Both the position numbers and the translations under genes were made by a program. From positions 1 to 42,178 of the IMG/VR virus record IMGVR_UViG_3300049919_000310: a stretch of 42,178 bases of DNA; one strand, written 5' to 3'. Shown piece by piece: positions 1-42,178 of the stretch. The number at the start of each line of letters is the position of its first letter. Within the stretch, counting starts at the first letter, position 1. The notes under the pieces are model-generated. The model was not told the DNA's origin, did not search any database, and saw only the letters and a list, made by a program, of their open reading frames with translations. The DNA comes from a virus.

Positions 1-20
1 TGGCAGACTCGTGCGCCCGT

Positions 21-38
21 TTCCAGCCTGCGCTGGAA
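21..38. other. Short perfect hairpin downstream of the efflux gene
   Basis: A 7-bp perfect inverted repeat (21-27 and 32-38) with a 4-nt loop is followed on the plus strand by an A/T-rich stretch without a proper T-run. It lies about 80 bases beyond the stop of the efflux gene fragment. It could help end transcription of host genes, but on the minus strand, the direction of that gene, no T-run follows, so terminator function is doubtful. Confidence 0.3.
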
Positions 39-117
39 TATATTTAAATCACGACGCGGAGAAACTCTCGGAACAAAGATCGGACGGACGAATCGTACTC
101 TCTGCGGGCAATAAGTG

Positions 118-344
118 CTACCGCTCTCGCGACCAACCGCCGCCAAGTGCTTTGATGAGCTGGACGGTTGTGGCGAGGCGTTCGCCGTTGAGCGCGGCGA
201 TGGCGAGCTGGGCGTTCAGGGCGCTTCGTTCGGCGTCCAGCACGTCGAGATAAGGGCTCGTTCCGGACTTGTAGCGCTCCCTCGCGAGGCTGGCCCCGCG
301 GGCGGTGGCTGCCTGTGCGCGGAGTTGCGCTTCGCCGCGCGTCA
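118..344 (-). pseudogene. 3' fragment of TolC/OprM-type outer-membrane efflux protein, cut by prophage
   Basis: The reading frame encodes the C-terminal end of an outer-membrane factor of an RND-type efflux pump (NodT/OprM family). The helical signature ARERYKSGTSPYLDVLDAER is seen, followed by the usual family ending around VQLIKALGGGW and a TAG stop at 118-120. Such proteins are about 450-500 residues, so only about 75 remain here. The frame runs into the prophage end near 344, and the start of the gene is not in the window; it should lie beyond the right end of the element. The gene is therefore probably inactivated by the insertion. The alternative, a tiny intact ORF starting in the junction, is unlikely because the homologous segment is plainly internal. 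Confidence 0.75.
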
Positions 345-357
345 TGTAGCGCCCGCG

Positions 358-392
358 ACAAATGTCCAATCGTCGCGAAGCAAATGTCCAAT
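358..392. repeat. Left-end transposase-binding repeats (two copies)
   Basis: Two near-identical 13-mers, ACAAATGTCCAAT at 358-370 and GCAAATGTCCAAT at 380-392, lie 22 bases apart, about two helical turns, just inside the proposed left terminus. Read inward from the opposite end, the same core (TTGGACATYTG) appears at three positions at the right end of the window. By analogy with the att sites bound by MuA these are probably transposase recognition sites. The spacing and placement are seen; the binding is inferred. Confidence 0.6.
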
Positions 393-409
393 GGCTTCAG
401 GGCACGACG

Positions 410-435
410 AAACCCCCGACCGGAGCCGGAGGTTT
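410..435 (-). terminator. Weak candidate terminator after the late operon
   Basis: An imperfect hairpin (arms AAACC at 410-414 and GGTTT at 431-435, with more G/C pairing inside) begins 21 bases past the stop codon of the last tail gene. It sits between the late operon and the left-end repeats, where a terminator would be expected, but it has no clear T-run after the stem on the minus strand. Confidence 0.25.
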
Positions 436-455
436 GAAAAAGAACTATGAGCGGC

Positions 456-3320
456 CTACCAGATGGCGTTGAGCTGCTCGAAATTGGCCTCGATGACCCA
501 CTCCGGCTCAGGGACGCCGGTGAGTGAGTGGAAGGTGAAAGCGGATTGCCCGATGATGTTGGCGCGCACCCATGCCTGGATGGTGTCGAAGTTCCCCGCC
601 GTCCTCGTCGCGGCTAGGGCGGGCTTCACGGCGGCGATGGGCTTGATGACGTCGCCGATGGTGCCGGTCGGGATAGCCCAATGAGCAGCGATGGCGGCGA
701 AGTTCGCGACCATCGTGGCCTCGGGGTCGGTGCAATACACCACGCGACGCAAAGCGCTGGGCGACATCGGGAGCGGCTGCTCCTGGTTCACGCTGGGAGC
801 AACTCCCGCAGTACCGGCGACGACCACCCAGCCCGTCCCAGGCAGCGACTCGTGGCCACGCCACACGGCCACCACGGTGACGCTGAACACATCGGGCAAC
901 GCGCCCAACTCCGCGACGATGTCGGCGGCGGTGACGACTGCCACGCGCGTGCCGGGAAAGCCGGAATGGACATCCGCCGGGTAGGCCAGCTTCGGGAGCT
1001 GATACTCCGGGTCGCCGTCAACCCAGCCGAGCGGGCGCACAGTGATGACGTAGCTCTGCTCGCCGCGATAGGGCTTCAGCCACGAAGCAAAGAACCCATT
1101 GCGCTGCCAAGCGCGATCCTCCCACAGCAGCAGGAGAATGTTGTCAGTCACGGAATCCCAAGTGAAGGCATCGCCAGCCGTGGCACCCTCCGCGCCGCTG
1201 TAGATGGAAGAGACGTTGAATCGCAGATTGCCCGGCGGGCACGGCTGTCGCGTCACGCCGACAACATTCAGCGTCTTTGCTGGCACATCGGCGAGCGGGA
1301 ACATCGTCGTCTTCGTGCCCGTGCGCAACTTGAGGAACACGTCATTGTCCGCCGCCGACACCGACAGCCGGAACGCCGTCGAAGTGTAACCCTTGAGCGC
1401 CTTGCGCGAGATGAGCCACACCGGGTCACCCGAAGCGTGCGAGGCCACCACGCTGCCGAACCGGCCTCGGATGACCTTCTGTAGCGTCACGCTGCCCGTG
1501 GGTGTGTCGAACTGCACGAGGTGATAGCCGATCCACTCGCCGCCCACGTAGAGCAGGCAGTCGCCGCGATAAAAGGCAGCGATGTCACCGGGCGCGCACG
1601 TCGCTGGTTTGCGGTCGTGGTGGTCGCTCGGGATGTCGATGACGATCTCCGCGTCGAGGTCCACGAGCGGCCCGAATGCCAGCGCTGCCGCCAGCGTCCC
1701 CTGCACCGCCCACACGCCGCTCTTCTGGTCCACCACGCGCTCGTAGCTCGACCCATCGCCCGACGCATAGACTTGAAGCCGCGAGTCGAGCTTGCCCGCC
1801 ACGCGCCTGGTCGCGAACGCACCGAAGTAAGGCTGCGCAATGTTCTGCCTGCCCGGATCATCCTGGACGAGCTGCTGCGGAAGTTCGATGACTTCCCACT
1901 CTGCCGCGCCGCCGGGGTCAACGCCGAGGTCATCATCCGGGCCGGGCACGTCGTCTGCGGTGTAGCCGAGCACCGCGTCCTGGTAACGGTCGGATTGCAG
2001 CTTCAGCCTCACCGCCTGCGAGCGGTCGCGAGGCACGCGCTTCTCCATCACGCGCATGAGCAGCGTCTCAGCGTAGTCCGCGTATGTGAAGCGCACGAAC
2101 CCGCCCACGACCAAGTCGCGCGCCGAGCGGCTCAGCTCGTCATCAATCAGCCCGTTGCGAACCTGCAGCGTCGCTTCGATGAGCGGCACCGATTGCAGCC
2201 GTGCATGTCTGCGCGCCATCTTCTGCGCGACCGTGCGCGAAGTCACCCACGGACGATCCAGCGTCGCAGGCCTCCAGCGCCGCGTCACCGCGTAGTTGCC
2301 ATTGTCCACGCACGCTTCGCTGTCCTCTTCAAAGTAGCGCCGCCAGTCGGTGAACTTCACCACGACTTTGTTGACCGTGGCGCTCATCGCCTCCGTCTTA
2401 TATTTGGGCGTCTCCACGAGGTCATACTCGCCGATGAGCGGATAGCTCGTGGCAAACGGCGCGGGCTCCCGCGAAAGCAGGATGCGCAGCTTGTTCCCAT
2501 CGCGGAACGAAGGCCAGGCGTCGATGTATTGGCAGAACTCCTCCACCAGCTCACCCGCCGACATCTCGTCATCAATCACCGGGGAAATGCCGAGCCCCTC
2601 GGCGTAGAGCTTGCCGCCGGTCGCACCGAGATGCGCGAGGTCAAAGTCGCCCGCGACAAACCCAAAGCCGCACCGAGGATGCGCCAGGACATCCACCAGC
2701 GCGTGGATCGGTTCCGCGTCCAGAGCGATGCGCGCATGGCCCGCGAGCACAGGCGCGCCCGTCCAATTCAGCGGCGACCGTTCGACGACCACTTCCACGT
2801 CCGGTGCCGTCGTCTTGTCTTTACCAAAGTAGAGCTGCTCAAACCACAGCCAGCATTGCCCGCGATACGCTGGATGCCCGGCGTCAGACAGCGCCACCGG
2901 TGCCGTCTGTCCTTCCGTTCCCCAATAGATCGTGAGCGAGCCGCGCCCTTCGATATCCACGTTTGCCGAGTGCGGATGATCCACGTCGCGCTTCAGCTCA
3001 CCACGCCACACGCGCTCTTTGTCCATCCACACCTCGCGCAGCATGTCCACCGGCCCGAGGCAAACCAGCCCGGCGCAATCCGCCGCGTAGTCGTAGCCCG
3101 ACACATCGCTGTCGCTGCTCCCTTTGCCCCCGCCGCCTTCGCCCGTGACAGGCGTCGTAGTCTGCGAAAGCGCCGGGCCGAGCCACGTCACGCCGAACCG
3201 GCCCTGCCCGCAGAAGTAGGGCAACACCGCGCCCGTGGACGCGTTGTCTGTGCGCGATGGCTTGAGCCCGAGCGGATGTTTCTCGGCTGGCTTCGGAGGT
3301 GTGGAATTCCCGCTCCCCAT
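456..3320 (-). CDS. Tail-tip / host-specificity protein (J-like, Phage-tail_3 type)
   Basis: At 954 residues this is the second largest virion protein and the last gene of the late operon. In siphoviruses and gene transfer agents this position holds the tail-tip protein that contacts the receptor. The N-terminal third is rich in Gly and aromatic residues. The middle (around FVRFTYADYAETLLMRVMEK) resembles the hub/J-like domain of Phage-tail_3 proteins. The start ATG at 3320 overlaps the TAA of the upstream peptidase gene (TAATG). The order DUF2163, NlpC/P60, J-like is the classic baseplate set of Rhodobacter-type GTA and many transposable siphophages, which supports the call. Receptor specificity cannot be read from the sequence. 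Confidence 0.7.
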   Translation of the reverse strand: MGSGNSTPPKPAEKHPLGLKPSRTDNASTGAVLPYFCGQGRFGVTWLGPALSQTTTPVTGEGGGGKGSSDSDVSGYDYAADCAGLVCLGPVDMLREVWMDKERVWRGELKRDVDHPHSANVDIEGRGSLTIYWGTEGQTAPVALSDAGHPAYRGQCWLWFEQLYFGKDKTTAPDVEVVVERSPLNWTGAPVLAGHARIALDAEPIHALVDVLAHPRCGFGFVAGDFDLAHLGATGGKLYAEGLGISPVIDDEMSAGELVEEFCQYIDAWPSFRDGNKLRILLSREPAPFATSYPLIGEYDLVETPKYKTEAMSATVNKVVVKFTDWRRYFEEDSEACVDNGNYAVTRRWRPATLDRPWVTSRTVAQKMARRHARLQSVPLIEATLQVRNGLIDDELSRSARDLVVGGFVRFTYADYAETLLMRVMEKRVPRDRSQAVRLKLQSDRYQDAVLGYTADDVPGPDDDLGVDPGGAAEWEVIELPQQLVQDDPGRQNIAQPYFGAFATRRVAGKLDSRLQVYASGDGSSYERVVDQKSGVWAVQGTLAAALAFGPLVDLDAEIVIDIPSDHHDRKPATCAPGDIAAFYRGDCLLYVGGEWIGYHLVQFDTPTGSVTLQKVIRGRFGSVVASHASGDPVWLISRKALKGYTSTAFRLSVSAADNDVFLKLRTGTKTTMFPLADVPAKTLNVVGVTRQPCPPGNLRFNVSSIYSGAEGATAGDAFTWDSVTDNILLLLWEDRAWQRNGFFASWLKPYRGEQSYVITVRPLGWVDGDPEYQLPKLAYPADVHSGFPGTRVAVVTAADIVAELGALPDVFSVTVVAVWRGHESLPGTGWVVVAGTAGVAPSVNQEQPLPMSPSALRRVVYCTDPEATMVANFAAIAAHWAIPTGTIGDVIKPIAAVKPALAATRTAGNFDTIQAWVRANIIGQSAFTFHSLTGVPEPEWVIEANFEQLNAIW

Positions 3321-3757
3321 TAGATCGCCCTCCAGAAGCCTGCAACGCGGCTATCCCAAGTCGAGTCCGCGAGCGTCGAGACACGCACCGCGCGACCTTG
3401 GATGGAGTGAACAAAGTCGCGTCGGGACACCATCACACCGACATGGTTCACCGCGTTGCCGATGCGGAAGGTGACGATGTCGCCGACATTCGGATAGTCG
3501 TAAATGAAGCGACGGAACTGAGGCGAGTCTTCCAGCCATTCCACGATCATCTCGCGCCCGGTGTGCCCGGCCAGGTCGAGCGTGTAGCTGCCAAAGTCCG
3601 GCTGCTCATCGAGCACGCCCGCCGCCACCATCAGCGCGCCTGCGAGCTGCACGCAATCCACGCCGTGGCCACGCACGCATTGCCAGGGCTCGAACGGTGT
3701 GCCGAGCCATTCGTCCATTGCCGCCAGTAGCCGCGCTTGCTGTTCCTTGGTCATCAT
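3320..3757 (-). CDS. NlpC/P60-like tail-tip peptidase
   Basis: A 145-residue protein of the usual length for the single-domain cysteine peptidases of phage tail tips, which are thought to cut peptidoglycan cross-links during DNA injection or help tip assembly. The likely nucleophile is Cys35 in GVDCVQLAG, and the likely histidine is His105 in NAVNHVGVMVS, preceded by the typical GDIVTFRIG strand. The start is the first of two tandem ATGs at 3757, chosen because it overlaps the TAA of the preceding gene and has AGGAGG a suitable distance upstream. It lies between the DUF2163 gene and the J-like gene, as in gene transfer agents. A purely structural role is possible, but both active-site residues are present. 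Confidence 0.75.
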   Translation of the reverse strand: MMTKEQQARLLAAMDEWLGTPFEPWQCVRGHGVDCVQLAGALMVAAGVLDEQPDFGSYTLDLAGHTGREMIVEWLEDSPQFRRFIYDYPNVGDIVTFRIGNAVNHVGVMVSRRDFVHSIQGRAVRVSTLADSTWDSRVAGFWRAI

Positions 3758-5181
3758 TACTTCTTTCCTCCTGCTGCCGTCTTGGTCTCGATTGCCTTCA
3801 ATGAAAGGTTTCGATTGATCTTCGGATGCCCGCCAAAGTTCACCATGTTCCCTTTGAGCACGCACGTTGCCGCCGTCAGGTCGCACCCCGGATACACGTC
3901 GATTGCCGCGCCCACGGCCACACGGTCAAAGCGGTTCGCGATGACCACCACGCCCGCCGCGCTGCCGATGATGGTCCGCACTTCCGCCTGCCCCTCGGTG
4001 TTCACCGTCTTGACGTGGCCGTTCGCCCAATAGTTTGCCGCGCCGCTCAGCCCGGAGACCGTGATGGACTTGCCGCTGATAGCCGTCACCGTGCCCGTGT
4101 GCTTTGCCGCCGCGAGGTTGTAGCGGCACGTCAACGCATCGCCGAAGACATACTGGCACTTGCTCTGAACCCGGAAGTGAGGGCCGCGACGCTCGGCATC
4201 GGCGAGCAGTGTCTCGCACGTCGCCCGGATGCGCCGCCCTTGCAAGTCCGCCGTCTTGAGCTGACCGGCAAAGAGCACCGTCGCCGCCGTCAGCCCTTGC
4301 CGCCACTCCCGCACCGTCACGCGCAGCGACCGCTGCGGAGGAAAGGGAAAGTAACTGTTCAGCGGGTTGCCCGTGAAGCGCCACGACTCCACCATTAGCG
4401 TGTCGCTATCGCCCTGCACAGCGCTGCGCAGCTCGCCGTGCGAGAATGGCCGCGCCGTCCAAGTGAAGCCGCCCCACTCCACGTCCACGTCGCTGCTCGT
4501 GAAGCGGTAGGTCGTATCCGTCCCCACCGCCGACTCCGCGAACTCGTACAAATAGACAGGCCGGTCGCCAATGAGCGCCTCCAGATATTCCAGCGGCAGC
4601 TCCACCACGGCCACGCGCACCTCAGCCTGCCACGGCGCGACATACTGCTGCTCCTGGGCGTCCGAGGCAAAGCGCACGAAGTAGAGCCGCTGCAGCGTCC
4701 ACCGCGCGTCCGGTGCAGACGCCAGCGATGCCGAGGCTCGGATTCGTTCCGTGCCGTTGCCGTTGTCGAGCACGCCCACGACTTTGAGCGGTTCGCCCGA
4801 GCCCGTGTCTTCGTTGCGCAGCCAGAAGTGGCGAGCCCACGAATCCTGCCACGCCGCCGTGAAGCCGCACGCGACCACGTCGATCTCGTCAGCGTCATGT
4901 TGCGCGACGATCTCCAGCTCCTGCATCGGCCCGAGAATCCAGAAGCCCAGCCGCCGCCCGTCGCACGCAGCGACGAACCGCTCGAAGCGATTGATTGCGC
5001 AGGCCGAATCCAAGAAGACGGACGCCTCCCAGGACAGCGCCGCAAACTCCTGTTGCGGCTCCATCACCTCCGCGCCAAAGCCGACGACATCGGCCCGCGA
5101 ATCGAAGTCCAGCGAGACCTTTGGAGCCTCGCTCCACTCCACCGGGAAAGGAAAGATGGGACGGCCCTGATAAGTTACCAT
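3757..5181 (-). CDS. DUF2163/BR0599-family baseplate hub-like protein
   Basis: A 474-residue protein with the features of the phage BR0599 family: an N-terminal beta-rich half and a C-terminal segment with QSKCQYVFGDALTCRYN, ending in a Cys-containing region (around YPGCDLTAATCVLKGN). In gene transfer agent particles the corresponding protein is part of the hub above the J-like megatron. The ATG at 5181 has an AGGAGG-rich SD and overlaps the end of the glycosyltransferase gene by seven bases. It forms a unit with the following peptidase and tip genes. The N-terminal extension compared with minimal family members may be an extra distal-tail-like domain; this is inferred from its length only. 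Confidence 0.6.
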   Translation of the reverse strand: MVTYQGRPIFPFPVEWSEAPKVSLDFDSRADVVGFGAEVMEPQQEFAALSWEASVFLDSACAINRFERFVAACDGRRLGFWILGPMQELEIVAQHDADEIDVVACGFTAAWQDSWARHFWLRNEDTGSGEPLKVVGVLDNGNGTERIRASASLASAPDARWTLQRLYFVRFASDAQEQQYVAPWQAEVRVAVVELPLEYLEALIGDRPVYLYEFAESAVGTDTTYRFTSSDVDVEWGGFTWTARPFSHGELRSAVQGDSDTLMVESWRFTGNPLNSYFPFPPQRSLRVTVREWRQGLTAATVLFAGQLKTADLQGRRIRATCETLLADAERRGPHFRVQSKCQYVFGDALTCRYNLAAAKHTGTVTAISGKSITVSGLSGAANYWANGHVKTVNTEGQAEVRTIIGSAAGVVVIANRFDRVAVGAAIDVYPGCDLTAATCVLKGNMVNFGGHPKINRNLSLKAIETKTAAGGKK

Positions 5182-6014
5182 AGCTCCTCCACCTCCTGCG
5201 ATGCGATCAGCTCCGCTTCCAGCGCCAGACACTTCGCCAGTTGCCCCGGCCATTCCCGCTCCAGCGCCGTAGCGACCCGCTCGATGTTCAGCGGCGAGAT
5301 CTTCGACGGCCCGCCGAGGTGGCGGTATGCGTCCCAGCATTCATCGCGGCCATCCGGGTGCATCTTGTCAAAGAGCAGCTCCACGTCGGACATCGAGAAC
5401 GCGCGCGCCGCAGACCATTGTTCGAGGAAGACGGATGCCCGCCCGCCGTGCCGCGTCTTCAGCAGCTCCACGTTGCTCTCCGCCACATGCAAAGCGCCAG
5501 CAGCCCAGTCCACCAAGCGCCCCCAGTCCCGGCCACCCATGAGCCCGCATCCCCATTGCGAGCGTTGCGCAGCGCACAGAGCACGCTGCCAGTGAGGAGG
5601 AAGCGAGAGCCCTTCATACAGCTCTGGCGCTGGATCGCCGCCCAGCCACACAGGCCGCTCAAAGACGACCGGCGCAGTCAGGATACGATCCGGCAATTGC
5701 CCGGAAAGGATCACGTCCGCGTCGAAGTGCAGGAACGGCTCCGCTTCATTGGCCACCGCGAACAGCTTGCCGAGTGCCCACACATTCGTGAGCTGCGTCC
5801 ACGTCGCAGTGCGCGGCATGAGCTCGACATGAGTGAACGGTAGCGCAAGGCGCTCGACCAACAGCTCAATGCCGCGCCCATCCGCCACCAGCGCCAGCTT
5901 CGGAAAGCGGCGCGATAGAAGCAGCGAGACGAGCGCCCACATCGCCAGCCCGCCCGGCTGTAGCCAGCGGTGGGGCAACGTCCAACAGCTCAACACAGCG
6001 CGTTCGATTCTCAT
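5175..6014 (-). CDS. Predicted GT-A-like glycosyltransferase within the tail operon
   Basis: A 279-residue protein with no virion-type features. It contains FLHFDADVIL with a DXD motif (Asp98-Ala-Asp100), the nucleotide-sugar/metal-binding signature of GT-A glycosyltransferases, preceded by a hydrophobic strand and a basic Lys83 region as in small family-8-like enzymes. Later motifs such as WGCGLMGGRDW also recall the acceptor/donor loop of such enzymes, and the family may be DUF6734. The ATG at 6014 overlaps the TAA of the PKD tail gene, has a strong GGAGGAGGAGG SD, and the 3' end overlaps the DUF2163 gene by seven bases, so it is co-expressed with the tail tip. It could glycosylate the tail tip or fibre, modify the host surface, or act on modified DNA. 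No signal peptide is seen, so it should act in the cytoplasm. Confidence 0.6.
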   Translation of the reverse strand: MRIERAVLSCWTLPHRWLQPGGLAMWALVSLLLSRRFPKLALVADGRGIELLVERLALPFTHVELMPRTATWTQLTNVWALGKLFAVANEAEPFLHFDADVILSGQLPDRILTAPVVFERPVWLGGDPAPELYEGLSLPPHWQRALCAAQRSQWGCGLMGGRDWGRLVDWAAGALHVAESNVELLKTRHGGRASVFLEQWSAARAFSMSDVELLFDKMHPDGRDECWDAYRHLGGPSKISPLNIERVATALEREWPGQLAKCLALEAELIASQEVEELW

Positions 6015-6997
6015 TAGATTCCTCCTCCTCCAAGTTCGCCGCCGCTGCCGTAAGGATCGGCAGGCTCTTCAATCGTCACGGTCACCACCACCGGGTCAAA
6101 CCGCAGCAGCCCGTCCGTCACCGTCAGCACCACGTTGTACACGCCAGCCGCCGCGAACTCATGCTCGCAGGTCACGCCCACCGCGCTGCCGCCGTCGCCA
6201 AAGTCCCACAGGTATCCGGTGAGCGGCACCACCGTCACGCCGTCCTTCGGATGCGTGCCTGGTGCCGAGGCCGCGCCGTTGAACGAGGCAGACATCTCCA
6301 TCACCGTCGCCGACGCTGCTGCAGTCGGCCCGACCGCAGTCGGCGGGTCCGGCCACTCGGGCTCATCGAGGCAGGCGGGCGGGATGCCAGGGGCAATCAT
6401 ATAACGCTCGCCTGTGACAACGAAGGGCACGTCGCCATCCAGCGACGATTGCAGGTCGATGTCCGGCGCGTCCATCCGGCCAAAGAACAGCGGATGCACC
6501 ACGCAGCCGTCCGACAACTCCAGCCCGGCGATGGAGGTCGAGAGCGTCAGTGTCGAGCCCGCGAGGCCCGCGACCGAAGCCACCACGTAGCCCGTGACTT
6601 CGCCCCACACAATGAGCCAGTCATTGACCGCCCAGGGATGCGGCGTCGGGTCGATAGTGATCGTCATGGACGTCCACGTCTGGATGAAAGATTCCCGCCC
6701 CGCCCAAGGCACGGCCACGCGCGAAGTTCCCGCCGTCGCATCCGGCAAATGCGCCGTAGCGTGATCCACATGAAACGTGCGCCGCAACAGGTTCACCAGT
6801 TCGCCGGCATTGGCCATATCGACCGCGTAGCTGAGGCGCGGACGCGGATGTTTGCGGTAGCTTCCGCGCGCTTCATAGCCGCGCAGCGATTGCTCAATCT
6901 CCGTGTCCCAGGTCAGCCTGAACTTGGGCCACATCGCGTCCCAGTTCGCGAGGAACGGGAGCACGGTGTAAGAGATGCCTTCGCGGGTGATGATCAT
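6014..6997 (-). CDS. Tail protein with C-terminal PKD domain
   Basis: A 327-residue protein. Residues 1 to about 205 form a beta-rich part with a distal-tail-like beginning (MIITREGISYTVLPFLANWD). From about residue 230 there is a PKD/Ig-like domain, recognisable by YLWDFGDGG, the YNVVLTVTDG strand and a closing VVVTVTIEEP. The final 15 residues are Gly/Pro-rich. PKD domains in virions usually bind carbohydrate or cell-surface material or decorate the tail. It lies directly upstream of, and overlaps, the glycosyltransferase gene. Start ATG at 6997 overlaps the preceding TGA (ATGA). Placement between tape measure and DUF2163 suggests a distal-tail or adaptor role; the exact role is inferred. 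Confidence 0.6.
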   Translation of the reverse strand: MIITREGISYTVLPFLANWDAMWPKFRLTWDTEIEQSLRGYEARGSYRKHPRPRLSYAVDMANAGELVNLLRRTFHVDHATAHLPDATAGTSRVAVPWAGRESFIQTWTSMTITIDPTPHPWAVNDWLIVWGEVTGYVVASVAGLAGSTLTLSTSIAGLELSDGCVVHPLFFGRMDAPDIDLQSSLDGDVPFVVTGERYMIAPGIPPACLDEPEWPDPPTAVGPTAAASATVMEMSASFNGAASAPGTHPKDGVTVVPLTGYLWDFGDGGSAVGVTCEHEFAAAGVYNVVLTVTDGLLRFDPVVVTVTIEEPADPYGSGGELGGGGI

Positions 6998-7395
6998 TTG
7001 GTCGCCTCCATCTCCGGCTCAAGGCCGCGTTCGCGGAACAGAGCGAGCATCTCGCGCTGGCGCTCGGTGCGGACGTCCTTATCCTGCTCGCTCGTCAGCC
7101 GCCGCATCTTCCACCAGTTCGCCAGGGAGACATGCGCAGCGATCTGCTTGGCCAGCACATCGCGACGCACATCGGGGAGAATGAGCCCGCTCACCGGCAG
7201 CTCTGGATGGCAAACAATCGGCGAGCCCTTCGACAGCTCGCAGCAATGCGCCAGCATCGTCCCGCCCGCGTGCCGTGCCCGGTAGAACGTCGGAGCCTTT
7301 GGTGGCATCGACCGCAGCGAGCACGCCGGGCAGGGTGGCAGATAGTCTCCCGCGAGCTTCAAGCGCCGCTCAGCATCGTTCACGAGCCCGCTCAT
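6994..7395 (-). CDS. Small Cys/His-containing tail-module protein of unknown function
   Basis: A 133-residue protein between the tape measure and the distal-tail gene, joined to both by ATGA overlaps. It has a CPAC motif near residues 22-25 and a HCCELSKG segment near residue 50, so it could bind a metal ion. The C-terminal half is charged and helical. Proteins encoded just after the tape measure in siphophages are often minor tail or L/K-like components, some of which carry Fe-S or zinc sites, but I do not recognise this family. Confidence 0.5.
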   Translation of the reverse strand: MSGLVNDAERRLKLAGDYLPPCPACSLRSMPPKAPTFYRARHAGGTMLAHCCELSKGSPIVCHPELPVSGLILPDVRRDVLAKQIAAHVSLANWWKMRRLTSEQDKDVRTERQREMLALFRERGLEPEMEATK

Positions 7396-10300
7396 CCGAT
7401 CCGATGCCTCCCTTTACGCGCTGCGTTAATGGTCGCGTGTTCCGCGTCCGGGTGGTCGAGCATGACACGCCGCTCTTCATCACGATCAAACACGACGTTG
7501 ACAAACATCGGACGCCCGCCACCGCCGCCCGAAGGCGAGGCCGACTGCACACCCTCCACCACGCCGCCTGTGGCAAAGCCGCGCTTTGCCGAGACGTGCA
7601 GCGAGTCGAGATAGTCCACACCGATCCGGGCCGTCGCTTCCTTGGACATCACATACTCGCCGCGATGCACCACGCCCGCAGGCTGGAACTTCCCGCCGTC
7701 GCCGGTGTATCCGCCGCTTGCAAACCCGCCCGACGCAATCACGGCAATCGCCGCGAGGAAGATCGCGAGTCCGACCGCCGTGCCGACACCGAAGGTCGAG
7801 AGCGCTCCCATTCCCGCCGCCGGAGTTTCCGCCGCAAGTCGCGTCCCCGCGCTCGCCACCGCAGTGCCCGTTGCCTGGGCTTTCTGAGTTTCGCCGAGCG
7901 TGTGAAACGCGGTCTGCAATGGCGTCACGATGGCGTAGTGCAGGATCGTCTTCGTGGTGATGCCGATGATCTCCTTCAGCACGCCCTGGCCGACCTTCAG
8001 CCACACGTTGCCGAATTTCTCCGTGCCGGTCACCAGCCCGTAGATGCCTTCGTTGAGTCCGTCCAGCGCGCCGCCCAGCGTCGTCGTCAGCACTTCCGCC
8101 GCGTTCTCTCCCGCTGTGCCAAGGCTATCCGCAAAGCTGTTGAAGTTGCCCTGGAACTGCCCGCCGAACGAGCCTTCCTCATTCGACCGCTTGCGGTCGC
8201 GCCGGACGCCATCCAGCTCGCTGCGCGTGTCTTCGCCCTGGGCACCCTGCGCCGCGAGATTCCTTTCCAGCGCGTCGCGTTGAGGATCGAGCAGCCCCTT
8301 CTTTTGCCCGGAGGGAATCAGACGCGAGCCGTTGATATCCGAGATGAGCTGCACGATCTGCCGGTACTCTTCTTTGAGTTGCGTCAGCGTCCGCTTGTCG
8401 TCTTTCAATCCGGCGCTCTTCTCCTTTTGAAGTCGCGTCGCCAGTTCCTCATTCGCCACTTCCTGCGTTGCCAGTTTGAGTATCTCGGCGTGGGTAATCT
8501 TGCCGCTCTCCAGCGCATCCTTTTGCGCGCTCTCCATCGACCGGACTTTTGCCGCGATTGCGATCTGCCGCTCCGCTTCGGTCGTGGCCTGCTTGAGCGG
8601 GTCCACCGCGTTTTCCGCAGCCGTCACTTGCTGCTCGCGGAACTCCGTGATTCGGGCCTCCGCATCCACCTGCTTGCGCTTCTCCTCTGCAATCTGCTGC
8701 TCCACCTGTTGGAGCTTTGCACGCGTCTCGCCGTCATCCACGGCGCGCTTCGCACGAGGGAGCCGCTCTGCAATCGGGATGTCACCGAGCGCGGGAAGGA
8801 CGCTGCCCGCAGCCTCGTCTGTCTCCGAGGTTAGAGTCTCGACTGGCAAGGCCGTCACGGCAGGTGCAGCGCCGCCGCCGGAGTTGTTCAGCTTACGCTT
8901 CAACGCGGCTTTCTTTTCCAGCAGTCCCTCCATCCGCGTGCTGTTCGACGAGCTGCTGATCTTCAGCTCCGTCGCCAGCTCCGCCGCCTTTTGTTCGTTC
9001 GCGATGGCAAGCGCGGTCTGCTGCAGCAGGATCATTTCCTGTGCAATGGACCGCTTCGCTTCGAGGTTCGTGACGCCCTGTTTCTCGACCGACAGGATTG
9101 CTTCGGCGAGAGCCTTTTCTTCCTCGGCTTGCGTGATCCGGTTTTCATCGCCCGTGGCGCGGGCGCGGAGGAGGTTCATCTCGACACCGCTGCGGAGCTG
9201 CTCGGCTGCAAGCTCCGATGCCGTGTGCGCTTTCTGCTGCTCTGCCGCCGCCGCCGCCGCTGCCTTCGCCGCTGCTTCCGCCTTTCCCGATGTCGCTAGT
9301 TCATCGGCGAGGCGCGCGAGATTCGCGTACTGGAGCGCCTGCGTTTTGAGCTGCTCGGAGATCGCATTCTCGGACTCGAAGCGCGCGTCATTCGATGCCT
9401 TCCACTTCTCCTGCTCCAGCGACCGGAGCTGTGCTTTCGCTGCGTCGGGCGCGAGTGCGCCGCTCTTGATGTCGTCGCTAATCTGCTTGTACTGCGAGCC
9501 GAAGTCCTTCGCAATCTTAGCGCCACGCTCGATCCTGCTGATCTCCATCTGCATGGCGACCACGATTGCCCCGGCGACCGCTGCGCCGAGAAGCATCCCG
9601 ACGTTTGTCACCATCCCCACATTGACGCCGCCCACCAATCCGGCCCCCGCGCCGGGCAGGAATCTACCGTCTGCCCCTCGCCCGCCGCTTGCCGCCGCCG
9701 CCATCTCCGCAGCCGTCTTGCGTCCCAGGGCCGCAGTCACCTTGTCAATCGCGATACCCTCCGCGAGCCAGGCCTGCGCGGATACGATGATCCCCGCCGC
9801 CCAGGACGTGATGCGCAGCGCGGCGTAGGCTATACCGAGCACCGCGAGATACTGCGCGACATCACGCACCGCGCTGGCGTGCTCGATGGCCCATTGCGTG
9901 AGCTGCAGGCCGTATTTGACGACGTTGCCGATCTGCGCGCCGAGCTGGCCGAGCGACGCGACAACCTCCGGCTTTGCCAGCGATTCCGTGACCGACAGGA
10001 TGCCGACCCGGAGTTGCTCAAACACGGGCGCGAACGCCTTCCCTTTGAGCTGTTGGAGGCTATCTTCGAGATTGCTCGCTGCGGTCGAGAAGCTCGTCGC
10101 GCCGCGCTCGCCAGCTTCTTTGAACGCGCTCAGCTTCCCGGTGAGGAACTCGAACAACTGCCCCGCTTCTTTCGCACGGTCAATGTCCGCCTTCGTGATG
10201 CCGAGAGTCTTGGCCGCCGCCGCATCCTCGGTGATGTTGCCGGTCATCAACGCGCGCCCTTCTTGCAGGATTTGCTCACTGCGGATGCCCATGCCTTTGA

Positions 10301-10751
10301 GTCCCTGGGAGAGCAGCACCACGAGGTCCACTTGCTTTTCCAGCGGGATGTTTGCCGCCGAGGCCGCGCCTGCGAGTCCTTGGAATCCTTCGACGAGCTG
10401 AGTGAATGTCGCGGGTGACACCGCCGCCTTCTTCTTCAGCAATTCGATGGCGTTGCCCGATGCGAGAAGCGCCTTGTCGAACGTCGAGAACTTCTCGGGA
10501 TTGAACTGCTTCAACACCGCCGCAACTCCGAGCGTTGCGTCTTGAATCTGCGCGTTGAACTCCACGCCATCCTTGACCCACTTGCCGATCCCCAGCCCGG
10601 CCAGCGCCGCGCCCGCGATGCCTTGCAGCCGTCCCAGCGACACACCGGTCGCCGCCGACTCGGTGTTGAGCGTGCGCATCCCTTTGATGGAGTCGTCCAG
10701 CTCTTTGAGCTTCGCGGCAATCTCGATGAGAATCTCGACTTTCTGCGGCAT
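7392..10751 (-). CDS. Tail tape-measure protein
   Basis: At 1119 residues this is the largest protein of the window, set right after the frameshifted chaperone pair as in nearly all siphophages. It begins with the typical TMP N-terminus (IEIAAKLKELDDSIKGMRTL, then a Gly/Ala-rich hydrophobic run). It has a long coiled-coil centre rich in Ala, Glu, Gln and Lys (about residues 480-800) and a hydrophobic stretch GVGTAVGLAIFLAAIAVIA in the last 150 residues, followed by a glycine-rich tail (GGFASGGYTGDGGKF). Tape measures fix tail length, so a non-contractile tail of roughly 165 nm would be expected from the usual 1.5 Å per residue. ATG at 10751. Long antisense ORFs in this gene are shadows. Confidence 0.9.
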   Translation of the reverse strand: MPQKVEILIEIAAKLKELDDSIKGMRTLNTESAATGVSLGRLQGIAGAALAGLGIGKWVKDGVEFNAQIQDATLGVAAVLKQFNPEKFSTFDKALLASGNAIELLKKKAAVSPATFTQLVEGFQGLAGAASAANIPLEKQVDLVVLLSQGLKGMGIRSEQILQEGRALMTGNITEDAAAAKTLGITKADIDRAKEAGQLFEFLTGKLSAFKEAGERGATSFSTAASNLEDSLQQLKGKAFAPVFEQLRVGILSVTESLAKPEVVASLGQLGAQIGNVVKYGLQLTQWAIEHASAVRDVAQYLAVLGIAYAALRITSWAAGIIVSAQAWLAEGIAIDKVTAALGRKTAAEMAAAASGGRGADGRFLPGAGAGLVGGVNVGMVTNVGMLLGAAVAGAIVVAMQMEISRIERGAKIAKDFGSQYKQISDDIKSGALAPDAAKAQLRSLEQEKWKASNDARFESENAISEQLKTQALQYANLARLADELATSGKAEAAAKAAAAAAAEQQKAHTASELAAEQLRSGVEMNLLRARATGDENRITQAEEEKALAEAILSVEKQGVTNLEAKRSIAQEMILLQQTALAIANEQKAAELATELKISSSSNSTRMEGLLEKKAALKRKLNNSGGGAAPAVTALPVETLTSETDEAAGSVLPALGDIPIAERLPRAKRAVDDGETRAKLQQVEQQIAEEKRKQVDAEARITEFREQQVTAAENAVDPLKQATTEAERQIAIAAKVRSMESAQKDALESGKITHAEILKLATQEVANEELATRLQKEKSAGLKDDKRTLTQLKEEYRQIVQLISDINGSRLIPSGQKKGLLDPQRDALERNLAAQGAQGEDTRSELDGVRRDRKRSNEEGSFGGQFQGNFNSFADSLGTAGENAAEVLTTTLGGALDGLNEGIYGLVTGTEKFGNVWLKVGQGVLKEIIGITTKTILHYAIVTPLQTAFHTLGETQKAQATGTAVASAGTRLAAETPAAGMGALSTFGVGTAVGLAIFLAAIAVIASGGFASGGYTGDGGKFQPAGVVHRGEYVMSKEATARIGVDYLDSLHVSAKRGFATGGVVEGVQSASPSGGGGGRPMFVNVVFDRDEERRVMLDHPDAEHATINAARKGRHRIG

Positions 10752-10754
10752 GGA

Positions 10755-11365
10755 TTAGAGCAGTTCTTTGAGCGCGCGCTTGAAGCCGTTCACGGCTTTC
10801 GCGGGGTCTTTCAGCGCGCCGTACGCGCAGCCGGAGATGATGGCGTCCACGAGGAGCGTCATCGTCTCAGCGGTCTGTCTGCGTTTGGCGGCGAGCATCA
10901 TTTCGATTTGCGGGATGGTCAGTTCGACGGCTTGTCCGGGTGTGAGCCCGTAAGCGGCGCAGACGGCGGCGACGGCATCGCCGAGAGACTCAGTCCCATC
11001 TCGTGCGCCAGCTTCTGCTTGTCGCGGAACACGCCCGCCCACACGCCCTCTGCCTCTGCCGCGCGCTGGCGTGCGCGGTCGTAGAAAGGGCGGCTCAGCT
11101 CCTCGCCTTTCGCGAGCACGGCCTCGTAGCTCTCCGGCGTCAGCCCGTCCACCCAGCCTTCCGGCTTGCGGCAATAGACTTCCTCCACCTTCAGCACCTC
11201 GCCGTTGAAGCCGGAGGCATCCAGCTCCATCCAGCGCTGTGCCGTGCGGATGGCAGGCCCATAGACCCACACGTTTTCCTTCGAGCCATCGCGGAGCGAC
11301 ACCGGGACGAATTCCCCGCCGAGCACCGTCGCCAGCGAGATTGGATTGTTTTCAGGCGTGCCCAT
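10755..11365 (-). CDS. Tail-assembly chaperone, extended frameshift product (GT-like)
   Basis: The frame ending at 10755 has no good start of its own, but its last 80 residues (from ESLGDAVAAVCAAYGLTPGQ to GFKRALKELL) look like real protein. They lie in the -1 frame of the short chaperone gene. A -1 slip during translation from 11365 gives a product of 203 residues, the size expected of lambda G-T or Mu-like equivalents. A textbook X XXY YYZ heptamer, CCCTTTC, lies in the zero frame at 11090-11084. However, between it and about 11000 the -1 frame is arginine-rich and less protein-like than the zero frame, so the real slip may be further downstream. The extension would link the tape measure to tail-tube subunits. 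Confidence 0.6.
10919..11365 (-). CDS. Tail-assembly chaperone, short product (G-like)
   Basis: A 148-residue protein beginning MGTPENNPISLATVLGGE, encoded directly between the tail tube and tape-measure genes, the invariant site of the G/GT chaperone. ATG at 11365 overlaps the TAA of the tail-tube gene. The body reads as genuine protein to about residue 125 (DKQKLAHEMGLSLS). The last 20 residues are low-complexity Ser/Pro and probably come from sequence that mainly serves the overlapping frame. As in lambda, the short form would be made in excess over the frameshifted form. Confidence 0.65.
   Translation of the reverse strand: MGTPENNPISLATVLGGEFVPVSLRDGSKENVWVYGPAIRTAQRWMELDASGFNGEVLKVEEVYCRKPEGWVDGLTPESYEAVLAKGEELSRPFYDRARQRAAEAEGVWAGVFRDKQKLAHEMGLSLSAMPSPPSAPLTGSHPDKPSN
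11084..11090 (-). other. Candidate -1 ribosomal slippery heptamer CCCTTTC
   Basis: Read on the minus strand the sequence is C CCT TTC in the short chaperone's frame (codons for Pro-Phe within SRPFYDR). This matches the X XXY YYZ pattern: both tRNAs could re-pair after a one-base backward slip (CCC, TTT). It leads into the frame of the C-terminal extension with no stop until 10755. The low quality of the -1 frame just after it is a reason for doubt. Confidence 0.4.
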
Positions 11366-12156
11366 TATTCGTTGGAGAGCACGGTGAAGTCGCCGGAAAT
11401 AACGATCTCGAACTTGAACTTGTTGATCTCTCCATCCGGGTTGTTGTCGCCCTGGTCCGTGGCCGTCAGGTCGCCGTCGAACTGGAACTGGCGGCGGAAT
11501 GGCGTCGTGCGGCCGTCGAACTCCGTGAGCACGAAGCGGCACTTGCGCTTGTGCGTCTTTCCCGCCGTGATGCTGCGCGAGACGAGCTCGGGGCAACTGT
11601 AGGTAACCACCACGTCGGCGGCGTCGGCAATGGTGCCGCCTTCGAGGATCTCGATGCTACCCACGGCGGCATCGAGCACGCAGTCCGCATTGGCCGGGAC
11701 GATGTTGCCCTCCAAATCGCGGACGCCCACAATCTTCGCAGCGGCGGACACTGCGGCGGTGACAGCGGTGACGCCGAACTTGCCGATCATGTAAATGCCG
11801 CGCTTGACGACGCCGGAAAGCGTCTTCGTGGCGTCGGTCGCAGTCGCCTGCGTGACGCTGCCGTTGTCCGTGCCGAAGAACAGGATCACATCCGTTTCGC
11901 GGAAGTGCTCCTGCAGCGTCAGCTCGAACTTTGTCTCCAGCGACTTCACGTCTTCGCGGACGGTCGTGGCGATGGCGTTCTGGCCGTGGAACTTTCCCTT
12001 CACGGTCTCCGCTGTGGTGGTCCGCTTGTGCATTTCAATGTCGCCGAAGGACTGTCCCTGGGCGGTGTAAGTCCCGTCAGCGGACTGCGGGAATGCGAGG
12101 ATTTGCCCGGACAAATGTTCAAGGTTGCGCGGGTCTTTCTGTGTACGAGTGCTCAT
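11365..12156 (-). CDS. Major tail tube protein
   Basis: A 263-residue protein immediately upstream of the frameshifted chaperone genes, the normal location of the siphophage tail tube gene. The sequence is beta-rich and ends with strand-forming segments (NKFKFEIVISGDFTVLSNE). Many copies would form the tube. The ATG at 12156 is preceded by a 37-base intergenic leader made almost only of A and C around AACAAACAAACA and without any SD sequence, unlike neighbouring genes. The same leader type precedes the capsid, scaffold and gam genes, consistent with a high-expression class. Confidence 0.65.
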   Translation of the reverse strand: MSTRTQKDPRNLEHLSGQILAFPQSADGTYTAQGQSFGDIEMHKRTTTAETVKGKFHGQNAIATTVREDVKSLETKFELTLQEHFRETDVILFFGTDNGSVTQATATDATKTLSGVVKRGIYMIGKFGVTAVTAAVSAAAKIVGVRDLEGNIVPANADCVLDAAVGSIEILEGGTIADAADVVVTYSCPELVSRSITAGKTHKRKCRFVLTEFDGRTTPFRRQFQFDGDLTATDQGDNNPDGEINKFKFEIVISGDFTVLSNE

Positions 12157-12193
12157 GATTTATGGATGTTTGTTTGTTTGTGTTGACTGAAAG
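12157..12193 (-). promoter_or_regulatory. A/C-rich SD-less leader of the tail tube gene
   Basis: One of the longer intergenic gaps in the late operon. The mRNA here would read ...CAACACAAACAAACAAACA... followed by CATAAATC and the ATG. It has almost no G, no SD and little chance to fold. An unstructured leader of this kind can favour loading of ribosomes through S1-type contacts; this is an inference. Confidence 0.45.
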
Positions 12194-12421
12194 TTATGCC
12201 TTCGCCGCTTGCTCCAGCGCGGCAACGAGCTGCTCTTTGAGTGCGGCCATTTGCGGGCGCAGTTCGTCGAGGTCAGGCGGAAGGATTAATTGTTCGAGCA
12301 TTCCCGGCACGAGCTGCGGGTGTGTCTCCGAGGCGGCGACGGCGTCGCGGTATGCGCCGAAGAAATAGACCTGCGCAGGCAACGGCAGGCGGTCGAAGAA
12401 GGAGTCGAGTAGTGGTTTCAT
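12194..12421 (-). CDS. Small helical protein following the fibre-like gene
   Basis: A 75-residue protein beginning MKPLLDSFFDRLPLPAQVYF. The ATG at 12421 overlaps the TGA of the fibre-like gene (ATGA), which is why the longer upstream start was rejected. It is predicted helical, with a C-terminal segment that is Ala/Leu/Glu-rich (MAALKEQLVAALEQAAKA). Translational coupling to the fibre gene suggests a fibre-assembly helper, but no family is recognised. Confidence 0.55.
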   Translation of the reverse strand: MKPLLDSFFDRLPLPAQVYFFGAYRDAVAASETHPQLVPGMLEQLILPPDLDELRPQMAALKEQLVAALEQAAKA

Positions 12422-13737
12422 TTGCGTGTGAATTTGAGCTGGCTGTAGATGCAAACTTCGTCAGCGTTGCCAGAGGGAGACATCTGTCCGATGTAGCCAT
12501 TGCCCTGGGTGTAGCCTTGCAATTCGAGCGTATCGCCGGAGGCGAGTGTAACGAGCCCCACAAGCACCGAGTTAGTGCAGACACTTGCGCCGCTCCATGT
12601 GTAGAGAGTCGAGCCGACCACCAGCGTCGCAGGCGTGCCGGACGTGCGCCGGAGTCGCGCGGTGGCACCGCCGGTCTGATAGAATGGCACGGCACCATCC
12701 ACCCACCAATCGCCCGCGCCCGCAGCGGCGACGGTGATGACACTGCCAGACACCGAGAAGCCATTCGCGGTGTCCGCGTGCTCCGTGTTGATCGTGAGCT
12801 TTCTCCAGGCACCCGCCGTGATTGCATCGCCGTCCGTGCGATTCGCCTTCTGGTCCCAATAGATTGCGCGGTCAAAGCCCAGCGCTGCGCGCGCCGCCGT
12901 GTTGGTGGTCGATGCGGTGCCGCCGTTGGCGATGGGTAGCGCGCCGGTGACGCCGGTCGTGAGCGGCAGACCGGTTGCATTCGTCGCAACCAAAGTGGAG
13001 GGAGTGCCGAGGTTGGGCGTCGTCAAAGTTGGCGAGCCTGCGCGCACTGGCGCTCCGGTGCCGGTCGCCGTCGTCCAGACTGGCAGCGCGCTGGCACCGC
13101 CGCCGACAAGCAAGTCCGTCGTTGCGCCGCTAGCCAGCGTCTGGTTTGCGCCCGTGGGCGTTGTGCCGGTCGCGATGAGCGAATAGGCCGTCGTGCCGGT
13201 TGTTCGTCCCGTGCCGCCATTGGCGACTGGCAGCGTCCCCGTAACGCCCGTCGTCAATGACACCCCGGTGAGACCAGCGCCGCTGCCGGTGAACTGCCCT
13301 GTCGTCGTCACCACGCCCGTGGAGCTGACCGTGAAGACATCCGAGCCGCCCTGGCGAGCGCGGAGCAACTGACCTGCAAACGGAGAGGTTCCCTCCAGCG
13401 AGAGCAGGAACGTCTGCGAGGCCGACGTGGCGAGCGTCAACGTCGTGCGGCCCTCAATGTCCATGAGCGCGCTCCCTGTCTTCGAGACGCGGCTCCAGTT
13501 CCACTGCACACCGGCGGTCGCATTCGCGTTGAGCCCGTTGATGAAGTTGCTGGAGTTGTTCTCCGTGAAGAAGCCGCTGGTCACGTAGTCGTCGCCGTCG
13601 AGCTTGAGCTTCACTTGCGCTTGCGCGCCATTGAGCAGCAGCCAGAGCAGCAGCGCGAAGACAATGCACAGTCGCGGGAATGCGTTGCATTCGGTTCGAT
13701 GGTGGATTCGGCGTTGGTGGATGAGGAGTCGTGTCAT
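12418..13737 (-). CDS. Exported fibre-like protein with GTLPVANGGTG repeats
   Basis: A 439-residue protein with the beta-solenoid/fibre repeat TTGVTGTLPVANGGTGRTT at about residues 162-180 and a second copy (TTGVTGALPIANGGTASTT) at 260-278, typical of phage tail fibres and related surface fibres. It has a clear signal peptide: a basic N-terminus, a hydrophobic core CIVFALLLWLLL (24-35) and the cleavage site AQA/QV after residue 40. The N-terminal mature part resembles trimeric shaft sequence, the C-terminus a knob-like domain rich in Gly, Trp and Thr. A signal peptide is unusual for a virion protein, which is normally assembled in the cytoplasm. It may act on the cell surface or be a host-derived fibre gene. 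It is coupled to the following 75-residue gene, and a lipoprotein gene lies just upstream. Confidence 0.65.
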   Translation of the reverse strand: MTRLLIHQRRIHHRTECNAFPRLCIVFALLLWLLLNGAQAQVKLKLDGDDYVTSGFFTENNSSNFINGLNANATAGVQWNWSRVSKTGSALMDIEGRTTLTLATSASQTFLLSLEGTSPFAGQLLRARQGGSDVFTVSSTGVVTTTGQFTGSGAGLTGVSLTTGVTGTLPVANGGTGRTTGTTAYSLIATGTTPTGANQTLASGATTDLLVGGGASALPVWTTATGTGAPVRAGSPTLTTPNLGTPSTLVATNATGLPLTTGVTGALPIANGGTASTTNTAARAALGFDRAIYWDQKANRTDGDAITAGAWRKLTINTEHADTANGFSVSGSVITVAAAGAGDWWVDGAVPFYQTGGATARLRRTSGTPATLVVGSTLYTWSGASVCTNSVLVGLVTLASGDTLELQGYTQGNGYIGQMSPSGNADEVCIYSQLKFTRK

Positions 13738-13739
13738 GG

Positions 13740-13892
13740 TTACTTACGGAAGAATTGAAGGTTGACGGTGCCTGTGACGCCGCCGGTCGCCGGGTCGTAT
13801 CCAGCCCCGAGGCCGAGACCTGAGACGCGGCGGCGTGCCGTGGTTGCGCAGCCCGCGAGGGCCAGTGTGAGGATGATGATGAGCAGTTTCAT
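13740..13892 (-). CDS. Small predicted lipoprotein
   Basis: A 50-residue protein, MKLLIIILTLALAGCATTAR..., with a hydrophobic signal core and a perfect lipobox LAGC (Cys15). The mature part is only about 36 residues and ends in TVNLQFFRK. The start was set at 13892 because it gives a proper signal peptide; upstream ATGs only lengthen the N-terminus. Small lipoproteins in prophages may be outer spanins or superinfection-exclusion (Cor-like, Llp-like) proteins that block receptors. Here it sits between two putative fibre-related genes rather than near a lysin, so receptor blocking is at least as likely as spanin. Function unknown. Confidence 0.6.
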   Translation of the reverse strand: MKLLIIILTLALAGCATTARRRVSGLGLGAGYDPATGGVTGTVNLQFFRK

Positions 13893-13897
13893 GGTGG

Positions 13898-14374
13898 TTA
13901 TTGCGGTGTGACGAAGACGCGAAGTGTGAGCCACCCGCCGGGCTCGCTGCTCTCGGCTGCGGTGACTTTGGCGCGGATGACTGCGCCCGCCGCAATGGCG
14001 AGGTCGGTGATGTCTGCGAGCGTGTAGCGGTCGCCGCCCGCAAGCGTGATGGTCCGCGCCAGCGAAGTGCCGTCTGCATCCGTCAGCGTGACCGTGATTC
14101 CCGCGCCGCTTGGCGCTTCCTGCGCTTCGAGTTCAAGGCGCGTGACGTAGAGAGCCTCGGGCGCTGTGTGCCAGCCGAACTGAGCATCCACCACAGCATC
14201 GCCGGGCAGGTTGAACGTCAGCGGCCAGCGCGGCATCAGGTCGATGGGTGCCTGCCCTGGGCGGCGCATCATCATTCGACCGTTGAGAAAGAAGAACGAG
14301 GTAAACCCGGCGTCCGGAGCAGCCGGTGCGGTGTCGCCGTTGAAGAGGTCGTGAGCTGCGGAAATGTTGGGCAT
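13898..14374 (-). CDS. Tail-module beta-rich protein of unknown function
   Basis: A 158-residue protein starting MPNISAAHDLFNGD, with alternating hydrophobic strands in its second half (GITVTLTDADGTSLARTITL, WLTLRVFVTP). It looks like an all-beta domain that may bind ligands or attach to fibres. ATG at 14374 overlaps the upstream TAA (TAATG). It lies between a tail-tube-like gene and the lipoprotein/fibre pair, so a fibre adaptor is a reasonable guess. No family is recognised. Confidence 0.5.
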   Translation of the reverse strand: MPNISAAHDLFNGDTAPAAPDAGFTSFFFLNGRMMMRRPGQAPIDLMPRWPLTFNLPGDAVVDAQFGWHTAPEALYVTRLELEAQEAPSGAGITVTLTDADGTSLARTITLAGGDRYTLADITDLAIAAGAVIRAKVTAAESSEPGGWLTLRVFVTPQ

Positions 14375-15276
14375 TAGCGGATGATGAAGCGGCTGCTTTG
14401 TTCCTGGCGCATGCGACCCAGATGACGGAACCGCGAGCCGATGGTGAGTGTGGCACCGCCCCGCACGAGACGGGGCTCTGCGATGGTGCGGCGGAGAATG
14501 GAGAGCGGCCCGGTGGGCGCGGCGCGAAGGGCAAAGCTCGCGAAGTCATCGCCGCTGCGTTCGCTTTCCTCATCACGAGAAAGCACACACGCAAACGTGA
14601 TGACCCGCGAGAAAGTGCCGCCGGTGTACGCGTCGTGCAGGCCGTCGTGTTCGACGATGCGCAGCGTGCCCGTGCGCGAGAGCGGCGCGGAGCCGTGCAG
14701 CGCGGTGAGCGTGGCCGAGCGCACCGGCCCGGCGTCAAACGTCACCACCACCGTCGCGCCCTCGGGAATCGCGCCGTGCGCCGTGATGTGGAGCGTGCCG
14801 CCTTGCGCATCCAGCGTGTAGTCGCGGCCTTCCGTGAACGTCTCGCCGGACACGCTCACCACGACCGAGCGCACGTCGAAGTAATCGAGGATGTAGGTCC
14901 GCCCGCGAACGATGCCCGCAAACGCGACCGACGTTCCCGCCTGCGCTGGCTGCTCGGCGTCGGCACCCGCGACAGCGCAGAGCAGCAGCTCCAGATTCTC
15001 AGCCGTCGCCTCTTGCAACGTGATTGTGTAAGCGACGCTTTGCGCGCCGGTCACACGCTCTCCGCGCTGCAGCAGTCCGTGCCGGCCCGCGCGGATGATG
15101 GGCTTGCGGGAAAGCGAAAGCTCAAGTTGGTGCATCACCACGTCGCCAAGGTCGATTGCGCCGCTCTCGCCGGATGCGGTGAAGAGCGCGTGGCCGTGGA
15201 CCCGTTCCAGCGTTTCGCCCGCAGGCGATGGCAGCCACGGTGCAGCAGCGCGGTGATGGCGGAGCGCGTAGCTCAC
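14374..15276 (-). CDS. Tail-tube-like structural protein
   Basis: A 300-residue protein from a GTG start at 15276, chosen because it forms a GTGA overlap with the upstream stop. The sequence has the look of phage tail tube or tube-related proteins: the ENLELLLCAVAG helix, then GRTYILDYFDVRSVVVSVSG and TEGRDYTLDAQGGTLHITA, the alternation of strands and turn found in tube folds. Together with the protein at 11365-12156 this gives two tube-like proteins. One may form a tail terminator or a decorated tube segment. The evidence is pattern only. Confidence 0.45.
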   Translation of the reverse strand: MSYALRHHRAAAPWLPSPAGETLERVHGHALFTASGESGAIDLGDVVMHQLELSLSRKPIIRAGRHGLLQRGERVTGAQSVAYTITLQEATAENLELLLCAVAGADAEQPAQAGTSVAFAGIVRGRTYILDYFDVRSVVVSVSGETFTEGRDYTLDAQGGTLHITAHGAIPEGATVVVTFDAGPVRSATLTALHGSAPLSRTGTLRIVEHDGLHDAYTGGTFSRVITFACVLSRDEESERSGDDFASFALRAAPTGPLSILRRTIAEPRLVRGGATLTIGSRFRHLGRMRQEQSSRFIIR

Positions 15277-15968
15277 AGCAGCGCCTCCGTTTCGAGGGTG
15301 ACCTCAAAGTCGTTCTCCGCAGCCTCAGCGCCGCCGATGGGAATCACGCCCGCGTCGCCCAGGACGATATGTCCGAGGTTGCCGCGCGGATGCGGCGTCA
15401 GGCCATTCGCTTTGCCGTCGCACAGTTCGTCCACCAGCTCGGCGATTTCTTCCGCTGTGTAAGTCGGCAGGGTAAACGTGCAGGGCGCAGTGCCGGAGCT
15501 GAGCTTGCCCTGCGAGGTGACAATCGTCGCCATGCTCCCAGGGCTGAGGATGTCCGCAATCACCGTGCCTGTCGGGAAGTCGTAGCTCTGCACCAGCATA
15601 CCGACGACAAGGTCCGCAGAATCGACCAGGGTGAACTCCGTTGCATCCGTCGAGCCTACGAGGTCACGGGCGAACTGCGCTTTGCCACGATTGAGCAGCA
15701 CGTTCTCTTTCACCCATACGCGGCAGATATAGCGGCGGTTCTTCGCGCGCTGCTCATTCTTTGGCGCACGCGATGGCGTCCACACGATGCACGCGATGCC
15801 CGTGGCCGCGAGCGCCTGATTCACGATACTGTCGATGTCGCCGGGCAGGTCCACGATGACCGGCACGCGCAGGTCTCCCTCCGGCGCGGGTGCGGCCACA
15901 AAGTGCGCGGTATCGGCGAGGAGCAACGCGGCAATGCGCGCCTGGAATGTGCGGATCTTGGATGCCAT
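15273..15968 (-). CDS. Tail terminator-like / gp37-like protein
   Basis: A 231-residue protein encoded after the G-like morphogenesis gene. The order connector, gpG/gp10-like, terminator, tube is typical of Mu and HK97 relatives, which is the main basis of the call. The N-terminal half (AALLLADTAHFVAAPAPEGD, IVNQALAATGIACIVWTP, then CRVWVKENVLLNRG) fits terminator proteins. Residues from about 105 to 165 look like an inserted or appended beta domain (DATEFTLVDSADLVVGMLVQ). ATG at 15968. Other assignments, such as a neck protein, are possible. Confidence 0.4.
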   Translation of the reverse strand: MASKIRTFQARIAALLLADTAHFVAAPAPEGDLRVPVIVDLPGDIDSIVNQALAATGIACIVWTPSRAPKNEQRAKNRRYICRVWVKENVLLNRGKAQFARDLVGSTDATEFTLVDSADLVVGMLVQSYDFPTGTVIADILSPGSMATIVTSQGKLSSGTAPCTFTLPTYTAEEIAELVDELCDGKANGLTPHPRGNLGHIVLGDAGVIPIGGAEAAENDFEVTLETEALL

Positions 15969-15969
15969 A

Positions 15970-16620
15970 TTATTTGTTCCCCCTTCGGAGCCTTCGCGCC
16001 ATGTAGGTTTCGATTGCGCCGTCGATGACCTTTGCCGTCTCCGCTGGTGGCGGCAGTGCGCGCGGGTCTGCTTTCTGTGTGACGCTGCGCACGAGCAGGT
16101 ATTGCAGGCGCAGTCCGCGCGAGCCGAGCGGCCCGGAGAAATCACCAACGCCCACTTGTGCCAGAAAGAGCGTGCCGCGCTTGCTGCGGATCGGCACCAG
16201 GCGAAGTTCGCTGCGCATCGTCTGCGCGTCCCACTCGCGAGGCGAGCCCGCCGCGTAAGCTTCCGCGCGCAACGGGATGGCGAGGTATTTGCCGCGCTTG
16301 GGCCGGATGGTTCCGCCGCGCAGTTTCTGCGAGAACTCCGGCGAAGAAATGATGAGCGTCGCGGAGTCATTCGTCACCTCGCCGACGTTTGTCTTTTCCT
16401 CGACCGACTGCCCGCGCGAGCCGCTCCAGAAATACTTCGGAGCCCAGCCCTTTCGCTTGCGGCGCGAGTCCTCGGCTTGCCGCGCCCGGAAGTGCGCCCG
16501 GTGCGACTTCTTCACAGCGCCGACCACAGCCATGAGCAGCGGCCTGCGATTCTCAAGCACCTCGCCCGCTTTCACGAGCGCAGGCGTCGCGTAGTCCCGG
16601 ACTGTGACGCTGTCGCTCAT
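15970..16620 (-). CDS. Virion morphogenesis protein (Mu gpG / gp10-like)
   Basis: A 216-residue protein, MSDSVTVRDYATPALVKAGE..., with a very basic middle part and segments such as LIISSPEFSQKLRGGTIRPKRGKYLAIPL. Mu gpG-type and HK97 gp10-type proteins typically contain a similar stretch, where a putative rim domain is followed by a short beta hairpin. It is thought to act in head completion or tail joining. The ATG at 16620 overlaps the TGA of the preceding gene (ATGA); the longer start at 16647 lies inside that gene and was not chosen. Confidence 0.5.
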   Translation of the reverse strand: MSDSVTVRDYATPALVKAGEVLENRRPLLMAVVGAVKKSHRAHFRARQAEDSRRKRKGWAPKYFWSGSRGQSVEEKTNVGEVTNDSATLIISSPEFSQKLRGGTIRPKRGKYLAIPLRAEAYAAGSPREWDAQTMRSELRLVPIRSKRGTLFLAQVGVGDFSGPLGSRGLRLQYLLVRSVTQKADPRALPPPAETAKVIDGAIETYMARRLRRGNK

Positions 16621-17471
16621 CGGTTGCCCTCCTTGTTTCCCACCCACATCGCCTTGCCATCCGCAATCGCGACCTGGTCGCCGAAGATTGCCTTCAGCCC
16701 GGCGACATAGCGCGGCGACATCGAGGACACGTCGGCTTGCATGTTCTCGGTGAATGGCAGCGGTTGCGGCTCCATCACATCTTCCGGCGAGAGGAGGCCG
16801 AGGTCTTCGGCCTCTGCGCGGTCCAGCTCCACGAGCCCCATCCCGCTCTGAAAATCAAACGGTGGCCACGGCGTGCCGAACCGCGAGATGCGAGTCCACG
16901 CGTCATCCGTCTTCAGCGCCACCATGCGGCCCGAGTAAATCCCGCCGCCCGCTGCCTCCCAGCGCTTCAGCCAGACGCGGTGCGCCTTGCGCTCCTCTTT
17001 CCTCACCAGCTCCTGTGCGGGGAATGCGTCGAGGTAGTCCGCATCGTTCCCCATCTTCCACTCCGCGTGGCCAGCGGCCCGCGCGGTCTGGATGTCAAAG
17101 ATGAGCCGCAAGCGCCGCGTGGAAAGCGGGTCTTGCAGCGTATCGACTTTGCCGGGGTCCGTAGGCCGCAGCCCCAGCTCCGTGCCGAGCTTGCGCATCT
17201 CCGCGATGAACACCGAGCGGTCCATGAGCGCAGTGCCGCGTGCGACCTTCTCACGAGTCTGCGAGACCGCAGCGAGAATCTTCGACTGCGCGGCTTCCAG
17301 CCATTTGCTGCTTTCAATCGTGGCGCTGAAGAACGCCGACTCCCGCAGCTCCAGCGGCAGCAGCTCCCACTCGGCAGTCTTGAGGATCGAGCCAATCGGC
17401 GTGCCTGCCGAGAGTTTCTCGACTTGCGCCTGAAACGGGCCGACCACAAGAGGTAGTGAAAGGTCGATCAT
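16617..17471 (-). CDS. Minor head / head-morphogenesis protein (Mu gpF-like)
   Basis: A 284-residue protein. The segment AFFSATIESSKWLEAAQSK followed by TREKVARGTALMDRSVFIAE and RLRLIFDIQTARAAGHAEWK matches the pattern of SPP1 gp7/Mu gpF-type minor head proteins, where the last part is the conserved core. These proteins enter the head in few copies and may go out with the DNA. In Mu the gene follows the portal directly; here it lies after capsid and connector, so the order is rearranged. The C-terminus (ADVSSMSPRYVAGLKAIFGD) may interact with capsid. The ATG at 17471 overlaps the upstream stop by an ATGA. Confidence 0.55.
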   Translation of the reverse strand: MIDLSLPLVVGPFQAQVEKLSAGTPIGSILKTAEWELLPLELRESAFFSATIESSKWLEAAQSKILAAVSQTREKVARGTALMDRSVFIAEMRKLGTELGLRPTDPGKVDTLQDPLSTRRLRLIFDIQTARAAGHAEWKMGNDADYLDAFPAQELVRKEERKAHRVWLKRWEAAGGGIYSGRMVALKTDDAWTRISRFGTPWPPFDFQSGMGLVELDRAEAEDLGLLSPEDVMEPQPLPFTENMQADVSSMSPRYVAGLKAIFGDQVAIADGKAMWVGNKEGNR

Positions 17472-17908
17472 AGTCCGTCTTGGTCAGCGAACTTGCGCAC
17501 CTTTGAAGTGATGCGCGGGCGTGGCGAGGAGAGCTGCGCTTCCGCAGGGTCCACAGGCGACTCGACGAGCGGCTTGGACTTCACCCAGGTCTCCGCGTTC
17601 TCCCATTCCGTCTTGCGAATCTCGTCCATCAACCGCGCCATGCCGGGCAACCGGCTGGCGATGAGCGGACGGATGATAGCCAACGTGTGGCGGACGGCAG
17701 ACGGTGGCACCGTCTGTCCGTCCGCCAGGACGTTGTTGGCATTCTGGCCGATGCCCTGGCGAACTGAGTCCACGACTTGCGAGATGACCTCAGCCAAAGG
17801 GTCAGCCTGCCCGGATGCGAGCGCCTTCGAGCGGAAGGCGACCAGCTCGGGAGAGCTGAGCTTTGTGAGGACCAAGTCCGCGTCAATCGTGACCCAGGGT
17901 GTAGCCAT
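17468..17908 (-). CDS. Head-tail connector-like protein (DUF1320/gp36 type)
   Basis: A 146-residue protein beginning MATPWVTIDADLVLTKLSSPEL. It is mostly helical with a DPLAEVISQVVDSVRQGIG helix and a later ESRLP-type packed helix around IRPLIASRLPGM, the usual profile of gp6/gp36-like connectors that extend the portal ring. It is encoded just after the capsid and the holin-like peptide. The ATG at 17908 overlaps the upstream TGA by one base. The call depends mainly on order and fold pattern. Confidence 0.5.
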   Translation of the reverse strand: MATPWVTIDADLVLTKLSSPELVAFRSKALASGQADPLAEVISQVVDSVRQGIGQNANNVLADGQTVPPSAVRHTLAIIRPLIASRLPGMARLMDEIRKTEWENAETWVKSKPLVESPVDPAEAQLSSPRPRITSKVRKFADQDGL

Positions 17909-18096
17909 CAGATGTCTTTCTCGATTTCGCCGGTGAGCTTCGCCAGCCCGCGAGAGACGGCGTAGCAACCCGCCGCGATGGACGCCGCCACTACACCCGC
18001 CGTGCCCGGCAGCGCCCCGGCCAGCGCGCCGAGAAGCGCGCCGCCGGTGGCGAGAGCCGACACCCAAAACTCGGTTGTCTTGTAACCGGGTTTCAT
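17908..18096 (-). CDS. Small holin-like membrane protein
   Basis: A 62-residue protein, MKPGYKTTEFWVSALATGG..., with a long Gly/Ala-rich hydrophobic region (about residues 11-47) that can form two membrane segments split near LPGTAG, and a charged C-terminus (LAKLTGEIEKDI). Peptides with the same YKTTEFW beginning occur in many phages as putative holins. It sits between capsid and connector genes, far from the putative endolysin at 37411, which is odd. Holin function is inferred from topology. Confidence 0.5.
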   Translation of the reverse strand: MKPGYKTTEFWVSALATGGALLGALAGALPGTAGVVAASIAAGCYAVSRGLAKLTGEIEKDI

Positions 18097-18098
18097 GG

Positions 18099-19025
18099 TT
18101 AGGCGATGTTGAGGTTGAGACGGACGGCGGCAACGGAGTTCGTCACCGCGATCTGTTCGTGCCAGTCCATTTTGAGGACTTCGCCGCGTTCGTCTTCGCG
18201 CTGATACGAGCCCGGCTTCATCCATCCACCCATAAGGCGGAAGGTCTTCATGAAGCTCGGGTCCATCGTGTTCGGGCGCGAGTTGCACGCGAAGATGATG
18301 ACCTGCGTATCGAGCATGAAGTTGATGCTCTCCGCGACGCCATCGGCTGCGGTGTCTTCGACCATGAAGGCCGTCTCCATCTCCGGCTTGCCGATGAGCA
18401 TGTCGCTCACTTCCGGCATGGATGGATTGGAGTTTGCCTTGCCGCCGCCGCCTTTGAATTGCGCGCGGACGCTGGCGTGATTCTTGGTGCGACGCCATGC
18501 GGTGACACCGAACAGGACGCGGATGCCCGCACCGTTCTTCGCGGCCTTCATGACGTTGAGGATGTGCGTGTCGAGCGCGTCCACGAGGTCGTAGTTCGCC
18601 GCAGCGACGTTGAGGTCCGTGCCCGCGCCGAGTGTGGTCAGCGCGAGGGACAGAGTCTCCGATTCGTGCGTCATTCCCGCCGCGTCAGCGACGAGCTGTG
18701 CGCCGTACTGCGCCTGGTTGAGCAGACCCTCGTCATTGAGGCCGTCCTCATTGTCGATGGGGAAGTCGAGGGCGTTGCCTTCGAGGCTGTAGTTTACGTC
18801 GGACGCACTGAAGCCGAGCATGGTGGCGCGCTCGTGTGCAGCGCGGCGGGTCTTGGGCCGCTTGTACCGATGCACGGCGTTATAGACCTTGTATTTGCCC
18901 GTGAGCGTGGGGACTTCCACGCTTGGAGCAAGGAAGTCGGCGACGCGACGGATGGAGTTTTGAGCCGCGTCCTGGGCGAAGTTGCGAAGGACGGGATTGG
19001 TTGCGAGACTGGATGAACGTGACAT
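18099..19025 (-). CDS. Major capsid protein
   Basis: A 308-residue protein following the protease/scaffold and decoration genes, which is the standard capsid position. It begins MSRSSSLATNPVLRNFAQDA, an N-terminal helical arm, with later strands and the segment AGIRVLFGVTAWRRTKNH that resembles the spine and P-domain of Mu T-like/HK97-fold capsids. It carries the A/C-rich leader of the high-expression class (CACACACACATC before the ATG at 19025) and lacks an SD. As the capsid it should be the most abundant product, which fits. No domain was matched directly. Confidence 0.75.
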   Translation of the reverse strand: MSRSSSLATNPVLRNFAQDAAQNSIRRVADFLAPSVEVPTLTGKYKVYNAVHRYKRPKTRRAAHERATMLGFSASDVNYSLEGNALDFPIDNEDGLNDEGLLNQAQYGAQLVADAAGMTHESETLSLALTTLGAGTDLNVAAANYDLVDALDTHILNVMKAAKNGAGIRVLFGVTAWRRTKNHASVRAQFKGGGGKANSNPSMPEVSDMLIGKPEMETAFMVEDTAADGVAESINFMLDTQVIIFACNSRPNTMDPSFMKTFRLMGGWMKPGSYQREDERGEVLKMDWHEQIAVTNSVAAVRLNLNIA

Positions 19026-19051
19026 GATGTGTGTGTGTTCTAGCGGGTGGT
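19026..19051 (-). promoter_or_regulatory. CA-repeat leader of the capsid gene
   Basis: The intergenic 26 bases read, on the mRNA, ...CTAGAACACACACACATC before the capsid ATG. There is no purine-rich SD. The composition is like the leaders of the tail tube, gam and GH75 genes and contrasts with AGGAGG-containing leaders of the portal, peptidase and glycosyltransferase genes. Confidence 0.45.
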
Positions 19052-19525
19052 TTACGAGACGGTGACGTTGCCGAGCCAACGTGCGGCCCGGACATTGACG
19101 AGTTGTTCGTCCACGGTGTCGGCGTCCTCTTCGACGACGAACAGTTGACGGTAAGTGCCCGCTGCGGCGGGGACTTTGCGCAGCTTGCCTTTGTCGGCGG
19201 CGGTGGCGACGTCGGCCAGGACGAGAACGTCCATTGCCTGCGCCGTGCCGTTGACACGGACCTTGTAAGACTCGCCGTCGATAATGGGCGCGACTTTGAC
19301 TTTCTCGCCAGACGCGCCGCCTTCCACGAGGACGTAGAGTTGCGTGTCGGTGTTGGCGTTTGGCAGGTCCGCGCCGAGCTTGCCGGTGTTACCTCCGGAG
19401 CCGATGCGGGCCAGCTCCACGAGACGGCCCTCCATGCCGATGAGCGCGGCGGTGGCGATGACGGTGAACACTCCGATGCGGAGGTTCTGCTGACTGAGGT
19501 ATGGTTGATGGTACGGGTAATTCAT
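19052..19525 (-). CDS. Head decoration / DUF2190-like capsid accessory protein
   Basis: A 157-residue protein starting MNYPYHQPYLSQQNLRIGVF. The body is beta-rich (GEKVKVAPIIDGESYKVRVN, AMDVLVLADVATAADKGKLR) with conserved small-residue turns, consistent with decoration or DUF2190-type proteins that precede the capsid gene in many Mu-like phages. It has no SD and begins three bases after the protease stop. It probably trims or stabilises the capsid surface. Evidence is position and strand pattern. Confidence 0.55.
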   Translation of the reverse strand: MNYPYHQPYLSQQNLRIGVFTVIATAALIGMEGRLVELARIGSGGNTGKLGADLPNANTDTQLYVLVEGGASGEKVKVAPIIDGESYKVRVNGTAQAMDVLVLADVATAADKGKLRKVPAAAGTYRQLFVVEEDADTVDEQLVNVRAARWLGNVTVS

Positions 19526-19528
19526 GGC

Positions 19529-20032
19529 TTATTTGGATTCGAGTTCCGCCGCTGCCGATGAGTAGGCTTGGGCGAGGGAGAGTTTCGGGTTTGCCGCACG
19601 CAGGGCGGATGCTCGGTTGCGGATGGCTGCCGCCTGCTTTTCTTCGGCGGCTGCTTTGGCGTCGTCGCCAGCCACGCCGGGCGCTTTGGCCGTGGAGCGG
19701 TTGGTGATTGGCGCGGTGGTCGTGGTCGTCGTCGCAGGCGCGATGGAGCCGAGGAACGCGGTGCGTTCAGCGCGGTTCTTCAGCGTCGCGAGATACGGCT
19801 TCACGGACGCAATCTTTGCTGCGTCGGTGATCTTGTGCTCGGCGAGTTCGCCGTCGATTTGCTCGGTGAGCAGCTCGCTGTTGCGGTTGCGGAGCGTGTC
19901 ACGTTCCGTGGTGAGCGCGGTGACTGTCGTTTCCGCAGTCGTCGCGCGGTTCATGAGCTTGTCGAGCGCATCGAGCACCACGTTTTCAGCGGCGTCGGCG
20001 GACAAGCCCAGCTTGGTAGCTAGTAGTTTCAT
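19529..20032 (-). CDS. Nested scaffold protein from internal in-frame start
   Basis: An in-frame ATG at 20032 (MKLLATKLGLSADAAENVVL) begins exactly where the protease domain ends, giving a 167-residue helical product similar to Mu gpZ, which is made from inside the protease gene. The upstream bases (on the mRNA ...GACAACACAAACGCAAAC before ATG) have the A/C-rich, SD-less make-up found before the capsid, tail tube and gam genes and not in surrounding coding sequence. This strongly suggests a real start. Direct proof needs N-terminal data. Confidence 0.6.
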   Translation of the reverse strand: MKLLATKLGLSADAAENVVLDALDKLMNRATTAETTVTALTTERDTLRNRNSELLTEQIDGELAEHKITDAAKIASVKPYLATLKNRAERTAFLGSIAPATTTTTTAPITNRSTAKAPGVAGDDAKAAAEEKQAAAIRNRASALRAANPKLSLAQAYSSAAAELESK

Positions 20033-20569
20033 GTTTGCGTTTGTGTTGTCCGTCGTTGGTTCGCTGACGGGTGCGTTCGCCGGATTACCCGGCAAAGTGT
20101 TGCGGTTCGTGAGGGCGACCATGCCCTTCATGTTCGGGTTGTTTGTGAGCCCTGCCGTGTCGAGGCGGAGCGGGCGCACGCGATTGTTGCCGAGGTCTTC
20201 GACATCGCTGCGCAGCCACACGGGACTGATGAACCGGTAGCGGCCATTCTTGAGTGCGGGCTCGCCGACATCGGTGAGGCGCATCTTTCCCCACAGCCCG
20301 TCGCCGCGCACTTGCACTTCGTCAATCCATGCGGCCGCTTCGCTCGACTTTTCCGGGTCGTACGAGAAGTGGTCAAAGTCCACCAGCGCGCTTGGCGCAA
20401 AGCGGTTTGCCATCGCCGCGAGCGACGCGTCATCGACGACCTGCATCAGCCCGGCCTCGGCATTGTAGAACTCGCCGCGCGGGACAAGGTGAAACCATCC
20501 ATCGGCGGGCATGGTGAATGCAGCGGCGCGGTTGAAGAGTGGCGTGAGGAGTGCGGTGCGGATGCTCAT
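19529..20569 (-). CDS. Prohead protease with scaffold domain (Mu gpI-like)
   Basis: A 346-residue protein. Residues 30-160 show the Mu I-type protease pattern: ALVDFDHFSYDPEKS with the conserved Asp-His, then AAWIDEVQVRGDGLWGKMRL and NGRYRFISPVWL, the usual closing motif. From about residue 180 the protein turns into a helical Ala/Thr/Lys-rich domain typical of scaffolds (TTVTALTTERDTLRNRNSEL). Mu gpI is likewise a fusion whose C-terminal part is made separately as scaffold gpZ. It should cleave the scaffold and capsid arms in the prohead. ATG at 20569. An in-frame internal start at 20032 lies exactly at the domain boundary (separate entry). Confidence 0.7.
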   Translation of the reverse strand: MSIRTALLTPLFNRAAAFTMPADGWFHLVPRGEFYNAEAGLMQVVDDASLAAMANRFAPSALVDFDHFSYDPEKSSEAAAWIDEVQVRGDGLWGKMRLTDVGEPALKNGRYRFISPVWLRSDVEDLGNNRVRPLRLDTAGLTNNPNMKGMVALTNRNTLPGNPANAPVSEPTTDNTNANMKLLATKLGLSADAAENVVLDALDKLMNRATTAETTVTALTTERDTLRNRNSELLTEQIDGELAEHKITDAAKIASVKPYLATLKNRAERTAFLGSIAPATTTTTTAPITNRSTAKAPGVAGDDAKAAAEEKQAAAIRNRASALRAANPKLSLAQAYSSAAAELESK

Positions 20570-22155
20570 TTGCGGAGTGCCTTTCGTGCGCCGTTGAGCG
20601 CGGCTTTCGACATACTGAGTTCCAGCGTTGCAGCCAGCGGCTTCACCATGTCGGTCGTGAGAAGGTCGGGGAGGTCGTTCACGAGTTGTTCGAGCGCGGA
20701 GAGCAATGCGCCGTCGCTCAGCGAGGCGTCGCTCAACAGCGCGTCAATCGCCGCGAACTTTGCGCGGGCCGGTGCCAGCCATTCGCTGTCGGCTCCGGTG
20801 AGCTGCGCAATCAACGCCTCGGAATCCACCGCACCAGGCGCGCGGTTCTTCACAACAGCCGTCTGGCCCGGCTTTGTTTCTATAGGCGGAAATGGACCCG
20901 ACGCAGGTTCTCCCTGCGAACCATTCGCCGGGCCAGACGGCTGTTGTGAAAGTTTGTATCCGCTCTTTTCCTCGATCTGCTCCGTGGTGACTTTGAAGCC
21001 AGCGGTCGAGAGCTTCGCGACGCCGTCGATAAACTCCGTCGTGTCGGTTTCTTCGCGGGCGCAAATCTCGAAGTATGCGAGCACCGGCTTGCCGGGGAAC
21101 GCCTCCGCGAGCACGAGCTTGTCGAGCTGCTGTTGGAAGACCGCGCTGATGTCTGCGGCCTCCGCTTGTGCGATGTCGTCAAACACGTCGGCTTGCGCGT
21201 CGCTCGTGCCACTGCCGAGGCCCGTCGGCGCTGCAAGCATGGTGAGCTTGCCGCCGGTGCCTGCGAGCACGAGCTTCTCGGACAAATGGTCGAGACGTTC
21301 CTTGAACGGCTGGTTGCCGCGTGGCGAATCGTTCGTCTTGTAGTCGCTGCCGTTTGGCAGTGAGCCGCTGCCGCCTTCCGCGATCTGCTTTGCGGCGTCC
21401 TGGTATTCGACCTCGCGCTCGCTTGGCACGTTGGGCGGGAGGATGACAACACCACCGGGGATGCCGTAGATCTCAAGGAAGGCGTCCCAATTCTTCTCGC
21501 CAAGGTTCGCGCGGATGTATTTGAGCAACGCGAGAAAGCCGATAGGCCGGGCGCTCTCGCGTGCAACGAAGCGCTCCATCGGCAGCGCATCGCCGGGCGT
21601 GGAAGTGAAGGGAAGTCCGCGCGCTTCCGCGTCGTATTTCCATTCACCGAACGAACCGTCGCGGACTATGTTCCAAGGGTTCACGATTGCGAGGTGGAAC
21701 AGCGCGCCCGTTGCATTGACGTACTTCTCGACGAACGAGAAACCACGGAATGTGGACATGCACAGATGCGCAATCGCGGGGTTGAGGTTGTCGATTCCCT
21801 CATACACTTCGCGTAGCTTTGCCTTCTGCTTATCGGCCAGTGCCTGGTCAAAGCCTGCCGTCTCGTCATCCACGACTTTGACTTCCCAATCGAGCTTCTG
21901 AATCGCCGACAAACGGCGCGTGATGAGCGCCGACAAATCCGGGTCAAGCGTCTCAATGCCGAGCGACGGCGCGCCAAACGTCCACATCAGCTCGGCGAAG
22001 TGTCCGAGCGCGTAGCTCTCCAGCAGTTGCGTGGCCCTGCGGATGGTCAGGCCGCGCAACGGATTGAATCCATCGCGCCACCGATTGAGCGAGCGCACGC
22101 GCTGGGTGATGTTGCCGCTTGGGCTCACTGCTGCAGTTGGCTTCTTCGCAGCCAT
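20566..22155 (-). CDS. Portal protein (Mu gp29-like, DUF935)
   Basis: A 529-residue protein following the large terminase gene. It starts with the Mu portal beginning (RSLNRWRDGFNPLRGLTIRR), followed by a long helical and beta core including ELMWTFGAPSLGIETLDPDL, and the typical clip motif near GIPGGVVILPPN. The portal dodecamer forms the channel for DNA. A Pro/Gly linker (about residues 400-430) precedes the helical C-terminal part and contains a perfect 24-bp inverted repeat at the DNA level (separate entry). ATG at 22155 overlaps the terminase TAA and has AGAGGAGG upstream. Confidence 0.8.
   Translation of the reverse strand: MAAKKPTAAVSPSGNITQRVRSLNRWRDGFNPLRGLTIRRATQLLESYALGHFAELMWTFGAPSLGIETLDPDLSALITRRLSAIQKLDWEVKVVDDETAGFDQALADKQKAKLREVYEGIDNLNPAIAHLCMSTFRGFSFVEKYVNATGALFHLAIVNPWNIVRDGSFGEWKYDAEARGLPFTSTPGDALPMERFVARESARPIGFLALLKYIRANLGEKNWDAFLEIYGIPGGVVILPPNVPSEREVEYQDAAKQIAEGGSGSLPNGSDYKTNDSPRGNQPFKERLDHLSEKLVLAGTGGKLTMLAAPTGLGSGTSDAQADVFDDIAQAEAADISAVFQQQLDKLVLAEAFPGKPVLAYFEICAREETDTTEFIDGVAKLSTAGFKVTTEQIEEKSGYKLSQQPSGPANGSQGEPASGPFPPIETKPGQTAVVKNRAPGAVDSEALIAQLTGADSEWLAPARAKFAAIDALLSDASLSDGALLSALEQLVNDLPDLLTTDMVKPLAATLELSMSKAALNGARKALRK
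20849..20950. repeat. Perfect 24-bp inverted repeat within the portal gene
   Basis: Arms at 20849-20872 and 20927-20950 are exact reverse complements (TTCACAACAGCCGTCTGGCC... versus ...GGCCAGACGGCTGTTGTGAA), separated by 54 bases. It lies in the Pro/Gly linker region before the C-terminal portal domain; each arm codes for different residues (around GQTAVVKN and QQPSGPA). A stem of this length could form a strong hairpin in the mRNA or cruciform in DNA, or be a target for site-specific inversion. Inverting the 54-base segment would place TAG in frame after three codons. Confidence 0.9.
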
Positions 22156-23777
22156 TAGATTGCGACCTCCTCTTTGCGACGTTCACGCGTGGCTTGCAGC
22201 GGGTTCGCGGGTTGCGGGACAAATGTGAAACCGCCGTCGCCATTCAGCGCGTATTCGGCGAGCTTGCCGGAGTCGAACGTGTCGCCGTGACGGCCTTCGT
22301 TGTCGGCTTCGCACTTGTATGCGCCGCCCGTCTTCAGCACGAGCCGGTGGTCGTCTTTCACGTAGCGGTCGCTCGGCATGGACGTGCGGTTCTCGTTCAC
22401 CGCCGCGCAATACAAGTCGCCGAGATACGTCTTGTAGTTCGTGCCTTTCTCGTAGCCGGGAGGCGTGATGCCCGCACCGCTCACCACTACTTCGACGGGA
22501 CAGATGTCCCGGACAAAGTCGGAGGTGCCATCGGCAAATAGACGCTCATTGGAGCCGTCAATGCACAGGCGCTTGGGCGGGCCACCGGCTGCACGGCCAC
22601 GCACGGCGAGCAGCACTTCACGAATGCGATGCTTCTGCACACTCTCTTTGCGCTCTTTCCAACAAACCACAAGGCGCTGCACGCGCTCAGTTCCGACGCG
22701 CTCGGTGACGGTGACAGAACTAGGATTAGACTGCTCTCCCTCGGTTGTCGCCACGTCGAATCCGACGCCGACCGGACCTTGCGCGAGCAGCTCGCGGAGC
22801 ATGTCGAGCGCGCGGCGGAAGTCGGACTCATCAGAAACAAACACGAACGCACACTGGCGAGCGCCACGAGTCTGAGCAGTGAGCAGAGCCAGCAAATCAA
22901 TCGCCGCCGCGCCGCCCATGACGTGGTTGAGCTTGTAGGAAATATCGAGCCCGAGCTTGTTGCCTGGGAGCGCGCAGAATTGTTCATACGTGAGCGGCTT
23001 GCCTTTGTCGTCGAAGAGGACGTGCCCGGCCCTGTAAGCATCGGCCAGCGTCACCCGGTGAATGAGCGCGCCCGTTTGCGAGCGGTAGAAGTTCCCCATC
23101 GGGTTCACAGGCAAGTCGAGATCCGCAGGCGGCATCGTCATCTCGAAGAACGGGTGCCGGTCATCCGGGCAAAGGTTCGACGCGTAGATGAGCTTGAAGC
23201 TCGGGTCCGTATCGATGATGGGCTTGGTCGCGATGCGCAGATCATTCTCCAGTCCGGCGCTCGTGTAGCCCGCTTCGTCGCGGAGCACGGTGCCTGCCCA
23301 GCCGCGTGCGGTCGCAGGATTCGGCGCGATGACTTTCAGCCGGGAGTAAGACGAGCGGTCGAAGTAGAGGCGCATCTCCAGCTTGCTCGACTTGTAGAGG
23401 TCCGCGAAGTCCTCGGGCTTCATGTGCCCGTAAACCTTCTGCGTCTCTGCGTTGGCGCATTTGAACGAGACGTTCGATCCATCGGCGCGCTGCTCAAAGA
23501 GGCTCTGCATCGCCGTCGCCTCGCCCGTCACAATCGCCGCCTGCTCGCTCGCAGTGAGCGTCATGCCGACCAGCTCGGTGCCGAGGAGCAGCGAGGCCGA
23601 CGCAGCGATGACGGTGCGACCCACGGCTTGCGACATCTCGTCAAACGCGATGCTGCCGAGCGTCGTGGACTTGCGGCAACGCCGCGCCCAAAAGAGCGTC
23701 AGCAGGCGGGACTCTCGGACGGCGACGAGCGCGGCGTTCTCGTACTCGCGCCGATGGAATTTGCGCGTCGTCATCAT
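22155..23777 (-). CDS. Terminase large subunit
   Basis: A 540-residue protein with the ATPase and nuclease parts expected of TerL. The P-loop at residues 31-38 is ARRCRKST, a deviant Walker A in which the usual Gly before Lys is Arg. A Walker B-like TVLRDEAGY follows. The C-terminal nuclease shows GVGFDVATTEG and RLCIDGSNERL, where Asp residues would bind metal. It packs DNA through the portal encoded just downstream. The first of two tandem ATGs (23777) makes an ATGA overlap with the upstream gene. In Mu-type phages packaging begins at the prophage end and runs headful into host DNA. Confidence 0.8.
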   Translation of the reverse strand: MMTTRKFHRREYENAALVAVRESRLLTLFWARRCRKSTTLGSIAFDEMSQAVGRTVIAASASLLLGTELVGMTLTASEQAAIVTGEATAMQSLFEQRADGSNVSFKCANAETQKVYGHMKPEDFADLYKSSKLEMRLYFDRSSYSRLKVIAPNPATARGWAGTVLRDEAGYTSAGLENDLRIATKPIIDTDPSFKLIYASNLCPDDRHPFFEMTMPPADLDLPVNPMGNFYRSQTGALIHRVTLADAYRAGHVLFDDKGKPLTYEQFCALPGNKLGLDISYKLNHVMGGAAAIDLLALLTAQTRGARQCAFVFVSDESDFRRALDMLRELLAQGPVGVGFDVATTEGEQSNPSSVTVTERVGTERVQRLVVCWKERKESVQKHRIREVLLAVRGRAAGGPPKRLCIDGSNERLFADGTSDFVRDICPVEVVVSGAGITPPGYEKGTNYKTYLGDLYCAAVNENRTSMPSDRYVKDDHRLVLKTGGAYKCEADNEGRHGDTFDSGKLAEYALNGDGGFTFVPQPANPLQATRERRKEEVAI

Positions 23778-24394
23778 TCCGGCAACACCACCTTTCCGCT
23801 CGCCTGCAGCGCGTCCACGTCCGCGAAGAACGTCTTGCGCAGGGCGGCAATCTTGTCGGCGTTGGGGATGTTCGCCTCCACAATCTCTCTCGCTTTGGCG
23901 TTGTTCATCCACGCGATGAACTTCTCGCAACTGTCGATTTCCCGCTGCTCGCGGCTTTCTTCGACGGCCTTGCGTGCGGTCACGGCCCGATGCTCGCCCG
24001 CCAGTGAATTGACGAGCGTGGACACGTTCTTCACGGCCTCGGCAACTCCGGCATCATCCTCGGCAAGAATCGCGGATTGCAGCCCGGCAGAAAGCAGCAG
24101 GACGTTTCCCTCGTTCAGCTTCGCGGCTTTTCCGGCGAGGCCGGAGATCTGCCCGGCGCGCTTGTCGGCGACCGAGATGCGCGCGAGATGCGCCTCGAAG
24201 TTGCGCTCGCCGCGTTCGCGGTTGAGCCACTTGCTCAGGCCGTCCTTGGAAATCTCCACGTCGTATTCGTCGGCGAGATGCTTGCACGTCACCTCCAGCG
24301 TATGGCCTTCACCAAACGCAAACACAGCATCCGATTGCTCGTCCGAGAGAACGGAGAGCTTCGAGAGCGGGTTGCGTTTGCGTGGTGTCGGCAT
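23774..24394 (-). CDS. Mu gp27-like / DUF3486 protein, probable small terminase
   Basis: A 206-residue protein starting MPTPRKRNPLSKLSVLSDEQ, with an N-terminal helix-turn-helix-like section (LEVTCKHLADEYDVEISKDG, LSKWLNRERGER) and a long helical remainder. DUF3486 proteins (Mu gp27) have just this make-up, size and place before the large terminase and are taken as the small subunit that recognises the packaging site. Start ATG at 24394. It is followed by an ATGA overlap with the large terminase gene. Confidence 0.65.
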   Translation of the reverse strand: MPTPRKRNPLSKLSVLSDEQSDAVFAFGEGHTLEVTCKHLADEYDVEISKDGLSKWLNRERGERNFEAHLARISVADKRAGQISGLAGKAAKLNEGNVLLLSAGLQSAILAEDDAGVAEAVKNVSTLVNSLAGEHRAVTARKAVEESREQREIDSCEKFIAWMNNAKAREIVEANIPNADKIAALRKTFFADVDALQASGKVVLPE

Positions 24395-24400
24395 CGTTCG

Positions 24401-24664
24401 TTAGCTTGCGAGTTCGTCGCGGCCTTCCGCCGTGATGCGCCACGGCGCGAGTTCGGGACTGATCTTCTGCGGGACTCGCGCGACGAAGCCTTTGTCGGCG
24501 AGGTATTGCAGCTCGGCTTTGATGTCGGCGTCTTCGATGTCGCGCAGGCCACGTGATTGCAGGCCGATGGAGAGCATTGAGACTGCGAGACCGTTGACCG
24601 GCGCAGCTTCCAACATGCGGAGGATAGAGTTGCGGATGAGCTGGCGTTTCTCGTTCGTCATCAT
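24401..24664 (-). CDS. Small winged-helix protein (VpaChn25_0724 / Mu gp26-like)
   Basis: An 87-residue protein, MMTNEKRQLIRNSILRMLEA..., with winged-helix features: a helix, SMLSIGLQSRGLRDIEDADI, then ELQYLADKGFVARVPQK and a wing (APWRITAEGRDEL). Similar small proteins lie between gp25- and gp27-like genes in Mu-like phages. It could help packaging or regulate late genes. The role is unknown; the fold call is from pattern. Confidence 0.55.
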   Translation of the reverse strand: MMTNEKRQLIRNSILRMLEAAPVNGLAVSMLSIGLQSRGLRDIEDADIKAELQYLADKGFVARVPQKISPELAPWRITAEGRDELAS

Positions 24665-25119
24665 GATTTCTTGTGGCGGGCTTCGTTGATTGCGACGCTG
24701 GCCGACGTGGCCGCGTCGCGGGCAGTCCTGGCGGCATCGCGCACCTCGTCACCGATGCGCGCCATCACTGCTGCCGTGGCATCGACTTTGCCGATGAGCG
24801 TCTCGATTTTCCGGCTGTTATCGCTGCGGAAATTCTCAATCGCCGTCCAAATCTTCTCGTGTTCGGCGCGATACTCTTCGCGATCCTTTTCATGCTCTGC
24901 GCGGTCAAGGTCCAGATGCATGTTGAACGAAGCCTTCTCGACGAACTTCTCCTGTGCCGCGACCTTGAGCGGCTGCGGGCCAACCGAGACATTGTCCGCC
25001 TTGCCTCCCAATTTCTGCGCCTCGCGATAGAGCCCGATGAGCGCCAGCAGCCCGGCAATCAGCCAGCCCATGAAGCCCTCGGGCATTGGCGATTCGGCGA
25101 TGAAAGGAAGCAGAGACAT
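24661..25119 (-). CDS. Membrane-anchored coiled-coil protein (DUF2730/Mu gp25-like)
   Basis: A 152-residue protein with one N-terminal membrane segment (GFMGWLIAGLLALIGLY, about residues 15-31) followed by a charged coiled coil (DLDRAEHEKDREEYRAEHEK and beyond) and an Ala-rich C-terminus. DUF2730 proteins in Mu-like phages have the same topology and lie near the start of the late operon. A spanin-like role is sometimes supposed, but no lipoprotein partner is encoded next to it. It overlaps the wHTH gene by an ATGA. Confidence 0.55.
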   Translation of the reverse strand: MSLLPFIAESPMPEGFMGWLIAGLLALIGLYREAQKLGGKADNVSVGPQPLKVAAQEKFVEKASFNMHLDLDRAEHEKDREEYRAEHEKIWTAIENFRSDNSRKIETLIGKVDATAAVMARIGDEVRDAARTARDAATSASVAINEARHKKS

Positions 25120-25122
25120 AGG

Positions 25123-25461
25123 CTAGGAAACGGCGGTGTCGGGTTGGATGATGGATTCCTCTGGCTCAGGCGCGGGCCGCTGGTCCGCGAGAAAGGTGAG
25201 CGCGAACACCGGCGCGAGGCTCATGAACCGGCGGCACCAATCGCGACCGCGCCCGAAGTCGTACGGCAGCGAATCGTCAATGAACGCCGCGAGCAGCGAG
25301 TCCTGGGTGTAGTCCGTCGTGACGAACTCGCCGTTGACCGATTGCGTGTAGCTCGGGATCGCTTCGGCGAGCAAAGCCTCCAGCGAATCTCGGAGCCGGG
25401 TCTGGACTGCGGGCTTGGCGACCAGCGCAGAGAGCGCTGCAGCGAGAGCAAACGGGCTCAC
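25123..25461 (-). CDS. Small late-operon protein of unknown function
   Basis: A 112-residue protein from a GTG start at 25461 that makes a GTGA overlap with the upstream ORF. The first half is helical with Ala/Leu-rich repeats (SPFALAAALSALVAKPAVQT). The second half has aromatic residues (PYDFGRGRDWCRRFMSLAPV) and ends acidic. Its position before the gp25-like gene resembles that of Mu lysis genes, but no muramidase motif is seen. No family is recognised. Confidence 0.5.
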   Translation of the reverse strand: MSPFALAAALSALVAKPAVQTRLRDSLEALLAEAIPSYTQSVNGEFVTTDYTQDSLLAAFIDDSLPYDFGRGRDWCRRFMSLAPVFALTFLADQRPAPEPEESIIQPDTAVS

Positions 25462-25778
25462 AGTCGCACCGCCTTTCCGCAGCGCACTGCGGCCCGGCTG
25501 CCAACAACAGCGGAACCGCAGTGCTTATGACCCACGGGAAAGAGAGCGGCAGAAAAGGCAAAGCACTTCGACATGCGCCCCCTCTGCCGTCCGTCGCTTC
25601 CGGCCCGGACATGGGATGGCGTTGCGACGGAATTTTTGCCGGTGCGGAATCCTCCGGCGGAAAGTTTGAAAAAGTGAAGTGCTGGCATGGCGCTCCGTAT
25701 CGCCGCGAGGTCGTTTTTCCGCCAGAAACGGCATACGCCCACGGGCGCGCCCAACGCCGCGCCCATTGCCGCGCCCAT
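25458..25778 (-). CDS. Possible small basic protein with C-terminal Cys/His segment
   Basis: A 106-residue ORF whose TGA overlaps the GTG of the next gene (GTGA), the coupling used throughout this operon; this is the main reason to accept it. The C-terminus contains Cys and His residues (SKCFAF, GHKHCG and VRCGK), which could bind zinc. The remainder is low in acidic residues and less convincing. The region also carries a 9-bp inverted repeat (25484-25492 and 25516-25524). It might be a decayed gene. Start uncertain among several ATGs. Confidence 0.35.
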   Translation of the reverse strand: MGAAMGAALGAPVGVCRFWRKNDLAAIRSAMPALHFFKLSAGGFRTGKNSVATPSHVRAGSDGRQRGRMSKCFAFSAALFPVGHKHCGSAVVGSRAAVRCGKAVRL

Positions 25779-25795
25779 GGGCGCTTTGCCGCGCT

Positions 25796-26017
25796 TTACT
25801 TACGCCGTTTTTTCTCCCGCGCCTCAGCCGCCTTGCGGTCTTGATCCCGGCAGCAGCCGCAACTTCCCCGCTTGGGGTTCTTCGGATCGCAATACCAACA
25901 GGCGGAGCAATCCTTACAAACAGGGCACGGGTCTTTTCCAGTGCAACTCCGACCACTGCCGGGACCGCCAGCGAGCGAGACAGACACGAGGACAACAAGT
26001 AAGGCTAGAGCTTTCAT
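25796..26017 (-). CDS. Small exported cysteine-rich protein
   Basis: A 73-residue protein with a signal peptide (MKALALLVVLVSVSLAGG) and nine cysteines in the next 40 residues (25, 31, 34, 37, 40, 43, 53, 55, 56), mostly as CxxC repeats, then a charged tail ending KKRRK. The Cys spacing could form a disulphide-rich or metal-binding knob in the periplasm. ATG at 26017 overlaps the preceding TGA (ATGA), so it is translated with the zinc-ribbon membrane protein and may be expressed with the repressor in the lysogen. No family is recognised; superinfection exclusion or host-fitness roles are possible. Confidence 0.6.
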   Translation of the reverse strand: MKALALLVVLVSVSLAGGPGSGRSCTGKDPCPVCKDCSACWYCDPKNPKRGSCGCCRDQDRKAAEAREKKRRK

Positions 26018-26421
26018 TTGCCCTGGTCAAAACCCTCACGGAAGCCGAATCGGAATTGGAGTTGATCATTGTCCGAGTGTGGAAAATGTATCTTGGAGAT
26101 AGCGATGAGCGCATCTTTCGTCGGCATGTAATTGCCCGACTTCGCGTGCGAGCGGCCAAGCGAGTAGCCTTTATCGTGTGCGCCGCTGCTGATAGCGGCC
26201 TGCGCAGGAGGAGCGTAACTCTCGCGGGAACTGCTGGACCCTCCGCTGCACATCTTCATCACCACAGCGAAGACGAAGCACAGGCCAAAGATACCCGCGC
26301 AGCCGAGCTTGGGCGGCGGCGCGGAAAGTGAGGCGTATACGCCACCGCAGTGCGGACACACCCTTGCGGACGGGGCTACCGGCTTTGTGCAGATCGGGCA
26401 AGGTATCAGTGTATTGTTCAT
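26014..26421 (-). CDS. Zinc-ribbon membrane protein downstream of the repressor
   Basis: A 135-residue protein with an N-terminal zinc ribbon (CPIC at 8-11 and CPHC at 22-25), a membrane segment (about 40-58, GCAGIFGLCFVFAVVMKM), a Ser/Ala linker and a C-terminal polar domain (ISKIHFPHSDNDQLQFRFGF). The ATG at 26421 overlaps the stop of the repressor gene (ATGA), so it should be made in the lysogen. Topology suggests a sensor or exclusion protein with the ribbon in the cytoplasm. The role is inferred from position only. Confidence 0.6.
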   Translation of the reverse strand: MNNTLIPCPICTKPVAPSARVCPHCGGVYASLSAPPPKLGCAGIFGLCFVFAVVMKMCSGGSSSSRESYAPPAQAAISSGAHDKGYSLGRSHAKSGNYMPTKDALIAISKIHFPHSDNDQLQFRFGFREGFDQGK

Positions 26422-27341
26422 TGGCGGCGAAGGTTCTGAGTGACTTGAGCGACAGGATAGATCCACGCGATCTCATCGCGGGAAAGCTCAAAGTCTTTAT
26501 GCGAGGTGTTCGTGCTCGCGAGCACGATCTTATCACCTGAGTTTTTGAGCAGCGTTTTACAATACACATCACCGTCGAGCGTGCGCACAATGACGGTGTC
26601 GCCCGCGCGTGGAGTCCAGGACGGAGCAACGATGACGCGGTCGCCTTGATTGATACGCGGCGACATGGAGTCGCCCGCAATCTCCAAAGCAAAAGCGCGT
26701 GCATCGTCAACGTCGAGAGCGAGCACACCGGTCTGGTCGTATGCCTCGTCTGTATGTCCGACTTGATATTGACCGGCCTGCGCCCAGCTCAGCAGCGGGA
26801 CGTAGCGCGCCTTTGTGCCCGGAGGAAGTTGGATGCGCGGCTTTGTGCCGAGCGGAGCTTCCGTCCCGTCCTCCTTGACCACCGACGTCGAGTCGCTACC
26901 CATCATCAGCGATTCTTTGTCGAGACCAGGCAACGCGCGGCATATCGCCTCGATCATATTTTCGCTCGCACGCGCGCGGCCCTCGACTACGGCCTGCACG
27001 ACGCCGATCTGGTAGCCGATGATCTTTGCAAGTTCGCGCGAGTCGATGCCCGCATCCTCCATCTCCAGACGCAAAGCATCGAGTGCGGAGAAGCGCTTGT
27101 ATGCCTGCTCGCGAAGCACCTGACGGCCATCCAGCAGCCATTCAGGCTCGACCCCGAGTTTGCGCGCCAGACGAACGCCAGTATCATGTGAAGGCGTCGA
27201 GCCGCGCAGCCAGCGGCCCACCGTCGTATGCTCCACACCGGCCAGCTTCCCGACGCCGACGGCGGTCAACTTTCGCGCTGCCATTATAGTCCACAGCCTT
27301 GCCGCAAAGGGCGTCATCTTGGCATCGGGTTGAAAGTTCAT
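26418..27341 (-). CDS. Prophage repressor, LexA/S24 type with two HTH regions
   Basis: A 307-residue protein that should keep the prophage silent. An N-terminal HTH (about 17-70, TAVGVGKLAGVEHTTVGRWL) is followed by a second HTH-like region (about 88-138, SRELAKIIGYQIGVVQAVVE). The C-terminal half is an S24 peptidase domain: the Ala189-Gly190 cleavage bond in SWAQAGQY, Ser225 in AGDSMSP and Lys262 in GDVYCKTLL form the self-cleavage set of LexA and lambda CI. So RecA-stimulated cleavage after DNA damage is expected. The start at 27341 includes a short N-terminal extension; 27317 is an alternative. It is read away from the cro-like gene across the operator region. Confidence 0.85.
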   Translation of the reverse strand: MNFQPDAKMTPFAARLWTIMAARKLTAVGVGKLAGVEHTTVGRWLRGSTPSHDTGVRLARKLGVEPEWLLDGRQVLREQAYKRFSALDALRLEMEDAGIDSRELAKIIGYQIGVVQAVVEGRARASENMIEAICRALPGLDKESLMMGSDSTSVVKEDGTEAPLGTKPRIQLPPGTKARYVPLLSWAQAGQYQVGHTDEAYDQTGVLALDVDDARAFALEIAGDSMSPRINQGDRVIVAPSWTPRAGDTVIVRTLDGDVYCKTLLKNSGDKIVLASTNTSHKDFELSRDEIAWIYPVAQVTQNLRRQ

Positions 27342-27351
27342 CTGGGGCTTA

Positions 27352-27368
27352 TCGCACAATCCGCACGT
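27352..27368. promoter_or_regulatory. Operator repeat copy 1
   Basis: TCGCACAATCCGCACGT lies 11 bases upstream of the repressor start. It is nearly the same as two other copies at 27402-27419 and 27627-27644. The repeated unit CGCACAATNCGCAC is itself a direct repeat of CGCAC 9 bases apart, about one helical turn, suiting a repressor bound on one DNA face. Confidence 0.6.
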
Positions 27369-27401
27369 TTTTGAAATTATTTGTTGCACATTCGGAAAAA
27401 G

Positions 27402-27419
27402 TGCGCACAATGCGCACAT
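27402..27419. promoter_or_regulatory. Operator repeat copy 2 overlapping the cro-like start
   Basis: TGCGCACAATGCGCACAT runs into the ATG of the cro-like gene. It also fits a -10-like CACAAT (27406-27411) 16 bases after TTGCAC (27384-27389). If this is the promoter, transcription would begin about at the ATG itself, making the mRNA leaderless, and bound repressor would block it. No SD is visible. The promoter reading is weak. Confidence 0.5.
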
Positions 27420-27612
27420 GATGGTTTTACCAAAAGAAGTTCGCGAGATTCGCGCAGCGATGGAGATGAGGGGAATCAATACCCGCTCGCTCAGCGGCCT
27501 CGCCAAGCTGGATTACGTGTATGTGTCGAAAGCGCTGAACGGGTGGCCCGCATTCACGAAGTATCTACCCGCTATCAAAAAGGCCGTCGAAGCAGTCAAA
27601 GTTCCAGCGTGA
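27418..27612 (+). CDS. Cro-like small HTH regulator
   Basis: A 64-residue protein, MMVLPKEVREIRAAMEMRGI..., with one HTH (about 22-45, TRSLSGLAKLDYVYVSKALN). It is the first gene of the rightward operon and divergent from the repressor across 76 bases, the standard cro position. It would bind the repeats at its own 5' and 3' sides and turn down repressor synthesis. No SD is seen before the ATG, and operator copy 2 overlaps its start. Confidence 0.65.
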   Translation: MMVLPKEVREIRAAMEMRGINTRSLSGLAKLDYVYVSKALNGWPAFTKYLPAIKKAVEAVKVPA

Positions 27613-27626
27613 TTATTTGCTCACGA

Positions 27627-27655
27627 TACGCACAATCCGCACATGACGCACAATG
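27627..27655. promoter_or_regulatory. Operator repeat copy 3 plus half site
   Basis: TACGCACAATCCGCACAT (27627-27644) followed by GACGCACAATG. It lies in the gap between the cro-like gene and the next ORF and repeats the pattern of the main operator region, including an upstream GATTATTTGCTCAC (27611-27624) that mirrors ATTATTTGTTGCAC (27376-27389). The operator block was probably duplicated. A second controlled promoter for the rest of the early operon is likely. Confidence 0.55.
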
Positions 27656-27659
27656 AATA

Positions 27660-28025
27660 ATGGAAGCCAACGCCGCCGCCCTACACGGACAGATCAAAGC
27701 GTTCTACAAGAACAGCGCGAAGAACAAATTGGCGGACGTCTATGCCACGCATGGAGTGGACATCCGCCAGTGGCAAAAGTGGCTCGGCGGTCGAACACCT
27801 CGCGATCTCTCCCCGAAGTTCTGGCCGCTGGTCGAGCGCTTCATGCCCGGTGCGACCGCCCTGGTCTTTCCGGCGTGCGCAGTTCCGAAACCACCAGCGG
27901 ACCCACGCGATGCGCGGATCGCGGCACTGGAAGCCGAGCTGGAGACATTGCGACGCAACGCAGCGCAGCACGCCGCGATTCTCGCGGAGGAAGCGGAGCT
28001 GAAAGCAACGCCTGAATATTTATGA
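27660..28025 (+). CDS. Early protein with C-terminal coiled coil
   Basis: A 121-residue protein, MEANAAALHGQIKAFYKNSA..., whose first half has an HTH-like stretch (KLADVYATHGVDIRQWQKWL) and whose last third is a charged coiled coil (ARIAALEAELETLRRNAAQH). This could be a small DNA-binding dimer acting early, as Ner-type proteins do, but I do not recognise the family. The gene begins right after operator copy 3 with no SD. Confidence 0.5.
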   Translation: MEANAAALHGQIKAFYKNSAKNKLADVYATHGVDIRQWQKWLGGRTPRDLSPKFWPLVERFMPGATALVFPACAVPKPPADPRDARIAALEAELETLRRNAAQHAAILAEEAELKATPEYL

Positions 28026-28219
28026 CCCGGACAAACCACATCATGACGTGCCGCTGCGGCGGCATCACATTACCCGTATGCGCGGAGACCGAAAGAGTCT
28101 GGTGCGCACAATGTCTGCCGAATGACCTGCCTCACTATAAGAGGCAGGAAGAACGGCGGAGAAACCCGGAGCTGCCGTTCGACGGCAAGCCCGCAAAGCG
28201 CCAGGAGGTGCTCGCTTGA
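28022..28219 (+). CDS. Small zinc-finger-like early protein
   Basis: A 65-residue protein with MTCRCGG and VWCAQCLP segments, giving four Cys residues suitable for one zinc site, followed by a basic tail (YKRQEERRRNPELPF). The ATG makes an ATGA overlap with the preceding stop. A nucleic-acid binding role is possible. Confidence 0.5.
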   Translation: MTRTNHIMTCRCGGITLPVCAETERVWCAQCLPNDLPHYKRQEERRRNPELPFDGKPAKRQEVLA

Positions 28220-28407
28220 GCGCCGAAGCACTCCGCACGAAAGCCGAACGGCTGCGCAAGCAGGCGGACAAGGCAATTGAAGACGCCATGTATAGCGACG
28301 CGCCCGGCGCGACGGCCAACGCCAAGTCGGAAGCCGCCGAACTGCGCGCCAGCGCGGCGAAGCTCGAAACCCAAGCCGCTCACCTCGAAGCACAGGAGGG
28401 CAACTAA
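28216..28407 (+). CDS. Small helical early protein (TTG start)
   Basis: A 63-residue Ala/Lys/Glu-rich protein, almost all helix (ALRTKAERLRKQADKAIEDA). The TTG at 28216 overlaps the preceding TGA (TTGA) and has a clean AGGAGG at 28203-28208, which fixes the start. Function unknown. Confidence 0.55.
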   Translation: MSAEALRTKAERLRKQADKAIEDAMYSDAPGATANAKSEAAELRASAAKLETQAAHLEAQEGN

Positions 28408-28408
28408 G

Positions 28409-28714
28409 ATGGACGCCCGAACCAAAGCCCACGTCGAAAAGCTCACCCGCGCCGCGCTCGAAAAGCTCCGCGTGGCGCTGGAGGACTGCAAGGCTGGCCG
28501 GCTCGCCTCGGCAAGTTGCGAGGCGACCGAGGCAGGCCGCATCGTCACCGAGTTGAACGACGAACTCTATACCGCCGCGCACGCGGTCTATCAATGGCCT
28601 GAGCCGCCGTTCCAACTCCCGCCCGTCTCGCCGACCGCGCGGATCAGCAACTACCCCGTCCGCCCGTGGCTCACGCCGCACCAGGACCACACCAAGCCAA
28701 TCGTCACGCCCTAA
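28409..28714 (+). CDS. Early protein of unknown function before the transposase
   Basis: A 101-residue protein, MDARTKAHVEKLTRAALEKL..., with a helical first half and a proline-rich end (WPEPPFQLPPVSPTARI). AGGAGGG at 28394-28400 supports the ATG at 28409, not the upstream ones. Its TAA overlaps the transposase ATG (TAATG), so the two are coupled. Confidence 0.5.
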   Translation: MDARTKAHVEKLTRAALEKLRVALEDCKAGRLASASCEATEAGRIVTELNDELYTAAHAVYQWPEPPFQLPPVSPTARISNYPVRPWLTPHQDHTKPIVTP

Positions 28715-31155
28715 TGAACCTCGCCGTCCAATTACCCACCGCTGCCGCCATCCTCGACGAGAAGCTCTCCGCGCCCGATTGGGTGAAGCTGCTCCGCGCC
28801 GTCCGCGCCCAGCGCGGCGAATCATTCAGCGAGCAGGCGTTTCGCAAGCGCTGCGCCGGGCTCGCCGTGAGCGAGATCTCCGGCGGCGCGATGCGCGTCC
28901 TGTTCCCACTCTCCCGGCTGCCGGATGACTACCGCCGCGAGCTGGACCTGCTGAAGACCATGCACGCCGCGCAGACGTTCCACGAGCTGCACTCGATGAT
29001 CCGCTGCGAGACGCGCCACGAGCTGGCCGTGGTGAAGACCACCGGCAAGCCGTGGGAGTCGCACCCCGAAGCCGCGAAAGACCGCGCGCTGAAACGCCAG
29101 CAAGTCATGACCGCCTACTACCTCGCGAGGGAAGCACACGGCGAGATGAAGAGCGTGCAAATCGCGATGGGCAAATGGGCGGACGTGTTTGGCGAGGCGT
29201 GCAACGAGAAGACGATCCGCCGCCTCCGCGACAAGATCGACCACTGCGGCGGCGCGCACGCCCAGCGCGAAGCGTTCCTCGACAACAAGAGCTGCGACCA
29301 CAAAGCCGCGCGGCGCGAAGTGAAGCTCGGCATCCCGACCGTGTTGATTGAGGAGTTCAAGAGCCGGTGCATCGCCTCGGGAGCCGCCCACATTTCCAGC
29401 GCGTATGATTCGCTGGTCGTGGATTGGATGACGGGCAACGAAGTTCCCGGCCTGCCCATCCGCAGCAACGGCGCGGCATTCCCTTGGAGCTACAAACAGA
29501 TGCGCCCGTTTGCGCCATCGACTCCGGCCCGCGTGCGGGGCGCGCGGGGCGAGGCGGCATTCCTCCGCGAGTGCGCGCCGTGGACTCACCGCAGCGTGGA
29601 GACCCTACGACCGCTGGAGATGCTGGTGCTCGATGACACGCGCATCGACTTGATCGCCACGGACGATCTGAACGCGGGCCGGTTGATCGAGCTGAAGGCT
29701 TACATCCTCATGGATGTCCGCACCCGCCGCATCCTCGGGTTCACCATCAAGGACGGCCCCATCGAGAAAGAGGATGTCTTCTCGCTGATTGCACGCGGCC
29801 TGCGCGGCTTCGGCCTGCCCGTCGGGTATCCGATGCGCATCCTGTTTGAGCGCGGCACCGTGGCCTGCGCACCCGCCGCGCAGACTTTGTTGGAAAGCAT
29901 CTGGCCGGGCCGGATCGAGATTCACCGCACCGGCATGGACGGCAAGCGCGCGCAAGTCGGAGCCTTTTGGGAAAGCCAGTCCGGGCACTGGATGGGCAAG
30001 GCGTGGATCGAATCGTTCATGCGCACGCTCTCATTCATGCTGGAGCAATTGCCTGGTCAACGTGGCCGCAACTTCACGCTGCAGCCCGCGACCCTCGGGC
30101 TCAAAGGTCGGGACCACACGACCAACATGCTCCGCTACGACAAGGGCCGGAGCGGCGTCTCCACCGAGATGCACGAAGCGGCGCTCACCGGCTTTGCGAG
30201 CAACGCGCTGGAGTGGATCGAGAACGGCACCATCGGCGACCCGCGCGCCCGGCTCAAGGCCCGCGCGCTGCTGCCGAAAGCATGGGTGATCCGCAAGATT
30301 GCCGACAACGTCGCCTTCTACAACGCCCGCCACGACCACCGCCGCACCGGCTACGCCGTCCGCGAAAGCCTCGGCGAGAAGGGCGAACTCGTGACCACGA
30401 CCGAGAGCGCCGACGAACTTTGGGAGCGGCTCAGCGCCGTGTGCCCTGCCGAGCGCGTGAATCCCGCCGACGCGTCCTCGCTGCTCAAATGGCGCGGCAA
30501 GACGGTGAACGTCTGCGCCCGCGAAGGCGTGACGATGGACGTGAAGCCGTTCAAAGGCCTGCGCTTCCACAGCCCGAACTCGCTGGCCTGCCACCTCGCA
30601 AAGCAGATGAACACGCAGACGAAGCGCATGGTCGCACTCTACGACGAAGAGGCGCTGCGGACATGGCGTCCCGGCTGCGGATGGCAGGTGGAGATCCACC
30701 TCATGCACGACACAAACGCCGCGTGGCAACCCGGCGACCCCGGCAGATACTTGGAGACCTTGCCGCTTGTGACCAATCCCGAAGTGCTCGACGAAGCAGC
30801 CCTCGCTGCCGAAGCGGCACGCAAGGAAACCGAGCTGCGCCGCACGAAGCTGGAACTTATCCAAGCCGCTGGCCCGGCAATGGCGCGCCACCTCCGCGAC
30901 GTGGAGCACGACGAAGCGCGGCTCAAAGGCGTGGTCGTCCCGATGAACCTGAGCCTCGCGCAAATGAGCGCGAGCCAGTTTAGCCAGGACATCCGCAACG
31001 GCGCGGAAGATGCCATCGCGAACGCCGCCCAGCGCGCCAACGAAACCCGCGCCGGAGCGCGCGACGAAGCCGCCGAGGAACTCGCACGCTTCCAGGCTGC
31101 ACACGCAACCACCACGACCGCGACCGACGACGACGCGGAACTCGCGCCTATCTAA
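28714..31155 (+). CDS. MuA-like DDE-type transposase with Glu at second catalytic site
   Basis: An 813-residue protein that should cut and join the phage ends during integration and replicative transposition. The rve core has Asp307 (EMLVLDDTRID), a second acidic residue Glu379 (RILFERGTV) where MuA and TnsB have Asp, and Glu433 (GKAWIESFMRTL). The intervals of 72 and 54 residues match MuA Asp269, Asp336, Glu392 (67 and 56). N-terminal helical domains would bind the end repeats; the last 120 residues are helical and likely contact the ATPase. The start at 28714 overlaps the previous TAA. Confidence 0.85.
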   Translation: MNLAVQLPTAAAILDEKLSAPDWVKLLRAVRAQRGESFSEQAFRKRCAGLAVSEISGGAMRVLFPLSRLPDDYRRELDLLKTMHAAQTFHELHSMIRCETRHELAVVKTTGKPWESHPEAAKDRALKRQQVMTAYYLAREAHGEMKSVQIAMGKWADVFGEACNEKTIRRLRDKIDHCGGAHAQREAFLDNKSCDHKAARREVKLGIPTVLIEEFKSRCIASGAAHISSAYDSLVVDWMTGNEVPGLPIRSNGAAFPWSYKQMRPFAPSTPARVRGARGEAAFLRECAPWTHRSVETLRPLEMLVLDDTRIDLIATDDLNAGRLIELKAYILMDVRTRRILGFTIKDGPIEKEDVFSLIARGLRGFGLPVGYPMRILFERGTVACAPAAQTLLESIWPGRIEIHRTGMDGKRAQVGAFWESQSGHWMGKAWIESFMRTLSFMLEQLPGQRGRNFTLQPATLGLKGRDHTTNMLRYDKGRSGVSTEMHEAALTGFASNALEWIENGTIGDPRARLKARALLPKAWVIRKIADNVAFYNARHDHRRTGYAVRESLGEKGELVTTTESADELWERLSAVCPAERVNPADASSLLKWRGKTVNVCAREGVTMDVKPFKGLRFHSPNSLACHLAKQMNTQTKRMVALYDEEALRTWRPGCGWQVEIHLMHDTNAAWQPGDPGRYLETLPLVTNPEVLDEAALAAEAARKETELRRTKLELIQAAGPAMARHLRDVEHDEARLKGVVVPMNLSLAQMSASQFSQDIRNGAEDAIANAAQRANETRAGARDEAAEELARFQAAHATTTTATDDDAELAPI

Positions 31156-31158
31156 TTT

Positions 31159-32328
31159 ATGAAGACCCGGACAAACCAAGACAACAGCGGAGGCATCATC
31201 AGCTCACCGCATCTCAGGCCGATACAAGTCAGCCTCGCAGTTGCCGCGCACGCGGCACGAACCTACACGCAAGAGCACCGGCACGCTGTGCTGTGGCTCG
31301 CGAACCTCGCGGCCAATTCGCGGCGTATCCAGCTCTGCTGGCAGCGCCGTGGGTTGCCCGACCCACTCGGCACCATCGGACAAATCGCCGAAGTGGAGCT
31401 TGCGCGGAAGCTCAACCTAGAGCCGCTGGCCATCCTCCGCGCGCTCACCGGACACAGCGAGGCAGACTTGCCCGCATTCACCAGCGCGGTGACAAAGTTC
31501 CGCGCTGAGTTTGAAGCGGCAGTCCCGCAACTCATCCCGACAGCGGACATGGCGACCGTGGACGCGGCGTTTGCGGCGGCGTCCGACGAGCATGAGATCG
31601 CCGAGCTGAGCGGCAAGTGGCAGCACGGCAAGACTGCGCTCGCACAGCGGCAGTGGCTCCTCAACCTGCACCGCGCGGTGTGGATCGATACGCCGAGCGA
31701 CAACGCGCAGCAGACGTTCTTGCTCGCCATCGCCAGCGCGCTCGGCATCGGCCAGCACTACAACCTCTCGCGGCTCCACACGCGGATCAAGAACGCGGTC
31801 GGCATCGGGATGATTGACACGATCATCTTCGACGAAGCGCACAACCTTTGGCCGAGCGACTTGCGCGACAGCAAGCCCGTCCGCGCCGAATACGTCCGCG
31901 AACTCCGCGACTCCACGGGCATCGGCGCGCTGCTGGTGACCACCGACCAGTTCGCGCTGTCGATGGAGATCGCGAAGCAGAAGAACACGCGATACGCGCC
32001 GGGCCAGCTCTTTGGCCGCATCCGCCGGTTCGCCACGCACGACAAGCACACCGACGCGGAGCTGAAGGCCATCGCCAAGCTGCACGCAGGCAAGGCCGAC
32101 GCCGATGCAATCCGCGCCCTCACGCTCTTCGCCGAAGCCGAGGAAGGCTACCTCGGCGCGATGGTGCAAGCCGCGAAGCGCGCCCGCGTTGCAGTGACCG
32201 CAGCAGGCCGCGACACCGTGACCGCCGCCGACATCGCCGCCGCGACTCTCGCGCAGCAGCACGACAAGCGCATCGTCCAACTGGCGAGCGTCGTGAAGCT
32301 CGACCGCAAGGGAAGGAGGGCGGCGTGA
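31159..32328 (+). CDS. MuB/TniB-like transposition ATPase
   Basis: A 389-residue AAA+ type ATPase with Walker A GKWQHGKT (152-159) and Walker B TIIFDEAHNLW (Asp225, Glu226). Directly downstream of the transposase gene, it should form filaments on target DNA, pick target sites and deliver immunity to self-integration. The N-terminal 60 residues resemble the HTH-carrying extension of MuB (VLWLANLAANSRRIQLCWQR). The C-terminal helical part (VTAADIAAATLAQQHD) matches lid domains. Confidence 0.8.
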   Translation: MKTRTNQDNSGGIISSPHLRPIQVSLAVAAHAARTYTQEHRHAVLWLANLAANSRRIQLCWQRRGLPDPLGTIGQIAEVELARKLNLEPLAILRALTGHSEADLPAFTSAVTKFRAEFEAAVPQLIPTADMATVDAAFAAASDEHEIAELSGKWQHGKTALAQRQWLLNLHRAVWIDTPSDNAQQTFLLAIASALGIGQHYNLSRLHTRIKNAVGIGMIDTIIFDEAHNLWPSDLRDSKPVRAEYVRELRDSTGIGALLVTTDQFALSMEIAKQKNTRYAPGQLFGRIRRFATHDKHTDAELKAIAKLHAGKADADAIRALTLFAEAEEGYLGAMVQAAKRARVAVTAAGRDTVTAADIAAATLAQQHDKRIVQLASVVKLDRKGRRAA

Positions 32329-32720
32329 GCAAGAAAGCAAAGCAAACACCGCGCACAGCCTCCGCCTGCCACACCGCCACAGGGCTGCTCATGAGCCTGC
32401 CACTGCCTCCGCACGGCTGGAATGGTTGGCAGTTCAACTTTGGCCGATTCGGGTCGGCCTGGTTCATTGAAGCTCAAAGCTGGTTTACAAACATCGCCGA
32501 TGGCGGCGATTGCAGATCCGTATCGGTCCTCTGCCACATGGAAGGCGCGGCTCACCCGTTCCACATCGACCACATCGACGAATGGAAAGGCTACAAAGGA
32601 GTCGAGCGGCAGGAGCGCCTAAAGCTTCCTTACGGCGTCTGGTATCAAGACACCAAGGCAGGGTTCGTGCCGCTCGCGGAACAACACAGGCGCATGACAA
32701 AGAAGGAGGCACTCCGATGA
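32325..32720 (+). CDS. Unknown early protein with aromatic core
   Basis: A 131-residue protein from a GTG start (GTGA overlap with the ATPase stop), with GGAAGGAGG just upstream. The middle is rich in Trp, Phe and His (NGWQFNFGRFGSAWFIEAQS, HPFHIDHIDEWKGYKGVE). The HxDHxD-like HIDHID stretch might bind metal, but no nuclease fold is proven. A small modulator of transposition or an antirestriction factor can be imagined; neither is shown. Confidence 0.45.
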   Translation: MSKKAKQTPRTASACHTATGLLMSLPLPPHGWNGWQFNFGRFGSAWFIEAQSWFTNIADGGDCRSVSVLCHMEGAAHPFHIDHIDEWKGYKGVERQERLKLPYGVWYQDTKAGFVPLAEQHRRMTKKEALR

Positions 32721-33151
32721 TCGAGCAAATCATCGACATCCTGCGCCACCGGCGCGGCAAGGCGAACGCCATCACGGCGCGCGACATCGCGGTGGAGCTG
32801 GCCCGACGCGGGCTCGCGACGACCGAGCGCGGTGTGCGCGACCTTATCTCCGAGGCGGAGGCCACGGAGCAGATGCCGCTGCTCCTAGGCGGGCGCGGCG
32901 GGGAGGGCTTCTACGTCGTGGAGAATTATGACGAGATTGCCGAGCGGGCTGAATCGCTCCGGTCGCAAATCCAGACGCTCACGCGTCGGCTGAACGGCTA
33001 CGTCAGCGCAGCCAGCGGGCTCGGAATCCACGTGCCGATTGGCGACCGCGACGCTCACGCCATCCGCAGCGACCGCACAGACAAGCGGCATCTTGGAGTC
33101 GGGCGCGCAACCATCATACCCGGCATCCGCCGGGCGAAGGAGACCGCGTGA
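32717..33151 (+). CDS. Small winged-helix-like protein
   Basis: A 144-residue protein with an N-terminal helix-turn-helix (ITARDIAVELARRGLATTER) and a wing (GRGGEGFYVVENYDEIAERA), followed by a helix and a tail rich in Asp/Arg. AAGGAGG lies seven bases before the ATG at 32717, which overlaps the preceding TGA. Possible early regulator. Confidence 0.5.
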   Translation: MIEQIIDILRHRRGKANAITARDIAVELARRGLATTERGVRDLISEAEATEQMPLLLGGRGGEGFYVVENYDEIAERAESLRSQIQTLTRRLNGYVSAASGLGIHVPIGDRDAHAIRSDRTDKRHLGVGRATIIPGIRRAKETA

Positions 33152-33720
33152 GCAGTCTCGGTATCGAAGTCATCCAAACGGACGAAGGTTGGGAAGTATG
33201 GACGCCCGACAGCGCTGTCGGCGCGTGCCTTTCTAGCGGGAAAACCCGCCAAGAGGCTATCTCGAACTGCGTTGCGACACTCTGCAACACTGCCGCGCAG
33301 CTAGTGGTCGAAAAATGGGCAGGCGACATTCGCGACGCGCAGGAGAAAGCGCTGTGGCAAGAGCACCAGCAACGCACAACCTGCGTTTGCGGCGCACCGA
33401 AAGAAGTGGGCGGCGTCGTTTGCTGGGATTGCTTCAAATACGTCGAGCACCCGCTGAAAGACTCCGGCCTGCCATTCAGCCAATGGCTGGAGGAACGGCA
33501 ACGACGCGTTCAACCCCAATCACAAGCCACGCCAAAGGAGGGGCACAGCCATGCACAACAAGACGGGGAAAGCCCGTCAGACGCGACGGGTCCGACCCCC
33601 GCCGCGCAACCCATCGACCTGCTGGCTCAGATACGTGCCACGGAAGATGGCAAGAGCTACGTGAGCGGCACCTTTGGGCCACGCGGCATCATCGAATCCA
33701 ACGTCGTCACCCCGGAATAA
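33148..33720 (+). CDS. Unknown protein with HicB-like start and zinc site
   Basis: A 190-residue protein from a GTG start. Residues 1-55 resemble a HicB-type small domain (GWEVWTPDSAVGACLSSGKT, TRQEAISNCVATL). Around residues 78-95 there is a Cys cluster (CVCGAPKEVGGVVCWDCF). The remainder is a Gln/Pro-rich linker and a short C-terminal part. No HicA-like partner is encoded nearby, so a toxin-antitoxin role is not supported. Confidence 0.45.
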   Translation: MSSLGIEVIQTDEGWEVWTPDSAVGACLSSGKTRQEAISNCVATLCNTAAQLVVEKWAGDIRDAQEKALWQEHQQRTTCVCGAPKEVGGVVCWDCFKYVEHPLKDSGLPFSQWLEERQRRVQPQSQATPKEGHSHAQQDGESPSDATGPTPAAQPIDLLAQIRATEDGKSYVSGTFGPRGIIESNVVTPE

Positions 33721-33743
33721 CCAACAAACAAACGCAACAAACC

Positions 33744-34307
33744 ATGAGCACGAAGAAGAAGAAAACCGTCACACCACACTTAGTCCTCGCCACCGAGGAA
33801 GCGCTTATCGGCGCAATAAACCGACACGCGGAGCTTGCGCTTGTCCTCAAAGAAGAGGACGCGGCGCACGAGACGAAAGTCGCAGCGCTGAACACCGAGC
33901 ACACCGATGCCACGCAGGAACGCCGCGACGAACTCGCGCGGCTCGAAAGCAGCATCCACCTCTACGCGACGACGAACCGGGAGACGCTCTTTCCCGGCGA
34001 GAAGAAGTCGAAGGAGTATCCAAACGCCATCATCGGCTTTCGCCTGGGCAATCATAGCGTCGGGACGATCATCCCGAAGGAGACACAAGCGACCATCGCG
34101 CTCCGGCTCGACGCGCTGGAGTGGGGCGAGCCTTACGTGAAGTGGACCCCCGCTATGGATAAAGACGCGCTCCTTCGCGACCGGCTCGTCCTGACGCCCG
34201 CACAGCTCGCACAAGCGGGCATCAAGTTCGAGCAAGCCGAGCGGTTCTTCATTGACCCCGCCGCAAGCTCCGCAGCACGCGTGACACGAGAGGAGGTGGC
34301 AGCTTGA
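33744..34307 (+). CDS. gam: Host-nuclease inhibitor Gam
   Basis: A 187-residue protein of the Mu Gam family, which binds free double-strand ends and shields them from exonucleases. The typical coiled-coil first half (AINRHAELALVLKEEDAAHE, then KVAALNTEHT) and the C-terminal strand-helix part (EYPNAIIGFRLGNHSVGTII) with the ending VTREEVAA are seen. It follows the transposition genes as in Mu. The leader (ACCAACAAACAAACGCAACA before the ATG) is A/C-rich with no SD, as for capsid and tail tube. Confidence 0.75.
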   Translation: MSTKKKKTVTPHLVLATEEALIGAINRHAELALVLKEEDAAHETKVAALNTEHTDATQERRDELARLESSIHLYATTNRETLFPGEKKSKEYPNAIIGFRLGNHSVGTIIPKETQATIALRLDALEWGEPYVKWTPAMDKDALLRDRLVLTPAQLAQAGIKFEQAERFFIDPAASSAARVTREEVAA

Positions 34308-34963
34308 AAACCAAAGGATTGAACGAGGCGATGTTCCTCGCGTTGCTGGAGAAGGTTCTGCCGAACGCCACACGCGACCCGCATCTTGCGTCGAGTATCT
34401 ATGACGCCGTGGCAAAGGAGGTGCGCCTCGCGAAGAACCTCCAGGCGTTTGACAAGTTCTGCGAGACGGGTGCTTTGCCGGACGTTGAGCACAACACGGT
34501 CAAGACGTTCACTGACGAGCTGGACGCGAAGTTCGGCGACGGCAACGTGAAAGTCGACGTGGACGAAGACGGCAGGAAGGTGTCCGTGGAAATCAAGCTG
34601 CCCGACCGGACAGTTGAGGCGGAAGTGAAAGTGGACGCGACCATCGCACTGGAGGAAGAAGCGAAAGTGGTGTTCGTGCCGTTCCCGGTGTCGCTGCCCG
34701 AAGACCCGGAACTTGCATGGATGCTCGCCCGCGACGAATCGTTCGGGCCGGACGAAGCCGCCCGTGCGCTGGCCAATATCGAGGCAGAGTTTTGGGAGAC
34801 GCGCAAAGGACTCGACCTGCAAAAGAAGCGCGTGGAGAAATGCTTCGCAGAGTTCATCATCCACTGCCCGGCAGCGTTATTGAAAGACAGCGGGCTGAAG
34901 CGCCTCTTTAAGACGCCGGAAGCGCTCAAGGAACTGCGACTTCTCGCGGAGGTTCGCAAATGA
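34304..34963 (+). CDS. Unknown acidic protein
   Basis: A 219-residue protein from a TTG start (TTGA overlap, AGAGGAGG upstream). It has helical ends and a strongly acidic beta-rich centre (VKVDVDEDGRKVSVEIKLPD, RTVEAEVKVDATIALEEEAK). The acidic centre could mimic DNA, as anti-restriction proteins do, but the match is only compositional. Confidence 0.5.
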   Translation: MKTKGLNEAMFLALLEKVLPNATRDPHLASSIYDAVAKEVRLAKNLQAFDKFCETGALPDVEHNTVKTFTDELDAKFGDGNVKVDVDEDGRKVSVEIKLPDRTVEAEVKVDATIALEEEAKVVFVPFPVSLPEDPELAWMLARDESFGPDEAARALANIEAEFWETRKGLDLQKKRVEKCFAEFIIHCPAALLKDSGLKRLFKTPEALKELRLLAEVRK

Positions 34964-35229
34964 GCGCGGCCACTCTTCCGTTGACGGGCGGGCGCAAGAA
35001 GCCAGCGCCGCGTCCGCGCACAGAGGGCGTGGTGAAGCCAGCGCGCCGGACTTGTTTCTACGCACGCCTGTACCCCAGCGGCGCGAAGCGGGCTCGCTAC
35101 ATCTCCACGCATCAATCCGACGTGCTCCGCGCCCAGGAGCTACTGCCGCACATCCGCGCGATGGCCGAGCGGACGAAGCACGGGCGAGTGAAGCTGCCGA
35201 ATCCTCAACAGCCGGAGCTTGGCATCTAA
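34960..35229 (+). CDS. Small basic protein of unknown function
   Basis: An 89-residue, very basic protein (GGRKKPAPRPRTEGVVKPAR, then FYARLYPSGAKRARYISTHQ) with the look of a nucleic acid binding polypeptide. ATGA overlap with the previous gene and TAATG overlap with the next. Confidence 0.5.
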   Translation: MSAATLPLTGGRKKPAPRPRTEGVVKPARRTCFYARLYPSGAKRARYISTHQSDVLRAQELLPHIRAMAERTKHGRVKLPNPQQPELGI

Positions 35230-35762
35230 TGTTCTCGCTCGCCCAACGCGCCGAATTTTTCCCGCTCCGCGACCATGCGTGGCGCGTGTGGTCTGCCGCG
35301 AACATGAAGGACACGAAGGACAAGGCGGCGAAGGATGGCTGGTACCGCGAGCTGATGGTGCGCGAGCTGGGCGTCTATTCGTCGAAGGAGCTGTGCCCTG
35401 CGAACGACTACTGCACCGCGATGGCGGTGATGGAAGCGGTCGCAGGCGGCTCTTACGTGTGGCAGCCGGGCAAGCCAAAGCCGATTCGCGTCTTCGAGCC
35501 GGGCCGCATCTTCTGGAACCATCGCGCGACGCAAACGGAGCAGGCCCGCCGCTATCTCCACGCGATCGGCAAGCTCTGCGCGCAACACGAGCTGGAGGAA
35601 GAATACGTCCGCGAGACCGCGCGCCGCGTCGGCCAGCTCCAATCGCGCCCAATCATCGAGCAGCTCACGTCGCCTGTGCTGTGGAAGCTGCTCGCCGCCC
35701 TGCGCATCTACGTGGCGCGACAACTCGCAAAGGAACCCGCGCTGGAGGAGGAACCGTTTTGA
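35229..35762 (+). CDS. GemA/Mu gp16-like protein (DUF1018-like)
   Basis: A 177-residue protein. The WYRELMVRELGVYSSKELCP stretch matches the GemA pattern of a short helix pair, and the end (ARRYLHAIGKLCAQHELEEE, then LWKLLAALRIYVARQL) fits the second half. In Mu, GemA lies in the same semi-essential early region after Gam and modifies host gene expression and DNA supercoiling. The family match is moderate. Confidence 0.5.
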   Translation: MFSLAQRAEFFPLRDHAWRVWSAANMKDTKDKAAKDGWYRELMVRELGVYSSKELCPANDYCTAMAVMEAVAGGSYVWQPGKPKPIRVFEPGRIFWNHRATQTEQARRYLHAIGKLCAQHELEEEYVRETARRVGQLQSRPIIEQLTSPVLWKLLAALRIYVARQLAKEPALEEEPF

Positions 35763-36022
35763 AATACGTCGTCTTCAAGCAAAGAGGCCTACTGATTCCC
35801 GTGGTTTTCCCGGACTGCGGAACTCACGCACTTTTGCAGTGCTCTCAGGCCACGGCACGGAGCGCAGGACACTTCCACCTGGAGCGCGGTGGCGTGATCG
35901 TTTCAGAGCTTCCTTCCACCTCGCTCGGCATTGGCCCGCACCCGGACGACAGCGATCTAATCAGTCACTTACTAATCAATTCCGGCATGTATGCATTCGC
36001 AGATTTGGAGGGTGGGCAATGA
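35759..36022 (+). CDS. Small unknown protein (TTG start)
   Basis: An 87-residue protein, beginning from TTG at 35759 (TTGA overlap, GGAGGAGG upstream). The sequence (KYVVFKQRGLLIPVVFPDCG, then HFHLERGGVIVSELPSTSLG) suggests a small beta sandwich. It could be a modulator or antirepressor; no family is recognised. Confidence 0.5.
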   Translation: MKYVVFKQRGLLIPVVFPDCGTHALLQCSQATARSAGHFHLERGGVIVSELPSTSLGIGPHPDDSDLISHLLINSGMYAFADLEGGQ

Positions 36023-36798
36023 AATCGCAGTTCGAGTTCGAGTTTGACGGAGAGCCGCTGGACGACGAGCCCGCGCCTGGGCACGCCGCGCCGGAGATGA
36101 CGGCGAGCAAGAAGACGCTGGACCGCATCCGCAAATTGCTGCGTTTGGCCAAGGACAAAGCGGCGACTCCCGCCGAGGCCGAGGCTGCAGCGCAGGCTGC
36201 GTGCGAGCTGGCGACGCGGCACCATGTGGACACGGCCTCGCTCAACCTCGACGAACACGAGGAAGCCATCATCGGCAAGTATCTGAAAGCGGGGCGGAAT
36301 GACCGTCTGGCCAAGGGAGTGCGCGGCGTTCTGCGCACCTACTTCCACGTCCACACCTGCGAGTGCGGGAAGCAAGTGCTGTTCGTCGGTCGCGAGACGG
36401 CGGTGGTCATCGCGGAGTTCATGTGGATGTTCCTCATCCGCTCGGGGCGCTCGGCGTGCAGCGACTACGAGCAGGCCGAGAAGCGGCAACGTCGCAAGAT
36501 GACCTCGCTGAAGCGGGAGAATTTCTACGCGGGCTTTTGCTGGGGACTGCACGCGAAGCTGGGCGAGACGCACGCGGCAATGCAGCTCAGCGACAACCAG
36601 CGGCAGATCGTGCTCGTGGAAGAACTGGCGCGTTCTTCCAAGATGGAAGACATCACCGGCGGCACGGTGCAGACGAAACAGAAACCGCTCAAGCGGACGC
36701 TCAGCGCAGCGCACGCAGGCTTTGCCGCAGGCCGGAATACGGAGTGGAACACGCCGGTCGCGAACGGCAAGACGCTGGCACTGGAGGGCGCAGGATGA
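36019..36798 (+). CDS. DUF2786-domain protein
   Basis: A 259-residue protein. Residues 30-75 (LDRIRKLLRLAKDKAATPAE, AEAAAQAACELATRHHVD) are a clear DUF2786 domain, found in phage and plasmid proteins of unknown role. The remainder contains a Cys pair (CECGK, about 117-121), and a helical part with KRQRRKMTSLKRENFYAGFC. Possibly a DNA-associated protein. ATGA overlap with the previous gene. Confidence 0.7.
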   Translation: MKSQFEFEFDGEPLDDEPAPGHAAPEMTASKKTLDRIRKLLRLAKDKAATPAEAEAAAQAACELATRHHVDTASLNLDEHEEAIIGKYLKAGRNDRLAKGVRGVLRTYFHVHTCECGKQVLFVGRETAVVIAEFMWMFLIRSGRSACSDYEQAEKRQRRKMTSLKRENFYAGFCWGLHAKLGETHAAMQLSDNQRQIVLVEELARSSKMEDITGGTVQTKQKPLKRTLSAAHAGFAAGRNTEWNTPVANGKTLALEGAG

Positions 36799-37046
36799 AG
36801 GGCTTGATTTACATCACAACAACAGACGGCAAGTTTGTGTGGGAGCCGTGCAGGATCACAGACGCCACCGGAACAACCGTGATCTGGACCGCGCAGAGAT
36901 CGTACTACGAATACGAGATCAACCCTCTTTGTCTGCTACCCGCGACCGCGACCGAGGCCGAGATCGAGGCGCGCTCAGAGGAGATTCGTAAGTTCATGGC
37001 GCGGGCGGAAGAGGCCGCCGAGGCTGCCGAAGACTTTGCTATATGA
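36795..37046 (+). CDS. Small unknown protein
   Basis: An 83-residue protein, MKGLIYITTTDGKFVWEPCR..., with a beta-rich beginning and an acidic helical tail (ARAEEAAEAAEDFAI). ATGA overlaps at both ends. No family recognised. Confidence 0.5.
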   Translation: MKGLIYITTTDGKFVWEPCRITDATGTTVIWTAQRSYYEYEINPLCLLPATATEAEIEARSEEIRKFMARAEEAAEAAEDFAI

Positions 37047-37414
37047 CCGAACTCAGCGCGCAGATTGAGCAATTCATGCGGACCGAGAAGCGATGGTTTT
37101 CCACGGGCGAGATCGTGAACCGCTTTGGCGTGAACGAACGCGAGTTGCGCGCGGTGGGTGACAAGCCAGGGCTTTGCACGGAGTTCGCGATCTCGGGAAA
37201 CAGCGGCTTCAAGCACGTCGAGCACGCAAGCGACACGGAGTTCGACCGCTTTTACCGGCGCGGACGGGCGCACGGAATCCGCCAGCTCGTGCGCCTGCGG
37301 AGGCTCGCACGCCGCCGCAAATCCTACGTCGCCAGACCCACGCCCGCGCAGACGCGCGAAGGCCAGCTTTTAATCGAACTCCCAGGACTCAACCAACCAA
37401 CAACACACACATGA
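37043..37414 (+). CDS. Small winged-helix-like regulator
   Basis: A 123-residue protein with an N-terminal HTH (QIEQFMRTEKRWFSTGEIVN, then RFGVNERELRAVGDKPGLC) and a very basic C-terminal region (RQLVRLRRLARRRKSYVARP). It is placed before the putative lysin and may control it or act elsewhere in the middle operon. The ATG overlaps the preceding stop. Confidence 0.5.
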   Translation: MTELSAQIEQFMRTEKRWFSTGEIVNRFGVNERELRAVGDKPGLCTEFAISGNSGFKHVEHASDTEFDRFYRRGRAHGIRQLVRLRRLARRRKSYVARPTPAQTREGQLLIELPGLNQPTTHT

Positions 37415-38055
37415 AACGCATCATCGCAACTACACGAACCGAAGGCTTCACCTCGACGATTGTCGAGGAGGATGGAGTCGTCACATTCACCGGAGACATG
37501 GACATCGACGCCGATGGCGCGAACGGCCAGAACGGGGCTCTCGCGGCCTACCGCGTGGACAACAAAGGCAGCGAGCATCTTGCCAACGGAGGCATGGGGA
37601 TTCGCGGCGGGAAGGCCGTGTTCGTCGCGAGCTGGGGGCCGGACATCGCGGCTACCGACGCGAAGGGCAATCCGCTGGTGATTAATGGAGTGATCGTCAC
37701 GAAGACGGCCTACCGCTTTCCCGGCAAGCCGGAGAACGACCCGGCAGCGTATCTCGACAGCGAGACGGTGCCTTACATCGTGGTTCCTCCGAGCATCATT
37801 CGCGGCGTGGAGGGCGTCGTGCTCGGGTGCCAGGCATTTGCGACTTACAAGCGCAAGCGCGTGGCTGCCGTGGTGGGCGACGTGGGGCCGCGCACAAAGG
37901 TGGGCGAGGGAAGCATCGCGCTGGCACGCGCTCTCGGCATCCCGCACAGCCCGCGCAGCGGCGGAATCGACGCGTCGCTCGTGCAGTATGAGCTGATGCC
38001 TGGTCAGCCTGCTGTGGTGGACGGCGTCACTTACGAACTGAGGAGGTCGGTATGA
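37411..38055 (+). CDS. GH75-type glycoside hydrolase, probable endolysin
   Basis: A 214-residue protein with the hallmarks of GH75 (chitosanase) enzymes: GDMDIDADGANGQNG near residue 28, SETVPYIVVPPS (117-128), and VVGDVGPRTKVGEGSIALA with Asp157 and Glu166 exactly nine residues apart, as in the catalytic pair of fungal GH75 chitosanase. In a phage of a Gram-negative host the likely substrate is peptidoglycan glycan. No signal peptide is seen, so a holin would be needed. It has the A/C-rich SD-less leader (CAACCAACAACACACAC before ATG). Confidence 0.65.
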   Translation: MKRIIATTRTEGFTSTIVEEDGVVTFTGDMDIDADGANGQNGALAAYRVDNKGSEHLANGGMGIRGGKAVFVASWGPDIAATDAKGNPLVINGVIVTKTAYRFPGKPENDPAAYLDSETVPYIVVPPSIIRGVEGVVLGCQAFATYKRKRVAAVVGDVGPRTKVGEGSIALARALGIPHSPRSGGIDASLVQYELMPGQPAVVDGVTYELRRSV

Positions 38056-38228
38056 TTGCAGATGCACCGAGGCCGGGCAGCAACTGGCGGCATAAACAGA
38101 CGCGCAAAGTCTTCGCCGTGCCGTTTGGCGAAGACCAGGACGGCGAAGTCGTGGCGGTGAACGACGGCGGGTGCTGGTGCGGAAGCGCCGAGAGCTTCGC
38201 CGAGGAGTTTGAGGAGGTGGCGAAGTGA
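38052..38228 (+). CDS. Small unknown protein with CWCG motif
   Basis: A 58-residue protein (MIADAPRPGSNWRHKQTRKV...) found between the GH75 gene and the next ORF. ATG at 38052 makes an ATGA overlap with the previous stop and is preceded by GAGGAGG; its own TGA overlaps the next GTG. It has a CWCGS motif and an acidic end. Coupling and SD suggest it is real. Confidence 0.55.
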   Translation: MIADAPRPGSNWRHKQTRKVFAVPFGEDQDGEVVAVNDGGCWCGSAESFAEEFEEVAK

Positions 38229-38542
38229 GGACGACCGCAGAAGAGACGGCAGCGCTCGTGTCCGTGGCAAGCGGCGGTGGCGCCCGCGTAGATCCCGAAG
38301 TTTACGGCGAACTGTATGGCAAGGGGCTCGTGTCGGGGAGCAAGCTCACCGATGCTGGGAAAGCGCATTTATGCACGATTGCAAAAGTGATGACGCACGC
38401 GCCGGGCAAGCGGACTTATGTCGTCATCGCCAGCATCGTGCGCAAGGGCAAGAACATGAAGGTCGGCGACGAGTTTGAAGTTAGCCCGGCGGGCACGCAC
38501 GTCCAACGCTGGCTGGCCGAAGGGAGGATCGAGGCGCGATGA
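38225..38542 (+). CDS. Small unknown protein
   Basis: A 105-residue protein from GTG (GTGA overlap). It contains a helical first half (TAALVSVASGGGARVDPEVY) and a strand-rich second half (KRTYVVIASIVRKGKNMKVG, EFEVSPAGTHVQRWLAEG). Function unknown. Confidence 0.5.
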   Translation: MRTTAEETAALVSVASGGGARVDPEVYGELYGKGLVSGSKLTDAGKAHLCTIAKVMTHAPGKRTYVVIASIVRKGKNMKVGDEFEVSPAGTHVQRWLAEGRIEAR

Positions 38543-38793
38543 ATCAGGAAATCGACGCGTTTGAACCCCTTACGCCATCCACTCGGATCTTCATGCCATG
38601 CGGCGACGTGATCGCGAGTTTCCAGCGGGCCAAAGATGCAGTCGCGTGCATCGGCCCGATGGCGCGTGTGCTAGGCGTTACGCTGGAGATTGTACCCGCG
38701 CCAAGTGATACCGTAGCTGCGGATCTCCCGAGAAACGTCTCATTGCAGGACATCGAGAAAGATAACCGCCACAAACTGGTCGCGCGCCCATGA
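38539..38793 (+). CDS. Small unknown protein
   Basis: An 84-residue protein with a possible alpha-beta fold (MPCGDVIASFQRAKDAVACI, RVLGVTLEIVPAPSD). ATGA overlaps on both sides. No family recognised. Confidence 0.45.
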   Translation: MNQEIDAFEPLTPSTRIFMPCGDVIASFQRAKDAVACIGPMARVLGVTLEIVPAPSDTVAADLPRNVSLQDIEKDNRHKLVARP

Positions 38794-39080
38794 AGATGAT
38801 CCTCACCATTGGCTACCAAGAGTTCATCGTGCCAGATGCGGTGAATGCGGTGAAGCTCTACGAGACGCTGGCGAAGCTCAGGCCATGCACGGACAGGTCT
38901 TACTTGCGGGAGAACGCGGTCATCACGGTGGGAACAGCAATGATCAACCTCGACCTCAAGTCCATCCCGGTGAGGGCGAAACTCGTGACCGTGAAAGCGA
39001 GCCCAGAACTGACGCTGTTTGAAGAGGCGAGTGCGGAACTCGACGCCGCGCGCGACGACGGAAAGGACATCCCGGTATGA
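38790..39080 (+). CDS. Small unknown protein
   Basis: A 96-residue protein, MKMILTIGYQEFIVPDAVNA..., with beta-rich first half and an acidic end (EEASAELDAARDDGKDIPV). Overlapping starts and stops at both sides show it belongs to the operon. No family recognised. Confidence 0.45.
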   Translation: MKMILTIGYQEFIVPDAVNAVKLYETLAKLRPCTDRSYLRENAVITVGTAMINLDLKSIPVRAKLVTVKASPELTLFEEASAELDAARDDGKDIPV

Positions 39081-39571
39081 AACCGTCCGACTATCCGCCA
39101 GCAATCCGCGCAGTATTCGACACGTTTTCCCGCGATAGCGGCATCCCGTTGCGGCTGGTTTCTTGCATTCAGGCGGAGCAGGCGACGGTCTTTTCCGACC
39201 ACTTCGAGCTGTGGGAGCTGACCGTCGTCATTCGCTGGATTCTCTCGCGGGTGCGTGCCGCCGAGGACGGCACGGAGCGCACCGGGATGTCGCGCCTCTC
39301 GCTGCAATGGCACTGCATTTTCGGCAACAATGGCGACATGGCGCTGGCTCCGTTCCAGCAAAAGCTTGGGCTCGCCACAGCCTGGGCGCAAAAGCAGGCG
39401 CGCCACCTTTTGCCCGCCCCGGAAAAGCCCGCGCAAACCGCACCGCAAAAGCCGGAAAAACCCGCCGAAACCGCCCCGGTGTGGGACGCTGGCAGGGCGA
39501 AGTTTGAGGAGATGCAAAAGCAGCTTTCCGGGCCAACCTTTACGCGAGGAGACGCAGCCGATGACGGTTGA
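39077..39571 (+). CDS. Unknown protein with Pro/Lys-rich linker
   Basis: A 164-residue protein. The first 110 residues look globular and helical (PPAIRAVFDTFSRDSGIPLR, LWELTVVIRWILSRVRAAED). A Pro/Ala/Lys linker (EKPAQTAPQKPEKPAETAP) separates a short C-terminal helix. Function unknown. Confidence 0.45.
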   Translation: MKPSDYPPAIRAVFDTFSRDSGIPLRLVSCIQAEQATVFSDHFELWELTVVIRWILSRVRAAEDGTERTGMSRLSLQWHCIFGNNGDMALAPFQQKLGLATAWAQKQARHLLPAPEKPAQTAPQKPEKPAETAPVWDAGRAKFEEMQKQLSGPTFTRGDAADDG

Positions 39572-39915
39572 GCGGCAACATCGACCTCGGGCTGGCTTTG
39601 GTTGCCGTGCTTCGGGAACCGGGTGTGGAAATAACGTGCGAGGATCTCGCGGCGTGGTGCGATTGCGCGCCTTCGACGATTCATCGCATCGAACGAAGAG
39701 CGCTGGAGAAAATCCGCTGGTCGGCGCAAAATCCGATCATCCTCTCTGCTTTATTGGAGGGCATGGAAAAACCAGCCAAGGCGGGAGCGGCTTCGCCTTT
39801 CAAATACAAGCCGCAGTTCGGTGTGATCGTGATTTGCGAGAGCGAGCCGGATCAAAAGAAGAAGTTCGCTCTGCTGAAAAAGCAGGGGCTCAAACTAAAG
39901 GTGGTGTCGGTATGA
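39568..39915 (+). CDS. HTH protein with sigma region-4-like motif
   Basis: A 115-residue protein from a TTG start (TTGA overlap). Residues 24-50 (CEDLAAWCDCAPSTIHRIER, RALEKIR) strongly resemble sigma-70 region 4, in particular the IERRALxKLR ending of the recognition helix. The second half is a different, small alpha-beta part (FGVIVICESEPDQKKKFALL). Near the end of the early operon it may be the activator of the late operon, the job done by Mor and C in Mu. This role is inferred. Confidence 0.5.
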   Translation: MSGNIDLGLALVAVLREPGVEITCEDLAAWCDCAPSTIHRIERRALEKIRWSAQNPIILSALLEGMEKPAKAGAASPFKYKPQFGVIVICESEPDQKKKFALLKKQGLKLKVVSV

Positions 39916-41051
39916 TCGCAGAAGTTCATCATCAGTGCAAAGAGGCGGGCGGCTACCGGGCCGCGCGGGTAAAGAGTCTTTTCAACTGCGAAAGCGGCGC
40001 GGAGTTTCGCCTGCGCGCGGAGTTGCCGATTGAGGACTTGGAGTGGAAGGTGGGTTTGATCGTGGGGCCGAGCGGATCGGGGAAATCGTCGCTGGGTGCG
40101 AAGATGTTCGGGCCGAGTGCGATGGTGGATCTGCGAGCGGGTTGGGGCAACCAGGCTATCGTGGAAGAGATCGCGCCGGAGGGGACGTTTGACGCGGTGA
40201 CGGGCGCGCTCACTGCGGTCGGCCTGGGCAACGTGCCGACGTGGCTGAGGCCGTTTTCCGTGCTATCGAACGGGGAGCAGTTCCGGGCCGGGCTTGCGCG
40301 TTTGCTTTGCGAAGCGCCGCAGGTGGCCGTGGTGGACGAGTGGACGAGCGTGATTGACCGGCAGATTGCGCGCGTGGGCTCGCTGGCATTTGCAAAGGCG
40401 TGGCGGCGGACGAACGGCAAGGCGGTTCTGCTTTCGTGTCATGCCGACGTGATTCCGTGGCTGCAGCCGGACTGGATTTTCGACACTGCGACAGGAGTTT
40501 TCTCCGGGAGGTGTCGAAGTCGTCGCCCGGAAATCGAAGTGGAACTTTGGGAGACAGACTGGCGTTACTGGCCGCTGTTTGAGCCGCATCATTATTTGAA
40601 ACTGCCACGAATGATTGCCGCAAAATGCTATGTCGGGACGGTGAAAGGGGAGCTGGTGTGCCATGTGGGCGTGAGCCCGCGTCTGGACATCGGCTGCATG
40701 CGCGCGTGCAGGCTCGTGGTGATGCCGGAATGGCAAGGCGCGGGCGTGGGGATGCGGTTTTTGAACGCCGTCTGTCAGCACCAGCTCGAAGGTGGAAACC
40801 GATGGGAGCGGAAGTGTGAAACGCTGTTTCATACGTCGCATCCGGGGCTTGCGGCTGCGTTGCGGCGAGACTCGAAGTGGAGGCAGGTTTCTGCGGCGCT
40901 TTGCGGACAGCACAAGGGGCGTTCTGCGGCTTCGATGGTGAAAAGTGCGGCGCGCAAGCCATCTTCGCTGCGGGCTGCGGTGACTTCCGGCTACGGTGGT
41001 CATTTTCGGGCCGTGCAGGGGTTCCGGTACACGGGAGGGACAGCGCAATGA
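39912..41051 (+). CDS. ABC-type ATPase fused to GNAT/Mom-like acyltransferase (COG2401-like)
   Basis: A 379-residue fusion. Residues 40-200 are a compact ABC ATPase: Walker A GPSGSGKS (52-59), signature LSNGEQ (118-123), Walker B VAVVDE (138-143, Glu143), and switch histidine His177 in LLSCHADV. No membrane part is encoded. Residues 215-340 are a GNAT-type domain with HHYLK (226-230, a Mom-like motif), RACRLVVMPEWQGAGVGMRF where QGAGVG (275-280) is the acetyl-CoA loop, and a final basic part. Order and length fit COG2401, ABC ATPase fused to acyltransferase. In Mu the Mom GNAT protein modifies adenine in phage DNA against restriction. A similar role is likely here. ATGA overlap upstream and to the formyltransferase downstream. 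Confidence 0.65.
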   Translation: MIAEVHHQCKEAGGYRAARVKSLFNCESGAEFRLRAELPIEDLEWKVGLIVGPSGSGKSSLGAKMFGPSAMVDLRAGWGNQAIVEEIAPEGTFDAVTGALTAVGLGNVPTWLRPFSVLSNGEQFRAGLARLLCEAPQVAVVDEWTSVIDRQIARVGSLAFAKAWRRTNGKAVLLSCHADVIPWLQPDWIFDTATGVFSGRCRSRRPEIEVELWETDWRYWPLFEPHHYLKLPRMIAAKCYVGTVKGELVCHVGVSPRLDIGCMRACRLVVMPEWQGAGVGMRFLNAVCQHQLEGGNRWERKCETLFHTSHPGLAAALRRDSKWRQVSAALCGQHKGRSAASMVKSAARKPSSLRAAVTSGYGGHFRAVQGFRYTGGTAQ

Positions 41052-41710
41052 GGGTGGTTCTGGCGGGACAAAAGCGGTTCGGGCGGGACGTGCTGGCGAT
41101 GGTGTGCGCGCGGGGCTGGGATGTCGCGGCGGTGTTTTGCCCGGATGGCGACGACCGGCTGAGGCACGAGGCCGTGAACCGGAGGCTGGCGGTGTTTTCC
41201 GCGCGCGAGCTGACGGCGGCAATGATGCCCGGCGGCGTGCATTTGATCATCGCGGCGCACTGCCACACGTATATCTCGGCGAAGACGCGGGCGCGGGCGG
41301 AGCTGGGCGCGCTCGGGTATCATCCGTCGCTCTTGCCGAGGCACCGAGGGCGGTCGGCTATCGATTGGGCGCTTCGGTTTGGGGAGGCGGTGACGGGAGG
41401 ATCGGTTTTCTGGCTGAACGACACCGTGGACGGCGGGCCGATTGCCGCCCAGGACTACTGCCACATTCAGCCGGGAGATACGGCGCTGGAGTTGTGGACG
41501 CGGGACTTGGCACCGATGGGGCTGCGGTTGTTCAAGCGGGTGTTCGACGAGCTGGATCGTGGGTTCGTGCGTGCGGTGCCACAGGATACGGCGCTGGCGA
41601 CTTGGGAGCCCGCGCTCGATGGCGTTCCGCCACTCTGGAGACCCGACGTGCCACAGCTCGGGATGAGCCGTTTTACCACGGTGGCGGATCGTTTTACAGA
41701 GGCAGGATGA
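41048..41710 (+). CDS. Formyltransferase-like protein coupled to the ABC/GNAT gene
   Basis: A 220-residue protein of the formyl-transferase family (Fmt/PurN/ArnA N-terminal fold). The tail of the fold is plain: GYHPSLLPRHRGRSAIDWAL with His92, GGSVFWLNDTVDGGPIAAQD with Asp128, and PGDTALELWTRDL. The catalytic Asn two residues before His in well-studied members is Gly90 here. The N-terminal Rossmann strand is MRVVLAGQKRFGRDVLAMVC. It lacks the C-terminal domain that methionyl-tRNA formyltransferase needs for tRNA, so the substrate is something else. ATG at 41048 overlaps the preceding TGA, so it should act with the ABC/GNAT protein, possibly as a donor of a one-carbon group for a modified base. 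Confidence 0.65.
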   Translation: MRVVLAGQKRFGRDVLAMVCARGWDVAAVFCPDGDDRLRHEAVNRRLAVFSARELTAAMMPGGVHLIIAAHCHTYISAKTRARAELGALGYHPSLLPRHRGRSAIDWALRFGEAVTGGSVFWLNDTVDGGPIAAQDYCHIQPGDTALELWTRDLAPMGLRLFKRVFDELDRGFVRAVPQDTALATWEPALDGVPPLWRPDVPQLGMSRFTTVADRFTEAG

Positions 41711-41897
41711 TCTCTTTCGCGCCACGTTTCACGAGCTTGCGCCGGGCCGCTTCGAGCACCATTTTGCGGAACTCGCCTTCGTACGTCAGGGTGTCGCCTT
41801 TTTGGGAGAGATCCACAGTCTTGCCCATGAGGTCACGACCGAGCCTGAAGCTGCCGAGCCATTCCCCAGCGGCTTCCTGCGCGGACTCCCAACTCAA
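41694..41897 (-). CDS. Small convergent protein of unknown function
   Basis: A 67-residue ORF on the minus strand with a TTG start at 41897 and a TAA overlapping the end of the formyltransferase gene. The sequence (QEAAGEWLGSFRLGRDLMGK, VDLSQKGDTLTYEGEFRKMV, KLVKRGAKEIILPL) reads like real protein. Upstream in another frame an ORF ends with a TGA that overlaps this start (TTGA), similar to other couplings in the element. No SD is visible. It may be a lone terminal phage gene. Confidence 0.4.
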   Translation of the reverse strand: MSWESAQEAAGEWLGSFRLGRDLMGKTVDLSQKGDTLTYEGEFRKMVLEAARRKLVKRGAKEIILPL

Positions 41898-42178
41898 CCG
41901 TCATCGTGCTGCGTCTCCATCGCGTAAAGTTGAACCGGTTGTCGCCGAACTCCCGGCGGTTGGCAAGCAAGGTGGTTGTCGGTTGTGCCGACAGCGCGAG
42001 ACAACCGGGGACAACCCATCGGGCTCCTGTGGACATTTGTTCCGTGTCTCGCGGTTCCGGCTGAAGGTTGGACATCTGTTCCAAAAGCGGCCCTCTAAAA
42101 CCCCGTTTTCAGGGATAGTCCGGCCTTTTCGGGGAGTTTCAGCCCTTGGACATCTGCTCTGGGCTGGTCGTCAGATAC
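41898..42178. other. Right prophage end, no clear gene
   Basis: These 281 bases hold no convincing coding sequence. They carry two GGTTGTC (41937-41943 and 41974-41980) facing two GACAACC (42000-42006 and 42010-42016), three copies of the end repeat, and short A/T-rich patches. Read inward the window edge is GTATCTG, close to the TGTAGCG at the left terminus, so the prophage end is probably at or just past the edge. Confidence 0.5.
42028..42160. repeat. Right-end transposase-binding repeats (three copies)
   Basis: TGTGGACATTTGTTCC (42028-42043), GTTGGACATCTGTTCC (42067-42082) and CCTTGGACATCTGCTCT (42144-42160) share TTGGACATYTGYTC. The same core, inverted, occurs twice at the left end (358-392). 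Spacing is 39 and about 78 bases. Together they define the two ends of a transposable element and are the likely binding sites of the transposase at 28714-31155. Confidence 0.6.

Follow-up and report, generated by a model that had tools for sequence, protein, structure and literature searches.

Mom of phage Mu (PF25680), from a known DNA-modifying family, leaves N6-carbamoylmethyladenine as its mark. The prediction of Iyer (2013) assigns an uncharacterised acylation of a DNA base to another kind of GNAT acyltransferase, one joined to an ABC ATPase; section 3.4.7 of PMC7824862 cites it and names Tenacibaculum phage pT24 in this connection. In a third case, the proven CmoX/CmoY carboxymethylcytosine system of phages, ParBc proteins are frequent companions (PMC12783734).

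The locus described here lies in a viral sequence of 42,178 bp (the window, by which the whole stretch analyzed is meant) and consists of a partner gene, a gene for an ABC ATPase fused to a GNAT domain (ABC-GNAT) and a formyltransferase gene (Table 1). It seems somewhat more probable than otherwise that this cassette serves phages as a system for acylating DNA bases, in the functional class to which Mom belongs. Like com-mom of phage Mu, it occupies the extreme right end of a Mu-like genome, is led by a small partner gene whose end runs into the gene for the enzyme, and encodes a GNAT-type enzyme, whose conserved H-Y motif may be the counterpart of that in Mom. It differs from com-mom in its fused ABC ATPase, its canonical acyl-CoA loop and its failure to match the Mom profile, in a partner tail whose sequence suggests a beta-alpha-beta-like segment rather than a zinc knuckle, and in the extra formyltransferase. 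The position at the genome end, compared with that of mom in the initial annotation, holds, but the cassette closes the early/middle rightward operon, and mom of Mu ends the late one.

The ABC-GNAT is the same two-domain protein as in the predicted ABC-ATPase-GNAT family (phrog_11143; Leptospira phage LE4, Tenacibaculum phage pT24), so that the suggestion of DNA modification made for it from the window's sequence had been anticipated by the 2013 prediction cited in section 3.4.7 of PMC7824862. The cassette differs from that family as described in adding a docking-tail protein and a formyltransferase, and the text of PMC7824862 has 0 occurrences of "formyl". With CmoX/CmoY the cassette family shares the frequent company of a ParBc protein and, it would seem, a multi-step build-up of the mark, but that system uses carboxy-SAM chemistry and its description mentions no GNAT, acetyltransferase or formyl step (PMC12783734). 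Thus the ABC-GNAT acylation prediction was known already, and the tail, the formyltransferase pairing, the donor genes and the exchange with Mom appear to be undescribed; no literature on these four was found, although 2013 and 2020 papers from the Aravind group possibly mention the formyltransferase. With them, a prediction published in one line becomes a defined system in which the docking tail is dedicated and the targeting and donor parts can be exchanged.

A Mu-like prophage and its last rightward genes

The window contains a complete Mu-like prophage. Profile searches found MuA, MuB, Gam, and the Mu portal, protease and tail genes; the structural genes run leftward, and those from MuA through to the cassette run rightward. 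A 5 bp target duplication (CGTCA) is present at 340-344 and 42169-42173, and removal of 345-42168 joins the flanks into an unbroken outer-membrane efflux ORF, which rebuilds the empty site. Repeats resembling MuA sites lie at both ends of the prophage; the right-end pattern has only three exact matches within the window, all in its last 150 bases, and two near copies of it stand inverted at the left end. The initial annotation had placed a gene pair at the right end of a Mu-like prophage, and the ABC-GNAT and formyltransferase genes are indeed the last rightward genes before that end. A minus-strand ORF of 67 aa (41694-41897), which overlaps the end of the formyltransferase gene and lies between it and the right-end repeats, has no family matches.

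Table 1. Features of the Mu-like prophage and its right-end cassette (window coordinates)
Feature	Position	Strand	Basis
Mu-like prophage, inserted in a host outer-membrane efflux (OMF/TolC-type) gene	345..42168		CGTCA duplication; joined flanks
Left-end repeats GGACATTTGTCG, GGACATTTGCTT, MuA-binding-site-like, inverted relative to the right end	356..389	-	Pattern search with mismatches
Right-end repeats GGACAT[TC]TG[TC]TC at 42031, 42070 and 42148	42031..42159	+	Exact pattern matches
Partner protein: N-terminal HTH-like segment and C-terminal putative docking tail (tail ~39766-39912); start codon uncertain	39568..39915	+	phrog_28816; weak HTH
ABC ATPase fused to GNAT acyltransferase, 379 aa	39912..41051	+	ABC_tran, phrog_11143, AlphaFold model
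ABC motifs: Walker A 40065-40088; signature LSNGE 40263-40277; Walker B/catalytic Glu 40335-40340	40065..40340	+	Alignment
GNAT domain: HHYL motif 40587-40598; acyl-CoA-binding loop QGAGVG 40734-40751	40527..41048	+	AlphaFold, Foldseek, motif counts
10-formyl-THF-type formyltransferase without C-terminal domain, 220 aa; His92 41321-41323, Asp128 41429-41431	41048..41710	+	PF00551

The ABC-GNAT protein scores 33 bits against Pfam ABC_tran (cut-off 25; E 1e-7) and falls below the cut-off of the Pfam GNAT models (E 3e-4), but its residues 206-379 form a clear GNAT fold in the AlphaFold model (pLDDT 83), for which Foldseek finds acetyl-CoA-bound GNATs. The joining of the two domains in one gene, and the ATGA overlap of that gene with the formyltransferase gene, were thus correctly read at the outset. 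The match to phrog_11143 spans the whole gene (472 bits, E 2.5e-141), and the protein has the order of that family, an ABC ATPase and then a GNAT with catalytic or ligand motifs in both; the full model resembles the ABC-GNAT of Leptospira phage LE4 over its whole length as a fold match (E 2.5e-29). Among 31 aligned members the key ABC residues are invariant or nearly so, H226 of the HHYL motif occurs in 30 and Y228 and L229 in all 31, and the acyl-CoA loop QGxGxG is invariant except for its last Gly (29/31). A role as a defence system was rejected, the sole PADLOC match being to the ABC signature region of mad3, which is not meaningful.

The nearest relative, in a Verrucomicrobia MAG (L084; 76% identity), also conserves the partner gene. 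Relative to it, dN and dS are 0.22 and 1.14 for ABC-GNAT (dN/dS ~0.19), 0.14 and 0.80 for the formyltransferase (~0.17), and 0.35 and 0.87 for the upstream gene; dN is below dS in all three, so all three are coding and constrained. Purifying selection acts on both enzyme genes, which are genuine and intact.

The partner protein and the spread of the cassette

The locus had at first been described as a cassette of two genes. Both are there, but a third coupled gene, overlooked until now, makes the cassette begin further upstream; it overlaps the ABC-GNAT gene by 4 bases, and overlaps of 4 bases prevail in relatives too (134/170). The last ~49 residues of its product (67-115) match phrog_28816 (E 3e-18), and its first half gives weak, HTH-like matches. 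The tail proper (~38 aa) directly precedes ABC-GNAT in 158 of 163 related loci, standing alone in 118 of the tail-bearing loci and forming the C-terminus of a ParB-like protein in the other 40. ParB-like proteins of Gordonia, Streptococcus, Lactococcus and marine phages end in it, and it is also found at the end of those that precede far more distant ABC-GNATs (Lactococcus P335, Streptococcus MismyG, Jace and SL25-like phages). A composite tail query returned 22 records among 50,697 phage genomes, and ABC-GNAT is adjacent in all 22, as judged by comparison with the ABC-GNAT search results and annotations. From these sequence patterns we infer that the tail is a docking module and that the DNA-binding part may be ParB, an HTH-like segment or nothing. 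A ParB or tail partner is nearly absent from clade P12024S (3/75).

The cassette occurs in phages and prophages of Proteobacteria, Bacteroidetes, Verrucomicrobia, Planctomycetes and Actinobacteria, and the loci with a formyltransferase have hosts from the first four of these phyla and others. The gene pair recurs, as had been proposed for checking, in Mu-like phages (of Pseudomonas and Porphyromonas, for example), in Gordonia phages, where the order is ParB, ABC-GNAT, formyltransferase, terminase, and in other phages; it is linked to phages rather than to sugar or metabolite pathways. The formyltransferase lies directly downstream of ABC-GNAT in 132 of 149 (tblastn) or 129 of 146 (HMM) close relatives with room for it, ~88% of a non-random set with near-duplicates that was picked by likeness to the ABC-GNAT gene. 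In a tree of 69 non-redundant proteins, a quick tree with many weak branches, it is present in 51 of 63 scorable members with ~8 changes of state, and it was not found in the SL25 and P12024S clades. Its absence from 12 of the 63 and from whole clades makes it accessory, and it is a standing but dispensable partner. Close relatives without it have no convincing substitute third gene; terminase genes or prophage ends come next. Where relatives are on contigs of 25 kb or more, the contig end is within 1.5 kb of the cassette in 21 of 33 tail-only cases and in none of the five ParB-bearing ones.

Exchange with Mom

The best available sign that ABC-GNAT may modify DNA bases comes from comparing the sequences of one pair of Arthrobacter phages, EastWest and Sonny. 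The slot is bounded in both by related genes (EW73/SO68, EW78/SO72 and EW79/SO73 are 64%, 80% and 45% identical, respectively), and the ParB bodies (EW74/SO69) are 55% identical over 132 residues. In this slot EastWest carries an ABC-GNAT-type tail and ABC-GNAT, whereas Sonny carries a CPNCG (zinc-knuckle) tail, a small gene and Mom. Since flanks and ParB body are common and tail and enzyme differ, the latter two were exchanged together, and the place of a known DNA-modifying family has been taken by ABC-GNAT; the pair offers a natural comparison of the two enzymes. This replacement, with the recurrence of the cassette in phages of many phyla, indicates that the cassette most likely puts a mark on phage DNA.

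The ParB protein before Mom in phage Antuna likewise ends in a Cys knuckle, and the mom genes of Mu and GEC_PNG14 are preceded by Com-type double-knuckle proteins. Com may thus correspond to the tail, serving Mom as the tail serves ABC-GNAT, and be the docking remnant of a ParB-like partner.

ABC-GNAT is nevertheless not simply Mom-like. The HHYL motif noticed in the initial annotation is real and conserved in the aligned members, and it falls in register with HYS of Mom, but the hhalign match is weak (P 0.001, probability 21%), the protein has QGAGVG and not the Mom-specific ELNR.W..D...PRNSES stretch, and the Mom profile (PF25680) gives no match to it at E<=1 (Mu Mom itself scores 253 bits). 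Membership in the Mom family was accordingly rejected and the functional analogy kept. Comparison of structures, which had been suggested as a check, confirmed a GNAT fold but did not single out Mom: generic GNATs dominate the search and match the fold as well, and LP65 Orf128, which also matches Mom by sequence, ranks only 11th, which is not decisive.

The best PDB matches of the GNAT domain are in fact protein and small-molecule acetyltransferases, and Rac, a GNAT of phage origin, targets host RNA polymerase (cited in PMC7824862). ABC-GNAT might then acylate a protein, whether of the virion or of the host (RNA polymerase or a defence protein), with ParB or the tail targeting nucleoprotein complexes, and the position of the cassette after tail genes in Komp_PAO1_1 and the Porphyromonas phages would suit such a target. 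The specific coupling to ParB or an HTH-like segment, the adjacency to terminase and the replacement of Mom at the same locus all argue for DNA instead, and we consider a protein target unlikely.

Two further observations concern Mom-bearing phages. Genes for ABC-GNAT and for a Mom-like protein occur together, though apart from each other, in Aeromonas phage PX29 (L171, L208), which shows that one system does not preclude the other. CPxC knuckles are common to Com of Mu, to the Com-like ORF of P. aeruginosa phage GEC_PNG14 and to ParB proteins linked to Mom, which carry them at the C-terminus (the cases are L172:5769-5957, L206 upstream of mom, and the ParB C-termini of L207 and L397).

The formyltransferase, the acyl donor and a possible mechanism

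The last gene encodes a Formyl_trans_N core alone (PF00551, 80 bits, cut-off 26); a Pfam search found no tRNA-binding C-terminal domain or any further domain, in agreement with the initial annotation. Its His and Asp are invariant in 28 aligned members, and the Asn of the usual NxH is absent from all 28, with G, I or S in its place. Identity with PurN (GAR transformylase) was rejected on this lack of an Asn-x-His pair and on score (45.9 bits against a TIGR00639 cut-off of 150), and identity with Fmt (Met-tRNA formyltransferase) on score (59.6 against a TIGR00460 cut-off of 201.5) and the missing C-terminal domain. The same evidence bears on the idea that the enzyme is a folate or purine metabolic gene of PurN/Fmt type hitchhiking with an ABC-GNAT DNA modifier. 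Several phages do label it phosphoribosylglycinamide formyltransferase and it can be lost, but its place directly downstream of ABC-GNAT in ~88% of relatives across phyla, scores far under both cut-offs, the missing catalytic Asn, and a reverse search in which both scorable matches of the formyltransferase carry ABC-GNAT make hitchhiking quite improbable.

The best PDB match is the N-terminal domain of ALDH1L1 (E 9e-23). The YHPSLLPRHRG core is identical in the two, both conserve the His and Asp, and neither has Asn at the NxH position, where the ALDH1L1 PDB sequence reads IIYHPS; the phage enzyme differs in standing alone, without a carrier or dehydrogenase domain. The ALDH1L1 domain hands its formyl group to the thiol of 4'-phosphopantetheine (PMC8748788), which with the like residue pattern makes formyl-CoA a reasonable product here. 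By this analogy, formyl-CoA-dependent formylation is plausible; alternatively, the formyl group would cap an amine.

The gene order in the Jace sister clade is ParB, ABC-GNAT, PanD (aspartate decarboxylase; PF02261, E 2e-33) and CoA-transferase III (PF02515, E 2e-8). Loci found through the Jace-type CoA-transferase have ParB, tail and ABC-GNAT upstream in seven of seven scorable cases, and the decarboxylase in four. These sequences suggest that the two genes, in the formyltransferase's place, supply an acyl donor. Aspartate decarboxylase and CoA-transferase could yield beta-alanyl-CoA by established chemistry; PanZ/PanM is a GNAT that activates PanD, and linkage of a GNAT with PanD alone is no proof of donor supply. 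The formyltransferase may, by analogy with the Jace clade, likewise be a donor supplier. Of the acyl-CoA plus one-carbon donor pathway first proposed, the acyl-CoA part is thus backed by the conserved CoA loop and by the CoA-related genes of the sister clade, and the formyltransferase chemistry is hypothetical. Aspartate decarboxylase and a short (~227 aa) CoA-transferase III stand behind ParB and ABC-GNAT in L166:7065-8176 and L215-L232; among named phage genomes, this CoA-transferase occurs only in Jace.

These parts could work together as follows. The small upstream protein would dock by its tail on ABC-GNAT and bring the enzyme to DNA, through ParB in many phages, through the HTH-like segment here and, in most other Mu-like phages, through the tail on its own. 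The ABC module, to judge from its family, would probably dimerize on ATP and act as a DNA-engaging switch or clamp, with translocation as a further possible role, and the GNAT module would transfer an acyl group from acyl-CoA to the exocyclic amine of a base. The formyltransferase would move formyl from 10-formyl-THF either to CoA, making a formyl-CoA donor, or onto an amine as a cap in the modification. The purpose would be escape from restriction. DNA seems quite likely to be the substrate and acyl-CoA nearly as likely to be the donor; that formyl enters the final mark or its precursor has a little under an even chance.

In its most specific form, which is rather doubtful, formyl would pass from 10-formyl-THF to the CoA thiol, ABC-GNAT would use formyl-CoA to N-formylate a base at sites chosen by ParB or the HTH-like segment, and the Jace-type clade would use beta-alanyl-CoA made through PanD and the CoA-transferase; use of that donor on the same engine would mean that the donor module, which is exchangeable, determines the mark. 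If true, such folate-fed, ATP-gated DNA formylation would be both a new base and a new route.

Least probable is a DNA role without base modification, in which ParB and the ABC ATPase would organize or mark DNA for packaging or segregation and the GNAT and formyltransferase would regulate ParB or the ABC protein: the ParB family partner and the terminase neighborhood in Gordonia and SL25-like phages would fit it, but most Mu-like members have the tail without ParB (the 118 tail-only loci) and Mu-like phages have no linkage to packaging genes. The preferred reading remains base acylation. ParB-type partners, specific docking tails and the replacement of Mom have strengthened the initial annotation's hypothesis of DNA modification, in which the modified base itself is a prediction. 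Named phages with known laboratory hosts, among them Gordonia BiggityBass and Yago84 and Arthrobacter EastWest, carry the cassette, which makes the missing base open to mass spectrometry; a new base, if true, would explain restriction resistance of the carrier phages and could give new DNA-marking enzymes.

Several existing labels of cassette genes differ from the assignments made here. In Porphyromonas phages BK068090-BK068092 and PP754929 (L002:9876-10004) the label "acr candidate" has been put on a small gene that encodes the docking tail of the cassette, and anti-CRISPR is therefore probably a misannotation. In Oenococcus phages MT859305 and MF939898 the ParB-tail protein encoded ahead of ABC-GNAT is labeled adenine methyltransferase or DNA modification methylase, and the cassette formyltransferase of Gordonia phages (gene 3; L003:1823-2473) is labeled "tRNA-methyltransferase" in several genomes. 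The formyltransferases of Bacteroidetes and some others (L002, L130, L018) are only ~155 aa long and lack the N-terminal half, but still keep the His, the Asp and the HPS.LP core.
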